A DNA stretch of 39,516 bases from Methanobacteriota archaeon (GTDB lineage Archaea; Thermoplasmatota; Thermoplasmata; Thermoplasmatales; GCA-001856825): contig JAFMDN010000010.1 in NCBI GenBank assembly GCA_017857235.1, positions 1 through 39,516 on the forward strand. The letters are read 5' to 3'. The notes under the pieces were generated by a model. That model ran no database searches. It saw only the letters and a list, made by a program, of their open reading frames with translations, and was not told the DNA's origin. Within the stretch, counting starts at the first letter, position 1, and each line of letters starts with the position of its first letter. Of this stretch, positions 1-39,516 are shown piece by piece. A program made the position numbers and the translations under genes.

Positions 1-172
1 TGGGGGAAATGAAGAAACTAAAAAATATGTCATCATATCTCTACGTTTTGTCATAAAACATATAGAAATTCATTTCTTTTCCATGAGTTACTTTAATATC
101 ATGGTAACAAAAAAGATTATAATTAAGGCGATCGAAAATTTTCATAAAAACTCAGAAAGTGAGGTGGGATAA

Positions 173-505
173 ATGAATGATGAAATGCATAAGAAAATTA
201 ATGAGGTAAATGAACTATTTCAGAGACTTTCAAAGGAAAGACCTGACTTGATGAAACCTTTCGGAGAATTGGTTAATCAATCCCTCAAGGATGGAAAGTT
301 GGATACTAAAACTAAAGAAATAATAATGGTCATACTGGCTTTGGCAACTGGATGTGAATGGTGCTTACCCTATCACATTGATCTTGCACTTAAATCCGGA
401 GCAACCAGAGATGAGCTGATCGAGGCTTCTTTCCTGGCTCTATTGATGACCGGAACCCCAAGCTTAATGAGGCTGATTGATTTATTAAATTATTTGAAAG
501 AGTGA
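173..505 (+). CDS. AhpD-like / carboxymuconolactone decarboxylase family protein
   Basis: This is a small single-domain protein of the AhpD/CMD family, which typically reduces peroxides or acts as a redox-active thiol protein in the cytoplasm. The family signature is visible: a CxxC pair (C61-E-W-C64) followed by H68, within a helical context (TGCEWCLPYH then LALKSGATRDELIEA). Length (110 aa) is normal for single-repeat members. The start is supported by a Shine-Dalgarno-like GAGGTG at 161-166, six bases before the ATG, so this mRNA has a leader. It ends two bases from the convergent pyrE gene. The substrate cannot be told from sequence; peroxide defence is only the family default. Confidence 0.85.
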   Translation: MNDEMHKKINEVNELFQRLSKERPDLMKPFGELVNQSLKDGKLDTKTKEIIMVILALATGCEWCLPYHIDLALKSGATRDELIEASFLALLMTGTPSLMRLIDLLNYLKE

Positions 506-507
506 AT

Positions 508-1029
508 TTAGAAACCCAATTCCTTTTTTAACTGATCCATTTCAATCAAGGGATACAATTCAACTCCAATGTTTTTTAGATTCTCCCTTGCACCTTCATT
601 TCTATCCACGACCACAATAACTCTATCCACATCTACCTTTTTTTCACGCATTAGATTGATTGCCCTTAATATGGTCCCTCCAGTTGTTGTTACATCTTCA
701 ACAAATGTAATACGGGAGATGTTGTCTATGGACCCTTCATATTCTTTACCAAGTCCATACTCCTTCTTTTCTTTTCTCACAATTATTAATTCTTTGCCAG
801 TTTCCAGTGATACTCCAACACCAAATGGGACCGCACCTAGTTCAACTGCTGCAACCTTCTCTCCGGTGACGAATTTTGCTGCCTCCTTAGATACTTTTCT
901 TAAAAATTCTGGATTCAGCAATGCGGACTTAACATCCACATAATAATTGGATTCTTTACCCGATGCCAGCTTGAAATGACCAAATTTTATGTTTCCGTGA
1001 TCCACCAAGTATTTTGCAATTTCCTGCAT
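508..1029 (-). CDS. pyrE: Orotate phosphoribosyltransferase
   Basis: It transfers phosphoribose from PRPP to orotate, giving OMP in de novo pyrimidine synthesis, in the cytoplasm. The type I PRTase PRPP-binding loop is seen at residues 109-119 (FVEDVTTTGGT), and the orotate/PRPP-contacting segment RKEKKEYG lies at 85-92. The N-terminal hood (HFKLASGKESNYYVD) is typical of PyrE. At 173 aa it is a compact archaeal-type PyrE. An AT-rich TATA-like stretch at about 1046-1056 sits 20-30 nt upstream of the ATG, and no Shine-Dalgarno is seen, which fits a leaderless transcript. No other pyrimidine gene lies nearby. Confidence 0.95.
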   Translation of the reverse strand: MQEIAKYLVDHGNIKFGHFKLASGKESNYYVDVKSALLNPEFLRKVSKEAAKFVTGEKVAAVELGAVPFGVGVSLETGKELIIVRKEKKEYGLGKEYEGSIDNISRITFVEDVTTTGGTILRAINLMREKKVDVDRVIVVVDRNEGARENLKNIGVELYPLIEMDQLKKELGF

Positions 1030-1074
1030 GGAACCACAATTTTGTCTTAAATAAATTCTTTTATGAATTGCTTA

Positions 1075-2301
1075 CTATTTTCCCCTTTTAGGCACATTCA
1101 CCTCGCGTAATTCTTTAAATATTATAGCCAAAGGAGAAATAACTAGCAATACTGACCCTATTATTAAAAGGGAATATCTTACTCCAACTATTTGTATTAT
1201 TGTCCCTGCAACCACTCCAGACATTGCAGTAGCTGATAACCCGAATGTATTGAAAGCTCCCATAATTCTTGCTATTAAATCCCGAGGAATTTTTTTCAAT
1301 AGTGTATAACTGAAAAACACATTGGTAATCCCTATTATAAATCCCCCCGCTAACACCAGTATTCCAATAAGATAGATATTTTTTAAAAAAGAGGTTATCA
1401 TGAAAACTATGGAACTAGATACCATGGTTAGAAAGATCATGAAACTAAGCTTCCCACCTATGAATTTCCCAAAGTAAGAACCAGCAGAAATCCCCCCAAT
1501 GAGCATCAGAAATACCATTGATACGAACAGAGGTGAAAGGTTTAATTTCAATTGAATTAAAGATATCAAAAGTAAAGCCATTGCACCAAAAAGGAAGTTG
1601 ACTATGAAACCTAATAAAAGCATTTCCTTCAACAATTTTTCATTCAAAATAAATCTTAATCCTTGTTTTATACTTTCATTTAACTTAGTATCAGTCACAT
1701 CAATCCTTTCCTTTTCTTTCAAAAGTATTATGGGGATAACTGCAAGAATAAATATTATGAAAATTATGTTGATGGAATTCAAATATCCAAAGGTAAGTAA
1801 CACGCCTGAAATTGAATATCCAACCGCCTCAGATAACGAATATACAGTATTGGAAAGAGAGGAACCGGTTTTATATTGTGTCTCCCCTAAGAACAATTTT
1901 GTTAACAAGGAACGCATGGAGTTAATTACATCTGATGTAAAACCTAACATGAACGATGAAAATAGTCCAAAGGCAACTATCAAGAATACATTCTGTATTA
2001 AAAACGCATATACTAAGCCTAGGAGTGATAAACTCCTAGTTAAGCCTGCTAGGATACCGATGTGCTTAACCTTCTTTTGCTTGTCTAAATATGCCCCAAC
2101 TATAAAGCTAAACAATAGAGGCAGGGATATTAAACCGTCACTTAAGCCGGAAATTAGGGGTGAACCAGTTTCTTTAAGCATGATCCATATAATTATAAGG
2201 TTGAATGCTGCAAATCCTGTTCTTGAAAGACCTGAATTTAATAAAAGTAATTTAAAATTATTCCAACCGGTTTTTTCATCATAATTTGATTCATGGGACA
2301 T
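1075..2301 (-). CDS. MFS transporter (drug/efflux-like)
   Basis: A polytopic membrane protein of 408 aa with about 12 hydrophobic helices and a central basic loop, as in the major facilitator superfamily. The loop after TM2 (GAYLDKQKKVKH) is a degenerate motif A. The overall look (NSGLSRTGFAAFNLIIIWIMLKETGSPLISG) resembles the MFS_3/EntS-like exporters, often annotated as drug or siderophore efflux. Substrate is unknown. A TATA-like TATTTATGTA on the plus strand at about 2318-2327 lies 17-26 nt upstream of the ATG, consistent with a leaderless start. It does not share a transcript with the peptidoglycan genes further right. Confidence 0.8.
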   Translation of the reverse strand: MSHESNYDEKTGWNNFKLLLLNSGLSRTGFAAFNLIIIWIMLKETGSPLISGLSDGLISLPLLFSFIVGAYLDKQKKVKHIGILAGLTRSLSLLGLVYAFLIQNVFLIVAFGLFSSFMLGFTSDVINSMRSLLTKLFLGETQYKTGSSLSNTVYSLSEAVGYSISGVLLTFGYLNSINIIFIIFILAVIPIILLKEKERIDVTDTKLNESIKQGLRFILNEKLLKEMLLLGFIVNFLFGAMALLLISLIQLKLNLSPLFVSMVFLMLIGGISAGSYFGKFIGGKLSFMIFLTMVSSSIVFMITSFLKNIYLIGILVLAGGFIIGITNVFFSYTLLKKIPRDLIARIMGAFNTFGLSATAMSGVVAGTIIQIVGVRYSLLIIGSVLLVISPLAIIFKELREVNVPKRGK

Positions 2302-2531
2302 TTTAATCCAACTATTTATGTAAAAACTCTAGAGATATCAATCTTATTATTGCCTCAGACATTAATCAAATAGATTTAGATTCTGGATTTTTTTATATGT
2401 GTAATTGGACTACTTGTTGAAATTAAATAATCCGTTATTAAAGAGACCGTCATTACCTTTCTGAATATCCGAAGCATGTAATCTATAATTGGTATTATTT
2501 ATTCTCCAAATAATTTAGCAGGTGCTTAAAA

Positions 2532-2542
2532 AATAATATATA
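2532..2542 (+). promoter_or_regulatory. TATA-like promoter element of tRNA-Asn
   Basis: The sequence AATAATATATA lies 26-36 nt upstream of the mature 5' end of the tRNA. This is the expected distance for an archaeal TATA box serving a tRNA whose transcript begins close to the mature end. Positional inference only. Confidence 0.5.
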
Positions 2543-2567
2543 GGGAATGCCTATTAGGAAATACTTT

Positions 2568-2640
2568 GCCGCCGTAGCTTAGTGGGTAGAGCACCCGGCT
2601 GTTAACCGGGAGGTCACCGGTTCGAGCCCGGTCGGCGGCG
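2568..2640 (+). tRNA. tRNA-Asn (anticodon GTT)
   Basis: A full cloverleaf can be drawn. The acceptor stem is GCCGCCG (2568-2574) pairing with CGGCGGC (2633-2639), with G2640 as discriminator. The D stem is GCTT/GAGC. The anticodon stem CCCGG/CCGGG encloses the loop CTGTTAA with GTT at 2601-2603. The T arm ACCGG-TTCGAGC-CCGGT occupies 2616-2632. There is no intron, and CCA is not encoded (CTT follows), which fits an archaeon. The GTT anticodon reads Asn codons. Confidence 0.97.
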
Positions 2641-2642
2641 CT

Positions 2643-2661
2643 TTAATTAAAAATAAAAAAA
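2643..2661 (-). terminator. Probable T-tract terminator of the MFS gene
   Basis: Read on the minus strand, a run of seven T, one A and five T begins immediately after the stop codon of the MFS gene at 2662-3933. Archaeal RNA polymerase terminates at oligo-T tracts without needing a hairpin. It would stop transcription before antisense read-through into the tRNA gene. Confidence 0.5.
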
Positions 2662-3933
2662 TTATTCGTGATCCAATCCTGCAAGACTTTTATCCTTTGT
2701 TTCAAATCCTTTGGCTTGCCATAGTATTGTAGCCAAAAGTCCTAACGCAAATATGAAAGTTGTAATAGCCATGGCCGCGTTGAATGTAAAGCTAATTATT
2801 CCTGCGGTCAATATTCCAGTAATCACACCTGCTGAAACCCATACGACCATCCTTACGATTGAAATGTAAATCCCTCTCCTGGCAGTTGAGAATAGTTCAG
2901 GCTCAAGAATTGCCCTAACCCCCCAGGTGATTTCAACGGGAATGAAAAGCATGGTTAAGATCGCCAGAAGTATAAATCCAGTTGTTTCCTTTGTAATATC
3001 GTAATAAATCCAGAGAGCTATCCAAAGCAATACCAGTAACGCGTAACTTAATACTGCGAAGGTCTTCCTGTTAATTTTTGGAACAACAAGGAGTGCTGAC
3101 ACGATACCCACAATTACCATGGTGAATCCACCAATAAGGGGGATCCAGCTCTCCATGGATGGGAAGAATGCATATCCTACACCGTAAGTTATGTAAACAA
3201 AAGCCACATCCTGAGCTATTCCTATCAATATAAGTATGAAGAATCTTAATCCTAGACCCCCAGTGGGTTTTACATTTTCTACATTTCCATCTTTAGCTTT
3301 CCACGCTTCCTCTACACTTATGTTTACTTTCTTCTTTGTGGCACTCCATGGCAGGCTTTCCTCAACTAGTAACCATGAGATAATTAATGCAATTATGGGC
3401 CCTATAAACATGAGAGCAATTGCAGTTTCATCCTGAAGCTGGGTTAATCCCAAAACTACTGGTATGAAAACTATTGCTACCCCTAGATTTCCAAAGTTTT
3501 GTGTGATTACCAAAAGAGTTCCTCTGTTTTTTGCGCTGGATTGTTCGGCCATCATTGCTAATATGGGACTTTCCAGACCAATGGCGCTTATACCTACAAG
3601 AGTAAATGACAAAAGGAGTATTGGGACACTGTGCGAGTTTATTACAAAAAGAGCAAGGCCAATTAACAATAATGCCATTGTTATCATGAAAGATGTTCTT
3701 CTTCCTGTATAATCAGCCAGTATACCGGCCATAAATGCTCCGATACCTCCTGCTATGAAGGGCAAACTATAGCCAAGGAATGCCAGATTTGATGGTATTA
3801 TTTGTAGAATTGCAACCACTGGACCAAAACTCTCGGCAACACCATAAACAAGCATTCCCATACCAAGGGCAACCATGGCTGCCCATGGTATTTTACTATT
3901 ATCCTTTTTAGAAGATTCATTAGAGTTATTCAT
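2662..3933 (-). CDS. MFS transporter next to anmK
   Basis: A 12-helix major facilitator protein (423 aa) with a clear motif A between TM2 and TM3 (DYTGRR, residues 74-79) and a hydrophilic central loop. The pattern resembles sugar or organic-acid/aromatic symporters. It lies 55 bp downstream of anmK on the same strand and ends in a T-tract. Because the next gene handles anhydro-MurNAc, import of a cell-wall sugar or muropeptide is an attractive guess, functionally like AmpG, but no AmpG-specific motif was recognised. Substrate therefore remains unassigned. The ATG lacks a Shine-Dalgarno, and a TATA-like TTAAAT lies about 28 nt upstream, so it may also have its own leaderless promoter. Confidence 0.8.
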   Translation of the reverse strand: MNNSNESSKKDNSKIPWAAMVALGMGMLVYGVAESFGPVVAILQIIPSNLAFLGYSLPFIAGGIGAFMAGILADYTGRRTSFMITMALLLIGLALFVINSHSVPILLLSFTLVGISAIGLESPILAMMAEQSSAKNRGTLLVITQNFGNLGVAIVFIPVVLGLTQLQDETAIALMFIGPIIALIISWLLVEESLPWSATKKKVNISVEEAWKAKDGNVENVKPTGGLGLRFFILILIGIAQDVAFVYITYGVGYAFFPSMESWIPLIGGFTMVIVGIVSALLVVPKINRKTFAVLSYALLVLLWIALWIYYDITKETTGFILLAILTMLFIPVEITWGVRAILEPELFSTARRGIYISIVRMVVWVSAGVITGILTAGIISFTFNAAMAITTFIFALGLLATILWQAKGFETKDKSLAGLDHE

Positions 3934-3988
3934 TTATCTTCAATTATAATCCATTCATCGATTTAATGCTTTTTAATCCTGGCTGGTA

Positions 3989-5077
3989 TTATTTTAATTG
4001 AAGAATAGATTTTTCCATGGAAGCAATAGTGATTTTACCATATGGATATGCCAATATTCCTTTATTATCTATCCCAAGTTCCATTAGCAATGATAAGTAT
4101 GCAATGATGCCAAAGGCAAGTGATTCCCTAGCATCCCATGGAACTCCTAAATTATCAGACATTATTATTTTTTTGTTAAGTAATATTTCTAACCTTTCTA
4201 TAATACCTTTATTTTTACACCCGCCTCCTGCGCATATTATTTCCATATTTTTCCAATTTCCAATAAAATTAACTATGTTTTTGTATATCGAATATGAGGT
4301 AAAATATGCCAAAGTTGCAATTATATCCTTTTTATCTGGATTTTCCCTTTTTGAATATTCTATGATTTTTTCAAAAAATTCACGACCATACCTTTCCCTA
4401 CCAGTACTCTTGGGCGGTTTCTTTGAAATGAAATTGTCCTTACTTAAAATTTTTATTAAATCCTCCAAAATCTCCCCTTTCAATGATAATTCGCCTTCGA
4501 AATCCATATCTTTTCTATAAAAAAATCTCATGGCCTGGTCCAGCAACATGTTTCCTGGACCGCTGTCAAAACCATAAGGCCTATCTCCGGTTACGGTTAT
4601 ATTTGAAATACCGCCAATGTTTAGAATTATTTTGTCCTTCCCGTATATTATGGAATCTGCAAAAGGAACTAGAGGTGCCCCTTGATTACCTGCTGCTATG
4701 TCTGAATATCGTAAATCAGTCACCACGGGAATCTTGGAACTGTAATTCAATAATGTAACATCACCAATCTGCAAAGTTATTTTCCTTGGTCCATCGTGAT
4801 AAATAGTATGACCGGAAAAAACACCCAAGTCACAACTGATGCTCTCTTTTTCATAAATATCCTTTAAGATCTTTCCCAATTCCCAATGCAATTTAGCAAT
4901 TTCTACCTTATCAACAATTCTGGATTCTGCAATGTTGAGCAGTTTCGTCTTTATTTTTTTACTATACGATTTATGGCCATTTTTGATAATATTAAACTTG
5001 AACTCTTTATCTATGTCAAAAATAACATATGAAATCCCATCAGTGGATGTCCCCGACATCGCAGAAAAAATCCTCAT
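3989..5077 (-). CDS. anmK: Anhydro-N-acetylmuramic acid kinase
   Basis: AnmK opens the 1,6-anhydro ring of anhydro-MurNAc and phosphorylates it to MurNAc-6-phosphate with ATP, in the cytoplasm. Family hallmarks are present: MSGTSTDG near the N-terminus (7-14), DLRYSDIAAGNQGAPLVP (121-138), NIGGISN (153-159) and GFDSGPGN (169-176), where D171 matches the catalytic Asp of bacterial AnmK. Length (362 aa) matches the family. Its product is the MurQ substrate, and murQ lies at 20.1-20.9 kb. It diverges from nagZ, whose product in Gram-negative recycling is anhydro-MurNAc. This substrate arises only from lytic transglycosylase action on bacterial peptidoglycan, so its presence in a wall-less archaeon points to scavenging. 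Confidence 0.95.
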   Translation of the reverse strand: MRIFSAMSGTSTDGISYVIFDIDKEFKFNIIKNGHKSYSKKIKTKLLNIAESRIVDKVEIAKLHWELGKILKDIYEKESISCDLGVFSGHTIYHDGPRKITLQIGDVTLLNYSSKIPVVTDLRYSDIAAGNQGAPLVPFADSIIYGKDKIILNIGGISNITVTGDRPYGFDSGPGNMLLDQAMRFFYRKDMDFEGELSLKGEILEDLIKILSKDNFISKKPPKSTGRERYGREFFEKIIEYSKRENPDKKDIIATLAYFTSYSIYKNIVNFIGNWKNMEIICAGGGCKNKGIIERLEILLNKKIIMSDNLGVPWDARESLAFGIIAYLSLLMELGIDNKGILAYPYGKITIASMEKSILQLK

Positions 5078-5184
5078 GCTATTAGAAAGGAGTGATGATT
5101 TATTAGATTTATCTATTTCTACTAGATTTTAGAATGCTTATCATCATATCAAAATATTGATTTCCCCGTTTCAAATTAATATAT
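5078..5184. promoter_or_regulatory. Divergent promoter region anmK/nagZ
   Basis: The 107-bp gap separates two divergent starts. Neither gene shows a convincing Shine-Dalgarno. A TATA-like AATCTAATAAATC (minus strand) precedes anmK by about 25-35 nt, and AAATATTGA (about 5151-5159) precedes nagZ by about 26-34 nt. A 7-bp inverted pair, TGATGAT at 5093-5099 and ATCATCA at 5140-5146, brackets the centre. Assignment is positional. Confidence 0.4.
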
Positions 5185-6552
5185 ATGGATTCAGGACGGT
5201 TTATGCAAATTGGAATCTACCCCAATGACATTGAAAAGTCCAAATCTCTTCTAAGGAAAATAAAGCCCGTTTCAGTAATAATAATGGGAAATGAATTTTC
5301 AAACCTTGAAGAGCTTAAACTTCTAATTAAAACAATAAATGATCTTTATACTAAAGAATTTAAAATTAAGGAACCACTTTTAGCAGTTGATCAAGAAGGG
5401 GGGAATGTAGCAAGATTAAGGGAGATAAATTATTCTCCAGGAAATTACCTCCTTGGAAAATTTGATAATCCAAAATTCACCTATTACGCTGGAATGGCTA
5501 CGGGATATGAATTAAAAAAGCTAGGATTTCATTGGAACCTTGCTCCCGTACTGGATGTCATGAACAATTCAGATAACTATATAGTTATGGAGAGGTCTTT
5601 TGGTGATAATCCTGCGAAGGTTGCACTTCACGGTTATAATTTTATACAAGGATTGCAGAAATATGGAGTATCTGCAACATCCAAACATTTTCCTGGACAC
5701 GGCTCTGTAATGGAGGATAGCCATGTGACCCTGCCCGTTGATAAAAGGTCCTGGGATTCTATACTTAATACCATGTATCCTTTTATTAAATCTATAGAAG
5801 CAGGTGTAAAAAGCATCATGATGACTCACATTGTTTTTCGGTCTTTTGATACAGACTATCCGGTATCACTATCCAAAAAGTGGCATACTTTTCTGAGGGA
5901 AGATTTGAATTTCAAAGGGGTAATAATATCAGACTCCATGGATATGAAAGCCATTAGAAATAACTACAATCCGGAGGAGATAGCAAAACTATCTTTTGCT
6001 GCTGGTGCGGATGTCATAGAATGCGTTGACCCAGATTTAGCTCTTGATATTTATGAGAGTTTAAAAAAAGATTTAAGTGATAACAGTTCAAGACTTAGAA
6101 GGATTGAGAACCTGTATATAGAAAATGCAAGCAAGATTAGGCCCCCTCCTGAGGTAATGGAGTGGATTTCTTCAAGAGCACCTACCTGGTTTAAAGAATT
6201 GAAACTTGATCCGAATTCTATTATTCAGATCTTCAACCTTTCACCTTCCAAATACATGATACCGATACTTGAAAGAATTGCTAATGATTTAAAATCCATT
6301 GGAGTGAATGTAATTCTCTCACAGGAGGAACAAACTCCAAGTCAAATTATATTTGTGGGAAAAAACCTACACATTAATGGCAATTATAAAAAAATAAATG
6401 AACTGTGTAAAGGAAAGAGGTGTGTATACCTTTCAACAGGCGTACCTGTTGATACAGGACTTCTGAATGAAGAAATAGGTTATATTAACTCAGGTGGAGA
6501 TAAATATGAAAATATTAAAGCATCGATTTATTCCATAATAGATTTTTATTGA
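5185..6552 (+). CDS. nagZ: GH3 beta-N-acetylglucosaminidase
   Basis: This GH3 enzyme removes non-reducing GlcNAc from muropeptides such as GlcNAc-(anhydro)MurNAc. The NagZ signature KHFPGHGSVMEDSH lies at 167-180, including the Asp-His catalytic dyad characteristic of GH3 NagZ. The likely nucleophile is D250 in SDSMDM, and the substrate-site DQEGG is at 69-73. There is no signal peptide, so the protein should be cytoplasmic, as in E. coli. At 455 aa it exceeds the one-domain E. coli enzyme (about 340 aa) by a tail of roughly 120 residues, which may be a shortened version of the second GH3 domain found in Bacillus NagZ. It is divergent from anmK and convergent with the BadF kinase gene. Other beta-hexosaminide substrates such as chitin fragments are possible, but the neighbours favour murein. 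Confidence 0.92.
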   Translation: MDSGRFMQIGIYPNDIEKSKSLLRKIKPVSVIIMGNEFSNLEELKLLIKTINDLYTKEFKIKEPLLAVDQEGGNVARLREINYSPGNYLLGKFDNPKFTYYAGMATGYELKKLGFHWNLAPVLDVMNNSDNYIVMERSFGDNPAKVALHGYNFIQGLQKYGVSATSKHFPGHGSVMEDSHVTLPVDKRSWDSILNTMYPFIKSIEAGVKSIMMTHIVFRSFDTDYPVSLSKKWHTFLREDLNFKGVIISDSMDMKAIRNNYNPEEIAKLSFAAGADVIECVDPDLALDIYESLKKDLSDNSSRLRRIENLYIENASKIRPPPEVMEWISSRAPTWFKELKLDPNSIIQIFNLSPSKYMIPILERIANDLKSIGVNVILSQEEQTPSQIIFVGKNLHINGNYKKINELCKGKRCVYLSTGVPVDTGLLNEEIGYINSGGDKYENIKASIYSIIDFY

Positions 6553-6625
6553 GGTCCAAATTCATCTTTATCTTCCTTTTCCATTTATGAAAATGTAAAT
6601 CAACATCGTATGCTAGGGAAAAAAT

Positions 6626-7669
6626 CTAATCCATAAATAGATACTTCCTTCTTTCATAAGCTGGTATCTCATTTATTTTTGAATTCAGCATTACCCTAAA
6701 TTTATTAATTTCCTCCATATCTATTGTATATCCACTGTTCATAAGATTCATTACTATCGACCCTATAACTGCCTCATAACCGAAAAATGGGTCCAAAATC
6801 TCAGAACTTGGAATTCTATTTTTTACATCATTGAATATCATATCTATGTACCACCTACCTGACCTGAATACCCCTCCATAACCACTTATTTTTATACCAA
6901 CTGGACGATTAAATTTATTATATGTAGAAATTATTGTAGTAACAGATTCTTTTGCTGCCTCTTTCATTATATCCAATGCAAGAGGATCATTTTTTGAGGC
7001 TAGACCTGAAACAATGGGGGCAATTGATGCAATTTCCCTTATGTCTATCTTCGTTTTATAGACCTTGTTTATTATACCCCTTTCCTCCTGGATACCATAG
7101 AAGTCCTTCAACCTGTTTGGTAGGAGACTTTCTTTGTATAAATCGTTCCCACTTCTTCCATCCCACACTTTTACAGATTCCTGCAATGCTCTCTTACCTA
7201 TAAAGAAAGCACCCCCCTCGTCATCTAAGAACCATCCCCAACCCGAAGATCTTACTTTATTTCCCTTCCATATACCGTATGATACCATACCTGTGCCTGG
7301 TGCCAGTATAATTCCTTCTCCATCTGGGAATCTACAATAAAATGCAGCCTCCCCATCATTGAAAAAATCCATTCTTTTGAACTTAAATATGCCCTTTATG
7401 TTGCTTGTGATCAATTCTGTTGATTCCCTAGAATCCTTAATTCCTGCCAGAGCAAATGTAACCAAATCTATTTTTTCTGGATCAACGTCTTTTATCACTT
7501 TAGAAACCACTGTTTTTATATTTCTTTTGAAATTGCCTATACCTATATTTCTGAAATTTGATGGTCCTCCTATGGATACCTTAAAAATTTCGTCCTCATT
7601 ATATAGTGCGGCAACAGTTTTTGTGGCACCGCCATCGACAGAGAGATAAAGCATACCTCTGTATAGCAT
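6626..7669 (-). CDS. BadF/BadG-type N-acetylmuramate/N-acetylglucosamine kinase (MurK/NagK-like)
   Basis: An ASKHA-fold sugar kinase that likely phosphorylates free MurNAc and/or GlcNAc at C6. The phosphate-1 loop DGGATKT is at 12-18, NDGEAA at 104-109, APGTGM at 123-128, and the family segment GWGWFLDDEGGAFFIG at 143-158. All are typical of eukaryotic NAGK and clostridial MurK. It supplies MurNAc-6P to MurQ and GlcNAc-6P to NagA from the products of NamZ and NagZ, complementing AnmK, which handles the anhydro sugar. Archaea lack the PTS that many bacteria use for this step. A second ATG at residue 6 is an alternative start; the first is preferred because no Shine-Dalgarno supports the second. 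Specificity for MurNAc versus GlcNAc is inferred from context. Confidence 0.85.
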   Translation of the reverse strand: MLYRGMLYLSVDGGATKTVAALYNEDEIFKVSIGGPSNFRNIGIGNFKRNIKTVVSKVIKDVDPEKIDLVTFALAGIKDSRESTELITSNIKGIFKFKRMDFFNDGEAAFYCRFPDGEGIILAPGTGMVSYGIWKGNKVRSSGWGWFLDDEGGAFFIGKRALQESVKVWDGRSGNDLYKESLLPNRLKDFYGIQEERGIINKVYKTKIDIREIASIAPIVSGLASKNDPLALDIMKEAAKESVTTIISTYNKFNRPVGIKISGYGGVFRSGRWYIDMIFNDVKNRIPSSEILDPFFGYEAVIGSIVMNLMNSGYTIDMEEINKFRVMLNSKINEIPAYERRKYLFMD

Positions 7670-7699
7670 GCGCCTTAAATTATTATTCTGATTTAAGTT

Positions 7700-7755
7700 G
7701 AAAATAATAAATAAATTATTAATTAAAAATAAATAAAAAAATAAAGAATAAGGAA
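7700..7755 (-). terminator. T-rich terminator region after the binding-protein gene
   Basis: On the minus strand, directly after the substrate-binding-protein stop codon, there are T-runs (seven T, then four T, then five T) in a strongly T-rich stretch. This suits archaeal oligo-T termination and separates the highly structured SBP transcript from the kinase gene downstream. Confidence 0.5.
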
Positions 7756-7759
7756 TAGA

Positions 7760-9586
7760 TTATTGTTTCTTTTCTTCTTCTTTCTCTTCTTCTTCCTTCT
7801 TAGATTTTCCTCTCCTAGATACAACGTAGGCTACTGGGACTGCTATAATTATTATAACAACCACTGCAACTATTCCATACACATATGCAGGTATGGTTGA
7901 TGAAGTCGTATTATTATGTGATGAAGATGTTGTGGTTGTGGTAGTAGAAGTTGTAGATGGAACACTGATAGAAAGCAGATTTATAATGCCTGTTGGTGTA
8001 TCGATCGTTTTAAAACCTGTTATTTTCTGTGAATTGTATGCATAATAGTTTCCTATATCTCCAATTGGAACCATTGGAACCTGGTTGGCTATTATATACT
8101 GCGCCTTGAAAAGCAGATTTAACATTCCAGTATAGTTGGATGCCATCGTAAAGGATTCGTTCAATAGCTGATTGACTGTTGCATTTGACCAGTGTGTTAT
8201 ATCCTTATCCCAAAAGCTTTGATAATCATAAAGATCCCATAGTACATACCAAGGATTGGAGAATGAAGGAGTTGCACCAAAGTAGCTGAGTTCTGTCCAA
8301 TTCTTGGTTGCAAATATATCGGTTGCCCATGTTCCTATTGGGATTACTGAATAGGTGACTGAAAATCCTATAGATGACAGATCATTTGTGATCAATGATG
8401 CAGCAGTCATCCAATCAGAAATATCTGGCTCTATTATGGTTAACTTCACCATAGTTCCATTGGGATAATACCAGAATCCTCCCTTCTGAACTAGTCCTGC
8501 CATCTTGAAATAATTTATTGCTTGGGTTGTATTGTAATGATAGTAAGGTAGATTTGGAGCCCACCAAGAATAATTTGTCCATGGTTCGCCGCCAAATGAT
8601 GGGGCGCCTCCAATTCCATCTTCAGCTTTTTGCATTATTTCTGTTTTATTTATTGCATATGCCAATCCAATTCTGAAATCTGTGTTATTGAAAGGTGCCT
8701 GCTGAGTATTGTCCCAGAGGAAGTATCCCCATGGCATCTTATAAATTACATTTACCACATTTGGCATAGATTTCAAGGCATAATAGTCGCTAATGGCTGG
8801 ATATTCAGCATCTATTTGCCCATTCTCAAATGATAAAGTCATAGAAGAAGTTGATTTGAATGGTTCAATTATGAATGTTGCTACATGAGGACTTCCAAGC
8901 CAGAAGTGTGTATTGGCTGTAAATGTTAGCGCTGTCTCCGTCACAGATTGTAGAAGGAACGGTCCTGCCTGAATTTCGTGTCCTATGTCAAGATTGGTAT
9001 ATGATCCAATCTGTGATATATTTTGTACATAAGTGCCCCACACCGCTGGTATTATGGGTTGTGTGGAAAGATATGTCAACGCCATAACAGTTGGTGATGT
9101 GAGTGTAAATTGCACAGTTTCATTGTTCAGGGCAACTACACTCTTTAGGAATGTGTGGACTCCATAGGCGTCAAGAGTGGTATTGGTTGTTATTACCTTG
9201 AATGTGAACACAACATCATTTGCTGTTATTGGTCCTACCTCAGTTGTACCGTTGAACCATTCAGCATTGGGATTCAAATAAAATGTGTACACAGTTCCAT
9301 TTGAATTTACAGTGTAATTCTCAGCAAGATATGGTACTAGGCTTCCATCAGATAATGAATAAAGAAGGCTTGGGTACATAATTCCCGTGGCTTCCCCAGC
9401 GAGATTTGTTGCTGTCAATGGGTTCAAAGTTGTTACTGGTGTCGAAACAGGTGTTCCCCAAATGAAGGTTCCATTGGGCGCTGTTTGTGCATGAACTGGC
9501 ATCATAAATGCCAGAGGAACCATCATCATCAAGCCAACAGCCAATAAACTAAGCAATGCTTTTTCCTTTTTATTAAATTTTAACAT
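7760..9586 (-). CDS. Family-5 (OppA/DppA-type) substrate-binding protein, membrane-anchored
   Basis: The extracellular receptor of an oligopeptide/muropeptide ABC importer. The chosen start is the second ATG (9586) because a strong Shine-Dalgarno GGAGAGGT lies four bases upstream; an upstream ATG at 9613 in the same frame lacks one. The protein (608 aa) begins with a signal peptide (basic MLKFNKKEK, hydrophobic run, cut near VHA-Q). It continues with an SBP_bac_5 body (for example FRIGLAYAINKTEIMQ), a Ser/Thr-rich linker, one transmembrane helix near the C-terminus, and a highly charged Lys/Glu tail. That C-terminal anchoring is typical of archaeal peptide-binding proteins. The matching permease and ATPases are dppBCDF at 14.1-18.0 kb. 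Binding of muropeptides is inferred from context, as MppA does in E. coli. Confidence 0.9.
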   Translation of the reverse strand: MLKFNKKEKALLSLLAVGLMMMVPLAFMMPVHAQTAPNGTFIWGTPVSTPVTTLNPLTATNLAGEATGIMYPSLLYSLSDGSLVPYLAENYTVNSNGTVYTFYLNPNAEWFNGTTEVGPITANDVVFTFKVITTNTTLDAYGVHTFLKSVVALNNETVQFTLTSPTVMALTYLSTQPIIPAVWGTYVQNISQIGSYTNLDIGHEIQAGPFLLQSVTETALTFTANTHFWLGSPHVATFIIEPFKSTSSMTLSFENGQIDAEYPAISDYYALKSMPNVVNVIYKMPWGYFLWDNTQQAPFNNTDFRIGLAYAINKTEIMQKAEDGIGGAPSFGGEPWTNYSWWAPNLPYYHYNTTQAINYFKMAGLVQKGGFWYYPNGTMVKLTIIEPDISDWMTAASLITNDLSSIGFSVTYSVIPIGTWATDIFATKNWTELSYFGATPSFSNPWYVLWDLYDYQSFWDKDITHWSNATVNQLLNESFTMASNYTGMLNLLFKAQYIIANQVPMVPIGDIGNYYAYNSQKITGFKTIDTPTGIINLLSISVPSTTSTTTTTTSSSHNNTTSSTIPAYVYGIVAVVVIIIIAVPVAYVVSRRGKSKKEEEEKEEEKKQ

Positions 9587-9590
9587 ATTG

Positions 9591-9598
9591 ACCTCTCC
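9591..9598 (-). promoter_or_regulatory. Shine-Dalgarno site deciding the SBP start
   Basis: The minus strand reads GGAGAGGT, four bases before the ATG at 9586. Most neighbouring first genes look leaderless, so this strong site is unusual. It supports the internal start over the ATG at 9613 and suggests a leadered, well-translated mRNA. Confidence 0.75.
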
Positions 9599-9646
9599 AA
9601 AATACAAATACAATGTCGGAATATAATATTTTGCATATAAGATATG

Positions 9647-9719
9647 ATTTTATTGTAAAAATTTCGATAAAGTTAGATTAAATTTTTTAATAATTTTCGA
9701 ATTTTGTTAACAATAAAAT
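9647..9719. promoter_or_regulatory. Mirror-image divergent promoter SBP/glcD
   Basis: A 10-bp inverted repeat, ATTTTATTGT at 9647-9656 and ACAATAAAAT at 9710-9719, flanks the centre of the divergent gap. An imperfect TTTCGA/TCGAA pair sits further inside. The right arm centres about 32 nt before the glcD ATG (leaderless), and the left arm lies about 65 nt before the SBP ATG, giving a leader of about 40 nt with its Shine-Dalgarno. The arms thus probably contain both TATA boxes or a regulator site coupling import and D-lactate oxidation. Confidence 0.45.
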
Positions 9720-9746
9720 TATTTCTTTGTTTCCCATTGAGTATAG

Positions 9747-11126
9747 ATGGATTTATTACAATATCTGACAGTTAAAAATATTGATTTCCTCTCAAAGAGG
9801 GAAGATGTAATACCCTATATTCGTGATGCATCATATTTTACGGGGGAGCTACCTATTGCTGTTGTCCTTCCAAAAAATGAAAATGAGATTTCTGAGATTC
9901 TCACCAAATGTTATGAGGAGAATATCAAAGTAGTGGCAAGAGGCGGTGGTACTTCACTTACTGGATCCTCGATCTCACTTAAGGGTTCTGTGGTAATCAG
10001 CATGCTACGACTCAATAGGATACTTGAATTCTCTGGTGGAGATAGGTACGTTCATGTTCAGGCAGGTGTAAGAATAGATGATTTAAACTCATATCTACAA
10101 TCAAAGGGATTTTTATATCCTCCAGATCCTGCCAGCTCTTTGGCCTCAACAGTTGGGGGGACAATTTCTACAAATGCCGGCGGACTCAGAGGTACATATT
10201 ATGGTTCAACAAAAGAATGGATTCTTGGATTAGGAATCGTTTTAGCGGACGGTAGAATAATTAGGACTGGAGGCAAAATACTGAAGAGAAGTGCAGGTTA
10301 TGACCTTACATCCTTATTTGTTGGAGCAGAGGGAACTCTTGGAATTATTTTCGATGCTTATTTGAAAATTGTTCCTAGAATTGAAAATTTTACGAGAATA
10401 ATGGTATTTTTCAGAAAAGCTGAAGATATGGGAAAAGCTATCTATCAAATCAAGGAACGTGGTCTTAATCCATTAAGCGCTGAATTTACTGATAAAATTT
10501 CCATGAACATTATTTCAAGGATATCTGGTATTCCAGTACCGGATGGGTCTGAGGTACTTCTCATAATTGACATCCCCATATTATCTGGAAATGAATATGA
10601 AAAATTCATACAGATAATAAAAAACTCCAATCCAACAGGAATAAAGTCATTGAACGCTGAAGAATCCGAAGTTGTATATAAGGCTAGAAAGGGTCTTTAT
10701 TCCTCCCTTCTAAATGAAAGAGAGAGGGAGGGAGAATACATTATAATTGGGGATGTTGTTGTCCCATCTTCAGAAGTTCCTGAAGCCCTGAATGAGACTC
10801 GGGATCTAATTGAGAAATTTGGATTAAAAATTTCACTTTTTGGACATATTGGAGACGGTAACATACATGCTAATGTTTTCACAAATATCAATTCCAATGA
10901 AGAAATGAAAAAGGCTGAGAAATTTCTAGAAGAATTTGGCGATATTGCTTTAAGGCATAATGGTTCCGTATCAGCTGAACATGGTATCGGATTTGAGAAA
11001 AAGGAACTCCTAATTAGAGAATTTATTTACAAGAAAAGCATTGTAAACATGGAAATTATGAAATCCATTAAGAAGATCTTAGATCCTAAAAATATATTGA
11101 ACCCTGGGAAGGTATTCGATTTATGA
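9747..11126 (+). CDS. glcD: FAD-linked D-lactate/glycolate dehydrogenase subunit (GlcD-like)
   Basis: A flavoprotein of the VAO/GlcD family, most likely oxidising D-lactate to pyruvate. The FAD-binding PCMH domain occupies about residues 30-215 with RGGGTSLTG (65-73), PPDPAS (125-130) and GGTISTNAGG (137-146). The C-terminal FAD-oxidase domain carries HIGDGNIHANVF (367-378) and SAEHG (409-413), the usual metal and active-site motifs. It overlaps the Fe-S subunit gene by 4 bp (ATGA), indicating translational coupling. MurQ, encoded in the same region, releases D-lactate from MurNAc-6P, which gives this enzyme an obvious substrate. Glycolate or another 2-hydroxy acid is possible. The ATG follows a TATA-like AATAAAAT by about 30 nt. 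Confidence 0.88.
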   Translation: MDLLQYLTVKNIDFLSKREDVIPYIRDASYFTGELPIAVVLPKNENEISEILTKCYEENIKVVARGGGTSLTGSSISLKGSVVISMLRLNRILEFSGGDRYVHVQAGVRIDDLNSYLQSKGFLYPPDPASSLASTVGGTISTNAGGLRGTYYGSTKEWILGLGIVLADGRIIRTGGKILKRSAGYDLTSLFVGAEGTLGIIFDAYLKIVPRIENFTRIMVFFRKAEDMGKAIYQIKERGLNPLSAEFTDKISMNIISRISGIPVPDGSEVLLIIDIPILSGNEYEKFIQIIKNSNPTGIKSLNAEESEVVYKARKGLYSSLLNEREREGEYIIIGDVVVPSSEVPEALNETRDLIEKFGLKISLFGHIGDGNIHANVFTNINSNEEMKKAEKFLEEFGDIALRHNGSVSAEHGIGFEKKELLIREFIYKKSIVNMEIMKSIKKILDPKNILNPGKVFDL

Positions 11127-12295
11127 ATGAATCACTTGACATTTATGTATCAAGATGTATAAATTGCGGATTCTGTGATGCAGTATGCCCGACTCTTGAA
11201 GCCGCAGATTTTCGAGGGTACTTTGGAGCAAGAGGTAGGGTAAATTTAGCTAAAGAATTAATTAAGAATGATATTGGAGAAGAAGAAGTATTAGATTCAT
11301 TTAATTCATGCCTACATTGCAATGCCTGCCTTTATGTATGTCCAGCAGGTATTAGTGCTGGAGAAATTTCAGAAAAATTAAAGTTAAGGTCAAGTAAAAA
11401 GGATCCCTTAGCTAAGTTCATAGCAGAAAATATAATGAAATACAAGGACCCTTTGAATATTGGCAAAGGATCCACATTATGGAGTAAAGGTTTAAAGTTC
11501 AATGAACAATCGGAATATCTGTTTTATACAGCCAGAATGTATCAATTGATGCCATACAATTCAGCCGTAGCTAAAATGAGAGAAAAGTTGGGTGAAGGAT
11601 TGCTGAAAAAATTCTCCCCTACCTTCAGTAAATTGGGATTCAAAGGTTCCCTCCTTAAGATATTTCTTGAAAGAGAAAAAGTTGAAGAATTCAATAATAT
11701 TCTTTTGAATATATACAAAGTACTTGCAGAATCTGGAGTTGAGTTGAGGTATTTGGGGGAGGAAGAGCCCTATTCGGGTGCAATGCTTTTAGAATTTGGG
11801 TTTGAAAAAGAATTTACCAGTTACGCAAATTGGCTTGTTAATTTTTTCAAATCAAAAAATATAAAAAAAATAGTTACTATTGATCCGCATACATATACAT
11901 TACTAAAATATCAGATTAAGGATTATGTTAATTTTCCATTCGAGGTAATATTCTATCTGGATCTTGTTAACAAAAAGGCTAATTTTTCTGGTACTGTAAC
12001 AATCCATCAGGCCTGTCATCTTGAAAGATACGGAGAAAAATATAGGAAATACTATGATATTTTAAGTGATGTAAGGATAATAAATCCAATCCATTTCAAC
12101 GAAAGGACCTTCTGTTGCGGTGGGCCAGATGAGGTTCTATTTCCTAATCTGACAAATAAAATATCAGAAAAGAGATTTATTGAGCTGAAATCAACTGAAG
12201 CAGATTATATAATTACCATGTGTCCAATATGTTATATTAACTTAAAAAAAGATGAAAAAGTTATTGATATTTCTCAATTTATAGCTAAATTTTAG
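11123..12295 (+). CDS. glcF: Fe-S electron-transfer subunit of the D-lactate/glycolate dehydrogenase (GlcF/GlpC-like)
   Basis: It accepts electrons from the GlcD flavoprotein and passes them to the respiratory chain, probably at the inner face of the membrane. Two 4Fe-4S ferredoxin motifs are seen: C12-x2-C15-x2-C18-x3-C22 and C63-x2-C66-x2-C69-x3-C73. Two CCG-type cysteine-rich segments follow (HQACHLERYG and FCCGGPDE, then a MCPICY stretch near the end). Length (390 aa) fits GlcF. Its start overlaps the glcD stop by 4 bp. Its 3' end overlaps the convergent DD-peptidase gene by 11 bp. No transmembrane segment is evident, so membrane contact would be peripheral. Confidence 0.88.
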   Translation: MNESLDIYVSRCINCGFCDAVCPTLEAADFRGYFGARGRVNLAKELIKNDIGEEEVLDSFNSCLHCNACLYVCPAGISAGEISEKLKLRSSKKDPLAKFIAENIMKYKDPLNIGKGSTLWSKGLKFNEQSEYLFYTARMYQLMPYNSAVAKMREKLGEGLLKKFSPTFSKLGFKGSLLKIFLEREKVEEFNNILLNIYKVLAESGVELRYLGEEEPYSGAMLLEFGFEKEFTSYANWLVNFFKSKNIKKIVTIDPHTYTLLKYQIKDYVNFPFEVIFYLDLVNKKANFSGTVTIHQACHLERYGEKYRKYYDILSDVRIINPIHFNERTFCCGGPDEVLFPNLTNKISEKRFIELKSTEADYIITMCPICYINLKKDEKVIDISQFIAKF

Positions 12296-13289
12296 AAAGT
12301 ATTTTACTTAGCAACTTGTCAATGGCCTCTTCCCTCTTTTCCGTTGGTTCCTTCCCATATGCAATAAATGAAAATGCTAACTCTCTGCTAAGTGACACCC
12401 CAGTAAGTGAACTTATGTATCTTATGGTCCCTGTTTTAGCATAGATTTCATAATCTTTGATATCATCCAACCTATTCGAGAGAGTTCCCTTCCCAGGTCC
12501 TGGTAAATAATAGACAAATTCTCTATCATAAGTAAAAATCTTAAACATCAGGTTCGAAAGTTCTGATGCTGTAAACAGATTTGTTCTTGAAAGGCCGGAA
12601 CCATCTCTTATTTCAAATTGAGACGAATCTAATCCCATATTTATTAGAAATTTTGAGACGTTGTTTGCAGCCCCAATCCAGGTTTTTTCATCGTTTTCTT
12701 GCTGCGAAGAATATCTCAATAAAAGCTCAGCAGAAAAATTACATGATATACTGAGTATATGAGATATCACATCTTTAAGCTTAATTTCCCTAGAAATTAT
12801 GCTATAATTTCCATCTTTTGAATTTGTGTTTTTTGATTCTTTCCTTATCAATTTGAACTCCCTTTCCAAAAGAGATCCCGTGGAATGTTCTCCCTTATGG
12901 TAACCTCCTATACAGTTTTCATCTATGGTATAAGGTTCTACTGGAGCACCATAACAGTATTCTTTGTCTCCTATCATCCAATCTGGATGATACTTTTCAT
13001 CCCATAGCATGTTTTTATCATAATACACAAATTTCAGATCACCCAGATAATCTGAAAGTAAAGATTCAAATTCGCCTTTTGAGAATAAGAAAAGCGGATC
13101 TCCATATATGTTCAAAAATTCCTGATCTATTCTAAATAATGTCTTTAAGGTTCTTTCTTTCCCTAAAATCTTGTAAGCGTAATAGGTGGATGGTATTTTC
13201 ATATTTGATGCTGGAGGGAGTGGTATTTCATGGGACTCTCCATCTATTATTCTACCATCCTTACTCCTTATAGCATAAGATACGAGCAT
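12285..13289 (-). CDS. PBP4/DacB-like DD-peptidase (S13 family), no signal peptide
   Basis: A penicillin-binding-type serine peptidase, likely a D-alanyl-D-alanine carboxypeptidase/endopeptidase acting on peptidoglycan peptides. All three active-site motifs are present: SxxK (S28-N-M-K31), SxN (S182-C-N184, in SCNFSAE as in PBP4 SxN-x-x-AE) and KTG (285-287). The PBP4 segment RDGSGLSRTN is at 228-237. Bacterial DacB is periplasmic and about 450-480 aa; this one is 334 aa with no leader, so it should act on imported muropeptides in the cytoplasm. An esterase or D-aminopeptidase activity is an alternative. It diverges from the amidotransferase gene over a 57-bp promoter holding a palindrome. 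Confidence 0.85.
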   Translation of the reverse strand: MLVSYAIRSKDGRIIDGESHEIPLPPASNMKIPSTYYAYKILGKERTLKTLFRIDQEFLNIYGDPLFLFSKGEFESLLSDYLGDLKFVYYDKNMLWDEKYHPDWMIGDKEYCYGAPVEPYTIDENCIGGYHKGEHSTGSLLEREFKLIRKESKNTNSKDGNYSIISREIKLKDVISHILSISCNFSAELLLRYSSQQENDEKTWIGAANNVSKFLINMGLDSSQFEIRDGSGLSRTNLFTASELSNLMFKIFTYDREFVYYLPGPGKGTLSNRLDDIKDYEIYAKTGTIRYISSLTGVSLSRELAFSFIAYGKEPTEKREEAIDKLLSKILSKI

Positions 13290-13304
13290 TATAAGTTAAG
13301 CACG

Positions 13305-13321
13305 AATTACTTTAAGTAATT
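13305..13321. promoter_or_regulatory. Palindrome in the divergent DD-peptidase/amidotransferase promoter
   Basis: A perfect 17-bp odd palindrome, arms AATTACTT (13305-13312) and AAGTAATT (13314-13321) around T13313, sits near the middle of a 57-bp divergent gap. It overlaps the expected TATA zone of the DD-peptidase gene (centre about 24 nt before the ATG) and abuts the TATA-like AATTTATAG of the amidotransferase gene. It is a candidate operator able to control both directions at once. Confidence 0.45.
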
Positions 13322-13346
13322 TATAGAAATTATCAATAGAATAACC

Positions 13347-14078
13347 ATGTGCAGAATGTTCATGCTTGACGGAGGTTTCAAAGAAGATTTCCACGAAATT
13401 TTTGAAGTGGCAAAATTGATTTCTTGTAACGATCCTCTTCGCAGATTATCAGAGAATTTACCTAAAGATCATAAGGATGGGTGGGGCTTCGTTAATTTAA
13501 CTGATAGGGAAATTTTCTATTATAGAACATCAAGTCCCCTTTGTGAATCTTCCCAACCAGAAATTAAAGATGGAAAAATAATATTTCACATGAGAAATGC
13601 CGCCCCCAATGAGCCAATGGGTATTCACAATTCCCATCCCTTTCACCTGTCCACGGTCGAGGGGGATTTTTATCTTGCTCATAATGGCTGGTTTAATAAG
13701 GAAAAAATTGCAAACTTTATTGGATTAAAAAATTATAAGTTAGAAAATGATTCACTTGTATTTCTCAGGTTTTTAGCTTCTCTAGAAGGGGATATAGAAT
13801 CTAAAATAAGGAAATCCATCGATATTTCTCTGAAAATGGGTTTCATAATAAGCACCGCCAATCTTTTGCTTCTTTATGTTGACAAGAGTGGCAAGTCAGA
13901 ATTATACGCTATAACAGAATCTTCCCCTGATGCCAATTATGGGGTTTACCAAGAATTATACATGATTGAAAACAGCAAATGGAAAGGTATATTCTCTAGC
14001 AGTTTTATTGAATTTTCAGAAATTAAAAAATTGGGTAAATTTTCCAAATTGAACAAAGGGTCAATATATAAAATTTAA
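13347..14078 (+). CDS. Class II glutamine amidotransferase-like hydrolase (YafJ/EgtC type)
   Basis: An Ntn-hydrolase-fold amidohydrolase. The catalytic nucleophile would be Cys2, exposed after Met removal (MCRMFMLDGG). Other family features are DGWGF, HMRNAAPNEP, HNSHPF and LAHNGWF, all typical of the stand-alone GATase_6/YafJ group. No synthase domain is attached, so it probably hydrolyses a gamma-glutamyl or amide bond rather than serving a synthase. It lies just upstream of dppBCDF on the same strand, so cleavage of a peptide-derived amide such as that of amidated D-Glu in stem peptides is conceivable, but this is speculation. The ATG follows a TATA-like AATTTATAG by about 25 nt, fitting a leaderless mRNA. 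Confidence 0.8.
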   Translation: MCRMFMLDGGFKEDFHEIFEVAKLISCNDPLRRLSENLPKDHKDGWGFVNLTDREIFYYRTSSPLCESSQPEIKDGKIIFHMRNAAPNEPMGIHNSHPFHLSTVEGDFYLAHNGWFNKEKIANFIGLKNYKLENDSLVFLRFLASLEGDIESKIRKSIDISLKMGFIISTANLLLLYVDKSGKSELYAITESSPDANYGVYQELYMIENSKWKGIFSSSFIEFSEIKKLGKFSKLNKGSIYKI

Positions 14079-14134
14079 ATATCGCTATAATTAATTTGAT
14101 AAATTTATTATGGGATATTCTAATCAAGAAATAT

Positions 14135-15133
14135 ATGGTAACCTTGGGTTACATTATCAGAAGATTTATATACATGTTAATAACACTCTTTGTTGCTATT
14201 ACATTAAATTTTTTGCTTCCCAGAATGGTGCCGGGGAATCCTGCATTGTTGATTTTAATAACAAAATACGCTGGCAATTTTAATCCCAATCAATTGAAAT
14301 TGATTGAAAGCGAACTCAATTTAAAGGGAACTTTGTGGCAACAGTATATAGGATATTGGAATGATATTCTACATGGAAACTTAGGACCTTCCTATTATTT
14401 TTATCCTGAAACTGTTAATCAGATAATTGCCTCAAGACTCCCTTGGACCCTATTCCTCTTGGGAACTGCAATGTTGATCTCAGTTGTTATAGGAGTTATC
14501 TTAGGTTCTTATTCTGGATGGAAAAGGGGATTTGCAGATAATTTTCTTCAGGCAATTTCAATAGGTCTTACATCTTTGCCATATTTCTGGCTTGCACTTA
14601 TTTTTCAACTTGTGTTTGCAGTAATGATTACCATAAATGGGAGGCACCTGTTTCCTGTAGCCCAGGCTTACAGCATCACTGTATCTCCAGGATTTAATTT
14701 ACCTTTTATAGAGTCGGTACTATGGCATTCGGCCTTGCCTATAATAACACTTGTTATTACTACATTTCCGGGCTTTGCCCTTTTGATGAGAAATACTGTA
14801 GTTACTATACTTGATGAGGACTATCTTCTATTGGCCAAGGCAAAGGGTCTTTCCGTTAAGACTATTAGAAAGAGATACGTAAATAAGAATGCTATGCTAC
14901 CGGTAACAACAAGTATAGCGTTAGCTTTCGCCAGCATAGTAGGTGGTGCCTTTTTAGTAGAGGAGGTCTTCTCATACCCCGGTATAGGATATGCGCTTTA
15001 TACTGCAGTCACTGTTAGTGATTATCCTCTTATTGAGGGCATATTCTTAATAATTACTTTAACAGTAATTCTGGCAAATTTTGCCGTAGATTTGATTTAT
15101 GCGTATCTTGATCCAAGGGTGGTTTTAAAATGA
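14135..15133 (+). CDS. dppB: Peptide ABC transporter permease DppB
   Basis: An inner permease subunit of a dipeptide/oligopeptide importer. The start is taken as ATG 14135, giving MVTLGYIIRRFIY, the usual DppB N-terminus; a TTG at 14096 in frame would add 13 atypical residues. The RMVPGNPA segment after TM1 and the later EAA-type loop (LLAKAKGLSVKTIRKRYVNKNAMLP) are family hallmarks. Six hydrophobic helices are expected. It overlaps dppC by 4 bp (ATGA). With DppC it forms the channel for substrates delivered by the binding protein at 7.8-9.6 kb, proposed here to be muropeptides. Confidence 0.92.
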   Translation: MVTLGYIIRRFIYMLITLFVAITLNFLLPRMVPGNPALLILITKYAGNFNPNQLKLIESELNLKGTLWQQYIGYWNDILHGNLGPSYYFYPETVNQIIASRLPWTLFLLGTAMLISVVIGVILGSYSGWKRGFADNFLQAISIGLTSLPYFWLALIFQLVFAVMITINGRHLFPVAQAYSITVSPGFNLPFIESVLWHSALPIITLVITTFPGFALLMRNTVVTILDEDYLLLAKAKGLSVKTIRKRYVNKNAMLPVTTSIALAFASIVGGAFLVEEVFSYPGIGYALYTAVTVSDYPLIEGIFLIITLTVILANFAVDLIYAYLDPRVVLK

Positions 15134-16026
15134 GCGATAGAGAAGAGGAAGTTATTAAAATATTGAGAAGTTCCTCTCAATTCAACAGGTTTAAGGATTT
15201 TATGAAGAAATTGCTTCATCACAGAAAAGCACTGACAGGACTTTCGATTTTATTTTTACTGGTACTGATTGCTATTATTGGCTATTTTGCTGCGCCTTAC
15301 AATCCCTTTAACACCAATGCACCACCATTCCAACCGCCAACTAGACAACACCTCCTGGGAACGGATTATCTCGGTGAAGATGTTTTATCTTGGTTCCTTT
15401 TAGGTACAGGAACTTCCTTATTTGTTGGATTTAGCATAGCCATAATTTCTGCCTTTATTGGAGTCCTTGTGGGGGTTACAGCTGGATACTTTGGAGGACA
15501 GGTGGATAACGTATTAATGAGAATAGTTGATGTACTCCTTGTTATACCCGGATTTCCTCTACTTGTAATTCTTTCAGCTTTTCTTCCACCAACTCTTGAA
15601 ACGACTATCCTTGTTCTCTCGATATTATCATGGCCATTTCTATCAAGGGTAATAAGATCACAGACACTATCCCTAAAGCAAAGACAATATGTTCTAGCTT
15701 CTAAACTATCAGGATTATCTGGCTTTCAGATAATTTTCAGAGATATTATACCAAATCTTATTCCTATAATTTTTATTAATGTGATTTTCCTGGCAGTTGG
15801 AGGAGTTGTTGCCCAAGCGGGATTAGCATTTTTTGGTCTGGGCGACCTAAGATCTGTAAATTGGGGGACAATGCTTTACTGGTTTGAGGCTGAGGACGGT
15901 ATTGTTTACAATGCCTGGTGGTGGCTTATTCCACCGGGTCTTGGCATTGTAGCCCTTGGCATTGGAGCTAACTTCCTCGGAAACGCAATTTATGAACTGA
16001 CTCAGCCTTCAAGAGGTGGTCAGTGA
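15130..16026 (+). CDS. dppC: Peptide ABC transporter permease DppC
   Basis: The second permease subunit of the importer. It has the DppC layout: a cytoplasmic N-terminal segment, TM1 (LTGLSILFLLVLIAIIGYF), then the family motif HLLGTDYLGEDVLSW, and a later EAA loop (YVLASKLSGLSGFQIIFRDIIPN). Length 298 aa is normal. It overlaps dppB by 4 bp and touches dppD by 1 bp, so the four genes form one operon. The last codons contain the GAGGTG that serves as the dppD ribosome-binding site. Confidence 0.93.
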   Translation: MSDREEEVIKILRSSSQFNRFKDFMKKLLHHRKALTGLSILFLLVLIAIIGYFAAPYNPFNTNAPPFQPPTRQHLLGTDYLGEDVLSWFLLGTGTSLFVGFSIAIISAFIGVLVGVTAGYFGGQVDNVLMRIVDVLLVIPGFPLLVILSAFLPPTLETTILVLSILSWPFLSRVIRSQTLSLKQRQYVLASKLSGLSGFQIIFRDIIPNLIPIIFINVIFLAVGGVVAQAGLAFFGLGDLRSVNWGTMLYWFEAEDGIVYNAWWWLIPPGLGIVALGIGANFLGNAIYELTQPSRGGQ

Positions 16027-16988
16027 TGAATGAACCACTTCTAGAAGTAAAGGATATTAATGTAGAATACAGATTAAGGGAGAAGGTCGTAAAGGCTGTC
16101 AGAGGTATAAATCTAAGAATAAATAAAAAGGAAATAGTGGGGATAGTTGGTGAAAGCGGGTGTGGTAAATCAACTCTGGCCATGACATTTTTAAAATTAG
16201 TTGATTCGCCTGGAAAGATAACCTCCGGCCAGATAATATACCATGGTAAAACTGATATAGATGTACTTAAATTGAAGCCCTCAGGCTTAAGGAAATACAG
16301 ATGGAAAGAAGTTTCAATGATATTTCAGGGGAGTATGAATGCCCTAAATCCTGTAACAAGGATAGAAGAGCAGATAATGGATACTATGCTTGAGCATGGA
16401 TACGACCAAGAGACAGCACTAAAAAGAGTTGATGAGCTATTGAGAGTCGCTGGCTTGAATCCTTCAGTGAAAAATTCATTCCCGCATGAGCTTAGCGGTG
16501 GAATGAAGCAGAGAGTTAACATAGCAATATCCTTAGCATGTGAGCCCTCTCTTGTAATTGCTGATGAGGCTACCACAGCTCTGGATGTGGTAGTTCAGAG
16601 GCAAATCATGGCAAGGCTTCTGAAATTGAGGGATGAATTGGGGATTTCACTTGTATTCATTACCCATGATATCTCACTTGTCGCTAATATTGCAGATAGG
16701 GTTTATGTTATGTATGCTGGTAAAGTAGTTGAAAATGCACCTGTTGAAGAATTATTCTATAATCCAAAACATCCCTATACCATAGCCCTTTTGAACTCTA
16801 TTCCAAGTATTCAGAAAGATAAGAAAATAAAGGGAATTCCGGGTACACCACCTGATCTTTCTAAACCCATAAAAGGGTGTCCATTTGCACCTCGCTGCAA
16901 TAAGGCATTTGATAAATGCCATGAGGTCGAACCTGATTTAATATCAATCGGACAGGATCATGAGGTATCCTGCCATCTCTACGGGTGA
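16026..16988 (+). CDS. dppD: Peptide ABC transporter ATPase DppD
   Basis: One of two ATPases energising the importer. Walker A GESGCGKS, the Q-loop MIFQGSMNALNP, signature LSGGMKQR and Walker B LVIADEATTALD are all intact. The C-terminal oligopeptide-transporter tail has the cysteine cluster GCPFAPRC then C and C, seen in DppD/OppD and linked to an Fe-S site in some members. ATG 16026 is preferred over the in-frame GTG at 16023 because GAGGTG at 16013-16018 sits seven bases upstream of the ATG. The start overlaps the dppC stop by one base. Confidence 0.93.
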   Translation: MNEPLLEVKDINVEYRLREKVVKAVRGINLRINKKEIVGIVGESGCGKSTLAMTFLKLVDSPGKITSGQIIYHGKTDIDVLKLKPSGLRKYRWKEVSMIFQGSMNALNPVTRIEEQIMDTMLEHGYDQETALKRVDELLRVAGLNPSVKNSFPHELSGGMKQRVNIAISLACEPSLVIADEATTALDVVVQRQIMARLLKLRDELGISLVFITHDISLVANIADRVYVMYAGKVVENAPVEELFYNPKHPYTIALLNSIPSIQKDKKIKGIPGTPPDLSKPIKGCPFAPRCNKAFDKCHEVEPDLISIGQDHEVSCHLYG

Positions 16989-16993
16989 TCTTG

Positions 16994-17971
16994 ATGAATT
17001 CAGTAATTGAACTTGAGAATGTGACAAAAATTTTCACCAATACACAGGGAATAATAAGAAGAAAAAAGAAGCGTGTCTATGCTCTTCATGATGTTAATCT
17101 ATCCATAGGTGAGAAAGAAATTCTTGGATTAATAGGAGAAAGTGGTTCAGGGAAAACTACCCTCGGATTAGCTGTTCTTAGGCTACTGGATCTGGAGGGG
17201 GGTAGGATACTTTTCAAGGGTAAAGATATTCTCAGCATGGACAAAAGAGAGATATTTAAATTTAGGGAAAAGACCGAAATGATATTTCAAGATCCCTATG
17301 GCTCTCTCAATCCAGTTCAATCGGTATACAAAATAATTTCCACACCATACAAAGTATTCAATAAAAATGTAAAGGAAAGGGACGTAATTGAAAAAGTCAT
17401 GGATACACTTGAGATGGTTGGTCTGACACCACCAGAGCAGTACCTTGCGAAATATCCTAATCAATTAAGCGGGGGACAGCGTCAGAGGGTAGGCATAGCA
17501 AGGGCCATCATAACAAATCCAGAATTCCTTGTGGCAGATGAACCGGTCTCAATGCTTGATGTCTCTCTAAGGGCAGATGTGCTTAACATCTTATTGGAAT
17601 CAAGATTAAAACTTGGAACTTCCATATTATTTATATCTCACGACATAGCGGTTACACAATATGTTTCAGATAGAATTGCAGTTATGCATTTAGGTCAGAT
17701 AGTTGAGATTGCTGAATCAACTGAACTCGTAAATAACCCCCTTCACCCTTATACCCAAACATTAATTAATTCCATACCTATCCCCGATCCAAAAAAGAAA
17801 TGGGATACTTCTGAGCCTAAGGCACTGGCAGGAGAGTATAATAATGAAGGAAAAAATGAGTGTAGTTTTGCCAGAAAGTGTCCCTTTGTAATGGACAGGT
17901 GCAGAAATTCAAGACCTAAGATGATTGAAAAAGGGGACAAGCATTATGTGGCATGCTACCTCTATGAATAA
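16994..17971 (+). CDS. dppF: Peptide ABC transporter ATPase DppF
   Basis: The partner ATPase of DppD. Walker A GESGSGKT, Q-loop MIFQDPYGSLNP, signature LSGGQRQR and Walker B LVADEPVSMLD are present. A C-terminal cysteine set (ECSFARKCPFVMDRC and a final C) mirrors that of DppD. ATG 16994 is chosen over a GTG at 16985 because GGTGATC, complementary to the 3' end of archaeal 16S rRNA, lies just upstream at 16984-16990. Its 3' end overlaps the convergent namZ gene by 10 bp. The operon dppB-C-D-F lacks its own binding-protein gene, which lies 4.5 kb away. Confidence 0.93.
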   Translation: MNSVIELENVTKIFTNTQGIIRRKKKRVYALHDVNLSIGEKEILGLIGESGSGKTTLGLAVLRLLDLEGGRILFKGKDILSMDKREIFKFREKTEMIFQDPYGSLNPVQSVYKIISTPYKVFNKNVKERDVIEKVMDTLEMVGLTPPEQYLAKYPNQLSGGQRQRVGIARAIITNPEFLVADEPVSMLDVSLRADVLNILLESRLKLGTSILFISHDIAVTQYVSDRIAVMHLGQIVEIAESTELVNNPLHPYTQTLINSIPIPDPKKKWDTSEPKALAGEYNNEGKNECSFARKCPFVMDRCRNSRPKMIEKGDKHYVACYLYE

Positions 17972-19020
17972 ATAAGGAATTTTTTTCTTATTTCATTAAA
18001 TTTTTCTAATTGAGAATTCCATTTTTCTAGAATTTCTTCATACGTCACTGATCCGCTTATATAATTATAAATCGAATCATCTCCAAGCAATAGGTCCATT
18101 TTCTTTTTATTTATTTCCAATTTATTATAAGATTTCATTATATCAAATACCAATTTGAAAGGGTCATATTTTGATCTGTCCAATATATGAACGTAATATC
18201 CATCAATTAACTCCCCCGAATATAATGAATACATTGGCCTGAATTTTACATGCCTTAGTTTGATTCCTTCAACATCAGTTTCTACCTTTTCTAATCCAGG
18301 AGCGCCAAATTGCATGAATGGAGATGGGGTTCCTCTACCAACGGAAATATTCGTGGCTTCCAATAAACAGAAAGCCTGATAGTTTACCACGGATTCCATT
18401 GTAGGAAGATGTAGAGAAAGAGGGACATAATAGTTCAAAGCATCTTCGTGCCACATGGACCTACTGTAACCTTCCATTGATTTTATTTCGATTTCAGCAT
18501 TTATTTTTCTATTAAAAAATAATGCCAATTCACCTGGTGTCATGCCATACTTAATTGGAATACTTTCAATTCCTACAAAGCTTAAATTGCTTTCTGGCAA
18601 GATAGGACCATAAATTTCATCAGCCCTTATTGGATTTGGCCTGTCCAATACAATCATCCTGATCCCATTCTTTTTAGCACTTTCCATTACCAGCTTCATG
18701 GTAGAAATGTATGTGAAATACCTTACCCCTGCATCCTCTATATCATAAACTATAGCATCTATTCCATCTAAGTCTTCATCTCTAGGAGATTTAATGCTTC
18801 CATAAAGCGACCTTACTTTTATTCCTTTTATATATGAATCACCTATGCTTTCACCATCAAGCATCGTCCCGTATAGGCCTTGCTCGGGAGTAAATATCAG
18901 AGAAACATTCTCCAGCTTATCAAAATTGTAGATAAGATTGGAATCCACACCAGTTGCATTGGTAACCAGTGCAATTTTTCCATAGATATTTTTAAACTGG
19001 TCCAGCCCTAATTTTATCAT
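17962..19020 (-). CDS. namZ: Exo-beta-N-acetylmuramidase NamZ-like (DUF1343, GH171)
   Basis: NamZ of Bacillus subtilis removes MurNAc from the non-reducing ends of peptidoglycan chains. The DUF1343 pattern runs through this 352-aa protein: IALVTNATGV (16-25), TPEQG (44-48), SLYG (71-74), YDIEDAGVRYFTY (92-104), LDRPNP (125-130), SFVGIESIPIKYGMTPGELA (147-166). Bacterial members usually have EHG and HG where this one has EQG and YG, so two His are replaced. There is no signal peptide, whereas B. subtilis NamZ is secreted; a cytoplasmic role on imported fragments is inferred. It is divergent from the AmiE-like gene across only 37 bp, mirroring the Bacillus amiE-nagZ-namZ neighbourhood. Confidence 0.9.
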   Translation of the reverse strand: MIKLGLDQFKNIYGKIALVTNATGVDSNLIYNFDKLENVSLIFTPEQGLYGTMLDGESIGDSYIKGIKVRSLYGSIKSPRDEDLDGIDAIVYDIEDAGVRYFTYISTMKLVMESAKKNGIRMIVLDRPNPIRADEIYGPILPESNLSFVGIESIPIKYGMTPGELALFFNRKINAEIEIKSMEGYSRSMWHEDALNYYVPLSLHLPTMESVVNYQAFCLLEATNISVGRGTPSPFMQFGAPGLEKVETDVEGIKLRHVKFRPMYSLYSGELIDGYYVHILDRSKYDPFKLVFDIMKSYNKLEINKKKMDLLLGDDSIYNYISGSVTYEEILEKWNSQLEKFNEIRKKFLIYS

Positions 19021-19057
19021 TTGAACAACCTTTTATATAGATCAACAATTGCATTAT
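19021..19057. promoter_or_regulatory. Very short divergent promoter namZ / amiE-like
   Basis: Only 37 bp separate the two start codons. TTTTATATAG at 19031-19040 centres about 23 nt before ATG 19058, the right spacing for a leaderless transcript. The same stretch reads CTATATAAAA toward namZ but lies only about 15 nt from its ATG, so the namZ TATA box is uncertain. The two directions must share or compete for this DNA. Confidence 0.4.
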
Positions 19058-20116
19058 ATGGATTGCTATTCTGAAATCTTAAAGAAATACAAAATGGCGG
19101 CAATGGGTTACACACTGCTTGTTAATTATAAGGGAGAGGAAATTATAAATTGTTACGATGGGTCAATAACTGAATTAGGGTTCAGTTATTCCTCTCAGAC
19201 AGTTTATGATCTTGCATCCCTTACAAAAGTTCTAGCCACTCTCCCCCTGACATTAATACTTCTTGACAGGGGTGAAATTACTCTCAAGGACACAATTTCA
19301 AGCCTTAATCTTTTCCCAGAATTTAAGAACATAGGAAAATTGACTATTGAAAATCTATTGACCCACACTTCTGGAATGATTCCAGACAAACCTTTATGGA
19401 AGATTGGGCAAGATAAGTATTCATACTTGAAGGGAATCGATGAGGAAGCTGAAAGAGCTTCTCCATATACACAGGAATGGTACTCAGATCTCAATTTCAT
19501 TTTGCTAGGATTTGTATTAGAAGAAATATATGGAAAAAGCTTAGATAAGGCATTTAGGGATGAAATCGCTTTGAAATTAGGATTGAGATATACAACCTTC
19601 AACCCTGATTTCGATAAATCTATTATTGCTCCTACCGAGAATACTAAGGATAGAGGTTTAGTATGGGGTAAGGTACACGATGAAAAATCTTATTACATAG
19701 GTGGGGTTGCAGGCCATGCCGGTCTTTTTAGCAATGCAGATGAGATTTCTAAACTAATTTTTTCTATGATGGATGAAACATTATTTTCCAGATCAACATT
19801 CCTTCTTTCCACAGAAAATAGAAATAGGTATGTGGGAGGAATTTTTGGCCTGGGGTGGATGACAAAGACGGAGAGGCCAAATAACACTAGTAAATCCTTT
19901 GACCTCTCTGGATTCTTCGGGGATTATGCTCCTTTTGGAACGATAGGTCACACAGGATTCACTGGCACTTCAATATTGATAGATTTAGAGAATGAAATAC
20001 AGGTTATTCTTTTGACAAACAGGGTATATCCATCAAGGGAAAATGAGGGCCATATAAGATTCAGAAGATTACTCCACAATTCAGTCTACAGATGGCTTGG
20101 AGTTGGACCTTTTTAG
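19058..20116 (+). CDS. AmiE/YbbE-like serine hydrolase of the beta-lactamase family
   Basis: A class C beta-lactamase-fold serine hydrolase (352 aa). The nucleophile motif SxxK is S54-L-T-K57, the second motif YSD is at 142-144, and the third is the GHTGFTG segment near the C-terminus. This GHTGFTGT form is typical of the subgroup that includes B. subtilis YbbE (AmiE), an N-acetylmuramoyl-L-alanine amidase encoded beside nagZ and namZ. It is therefore the best candidate here for separating stem peptides from MurNAc. It has no signal peptide, unlike the Bacillus enzyme. ATG 19058 is preferred over an in-frame TTG at 19049 because a TATA box lies 23 nt upstream. Its end overlaps murQ by 36 bp. 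An esterase or D-aminopeptidase cannot be excluded. Confidence 0.85.
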   Translation: MDCYSEILKKYKMAAMGYTLLVNYKGEEIINCYDGSITELGFSYSSQTVYDLASLTKVLATLPLTLILLDRGEITLKDTISSLNLFPEFKNIGKLTIENLLTHTSGMIPDKPLWKIGQDKYSYLKGIDEEAERASPYTQEWYSDLNFILLGFVLEEIYGKSLDKAFRDEIALKLGLRYTTFNPDFDKSIIAPTENTKDRGLVWGKVHDEKSYYIGGVAGHAGLFSNADEISKLIFSMMDETLFSRSTFLLSTENRNRYVGGIFGLGWMTKTERPNNTSKSFDLSGFFGDYAPFGTIGHTGFTGTSILIDLENEIQVILLTNRVYPSRENEGHIRFRRLLHNSVYRWLGVGPF

Positions 20117-20911
20117 TAGGTTTAGGGCTTCTGGTATATTGTAATTAACCATCTCTAATATTTTTCTGGCCTTTTCCTCATCTATCCCAAACTTGTCAAT
20201 AAGTATTTTTACAGCTCGATTTTTGAGTTTTTCATTATAAAATGCCTTCATGTGCGTCATAACATTTCCATCTGTCTTTCCCAATTTTATTGCCAGGGTG
20301 GTACTTATAATGTTGAGAGTCATTTTCTGAGCAGTTCCAGCCTTCATCCTGGTTGATCCCTGAATAACCTCCTCCCCTGTATCCAATACAATGCTATAAT
20401 CAGAGATTTTAGAAACTACAGAATTCCTGTTATTTGTAATGGATACCGTATAGGCCCCAACTGACTTTCCGTATTCTATGGCTGCAACTACAAATGGAGT
20501 TCTTCCAGATGCAGTTATACCAATTACAACGTCCTTCTCATTTAGCTCATAACCTTTGAGCTCCTCTATGGCCTTTTCCCTATCGTCCTCGGCCCCTTCC
20601 TTACTTTTGGCCAAGGCCTCATTTCCACCTGCCATTATGTAATAGAATATGTACATAATGCCATATGTGGGTTCTAACTCTGCAACGTCCTGGGCAGCTA
20701 TCCTACCACTTGTACCGGCCCCAACATAAAAAACCCTGCCACCTGCAGTAACCCTCTCATAGATAGAATCTATCACCTTAGCAATTGATTCCTTTGCACA
20801 ACCAACAGCTTCATAAGCTCTTATATCCTCTAAGTGGATTGTCTCCACGATTTTCAGCGTGTCCATCTTATCAATGTCCCTAGTTCTTATGTTGTTGTCC
20901 TCAGTACCCAT
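20081..20911 (-). CDS. murQ: N-acetylmuramic acid 6-phosphate etherase
   Basis: MurQ cleaves the lactyl ether of MurNAc-6P, giving GlcNAc-6P and D-lactate. It is the committing step of MurNAc use and has no other known role. The SIS-domain motif GAGTSGR is at 64-70. Glu78 in AELEPTYG aligns with the catalytic Glu of E. coli MurQ (in SECPPT), and Glu108 in EGAEDD aligns with the second essential Glu. At 276 aa it is slightly shorter than bacterial MurQ (about 300). The gene overlaps nagA by 11 bp. GGAGGT-like sequences precede the ATG (AGGAGGTT about 10 nt upstream and GGAGA at 5 nt). It overlaps the AmiE-like gene end-to-end by 36 bp. Confidence 0.94.
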   Translation of the reverse strand: MGTEDNNIRTRDIDKMDTLKIVETIHLEDIRAYEAVGCAKESIAKVIDSIYERVTAGGRVFYVGAGTSGRIAAQDVAELEPTYGIMYIFYYIMAGGNEALAKSKEGAEDDREKAIEELKGYELNEKDVVIGITASGRTPFVVAAIEYGKSVGAYTVSITNNRNSVVSKISDYSIVLDTGEEVIQGSTRMKAGTAQKMTLNIISTTLAIKLGKTDGNVMTHMKAFYNEKLKNRAVKILIDKFGIDEEKARKILEMVNYNIPEALNLLKRSNSKPSVD

Positions 20912-22031
20912 CTATATCTCCAACCTCCTGATATTTATCTCCCCTAATTATTCCCTTTAAATTGAATTGCGTATCAAATACGTTCATCCTACCATAATTT
21001 CCAATGTCAATGTAGCCATGATTAATGCCCATTATTCTTGAAGGGTTTACTGTGAGAGCACTGAGAAATTGTTCAGGCTTAAACCCTATGGAAATCATGT
21101 TCTTGAAAGCTTTGTCTAGCGTTAAGGTGCTACCTGCTATTGTATCAGTCCCTTTTATCTTAGCCACTCCTTCTTTAACTTCAACATCTAGCTCTCCAAG
21201 TTTGTATTGTCCATCGCCCATTAAAGTTGCCGAAATGGAATCTGTTATCATCACTATATTCTCCAATTTTTTACATTTGAAAATTAACTTTATTGTTTCT
21301 GGCGCAAGGTGTATCAGATCTGCTATGAACTCAACATTTACATCGTCCCTAACCAATGACTCCCCTATTAGACCCGGGTCCCTATGGTGGAATGGCCTCA
21401 TTGCATTGAATAGATGTGTAACATGCCGTGAGCCTGCATTGAATCCCTCAACACATTTTTCCGTTGTGCAATCGGTATGGCCAATACTAAAAATTATACT
21501 TTCGTTAAAATTCTTTATCATTTCTATTGCCCCATCGAGCTCAGGTGCAATATCTATGATTTTCAATGCATCCCTGTACTTTGAAATTAAATGTTTAATA
21601 GGGAATTTACTGGGTGGAATCAGATTTTTTGGGTTATGGGCACCTTTTTTATTTATGGAGATCAATGGCCCCTCTAATCTTCCAGCTAGTATATTTCCCC
21701 TGGGAATAGAAGACTTAACATTTGTCAAGAAATTTTCTATTACTGGGATGGGTGCAGAAACAATTGTGGGAACGAAGAATTGAACTCCATGCATCAATAA
21801 GACCCTTTCCCATTTTTTGAAATCTTCTTCTGAAGCCGTAAAACTATCTATACCTTTTATCCCATGTGTATGAATGTCCACAAATGAAGGTGTCAAAATT
21901 GCATCAGTAAAATCTATGCAATCATGACACTCATTGAAAGTTATATTGACAATTTTATCCCTTTCAATCTTAATTGTAAAATCTTCAATTATTTTCGTGC
22001 CTGAATAACCTTTTTTAAAATAATACTTCAT
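20901..22031 (-). CDS. nagA: N-acetylglucosamine-6-phosphate deacetylase
   Basis: A metal-dependent amidohydrolase that deacetylates GlcNAc-6P to GlcN-6P plus acetate. Motifs in order: PSFVDIHTHG (48-57, metal-site HxH), LEGPLIS (119-125), GHTD (184-187), HLFNAM (206-211), DLIHL (238-242) and the catalytic Asp in ITDS (D264). Length (376 aa) is normal for NagA. It sits between the deaminase gene (4-bp overlap) and murQ (11-bp overlap), so product flows directly along the operon: MurQ makes its substrate, and the SIS deaminase uses its product. Confidence 0.94.
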   Translation of the reverse strand: MKYYFKKGYSGTKIIEDFTIKIERDKIVNITFNECHDCIDFTDAILTPSFVDIHTHGIKGIDSFTASEEDFKKWERVLLMHGVQFFVPTIVSAPIPVIENFLTNVKSSIPRGNILAGRLEGPLISINKKGAHNPKNLIPPSKFPIKHLISKYRDALKIIDIAPELDGAIEMIKNFNESIIFSIGHTDCTTEKCVEGFNAGSRHVTHLFNAMRPFHHRDPGLIGESLVRDDVNVEFIADLIHLAPETIKLIFKCKKLENIVMITDSISATLMGDGQYKLGELDVEVKEGVAKIKGTDTIAGSTLTLDKAFKNMISIGFKPEQFLSALTVNPSRIMGINHGYIDIGNYGRMNVFDTQFNLKGIIRGDKYQEVGDIDGY

Positions 22032-22963
22032 TTCACCACCTTGGATAGCTTTGATGGGCTATCCGGGTTCATTCCCAAGGATATTGCATGGTAATAGCTT
22101 AGGAGTTGAAGAGCCATTAATATTCCCAAGTGAATATTGATTTCATCTTTTGAATCTACAAAAATTTCATTGGCAGGGTCATTGCTAATAACAATTGGGT
22201 GAGCGTCATAGATAGCAACCCTTTTCTCAATCTCCGGATTTACGCTCAACATAATTACGCTCCATTCTGAGTTTAATATCTGTATGGGACCGTGCAAAAA
22301 CTCCCTCTCGGGGTAATGATAGGTGATTGCTTCAGATGTTTCCTGAAGTTTTAATGCTCCTTCCATTGCAAGGGGATATTTTAACCCTGTACCGAGAAGC
22401 ACCACCTTGTTTCCGATCTTCTCTGCATAGAATTTTATATTTTCATTTTCCATTACTCCTTCCAATACTTTTTTGGAATTATCAAATTCCCCTTTTTCCA
22501 AAAGAGAGAGCGAAATCATTGTTTGAGCAAAATGGCTCTTTGTTGCAGCAACTGACTTTTCTTCGCCAGCTCCAGCATCGAAATGTGCATCTGTTAATTT
22601 AGCCAGGCTAGAATTTGGAAAATCTGTAATGGAAATGGTTTTTGAGCCAGTCTTTTTCATAATTTCCGCAGCCGCAAGAATATCAGAACTTTCTCCCGAA
22701 TGACTGAATAAGATGGTAACATAATTGGATAAATCAAGGCCTTCAAGGTATTTAATTTCTGAAGACTGTAATGTGTAAGAGAGAAGACCTTTCCTTAGAA
22801 GAACATAATTCATGAGAACCGATGCGTTGTAGCTTGTGCCACTCCCTGTGATAATTACTTTCTTATTCTTTAAAATAGACCAAAGTTCTCTACCGATACT
22901 TCTGTAATAATCCTTTTTTTGAACCAATTTAATATTCTCCTCAATTTCATCTATCATGTGCAT
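22028..22963 (-). CDS. Double-SIS glucosamine-6-phosphate deaminase (GlmD-type)
   Basis: A two-SIS-domain protein resembling the isomerase half of GlmS without the glutaminase domain. SGTSYNA is at 41-47 and SHSGESSD at 87-94; the second domain has EFLHGP near a conserved Glu-rich turn (LQETSEAITYHYPERE). In Thermococcus a similar archaeal protein (GlmD) deaminates GlcN-6P to fructose-6-P, and the position after nagA fits this reaction. It would return the sugar to central metabolism and release ammonia. The start is supported by GGGGAGA six bases upstream. It overlaps nagA by 4 bp. Reverse, biosynthetic use is less likely given its operon partners. Confidence 0.88.
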   Translation of the reverse strand: MHMIDEIEENIKLVQKKDYYRSIGRELWSILKNKKVIITGSGTSYNASVLMNYVLLRKGLLSYTLQSSEIKYLEGLDLSNYVTILFSHSGESSDILAAAEIMKKTGSKTISITDFPNSSLAKLTDAHFDAGAGEEKSVAATKSHFAQTMISLSLLEKGEFDNSKKVLEGVMENENIKFYAEKIGNKVVLLGTGLKYPLAMEGALKLQETSEAITYHYPEREFLHGPIQILNSEWSVIMLSVNPEIEKRVAIYDAHPIVISNDPANEIFVDSKDEINIHLGILMALQLLSYYHAISLGMNPDSPSKLSKVVK

Positions 22964-22974
22964 TTGTATCTCCC

Positions 22975-24153
22975 CTATTCTCTTTTCTTTCTTTTGTAAT
23001 AGATAATTGATACAACTGCTATTATAATTGCCCCTCCTATATATACAAAAATGTTCGGCCAGGAATTCTTCAGTGTACTTGGGGAGCCTATGGTATAATT
23101 AGAATATACAGTTCCATTGGATCCAGTAACAGAAAGCGTTACAGTATAACTGGAATTCTTGAGAAATGTTGTAAATACTTGATTCTTGGATACTACTTTA
23201 CCATTTATTTTCCATTCATAACTATAATTACCGAATCCGATACCTCTGGGAAATGAACCTACGAAAGTAATTTCTTTATTGAAATTTATTCTAGAACCCG
23301 TAACATTGACACCATCTTGAAGGATTGTAATTCTTACTTCTTTCTTGCTGTTGAATGGGAATGTTGGAATGCTTAAGTATATCGAAGACACATTTTCCCC
23401 ATTGAGGGTCAATACATTAATCGGTGTTAAAGTCCCATTTGATGAAGAGATATACAATGTGGTTGAGATGTTGTCATCATAACCAGGTATATAGCTCCAG
23501 ATATCAGCTGGATCTGTCTGGACTACATCGTTATTGCCTATGTATAGCATAGCGTGACCATCCCCAACTCCACCATCCATTACCACATCCCCAGGCCAGA
23601 TAATATACGAAGGCAATATAGAGTCGTTTGTCACATAATAAACCGCAGCGTGTGGGGACCCTATATAACTTGCGGGTATAGGCTGGTAACCTATTAAACC
23701 TTCAATCGTTGAATTAGTAGATATTATTGGAAGAACATATCCAGCAAGCCAATCTGCAAGTCTATATACCCCCACAATGCCATATGATCCAGGAAATCCG
23801 GAACCATAATTTGTTAAATTATCACCGGGGGGATTCTGAGCTAGATACGTTAAACCTCCAGCTATTAATGCCTCTGAAACAAAATGAGCACAATCTTCTG
23901 AATTAAAATAATCCAGGTTCTTTTGCATAACCGAATAATTTAAACCAGATGGGTAATATGCCTTATGGAAGTATTCATTGTGAACCATTAGTGCATATTC
24001 AATTGCCTTAGAAGAATTATAATTTGGGATATATGTATATAAAATGGTACTTGGATTTTTATTGCTTAAATATGTATCGCTGTTACCGTATATTGAAATT
24101 CCTGCTAACATGATCACGATTACAGCAACTGATATGGCTGCTTTTAATTGCAT
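22975..24153 (-). CDS. Surface-anchored Amidase_6-like cysteine hydrolase
   Basis: A predicted extracellular enzyme. It has an N-terminal hydrophobic signal/anchor (about residues 5-22) and a catalytic region resembling the NlpC/P60-related Amidase_6 group: AIEYALMVHNEYF then SEDCAHFVSEALIAGG with Cys88, IIWPGDVV, and GDGHAMLYIGNN with His200. A beta-rich Asn/Thr/Ser-rich region with many N-x-S/T sequons follows, then a C-terminal transmembrane helix (about 366-385) and a basic KRKKRE tail, so the body faces outside. Known relatives act on peptide or amide bonds, often in peptidoglycan. It is first in the operon with glmD, nagA and murQ, so it probably trims peptidoglycan fragments before import. 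Exact bond cut is unknown. Confidence 0.75.
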   Translation of the reverse strand: MQLKAAISVAVIVIMLAGISIYGNSDTYLSNKNPSTILYTYIPNYNSSKAIEYALMVHNEYFHKAYYPSGLNYSVMQKNLDYFNSEDCAHFVSEALIAGGLTYLAQNPPGDNLTNYGSGFPGSYGIVGVYRLADWLAGYVLPIISTNSTIEGLIGYQPIPASYIGSPHAAVYYVTNDSILPSYIIWPGDVVMDGGVGDGHAMLYIGNNDVVQTDPADIWSYIPGYDDNISTTLYISSSNGTLTPINVLTLNGENVSSIYLSIPTFPFNSKKEVRITILQDGVNVTGSRINFNKEITFVGSFPRGIGFGNYSYEWKINGKVVSKNQVFTTFLKNSSYTVTLSVTGSNGTVYSNYTIGSPSTLKNSWPNIFVYIGGAIIIAVVSIIYYKRKKRE

Positions 24154-24227
24154 ATGTGATAAATATGAAATGAGCTTAAAACTTTATTCTATTTTGATTT
24201 TGGTGAGATTAGTTCTTTAGGGAAAAT

Positions 24228-25523
24228 TCAATAATATTGAATTTCAACTGACTCTGCATTCCCCTTTATACTATATATAACCACACTAATGAATCCTAGG
24301 GACAGCAATGATAAGTACAAGTAGGATTCCATTATCATATTCGAGATGTCCCCATAAATTGTGATTACTACAGTTGCGAAGAGTAAGATTGTTGAGGCAA
24401 CAATTATTGAAATTCCATATTTGTTCATCTCAATTAACACTTGCTTGAAATAAGAAACATTGGAGATGATATGAACTGTCAAATAGAACAGTGAAACTAG
24501 GCCAGTCACCATGACAAATCCGATGAAACCTTCATTAAATCTAAACGAGATAAATAAAATTAAAAGAGTCATTAATAACGCAAGAAGAATTGCATCTCTG
24601 CTCCCGAATCTTATTAAAATTTTGTCTTTCCCCATTTTATCAATGGCATTTCTCCATGCATTAAGATAGGCTAAACTTAAATTTACTGAGCTCAATAGGG
24701 AAAAGAGGATAACCAAATAGAAAACCATAGATCCAAAATTCATTCCAATAATATTTAAAATAACATATGGATTCGAAGCATAACTGCTAATATTGTTTCC
24801 AAGAAACTTAACAATGGAATACGCTGAAAATACCATTAAAATTCCAGATAAAGCATACGCATTTAAAATTCCCTTTGGTACATTCCTCTTGCCACTATTT
24901 GTATTCTCCGAGATGAACAGTGATGAGCCGAGCCCGGCAAACATCAATAGGGAGAATAACAAAGCAACCCAGAATCCCCATGCATTCATTGGTGCTATTG
25001 TTATTGAAGGGACAGTGGCATTGCCCCTAAGGCACATTAATGAATCCAAAATAAGAATGAATGTAATTTCTAAGAAAGTAAGATATTTGAGATAATTGAT
25101 AGTTAGATCAAATCCCCTGATGATGATAAGAACTGTTATTATCATGATAAAAATAGTTATATATAATGATGTTAAACTATTCAGGACAAAGTTCAGTAAA
25201 GTAAATTGGAACAATGTTATGGAAGGAAAAGCCAAGATCCCGTAAATAAGGTATACAATTGAGGTGAATATGCCAGCTTTTTTACCCAGATATATCCCAG
25301 CTAAAGTATAATATCCTCCATTTGTAGTAATCTGTTTTGAAGCCCTAAATGGCACATAAATATTTAAAATCGTAATTATAAATGCCAGAATTACAGCATA
25401 AATTAGATATCCTCCCACTAAACCTGCAATTACTGAGAATAGACCCACTACATTTAACATTGGACCTACAGCAGCAAGTGATTGTGAAAATGGTTTAAGC
25501 GATTCAGACCAACTCCCATCCAC
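24228..25523 (-). CDS. APC-family amino acid permease
   Basis: A polytopic protein (431 aa, about 12 hydrophobic segments) with the amino-acid/polyamine/organocation pattern: an N-terminal AAVGPMLNVVG stretch and KQITTNGGYYTLAGIYLG around TM2-3. Substrate is probably an amino acid. It uses a GTG start at 25523; TATATTTATATT on the plus strand at 25542-25553 places a TATA box 26 nt upstream, supporting a leaderless GTG mRNA. It lies upstream of the amidase operon on the same strand with a 74-bp gap. Import of amino acids freed from stem peptides by the surface amidase is possible but unproven. Confidence 0.82.
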   Translation of the reverse strand: MDGSWSESLKPFSQSLAAVGPMLNVVGLFSVIAGLVGGYLIYAVILAFIITILNIYVPFRASKQITTNGGYYTLAGIYLGKKAGIFTSIVYLIYGILAFPSITLFQFTLLNFVLNSLTSLYITIFIMIITVLIIIRGFDLTINYLKYLTFLEITFILILDSLMCLRGNATVPSITIAPMNAWGFWVALLFSLLMFAGLGSSLFISENTNSGKRNVPKGILNAYALSGILMVFSAYSIVKFLGNNISSYASNPYVILNIIGMNFGSMVFYLVILFSLLSSVNLSLAYLNAWRNAIDKMGKDKILIRFGSRDAILLALLMTLLILFISFRFNEGFIGFVMVTGLVSLFYLTVHIISNVSYFKQVLIEMNKYGISIIVASTILLFATVVITIYGDISNMIMESYLYLSLLSLGFISVVIYSIKGNAESVEIQYY

Positions 25524-25541
25524 ATTTCTAAATTTTGATCC

Positions 25542-25553
25542 TATATTTATATT
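25542..25553 (-). promoter_or_regulatory. TATA box of the APC permease gene
   Basis: AATATAAATATA on the minus strand is centred about 26 nt before the GTG start, the classic spacing for an archaeal leaderless promoter. It is the main reason for accepting the GTG. Confidence 0.5.
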
Positions 25554-26181
25554 AATTTCAATTCCATTTGTGTGGGCTATAATCTTTCCTTACACTCATA
25601 CTGTAATAATTAAAAATTTGAGACGGGGAACTCTCGAGCTATTTAAAAGAATATAAAGTCCAGTATAATTCAAATGAGGTTTTGGACGATCAAGTACCAT
25701 ATATTATCAAGTCATAATCCACATTAAGAATAATTTAATATTCTTGTCTTTAAAATTATCGAAAGTTAAATCAATTTAGCTCCTAGCTAGAATTGCCCCT
25801 ATATTGACTAGTTTTTCTAACAAGGAAAGAATTCAACAACCTCATTTTTATTAGTTTTTAATGATTTAAATTTATTGAATAATTTTATGTAAATATGATT
25901 CCTAATAATCGTAACTTTATCGATTTATTTTTCTTTTCTCATGAATGGTAATTTCCCTGGTTATATTTGTTTCTATAAATTCAAAACCAGGAATTATATA
26001 ATTGCAACTTCTGTCTTTATTTCTATAATCATCGATGAAATTCTGAATTACAGCTGCTTAATAATTATTTTAATAACGATTAATGAATTGAAAAAAAGTC
26101 GTTGCATTGAACTATATTGTACGATAATATATTCCTGAACTTTAGTTCTCATATTATCTTGCTACAAAAAAGCAAAAAACA
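25554..26181. other. AT-rich stretch without a convincing gene
   Basis: More than 600 bp lie between the APC permease and the CAT tRNA. The only sizeable ORF (25941-26138, 65 codons) is Ile/Tyr-rich, has no ribosome-binding site and matches nothing recognised. A small inverted repeat, AAGAATA and TATTCTT around 25726-25745, is present but has no T-tract. No RNA gene or repeat array was seen. This is the largest gap in the window and could hold a decayed gene or a small RNA. Confidence 0.5.
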
Positions 26182-26255
26182 TGGGGCCGGTCGGGTTCGA
26201 ACCGACGACCACCTGGTTATGAGCCAGGCGCTCTACCAGGCTGAGCTACGGCCCC
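26182..26255 (-). tRNA. tRNA with CAT anticodon (Met elongator or Ile2)
   Basis: On the minus strand a complete cloverleaf forms. Acceptor GGGGCCG pairs with CGGCCCC, with A as discriminator. The D arm is GCTC/GAGC, the anticodon stem CCTGG/CCAGG encloses CTCATAA, and the T arm is GTCGG-TTCGAAC-CCGAC. Length is 74 nt with no intron and no encoded CCA. CAT anticodons are shared by elongator Met, initiator Met and tRNA-Ile2 (lysidine/agmatidine-modified). It lacks the usual archaeal initiator acceptor sequence. Elongator Met is the default, but Ile2 cannot be ruled out by eye. Confidence 0.93.
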
Positions 26256-26280
26256 CCAACCGCTATGGTTAATTCCATTA

Positions 26281-26955
26281 TTAATTTTTTGATTTCCCAT
26301 TAATCTTGTGGTTATAAGCTTCCAAGACGTAATCTATGAATTGATCCTCGGGGTATGCTCCTACAAATTGTACATCATCGTTTACCACGATGTGGGGGAC
26401 CGAAGAAACACCCCATTGATCAGCCCATTCTGGAAACTCTATTGACTCAACCATATCACCTGTTATATTGCTATTTGCTATGGCAAATTTATGTGCTACG
26501 CCAACGGCCCTTGGGCAATATGGGCAGGTTGGAGTGACAAAAACCCTGATGGTTATTGGCTCATCGATTTGCATGAGTTTCTGTTTTACCTCATCATCTA
26601 GTTCTGGATCCTTTCTTGATACTCTCCTGATATCCTCTACCAGGGAGGAGAATTCATAACCCATGGGTATTCCTATGTACTTTATCCTTGGATTTGCATT
26701 TTCATCATTTGTAGTTACGACTGTCACTGGAGCCTTATCAATTCCCCACTTCTTAGAAAGTTCATCCCCAACTTTATGTATTTCAACCTTTATCAGGTCG
26801 CTTAGTTCACTTAACTCTTGAGCAATCTGAACTGTTTGGGTGCAATATTGGCAATCTTCATCCGATGTGAAAATTACTAGCTTAACTTCATTCTTTAAAT
26901 TTTTCTCGAACTCATCCTTTAGGAATTTTCTATCCTTTTCTTTGAGTAATGGCAT
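26281..26955 (-). CDS. Protein disulfide oxidoreductase (tandem thioredoxin fold)
   Basis: A two-domain glutaredoxin/thioredoxin-like protein (224 aa) of the PDO type known from thermophilic archaea, which makes, breaks or shuffles protein disulfides in the cytoplasm. Active sites are C35-Q-Y-C38 in the first domain and C144-P-Y-C147 in the second, each followed by the cis-Pro region (KAPVTVV, SSVPHIVV). Having both CxxC pairs intact fits full PDO function. A GGTGA-type Shine-Dalgarno precedes the ATG at close range. It lies beside the tRNA and is not linked to the catabolic island. Confidence 0.9.
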   Translation of the reverse strand: MPLLKEKDRKFLKDEFEKNLKNEVKLVIFTSDEDCQYCTQTVQIAQELSELSDLIKVEIHKVGDELSKKWGIDKAPVTVVTTNDENANPRIKYIGIPMGYEFSSLVEDIRRVSRKDPELDDEVKQKLMQIDEPITIRVFVTPTCPYCPRAVGVAHKFAIANSNITGDMVESIEFPEWADQWGVSSVPHIVVNDDVQFVGAYPEDQFIDYVLEAYNHKINGKSKN

Positions 26956-27055
26956 ATTTTCACCACAAGGTTATTAAAATATACTTAATAATACTATCGG
27001 TAAGAATAAAACTAATTGAGTGTCATTTTTATAAAACTATTTGTGATATTATGTC

Positions 27056-27670
27056 ATGAAATATATTATTTTTGACGTCGATGGAACCTTGCTGAATTCA
27101 GATGCATCTATCGTAAGGTGTCTTAAAGAATCTTCCAGAAAATATGGTTATGAGATTTCACACATTAGAGAAAACATAGGTGTAAAAAAGCTTGAAGACA
27201 TATTAAGGCTGAATAAAATAGATGAAAAACTGATACCTTTAATCATAGATGATTACAAGAGATGTTATGAAGAAACTTTTCACATTGATACTACTCCAGT
27301 TGATGGAAGTTATGAGGTATTAAAAGATTTGCATGAAAATTCTTTGGGGATTGTTACATTTAAATATTACAAATTAACAAAAATCCTTCTGGATAGATTT
27401 TTCCCTGGTATAAATTTCAATTATATTTATTGCGGGGATTTCCCTTTCAAAATGACAGATAAATCTGAGGCACTGAGTATTATCGCTGAAAATTCAGGTA
27501 ATCCTGAGATAGTTTATTATGTTGGGGATAGAAAAGAAGATATGGATGCCGCTGCAAGGGCCGGTGTAAAGAGAATATGGGCCTCTTTTGGCCTGGGGTC
27601 TCTAGATGAAGGAATTACCTACGATTATAAAATAAATAATTTCAGGGAACTTCTGGATATATTAAGATGA
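27056..27670 (+). CDS. HAD-superfamily phosphatase (phosphoglycolate phosphatase-like)
   Basis: A HAD hydrolase with motif I DVDGT (nucleophile D7, acid D9), a helical cap (about 15-85), motif II in the IVTFK region, and motif IV GDRKEDMDAA. This layout is that of Gph/PGP-like small phosphatases (204 aa). The substrate is unknown. A TATA-like TTTATAAAA lies about 24 nt before the ATG, fitting a leaderless transcript. Its end overlaps the convergent hypothetical gene by 9 bp. Confidence 0.82.
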   Translation: MKYIIFDVDGTLLNSDASIVRCLKESSRKYGYEISHIRENIGVKKLEDILRLNKIDEKLIPLIIDDYKRCYEETFHIDTTPVDGSYEVLKDLHENSLGIVTFKYYKLTKILLDRFFPGINFNYIYCGDFPFKMTDKSEALSIIAENSGNPEIVYYVGDRKEDMDAAARAGVKRIWASFGLGSLDEGITYDYKINNFRELLDILR

Positions 27671-27979
27671 AATTATCTTGAATCCGTTCTCCTCGATTAT
27701 TTTCCTCAGTTCCTTAGCCTTGCTGCTATCAGCCAATTCTGTAGTTTCTATTTCTGCTGTTTTGTCCACAAAAGATAAAAGGACATATCCTACCGTTTTG
27801 TCGTTTTCAGTAATCGGGTCATTCCTTGCGAATTTTGAAATCATTTCTTCCATCATCCATTTATCTTCAGGATCTATCTGAATCATTTCTTCTACCGCAT
27901 CAACAATTCTATCCTCAAGGACACAAATATTGGATCTATCCCTTGGATTGAATGATAGCATAAGAACGTAGCATTTCAT
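27662..27979 (-). CDS. Conserved-looking hypothetical protein paired with a TusA-like gene
   Basis: A 105-aa soluble protein of mixed alpha/beta composition, acidic, with no recognised domain. It begins directly at the stop codon of the TusA-like gene (adjacent bases), so the two are almost certainly co-translated and may work together. One Cys near the N-terminus (C3) and one in the NICVLED segment are present, but there is no CxxC. Function is not assigned; the tight pairing and reading-frame quality support a real gene. Confidence 0.6.
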   Translation of the reverse strand: MKCYVLMLSFNPRDRSNICVLEDRIVDAVEEMIQIDPEDKWMMEEMISKFARNDPITENDKTVGYVLLSFVDKTAEIETTELADSSKAKELRKIIEENGFKIISS

Positions 27980-28240
27980 TTAAATCTTCCTCAATTTCAG
28001 TAAAATATTGCCATTGTGATGATCCTTCTCATATTCAAAACCATTCTTCCTGGCAAGTTCATCTAACATGGTATCATCGAGGTTCCATTTTGCTTCTGGG
28101 ACTATTATGAGAACCTTTTGATCAGGTTTAAGCTCCCTTCCGGCTAGCCTTATGGCTCCTTTTATGTATAAGGCAGGGTCACCACAGTTCATCTGAGAGA
28201 GGTCTTCTACCCTATCAAAATCTCCATAATTGGTTTTCAT
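27980..28240 (-). CDS. TusA/SirA-like small protein
   Basis: An 86-aa protein whose layout resembles TusA/SirA: an N-terminal strand, a Cys at the start of helix 1 (C19 in MNCGDPALYIKGAI), a KVLIIVPEA strand, a DDTMLDELARKNGFEYE helix, and a final strand. TusA proteins carry sulfur as a persulfide on that Cys for tRNA thiolation, molybdopterin or Fe-S pathways. The canonical CPxP is here CGDP, so the assignment is tentative. It is co-transcribed with the 105-aa hypothetical gene. Confidence 0.5.
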   Translation of the reverse strand: MKTNYGDFDRVEDLSQMNCGDPALYIKGAIRLAGRELKPDQKVLIIVPEAKWNLDDTMLDELARKNGFEYEKDHHNGNILLKLRKI

Positions 28241-28278
28241 GAGTCAAAATAGGATAATAATAGAATTATTTTTTGTTT

Positions 28279-29157
28279 TTATAAGAGGTACTCTCCAATT
28301 TCAGCCATTAAGCTTCTTTTCTCCTCTTCCCTCAATTTTCTTAATGGGAATATGGGCGATGTATCTTTCTTGTAAATCCTTTCCGCAAAGATTGCCATAT
28401 ACGCTTGTGGGAATGGATACTTTGAAAGGGCGTTTTTCATCTTGGAAAGTTTTGTCTGTATATTCTTTGCTTCCTCAATATTCCCTTCTTTGAAATATTT
28501 GTAAACCAGCGTAGATAAATTGCTAAAGTTGGAAGTTCCGCATATGCCGCCTTTCGCACCAGCCAATAATGATGGGAGCAAAAGATCGTCCTGCCCCTGG
28601 AGAACGCTAAATTCTTTATCAGTAAGGTAAATGTATTCGCTGAATGATGAAAAATTTCCACTGCTATCCTTTATTCCAATAAGATGGCTGTACTGTGACC
28701 TCAACTTCCTTACTGTATCTGCAGATATGTTATTGTTGGTATTCTGAGGTATATTATATATTACCACAGGTATGTCAATTTTTGATAGTATGTTATCATA
28801 ATAATTGTAAATTGATTCCTGGTCCATTCTATGATAATACGGCGTTACAACAGATACAGCATCTGAGCCGAGTTCCTTGGCGTATTCGGCCATGGTTATA
28901 GTTTCCTCCAGAGAATTCCTCCCCACACCAGCCAAGAAGAACATGTTTTCTTTCTTTTTTTCCATATAATATTCCAAAATCTTTACTTGGAACTCCACTG
29001 AAGTAATGGCAAATGCTCCAGTGGTTCCCATAGGGAAGATACCGTTCACTCCTGCTTCAGATAAAAATTCAATAAGTGAATCCACTGCCTCGTAATCTAG
29101 ATTATCGTTTGATATGGGCGTTAAAGTTGGTGTTATAATTCCTTCTAATTTCGGCAT
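28279..29157 (-). CDS. DapA/NAL-family lyase, probably 2-keto-3-deoxygluconate aldolase
   Basis: A class I aldolase of the dihydrodipicolinate-synthase superfamily (292 aa). GTTG is at 44-47, the catalytic Tyr in YNIP is Y134, and the Schiff-base Lys is K163 in GIKDSSG. In Thermoplasmatales the non-phosphorylated Entner-Doudoroff pathway uses a KDG aldolase of this family (KDG to pyruvate plus glyceraldehyde), which is the preferred call. Dihydrodipicolinate synthase or N-acetylneuraminate lyase are alternatives; PYYHR at 106-110 does not decide. A clear TATA-like AATATAAATAAG lies about 27 nt before the ATG (leaderless). Confidence 0.8.
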   Translation of the reverse strand: MPKLEGIITPTLTPISNDNLDYEAVDSLIEFLSEAGVNGIFPMGTTGAFAITSVEFQVKILEYYMEKKKENMFFLAGVGRNSLEETITMAEYAKELGSDAVSVVTPYYHRMDQESIYNYYDNILSKIDIPVVIYNIPQNTNNNISADTVRKLRSQYSHLIGIKDSSGNFSSFSEYIYLTDKEFSVLQGQDDLLLPSLLAGAKGGICGTSNFSNLSTLVYKYFKEGNIEEAKNIQTKLSKMKNALSKYPFPQAYMAIFAERIYKKDTSPIFPLRKLREEEKRSLMAEIGEYLL

Positions 29158-29214
29158 GATCTAAAAATCCCTAACTCTTATTTATATTAAACGTAATTCC
29201 AAGGATTGGGTAAA

Positions 29215-31425
29215 TCATGGAACACCAAAATTATTTTTCATAAATGTTATTCCTTCTCTGTTACCCTTCCTTAAAAAGCTATTCAGGGTTTCAGTCTCTT
29301 CATAATCAAATACAACCCATGTATCATTGGGGACGGTGTAAGCATACACATCCGGTTTTATAATAGATTGAGGTTTGTAAATTACTGTTGCTACAACTAT
29401 TTTTTTCTCTATTTTATCCCTTAATTGATTAAGTACTGCTTCAATGGTTTTTCCGGTATCAGCTATGTCATCAACCAGTAAAATATAACCCTCGTTACCT
29501 CGCAATTCGTATTCAAATTTTCCAATATTTACAGAGGGCATGGGAACGCCATCATCTGTATAATAACTAGCCTTTATGGAATAAACCTGCTTAACAGTAA
29601 GAAAATCGCTTAAAAGTCTTCCTATAACCATACCTCCTCTCTCTATGTAAATTATGGCATCTGGCTTGCCATATTTTTTAATTATCTCCTTTGCCATTTT
29701 CCTGGCGTACTCTTTTAAATCGTGGAATTTCAGAGCCTCGTATCTCCTTCTCTGTTTTTCAAAATTGAAGAATTGTATCCATTCCCTCGCACTTAAAAGT
29801 AGGTTCTCAGTTATTCCGCTTTCCTTCAATCTCTTTGATAAAACAACTGTATTTGGCAATACCAACGATGATTTATTTATCAGGTCCTCGTTTTCAAACA
29901 ATTCTTCCGGGGTTCCATCAAATATCTTAGTACCATTGTTTAAAACCAGGACACGTCTAGTATATTCAGCAACTATTCCCATATCGTGAGTTATTACAAC
30001 CACGGTTACACCGCCATTGTATAGATCCGACAATAGATCCATAATTTCCCTGGCCCTTTGGAAGTCCTGTCCCAATGTTGGTTCATCCACTATTAATATG
30101 GATGGGTTCATTATTATTGAAAGAGCAAGTGCCAACCTTCTTGACTCTCCCCTGCTCAATGTAGCTATCTTGTTACTACTTTTCCCTGCAAGACTCACCC
30201 TTTCTAGAGTGCCTTCAATCAATTTTTTCTCCTCATCTTCCGGTAAGCTCAATTCCCTTATTGCTTCCTTCAAAATGTTCCATACAGTATAATCCTGAGG
30301 TATATTTTCAGGTAATTGAGATGCATATGCAATGAAATCAGGCATTCTTTTAAGTTTTCCTTTATATTTAAACCCATTTTTTATTTGAATCCATCCGCTC
30401 CATCCTTCCAATTCACCTGCCAGTATTCTAGAAAGCGTTGTTTTTCCTGAGCCGTTTGGACCCACAAGGGCAATGAATTCACCCTTCCTTATTTCTAGGC
30501 TTAAACCATCTAAGACCTTGTGTTCACCATCGTATGAAAATGAAAGGTCTGAAACAGTCAATAAAACTTCTCCTTTCACGTTGCTGTCTCTCTCAACTTT
30601 AAAACCCCTTATACCATAGAAATCTGATGGAAGCTTTCCAGTGGATAGGATCTCCCTAATTTCCTTAATTTCTCCCAATTGATTTGTAGATTCGAGTTCA
30701 TGACTGTTGTGAATGGATTTTAATAAACCGTTCTCCAGTATAGCAATTCGATCAGTTACCTCTTTCAGGAAATCCACTTCATGTGATGAAATAACCGCTG
30801 TGATTGATCTCCTGGCCCTGATTCTCTTCAAAAAATTGGAAAACTCAATTCTACCTGCAGGATCTAAACCTGAAGTTGGATCGTCTAACAGTATCACTTC
30901 CTTTCCAGACCATATCATAGATAAAATAACCAAAGCCTTGACTTTCCATAAGGGTAAATCGTAAATTTCTTTATCCAGTGAGTTGTAAAACTCTCTAAAT
31001 TCCCTATTCAAAAAATCCTCAAATTTCTGAGGTTCCATATTCTTATATTTTGATGAAACATATTCAATTAATCTTGTCCCACCTTGAATTTGCGGTTCCT
31101 CACTACCCATGAAACCTATTTTTTCCATTAAATCTTTATTTACCTCTAACCCCGTATCATTTAATCTTGAAAGTATTTCATTTCCTATGTAGATAATCCC
31201 GCTGAAATATTCTCTTTCCTTCCCCTTTGGGATATTGATTTCACTTGGAATTTTACCTGATAATGTCAATAAAAGCGTTGATTTTCCTGAACCGTTAGGC
31301 CCGGTTAGACCAAAAAATTCACCTTCGTTTATCTTTAAATTCACACCCTTTATTATATAATCTTCTTGCCTTGAGGTTAAAGTGGGATACCTCCATTTTA
31401 AGTTTTCAACGTGAATAGATCTCAT
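29215..31425 (-). CDS. ECF-type double ABC ATPase fused to a phosphoribosyltransferase
   Basis: A single 736-aa reading frame. ABC domain 1 (about 1-235) has Walker A GPNGSGKS (42-49), but its signature is degenerate (LPLWKVKA) and the catalytic Glu after Walker B is Asp (LLDDP, D182). ABC domain 2 (about 290-515) is canonical: GPNGSGKT (322-329), LSRGE (423-427), VDEP. Both resemble CbiO/EcfA ATPases. Residues about 560-736 form a type I PRTase like Gpt/xanthine-hypoxanthine enzymes, with PRPP loop LLVDDIADTGKT (649-660). The fusion suggests import of a nucleobase coupled to its phosphoribosylation, but no EcfT or S component lies nearby. TATA-like sequence precedes the ATG. Confidence 0.88.
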   Translation of the reverse strand: MRSIHVENLKWRYPTLTSRQEDYIIKGVNLKINEGEFFGLTGPNGSGKSTLLLTLSGKIPSEINIPKGKEREYFSGIIYIGNEILSRLNDTGLEVNKDLMEKIGFMGSEEPQIQGGTRLIEYVSSKYKNMEPQKFEDFLNREFREFYNSLDKEIYDLPLWKVKALVILSMIWSGKEVILLDDPTSGLDPAGRIEFSNFLKRIRARRSITAVISSHEVDFLKEVTDRIAILENGLLKSIHNSHELESTNQLGEIKEIREILSTGKLPSDFYGIRGFKVERDSNVKGEVLLTVSDLSFSYDGEHKVLDGLSLEIRKGEFIALVGPNGSGKTTLSRILAGELEGWSGWIQIKNGFKYKGKLKRMPDFIAYASQLPENIPQDYTVWNILKEAIRELSLPEDEEKKLIEGTLERVSLAGKSSNKIATLSRGESRRLALALSIIMNPSILIVDEPTLGQDFQRAREIMDLLSDLYNGGVTVVVITHDMGIVAEYTRRVLVLNNGTKIFDGTPEELFENEDLINKSSLVLPNTVVLSKRLKESGITENLLLSAREWIQFFNFEKQRRRYEALKFHDLKEYARKMAKEIIKKYGKPDAIIYIERGGMVIGRLLSDFLTVKQVYSIKASYYTDDGVPMPSVNIGKFEYELRGNEGYILLVDDIADTGKTIEAVLNQLRDKIEKKIVVATVIYKPQSIIKPDVYAYTVPNDTWVVFDYEETETLNSFLRKGNREGITFMKNNFGVP

Positions 31426-31510
31426 AACCTATTCCTTATGTTATGATAATAATTAAGTTTTATAGGCTTTTCAAAAACCTTTATTATACGACTCGCAATA
31501 TGTTTATTCC

Positions 31511-32695
31511 ATGACTCTGGACAGCTTTGCGTTGAAAAATAGAATTATAAAGTCGATCTCGGTGGCAGAGCTATTCAGAGTCATGGGTAGATCGGGCGTA
31601 TGGATATTCCTTCCAGTTTATATGCTTCTGAGATTTAGCAACCCTTATATCTATATAGTATTGGGATTTGTAATTCCATCGTTAATTGAACCTTTTATAA
31701 ACCTGTTTGGCGGAAATCTCATTGACAAATATGGAAGAAGAAGGCTTGCTCTCCTTATACCCTTTTTTAATTTCTTCATCTTCCTATTTCTGTTCTTTGC
31801 GATACGTTATTCACTCAGCATTGCTTTCCTGGAAATACCTTTCATTGCCTTAGGACCCTTGGCAAGTCTTCAAGCCACTGTTGATAACGTAATCATATCG
31901 GATGTAACTCATGAATCTGAAAGGCTGGATTCATTCTCTTACATTAGGATAGCGGCAAACATTGGATTTTCACTGGGTCCTACTTTGGCTGGGCTCAGCA
32001 TTGCAATTAATTACGATTACCTTCCCATTATACCCATGCTGGCTGAAATAATTACCTTCATTATTTATTATATAAATATTAAAGAGACGCTGGCACAGCA
32101 CCTGCAGAATTCTGAAAAACCCTTAATATCATTTCCAAAAGATGATAAAAAGTTTATTTTCACTGCAATTCTTGTATCCCTATCTTTCTTTTCACTTGGT
32201 GCATGGGGTTACATACTTGCACAGTTCTTGTCCAAAGGGTACGGAATTAACTCTTTCCTAGTGGGACTGCTATTTGCAACCAATGGAATTGTGGTTTCAG
32301 TTTTCCAGATACCTACAAATAGAATTTTCAAGGGATTTACAGATGGAGAAAAGATAGCAATTGGGCTTATAATTTATTCAATTACATTCTTTGTCATAGG
32401 ACTAACAAAGAATTATTTCATACTTCTTTTAGATATTGCAGTATTAACCATAGGTGAGAATGTAATCTCACCGTCAACATTGACCTTGATATCTAAAATT
32501 TCACCACCAGATAGAAGGGGGGAGTACTTTGGGGGTTACTCCCTTTTAAACAGCTTATTTTCACCCATAGCACCTTTATTTTATGAATCACTCCTTTTCA
32601 AATTTTTGAACTTTCCATTCCTGCTCTGGAGCATTGTAGCTCTCTTGCCTTTCTTGACCGCTATTCTCTTCATAATCTTCCTCAGAAGGGTTTGA
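31511..32695 (+). CDS. MFS transporter
   Basis: A 394-aa major facilitator with about 12 helices and motif A DKYGRR (72-77). The substrate is unknown; the sequence resembles multidrug-type members. TTATTATAC at about 31480-31490 is centred some 25 nt before the ATG (leaderless). The last 36 codons, coding TM12 and the terminal FLRRV, overlap the 3' end of rqcH on the other strand by 108 bp. Confidence 0.82.
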   Translation: MTLDSFALKNRIIKSISVAELFRVMGRSGVWIFLPVYMLLRFSNPYIYIVLGFVIPSLIEPFINLFGGNLIDKYGRRRLALLIPFFNFFIFLFLFFAIRYSLSIAFLEIPFIALGPLASLQATVDNVIISDVTHESERLDSFSYIRIAANIGFSLGPTLAGLSIAINYDYLPIIPMLAEIITFIIYYINIKETLAQHLQNSEKPLISFPKDDKKFIFTAILVSLSFFSLGAWGYILAQFLSKGYGINSFLVGLLFATNGIVVSVFQIPTNRIFKGFTDGEKIAIGLIIYSITFFVIGLTKNYFILLLDIAVLTIGENVISPSTLTLISKISPPDRRGEYFGGYSLLNSLFSPIAPLFYESLLFKFLNFPFLLWSIVALLPFLTAILFIIFLRRV

Positions 32696-34381
32696 TCCTT
32701 CCATAAATTTCTCTATCATGGATTTACCTGGAGGTAATACAGGGTATATCAGCTCCTTTTCAACATTTAGAAAATCCGAGACCTTTTCCACCAAATCTGC
32801 CTGTTCACCAGGTATTATAACTGCAAATGGAGGCTTCAATGCTGATATTGGTGCTGAAACCACATACTCCCTGTTCTGGTATTTCTGGAATCCGATGCCA
32901 AGCCTCAATTCAAGATGAGTTATGTAATTTTTCTTCCCCCTTATGATCCACGCACCTTTAGGTACGTATTCCCCAGATTCAGGCGTCTTGCTTACCTGGC
33001 TCTTTGTGACATAGAAAACTGATCCATTGCCGAAGCCTGCATTCCAGGCCTTACTCATGCACCAAGCAAACTGTGCCGCTTCATTAATGCTTATTTCAGT
33101 AATTCCATTTATGTTTTTTAAGACTACAGAAGGTGCACCATGTATATCTGCATGCAAATAAATATCCTTCTCATCAAGATACTTCTTAACCACAGAATCA
33201 TTGCTTTCAGCATCCTTTCCTGCCAAAACGAGGTTACCTTCAGATGTTATGAACCACCTGTAATTCTGATATATCCTCTGTGTTAATTTTTTCTTCTGTT
33301 TTTTAGGCTTTTGCTTGAATTCTTCAACATCTATCTTATCAAGCTTCGATTTTATTTTCTTAGATGCATCGTAATAACTGTTTGCATTTTCCCCCACTGA
33401 TTTGTCCATGTCCAATTCAATCTCTTTCCCATCAATTTCTGTTTTAACCTTTCTCTTTTCGAATTCAACCCCATGCCTTATTTCACCTATCTTTGCTTTT
33501 TCCAATAATTCCTGTATTTCGCTGAAATGCTGCATAATAGTATTTCCAATTTCTCTGAGATTTTCTGCTTCTTTTTCAAGCCTTTCCATATCCCTCTTTA
33601 TGGCAAGATATTTATCTGATTCGGATGCTGCAAAATAATCATAAATTTCCTCTAAAGCTTCCCATATGGGTTTAGGCTGTGCATCCTCATTTGAACAATA
33701 AGATTTCGTTACTAGATATTTTTCACCGTATATGTAAATCATCATTTTCCTAGATTCTTGCACTATGTAATCAGCAAATTCCTTGAGCTTCTGAATATGT
33801 TTGATCAGGTCTTTATTATCTTTTATTTCAGCTCCTAAATAACATAGTGCTTCTTCTGCATATTTGGACAGACCTATTTTGGAAGCCAAGGTTCTTACTG
33901 GATCCCCGGTGGATTTTTTTATCAAATCCTCCCAGTTGAAATCTTTATTCAGGAAATCTATAATTTCAGGCCTGGTAAATTTTCCATCGTATACTGACTT
34001 CCTTTTCAGTTCCTTTATTTTAAAAAATATTTTATCGTCGTCATAGATAACAAAATTTCCTCCACCCATGAGTTCTATAGAAATTGAATACCTCGATCCT
34101 TTTATTTCTATCCATCTGTCAGTGCCAGGGTCCAGAACATCAATAATTTTGAAATCCTCCAATAAATTAATATTTTTACCATCAGATATCCTGTTTTCCC
34201 TTGATAAAAATAATACATCTGGAAGATAGAAATGTAAATAATAAGAATCTAGACCACTTTTTCTCATTTTTATTGAAATTGAATTGCTTCCGATGTAACC
34301 TTTGGCTATGTAACCATCCTTATATTTTCTAATGAACTCTGCTATTCCCTTAACTTCTGCGAAACTTAAATTGAATTTCAT
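32588..34381 (-). CDS. rqcH: RqcH/NEMF-family (NFACT) ribosome quality-control protein
   Basis: RqcH/Rqc2 binds obstructed large ribosomal subunits and recruits tRNA for C-terminal tailing of stalled chains. Domains in order: NFACT-N (1-about 200) with the conserved Asp-Arg pair at D88-R89 in GTDRWIEI, a basic/coiled middle (about 245-370, rich in Lys/Glu), and NFACT-R/DUF814 (about 370-490) with NYRWFITSEGNLVLAGKD and DIYLHADIHGAPS. The C-terminal about 36 residues are acidic, Gln/Glu-rich and look disordered; they are encoded antisense to the end of the MFS gene. The start overlaps the metallo-hydrolase stop by 4 bp, so the two are one operon. Confidence 0.9.
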   Translation of the reverse strand: MKFNLSFAEVKGIAEFIRKYKDGYIAKGYIGSNSISIKMRKSGLDSYYLHFYLPDVLFLSRENRISDGKNINLLEDFKIIDVLDPGTDRWIEIKGSRYSISIELMGGGNFVIYDDDKIFFKIKELKRKSVYDGKFTRPEIIDFLNKDFNWEDLIKKSTGDPVRTLASKIGLSKYAEEALCYLGAEIKDNKDLIKHIQKLKEFADYIVQESRKMMIYIYGEKYLVTKSYCSNEDAQPKPIWEALEEIYDYFAASESDKYLAIKRDMERLEKEAENLREIGNTIMQHFSEIQELLEKAKIGEIRHGVEFEKRKVKTEIDGKEIELDMDKSVGENANSYYDASKKIKSKLDKIDVEEFKQKPKKQKKKLTQRIYQNYRWFITSEGNLVLAGKDAESNDSVVKKYLDEKDIYLHADIHGAPSVVLKNINGITEISINEAAQFAWCMSKAWNAGFGNGSVFYVTKSQVSKTPESGEYVPKGAWIIRGKKNYITHLELRLGIGFQKYQNREYVVSAPISALKPPFAVIIPGEQADLVEKVSDFLNVEKELIYPVLPPGKSMIEKFMEGSNPSEEDYEENSGQERQESYNAPEQEWKVQKFEKE

Positions 34382-35172
34382 ATCAGATACACCATAGGGT
34401 CATTGAAAGGTGCCAGTGCCCTTAATTTATCCAATTTAAACCCTCCTTCCCTCAAAATACCATAAACAGTCTGTACAGCAAGCTGCGGAGTATTGTTCAC
34501 TTTGGATAGATGTGCAAGTGCAATGTTCATGCCCTCGTCAATTGTCCTGGAAAGTATCATACCTGTTTTCCAATTGCTCAAATGTCCTCTTGGGTTCCTT
34601 ATTCTCTTTTTTAGATACTCGGGATATTTTCCGTTAAGCAACAAATTAACATCATGGTTAGCCTCTATGAATACAAGTTTTGATTCCTTAATTTCCCTTT
34701 CAAGCAGAATATCTGAATCCCCAAGGTCAGTAATCAACCCGAATTTTGAATTTCCCTCCTGAATAAAATAGGCGACAGGATGCCTGGCATCGTGTGATAC
34801 CCTAACTGCCCTAACCTGTAATCCTGATATCTCTAAATCGTCCTTTTCGTCAAGGAAGACATCTATGGGAACACCCATCTCTTGGTATTCCCCATACCCT
34901 CCCCTTTCTTGGACATAGATATCTGATGTTTCATAGGTACCGTAAACTTTTATTCTAGTATATTTTTTGAAAACGGGTATTCCGGAAGCATGGTCAGAAT
35001 GTCCATGGGTTACCAGGAGGGCATTAACCTTTTCCAATGAAATATTTTTAATGGTAAGTAAATTGGTTAACCTGGAAAATGATATACCATTATCTATTAT
35101 TATACAGCCTCTCTCCCCGCAAACTACCGTCGCATTACCTGAACTTCCAGACGCAATTGAAGTAACAATCAC
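34378..35172 (-). CDS. Metallo-beta-lactamase-fold hydrolase (WalJ/YycJ-like)
   Basis: A 264-aa MBL-fold metal hydrolase with the zinc motif THGHSDH at 55-61 and an N-terminal SGSSGNA segment typical of the YycJ/WalJ group, which includes nucleases and phosphodiesterases. Further metal-ligand candidates are the His in VSHDARHP and the Asp in ITDLGDSD. Its product might act on nucleic acid, which would fit its coupling to rqcH (4-bp overlap), but the substrate is unknown. A TATA-like TATTTAATA (minus strand) lies about 27 nt upstream of the ATG. Confidence 0.85.
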   Translation of the reverse strand: MIVTSIASGSSGNATVVCGERGCIIIDNGISFSRLTNLLTIKNISLEKVNALLVTHGHSDHASGIPVFKKYTRIKVYGTYETSDIYVQERGGYGEYQEMGVPIDVFLDEKDDLEISGLQVRAVRVSHDARHPVAYFIQEGNSKFGLITDLGDSDILLEREIKESKLVFIEANHDVNLLLNGKYPEYLKKRIRNPRGHLSNWKTGMILSRTIDEGMNIALAHLSKVNNTPQLAVQTVYGILREGGFKLDKLRALAPFNDPMVYLI

Positions 35173-35192
35173 TGATTAAGGTAATATACAAC

Positions 35193-35205
35193 CCTATTAA
35201 ATAGG
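35193..35205. promoter_or_regulatory. Short palindrome at the metallo-hydrolase promoter
   Basis: CCTATT and AATAGG around A35199 form a 13-nt odd palindrome. Its centre is 27 nt upstream of the metallo-hydrolase ATG, which is the expected TATA position, so it may be simply the TATA box with symmetric flanks. It lies in the 110-bp divergent gap with arcA. Confidence 0.35.
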
Positions 35206-35282
35206 TTTTACAATGTATTAGCTAACTTGACGGATCTCTTAAGAATCAATCCCCTTTAATATAAAGAGATAATAAGGAATTG

Positions 35283-36542
35283 ATGCGATCTCGAGCGGAA
35301 TGGGAACCCCTAAAAGATGTGATGATGCATAGGCCTTCAATTGAAATTGAATATGCTATGCTTGCACCAAAACCTTTCCTTTTTGAGAGAGTATTCAGTT
35401 TCAGGGAAGCCATAAGGGAACATGAAAGTCTTGAGAAGATTCTAAAGGATAATGGTGTCAATGTCCTTCTGCTTGAAAATGAACTGATTAAAAAAGCGGA
35501 TTTATCGAATGAATTTAGGAAGAAGCTTGAAGAGAAAGTTCTGTCATTAGTAAATTTTTATGGAACAAAAGAGGAGGTGCAGAAAGCAAAGGAAGAATTA
35601 ATATTGAACATAGAGAAGATCGACAGCAAGACGCTGGTAGACTACCTAATATTGGAGCCATCCATAAATCTTAAGAATGACTTGCAAAACAATTCAGAAT
35701 ATCCAACAGTTTACTCAAACATACCACTAGCTAACCTATACTTCATGAGGGATCAACAGGCAGTTGCTGATAATGGACTAATAGTGGGAAACATGAAGAG
35801 GCAGCAAAGGAGCAAAGAACCGGAGATTACTGAATTTACTTTTAGGCACGTTTTGAATTATCATAACCCATTTAAAGTGACAGGTTCTGGATATTTTGAA
35901 GGTGGGGATTTCATGCCTGCGGGAGAATTTGCATTAATCGGTATTGGTAACAGGACAAATATGGATGGTGCCCTTCAGGCCATGTCTTCTGGAAAATTGG
36001 AATTCGATGAGGTTGGAGTGGTGGAAAATCAAATTTATGATTTCATGGGAAACGATTACATGGTAAATATGCATCTTGATACATATTTCAATTTGCCCGC
36101 TGACGGAATAGCCGTAACCTCTAAGATACTGGCCAAGAAATCTAAACTGCATCTTTACGGTAGAGTTTCAAAAGGGGAATATGAATTTTCGCAAGCCATG
36201 ACTCTAGAAGAATATTTAAAAGCTAAGGGTTTCAATATAATTGATTTGAATCCTGCTGAACAGCTCTCATATGCGTCAAATTTCCTAACAGTAAGAGATT
36301 CCAGAATAATTGCAGTAAACACCCCAACAGTACTCAGGAGATTGATAAATGAGAAAATATTTGATCCAAAAACCTTACAGATAGTTCAGGAAGAGTTCAG
36401 AAAGGCAGGAGAGGAAGGGATCTTCCCTCATAGAAAGGAATTAATTGATTTTGGCATAGAGGTAATAGAGGCAAAACTTTCAGAACTTACAGGAGGTTAT
36501 GGTGGGGCCCACTGCATGACCGCTACCCTGAATAGAGGATAA
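35283..36542 (+). CDS. arcA: Arginine deiminase
   Basis: It hydrolyses arginine to citrulline and ammonia, the first step of fermentative arginine use, which also helps acid tolerance. Guanidino-modifying-enzyme motifs are present: FMRDQQ (substrate Asp), FEGGDF, MHLDT with the catalytic His, and GGAHCMT with the nucleophilic Cys close to the C-terminus. Length 419 aa fits ADI. ATG 35283 is preferred over a TTG directly before it; TTTAATATAAAG lies about 23 nt upstream, favouring a leaderless start. Ornithine carbamoyltransferase and carbamate kinase are not in the window. Confidence 0.93.
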   Translation: MRSRAEWEPLKDVMMHRPSIEIEYAMLAPKPFLFERVFSFREAIREHESLEKILKDNGVNVLLLENELIKKADLSNEFRKKLEEKVLSLVNFYGTKEEVQKAKEELILNIEKIDSKTLVDYLILEPSINLKNDLQNNSEYPTVYSNIPLANLYFMRDQQAVADNGLIVGNMKRQQRSKEPEITEFTFRHVLNYHNPFKVTGSGYFEGGDFMPAGEFALIGIGNRTNMDGALQAMSSGKLEFDEVGVVENQIYDFMGNDYMVNMHLDTYFNLPADGIAVTSKILAKKSKLHLYGRVSKGEYEFSQAMTLEEYLKAKGFNIIDLNPAEQLSYASNFLTVRDSRIIAVNTPTVLRRLINEKIFDPKTLQIVQEEFRKAGEEGIFPHRKELIDFGIEVIEAKLSELTGGYGGAHCMTATLNRG

Positions 36543-36566
36543 TTTGTCTGACGAAGGTCAGACAAA
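36543..36566. repeat. Perfect 10-bp inverted repeat with GAAG loop
   Basis: Arms TTTGTCTGAC (36543-36552) and GTCAGACAAA (36557-36566) are exactly complementary around GAAG. It starts one base after the arcA stop codon and ends two bases before the TATA-like TTAAATA of the following gene. No T-tract follows, so an intrinsic bacterial-type terminator is unlikely. An operator for the membrane-protein gene or a 3' end stabilising hairpin for arcA mRNA are both possible. Confidence 0.7.
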
Positions 36567-36595
36567 CTTAAATACTAATATTTGTTATATTATCC

Positions 36596-37030
36596 GTGGC
36601 TATTGACAGCTCCAATGATAATTTAAATATAACAAATCTTATAATATTCAAAAGGGATAAAAACAAATTTCAACATATCCAATTAACCCTTTCCTTGTCT
36701 TTTCTATTTATTACTGTACTTTACTTGACCTATCTGATCTTACAAAATAATGGCTCACAATTATTGAATATTCTAGCCATTGCCATGGCCTTAATGTTGT
36801 CAATATCCATGGGCATGGTGATAACCTTATATGAAATCAGTAACAGAAATTCAATAAAAATTGAATATGATTTTTCCATTGTTATTTTAATTATCTTCTC
36901 AGCTGGGGTACTGGCATTTAATGAAATGTCCAAAATCGATTCTCAGTATGGGTTGGTAAGTATATTCTATAGCATATTGGTTGTGCTTGAATTCATAAAT
37001 ATCATGATCAGTTTCAATTCAAATCGTTGA
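36596..37030 (+). CDS. Small four-helix membrane protein, unknown function
   Basis: A 144-aa protein with a short polar N-terminus (about 30 residues) and four hydrophobic segments (near 35-60, 62-82, 95-112 and 120-140). No family was recognised. The GTG start is supported by TTAAATA at about 36568-36574, some 25 nt upstream, typical of leaderless archaeal mRNAs. The inverted repeat just before that box suggests dedicated regulation. It converges on the pirin gene with a 13-bp gap. Confidence 0.6.
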   Translation: MAIDSSNDNLNITNLIIFKRDKNKFQHIQLTLSLSFLFITVLYLTYLILQNNGSQLLNILAIAMALMLSISMGMVITLYEISNRNSIKIEYDFSIVILIIFSAGVLAFNEMSKIDSQYGLVSIFYSILVVLEFINIMISFNSNR

Positions 37031-37043
37031 ATTTATTACTTTT

Positions 37044-37895
37044 TCATTCAATAAAAATTGGTGATTTATCCCTGATAAAATTGCCGTTTTTCAAATCCAG
37101 CAAAGACTGCTCTATCTCAGACCAATTATTCATTACTATAGGTCCGTACCATGCTATTTCCTCGTTTATCCTTTCCCCTGAGATGAAAAGGAATCTTGAT
37201 TTATTAGTAGACATAATTTCAATATCAGAATAATCATCGCTGACGCAAAGAACATTGAATTGATTTATTTCAAACCCTTTGAAATTTATTTTTCCATAAA
37301 GTGGAATTATTAATGAATTATAACCAATTCTATTTTTAAGCTTGATTTTATCTGATTTCATTTCTATGTCCACATAAGTTATCCCTGGATCAAATTCTAA
37401 TGCTCCGTTATCTGAATCCATTATATTTCCGGAAATTATTTTTGCCCGTATTTTTTCATTTTCAATAGTTCTAACATTAGAAGAATTAATGCTTCTATAG
37501 GATGGCTTGGACATTTTGTTCGCCCTTGGAAGATTTATCCACAACTGAAATCCCCATAATTCCTTTGATTTTAAATCACCCATTGGCATCTCTTGATGGA
37601 ATATTCCGCTACCTGCATTCATCCATTGAATTTCTCCTGACCTTATGGTACCTCGATAACCTAGCGAATCCTCATGGTCTACCCTTCCCTTTATTACATA
37701 AGTAATAGTCTGTATACCCCTATGGGGATGCCATGGAAATCCAGCCTGGTAATCGGAAGGTTTGTTTGATCCAAAATAATCCAGTAATAGGAATGGATCT
37801 GTAATATTATAATATGCGGGAGTTCCAAAAATTCTTTTTAATTTGACTCCCGCACCATCGTATGTTTCAATCCCTTCAAATATATGAAAACTCAC
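37044..37895 (-). CDS. Pirin family protein
   Basis: A bicupin metalloprotein (283 aa). The N-terminal cupin carries the pirin metal ligands: PHRGIQT (His in 58-64), VDHEDSLG and GSGIFHQEMP with HxE. Pirins are iron proteins with reported quercetinase or redox-sensing roles; the specific job here is unknown. It uses a GTG start nine bases after the CDGSH gene stop; AAGGA at the junction can act as Shine-Dalgarno. The pair is an operon of two iron-binding proteins, which suggests a link to iron or redox state. Confidence 0.9.
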   Translation of the reverse strand: MSFHIFEGIETYDGAGVKLKRIFGTPAYYNITDPFLLLDYFGSNKPSDYQAGFPWHPHRGIQTITYVIKGRVDHEDSLGYRGTIRSGEIQWMNAGSGIFHQEMPMGDLKSKELWGFQLWINLPRANKMSKPSYRSINSSNVRTIENEKIRAKIISGNIMDSDNGALEFDPGITYVDIEMKSDKIKLKNRIGYNSLIIPLYGKINFKGFEINQFNVLCVSDDYSDIEIMSTNKSRFLFISGERINEEIAWYGPIVMNNWSEIEQSLLDLKNGNFIRDKSPIFIE

Positions 37896-37904
37896 TTTAG
37901 GTCC

Positions 37905-38168
37905 TTAGACCTTTTCCTGTTCTTTATAGAAGTGGCCTGCCTTAACTCTCTCTTTATTTTCTGTATAAACATAAACTTTACCTGGCTCTTCATCCCTAGT
38001 TATTCTATGTGAACCATCGCAAAATGGCTTGTTCTGTGAGAGACCACAGGCGCATATATGTATTTCATAGTCTAATAATTTAGAATTGCTATCAATTTTA
38101 TCTGCACCCGGAACATCTCCAATTTTTATCCTATAAGGGCCAGTTTTTTCATGTATTACGAATCTCAT
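37905..38168 (-). CDS. CDGSH iron-sulfur domain protein
   Basis: A small 2Fe-2S protein (87 aa) with one CDGSH motif: C-A-C-G, then eight residues on C-D-G-S-H, giving the three-Cys one-His ligand set of mitoNEET-type proteins. There is no membrane anchor, so it is soluble. It probably transfers electrons or clusters. It is the first gene of an operon with pirin. Confidence 0.9.
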   Translation of the reverse strand: MRFVIHEKTGPYRIKIGDVPGADKIDSNSKLLDYEIHICACGLSQNKPFCDGSHRITRDEEPGKVYVYTENKERVKAGHFYKEQEKV

Positions 38169-38248
38169 GATTATAGATTTAATGGTGATTAAAATAATTT
38201 TTGTTTATTAACTATATAAAATAAACCTATATTACAATGAGATAATAA

Positions 38249-39304
38249 TTATGGAATTATTTCTGTCGAATCTCTCATTGGATCATATTTCAAATCATCC
38301 ATCCTTATGATGTTGGAAGAAATTAATTCATTAATTCTTCCAATTTTACCTAAAACAATTCCAAGATACTCTTTAGTTAACTGATCAATTTCCCTCCATC
38401 CTTCATCCCCCCAATATCTTTCTTTATTGGCATAGAGACATCTGCCTCCACAATATTTAAGGTAGCTACAACCCTTGCATTCTTCAGGGTAATCATCGTA
38501 TATTAGCCTAAATCCTTTATTTATATGACCTAATTCTGACCAATCTTCATTCACTGCAATTGGACATGATAATATTCTACCATCTGTAGATACGGTTACG
38601 CTGGAATATCCGGCCCCGCACGCCGCACCCCTAAGTTTTGGGAAATAATGTAAAGAAATTACTCCCAGGAAAGGTATTATTTTTAAGATCCTCCCTCTCT
38701 CCAAATTTTCCATAAAATAATCCATGAGTCTTCGTATTCCTGGAATGTAGGACAATCTTCCCCACTCACTGAAATTCCATTTCTCTGTCCAAACAACATT
38801 CAATTGCCAATGAACCTTCTCAAAAGATCCTTCACCTATTAGATGCATGACATCCTCATATATGTCAGTCTTCTCTGTTACCGTCATTCTTGCTATTGTC
38901 TCGATTCCTAAATTTTTAACGTATTTTGATGCTTCTAATACCCTCTTGTATACTCCCTTACCCCTCATACCATCTGTAATATGCTCTCTGCCATCTATAG
39001 AGAAAAGCACCACATTCATTCTACGCCAGTACCTTTCAGGCAATAATTTGAATAGAATTCCGTTGGTTTGAATACCGAATCTCGCAAATTCTATTTTATC
39101 CATCACATCCATTATGTATCTATAATTTACAAGGGGTTCTCCTCCATAAAATATTATGGTGGGATCAGGGTCATTTTCAATTAGTCTTTTGAGGTCTGAT
39201 ATCTCATATTTCTCTTCATAGGGGACAGTCTTTCCATCAAATGATCCGCCGCAGTACTTGCACTTCAGATTGCACTTACCTGTAGTCATTATAAGCCATA
39301 GCAT
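38249..39304 (-). CDS. Radical SAM/SPASM enzyme, AF1577-like putative peptide-modifying
   Basis: A radical S-adenosylmethionine enzyme (351 aa) whose 4Fe-4S motif is C11-x3-C15-x2-C18 in TTGKCNLKCKYCGG, with GGEP at 54-57 for SAM binding. A SPASM region with extra cysteines follows (CGAG, LSCPI, CKGCSYLKYCGGRC), implying auxiliary clusters. The MTTGKCNL start and size match the archaeal AF1577 family proposed to modify peptides. No precursor peptide gene was recognised nearby, so the substrate is unknown. It is not linked to the island. Confidence 0.87.
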   Translation of the reverse strand: MLWLIMTTGKCNLKCKYCGGSFDGKTVPYEEKYEISDLKRLIENDPDPTIIFYGGEPLVNYRYIMDVMDKIEFARFGIQTNGILFKLLPERYWRRMNVVLFSIDGREHITDGMRGKGVYKRVLEASKYVKNLGIETIARMTVTEKTDIYEDVMHLIGEGSFEKVHWQLNVVWTEKWNFSEWGRLSYIPGIRRLMDYFMENLERGRILKIIPFLGVISLHYFPKLRGAACGAGYSSVTVSTDGRILSCPIAVNEDWSELGHINKGFRLIYDDYPEECKGCSYLKYCGGRCLYANKERYWGDEGWREIDQLTKEYLGIVLGKIGRINELISSNIIRMDDLKYDPMRDSTEIIP

Positions 39305-39385
39305 CCTTAATTGGCATGATAAATTCTTGAATATTTATTGATTAATTGAATAGAAAAACTAACTATTTCTTTTAATTATCTAAAT

Positions 39386-39516
39386 TTGAACCATAAGGTA
39401 TCAAGGAAGATTGTTGATATAGCTATACAACAGAACGCAGGAATAAAGCTCGAAAAACTTGATGGTATAAGGAACAATAGGAAGCACACCAGATCATTCA
39501 ACTGTAATCTGAATTC
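39386..39516 (+). mobile_element. Fragment of an IS605/IS1341-type tnpB gene at the window edge
   Basis: The open frame from 39386 to the end translates to a segment beginning LNHKVSRKIVDIAIQQ, then AGIKLEKLDGIRNNRK and HTRSFNCNLN. This matches the stretch of TnpB/OrfB nucleases around the RuvC-II Glu (LE-x-L-x-GIR followed by a Trp-Ser region). Upstream of LNHK the frame reaches a stop at 39347-39349 and is not TnpB-like, so the first roughly two thirds of the gene are missing. It is a truncated remnant or the edge of a broken element; the rest lies outside the window. Confidence 0.68.

Follow-up and report, generated by a model that had tools for sequence, protein, structure and literature searches.

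GlcDF as a candidate D-lactate outlet of MurQ in a peptidoglycan-catabolism island of Thermoplasmata archaea

The bacterial MurNAc pathway includes AnmK, NagZ and NagA, and in E. coli MurQ is encoded in the murQP-yfeW operon together with murP and a PBP4B-like neighbour (yfeW). E. coli also encodes GlcD- and GlcF-type subunits side by side, as part of GlcDEF, and in K-12 glcDEF lies far from murQ. To our knowledge, few studies have followed what becomes of the D-lactate that MurQ releases. A likeness is found in C. glutamicum with introduced MurNAc catabolism, where Dld carries out a quinone-dependent oxidation of D-lactate downstream of the MurNAc etherase; however, the pathway there is engineered, and lactate accumulated as the two were uncoupled (PMC6165865). 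D-lactate use in this bacterium needs Dld, and the authors thought that dld overexpression might help (PMC6165865). BCG, which has no MurQ orthologue, grows on MurNAc by way of the lactyl part of the sugar (PMC6572805). Among archaea, a D-lactate dehydrogenase has been confirmed in A. fulgidus (PMC3949148), and in 2025 archaea were reported to make peptidoglycan hydrolases that kill bacteria, such hydrolases being prominent in Thermoplasmatota, while whether the bacteria serve as food was left open (PMC12352652). In the open-access full texts searched, we found no paper on a gene link between murQ and a D-lactate dehydrogenase or on archaeal MurNAc catabolism, although subscription papers may hold one. 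What is new here is the murQ-glcDF linkage and its archaeal setting.

The DNA analysed (hereafter the window) is a stretch of 39,516 nucleotides, contig 43 of a 1.28 Mb assembly that is ~90% complete, and it comes from a Thermoplasmata archaeon, an organism without a bacterial cell wall of its own. Among named relatives, the closest one found is KMA_Bin16, a Thermoplasmata MAG (MurQ identity 83%). A peptidoglycan-catabolism island occupies ~2.7-25.5 kb of the window and encloses glcD and glcF, with AnmK, NagZ and a BadF-type kinase on one flank and the S13 peptidase, OppBCDF, NamZ, the PBP4B-like protein, MurQ, NagA and the SIS deaminase on the other. The features are as follows:

2662-3933: MFS carrier adjoining AnmK (weak matches to metabolite/H+ and sialate/H+ symporter models)
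3989..5077, minus strand: anmK, anhydro-MurNAc kinase (PF03702, E 1e-63)
5185..6552, plus strand: nagZ-like GH3 beta-N-acetylglucosaminidase (PF00933, E 3e-61; NF003740, 184 bits, cut-off 207)
6626..7669, minus strand: BadF/BadG-type kinase, candidate MurNAc/GlcNAc kinase (PF01869)
7760..9613, minus strand: SBP5 (OppA/DppA-type) receptor (PF00496, E 3e-53)
9747..11126, plus strand: glcD-like FAD subunit, VAO/PCMH family D-2-hydroxyacid dehydrogenase (Pfam, nearest PDB relatives, residue alignment)
11123..12295, plus strand: glcF-like iron-sulfur subunit, 2 x 4Fe-4S and one CCG domain (Pfam, motifs)
12285..13289, minus strand: S13 (DacB/PBP4-like) D-Ala-D-Ala peptidase (PF02113, E 3e-33; motifs SNMK, SCN, KTG)
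13347-14078: class II amidotransferase-like protein (PF13230, weak)
14096..17971, plus strand: oppBCDF, oligopeptide-type ABC transporter
17962..19020, minus strand: namZ, exo-beta-N-acetylmuramidase (PF07075 and PF20732)
19049..20116, plus strand: PBP4B-like serine hydrolase, adjoining murQ (PF00144; NF002968, E 8e-39)
20081..20911, minus strand: murQ, MurNAc-6-P etherase, proposed D-lactate source (NF003915, 318 bits, cut-off 168)
20901..22031, minus strand: nagA, GlcNAc-6-P deacetylase (TIGR00221, 238.6 bits, above the equivalog cut-off of 225.65)
22028..22963, minus strand: SIS-domain GlcN-6-P deaminase, NagB-II/GlmS-isomerase-like (scores below curated cut-offs)
22975..24153, minus strand: membrane-anchored Amidase_6-like protein with a PKD-like domain (weak Pfam matches; beside nagA in relatives too)

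The island thus shares AnmK, NagZ, NagA and the PBP4B-like neighbour of MurQ with the bacterial systems, and differs from E. coli murQP-yfeW in being archaeal, in having an Opp-type importer rather than a PTS, in its BadF-type kinase and in the putative D-lactate dehydrogenase within the cluster. Taken as a whole (2662-25523), it is a nearly complete archaeal peptidoglycan scavenging island, a wider and less expected finding than the glcDF association, with related islands in 22 of the order's 117 genomes as well as in a second family of the class. A bacterial contamination of the assembly is unlikely, since G047 and G073, genomes of the order that each consist of a single contig, hold related islands. 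The GC content of glcD (0.36) and glcF (0.32) is close to that of the neighbouring genes (0.34-0.41).

Several of the other genes merit a remark of their own. The SBP5 receptor may bind muropeptides, judging from its neighbours. The S13 peptidase has its SxxK, SxN and KTG motifs and no visible signal peptide, suggesting that it is probably cytosolic and degradative, and the amidotransferase-like gene that adjoins it in the window and in some relatives perhaps encodes an enzyme acting on amidated stem peptides. The protein encoded at 22975-24153 has an N-terminal hydrophobic stretch and a C-terminal membrane anchor, making it a candidate surface wall amidase. In a sister species (G036, L085 10685-11560), a secreted ORF of 291 aa that weakly matches GH114 and is absent from the window lies between the BadF kinase and SBP5 genes. 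Relatives' islands also hold genes that the window does not have (L087 8358-9044, L088 7288-8352, L088 9711-10979 and L112 9605-11305), encoding NlpC/P60, L-Ala-D/L-Glu-epimerase-like, DAP-decarboxylase-like and S15 peptidase proteins. A secreted protein without a Pfam family, in which a GH18-like FDxE-type motif can be seen by eye (L090 4104-5057; G000:C41:8546-9292), occurs, within the window's family, in all six genomes that carry an island and in none of the others.

The MurQ of the window scores 318 bits with NF003915, well over the cut-off of 168, and 266.8 bits with TIGR00274, against 302 bits. Its residues E78 and E108 align with E83 and E114 of E. coli MurQ, which we take to be the catalytic glutamates. 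The window's murQ, which lies 9 kb from glcD, is thus judged genuine by model score and residue alignment. Its substrate, MurNAc-6-P, can in principle be supplied by AnmK or by the BadF-type kinase, whose family includes the MurK of Tannerella (PMC5790795). With the identities of MurQ and NagA and these two kinase sources, no step towards D-lactate is missing on paper.

The earlier note had placed glcD and glcF amid the same island as murQ, divergent from the receptor gene, and gene calls, Pfam matches and coordinates bear this out. Both genes are intact; glcD encodes 459 aa (PF01565, E 5e-43; PF02913, E 4e-52) and glcF, which overlaps it by 4 bp, encodes 390 aa (PF02754, E 1e-13). A spacer of 133 bp separates the listed starts of glcD and the SBP5 gene; a reading by eye found no convincing operator shared between this spacer and other island upstream regions, and conservation between the genus's two such spacers is only moderate. 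The assignment as GlcD and GlcF stands at the family level with Pfam, but neither subunit reaches the cut-off of the NCBIfam "glycolate oxidase" equivalog (GlcD, 379.2/567.9 bits with TIGR00387, its best NCBIfam model; GlcF, 61.3/333 bits with NF008434), so "GlcDF" is a family-level name only. No glcE was found beside glcDF, as glcF directly follows glcD and the surrounding genes are not glcE. In GlcF, the eight cysteines of two 4Fe-4S clusters are kept, together with one CCG domain ending in CPxC, whereas the first CCG motif present in E. coli GlcF is missing from the window's GlcF and from the aligned Thermoplasmatales homologues, and hence the electron path may differ from that in E. coli.

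We then compared GlcD with enzymes of known structure. GlcD has the VAO/PCMH fold with FAD_binding_4 and FAD-oxidase_C domains, and its model (mean pLDDT 86) superimposes on FAD D-lactate dehydrogenases with a TM of ~0.85-0.91 (9QGZ/9QIT, 8JDE, 7QH2). The nearest solved relative, both by sequence (E 8e-72) and by fold, is PdG-D-LDH (9QGZ/9QIT), followed by mouse LDHD (8JDE) and A. woodii LctD (7QH2). GlcD resembles these enzymes in the fold, the substrate-binding Arg, the His/His/Glu metal site and the catalytic His; it differs in its identity of only ~30% to the characterised enzymes, in Asn376, in its GlcF-like Fe-S partner and in its archaeal origin. By alignment, the catalytic and metal residues are complete, with R314 for the carboxylate, H367, H374 and E411 for the metal and H412 as the catalytic His. 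In the methyl pocket, Y318 corresponds to Tyr327 of PdG-D-LDH, F365 stands for its I369, and I332-I334 line the wall, all of which fit a hydrophobic pocket, while N376, a polar residue in the place of Leu380, does not. The relative activity of PdG-D-LDH is 100% with D-lactate, 33% with L-lactate and ~4% or less with the other listed substrates, glycolate being unmentioned (PMC12724367). Together, the structural and residue comparisons favour D-lactate or a similar small hydrophobic D-2-hydroxyacid as the substrate, with N376 as a caution and with an identity of ~30% proving no substrate.

The family name and the best NCBIfam model suggest another possibility, namely that GlcDF acts mainly on glycolate, or on both glycolate and D-lactate, in which case glycolate could come via NagA from actinobacterial N-glycolyl-muramic acid. 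E. coli GlcD does oxidise both substrates, with an affinity ~tenfold higher for glycolate (PMC10589216), and this preference was ascribed to Phe341 and Tyr351 in the mouse LDHD paper (PMC10589216). Our alignment reproduces this correspondence and finds Tyr318 and Ile332 at these positions in the window, while a second paralogue found in some relatives carries Phe at both. The window's enzyme thus departs from E. coli GlcDEF in the replaced Phe341/Tyr351 pair, in the equivalog scores of both subunits, in having no adjacent GlcE and in the first CCG motif of GlcF. Furthermore, a malate synthase that could use the glyoxylate was not matched in the same genome. Glycolate as the main or shared substrate is consequently unlikely, though it is the alternative that survives best.

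The remaining gene content of the genome was also examined, in single-family searches of the ~90% complete assembly. In these searches, glcD is the sole FAD-oxidase_C gene found, no LUD-domain protein (PF02589; LutABC/LldEFG) was matched, and no full-length FMN_dh (LldD) was matched either, the two hits being short pieces. LutABC and LldD as alternative lactate oxidisers were accordingly not found in this genome. Subunit I of a haem-copper oxidase (COX1) is present, and a respiration of the electrons from GlcDF is therefore possible. That the D-lactate made by MurQ is instead exported, for example by the MFS carrier at 2662-3933, with GlcDF serving something else, is very improbable, since this carrier, although within the island and weakly matching metabolite/H+ and sialate/H+ symporters, lies beside AnmK only in the window's genus among the mapped islands and may as well transport (anhydro)MurNAc.

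The distribution of the two genes was followed through 117 genomes of the order, with murQ present in 22 and glcD in 62. The three murQ genomes without glcD are 69-71% complete, and the frequency of glcD is 19/22 with murQ versus 43/95 without it (Fisher p 6e-4, uncorrected for relatedness). Among good genomes only, glcD is present in 9/9 with murQ and in 25/42 without it (p 0.02). Agreement is complete within the window's family, where six genomes have both genes and nine have neither; G025 lacks both though it is 93% complete in six contigs. Linked genes are lost jointly from incomplete genomes, which inflates co-occurrence, and on a marker tree the three pairs on supported branches are all concordant, a number (n=3) that cannot reach significance in a sign test.

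The two genes are also physically linked: in four genera, spread over two families, glcDF lies 2.6-18 kb from murQ. The distance between glcD and murQ is 9.0 kb in the window's genus, 2.6-2.7 kb in a second genus and 17.6 kb in a third, and in the second family of the class (genus g51) glcD lies 3.4 and 6.4 kb from murQ, inside an island that also has NlpC/P60, an L-Ala-D/L-Glu-epimerase-like enzyme, NamZ and AnmK. Both genes are <20 kb apart in 4 of the 12 genera that have both, where random placement in 1.5 Mb would expect 2.7% (binomial 2e-4, or 3.5e-3 when the window's genus and G038 are counted once; these values are rough, as the genera are not independent). In the remaining murQ genomes of the order, glcDF is >=26 kb away or on another contig. 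The surroundings of glcDF vary: the pair is divergent from the receptor gene in the window and from NamZ-Opp in G038, in one genus it forms a glcD-glcF-nlpC/P60 endopeptidase run adjoining the nagA-murQ side (G028 and G035, likewise G030, split over two contigs), and it is downstream of AnmK in G153 and G167. An island-free site was sought via a flanking gene and none was found, this gene being confined to island-bearing genomes.

Phylogenies of GlcD point to separate recruitments. The window's GlcD groups with those of its sister species and of G038, whereas those of G028 and G035 group with a GlcD of another family (99/93), and a single GlcD transfer to all islands of the window's family is rejected (AU p 0.0046; 0.0002 in the tree with the second family). 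MurQ of the window's family is likewise split (AU p 0.024), and whole cassettes may therefore have moved, whether or not a glcDF of their own went along. Linked GlcDs of the second family remain inside that family's own clade (93/87) and the same gene lies downstream of glcDF with or without an island, which suggests that here the island came to lie beside a resident glcDF. The downstream gene (L176 16810-17751, with homologues in L177, L179, L181 and L184) encodes an AAT-like (penicillin acyltransferase-type) Ntn hydrolase. In summary, glcDF became associated with peptidoglycan islands at least three separate times, through two lineages in the window's family and a third in the second family.

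These associations have to be set against the 43 genomes of the order that carry glcD without murQ and that, where aligned, have the same active-site residues, which implies another or a broader role there; glcDF in such species must have another substrate source. A specialised pocket in the island-linked GlcDs is rejected, as nearly all orthologues of the order share it, and glcDF is best described, from its distribution and residues, as a putative general D-2-hydroxyacid dehydrogenase of Thermoplasmata that islands recruited, and not as one that evolved or specialised for MurNAc. This wide occurrence could also mean that GlcDF acts on another D-2-hydroxyacid of general metabolism (branched-chain 2-hydroxyacids, D-glycerate or D-malate) and that its place in the island is incidental. 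Mouse LDHD indeed prefers larger hydrophobic D-2-hydroxyacids over D-lactate (PMC10589216), and N376 is common to D-2-hydroxyglutarate dehydrogenase. However, of the Thr390, Lys401 and Asn443 of the latter enzyme, which correspond to Tyr318, Ile334 and Asn376 in the window, only one of three is kept, Thr390 and Lys401 being absent, and the repeated linkage to murQ from separate lineages and the exact co-occurrence in the family speak against an incidental position. We consider this explanation improbable too, and a shade more so than glycolate.

Hence, in our main reading the product of glcDF is an FAD/Fe-S D-2-hydroxyacid dehydrogenase linked to quinone or the respiratory chain, and in the island it acts chiefly on the D-lactate from MurQ; to this reading we assign a probability of roughly 0.7. 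The earlier note had proposed GlcDF as the D-lactate outlet of MurQ, coupling MurNAc cleavage to respiration. This proposal is supported in part, by the co-occurrence in the family, by the repeated linkage from distinct GlcD lineages and a second family, by D-lactate dehydrogenases as the nearest solved homologues and by the lack of a competing lactate dehydrogenase among those sought; the coupling fits context and structure, but a dedication of GlcDF to MurQ is not supported, given the murQ-less genomes with glcD.

Taking the observed gene identities, catalytic residues, linkage and co-occurrence together, we infer the substrate, electron acceptor and flux of GlcDF as follows. Imported wall fragments would be trimmed by NagZ, NamZ, the PBP4B-like hydrolase and the S13 peptidase, and MurNAc would be phosphorylated by the BadF kinase or AnmK. 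MurQ would then split MurNAc-6-P into GlcNAc-6-P, which NagA and the SIS deaminase would carry on to Fru-6-P, and D-lactate. GlcD would hold the D-lactate via R314 and a metal on H367/H374/E411, with H412 taking the hydroxyl proton; the hydride would pass to FAD and the electrons via the GlcF clusters to the respiratory chain, leaving pyruvate as the product.

If this is true, the island would provide a gene-linked route from MurQ to a D-lactate dehydrogenase, of which we found no earlier description in the open-access full texts searched, and a cluster joining the two enzymes would be a natural solution to lactate accumulation. Such an island in an archaeon, covering import as well as the glycan, peptide and lactate steps, also makes the question of bacteria as food directly testable. 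On balance, we lean towards the view that Thermoplasmata live partly on bacterial walls and that their islands repeatedly and independently took up a respiratory D-lactate dehydrogenase, so that both halves of MurNAc would be consumed.
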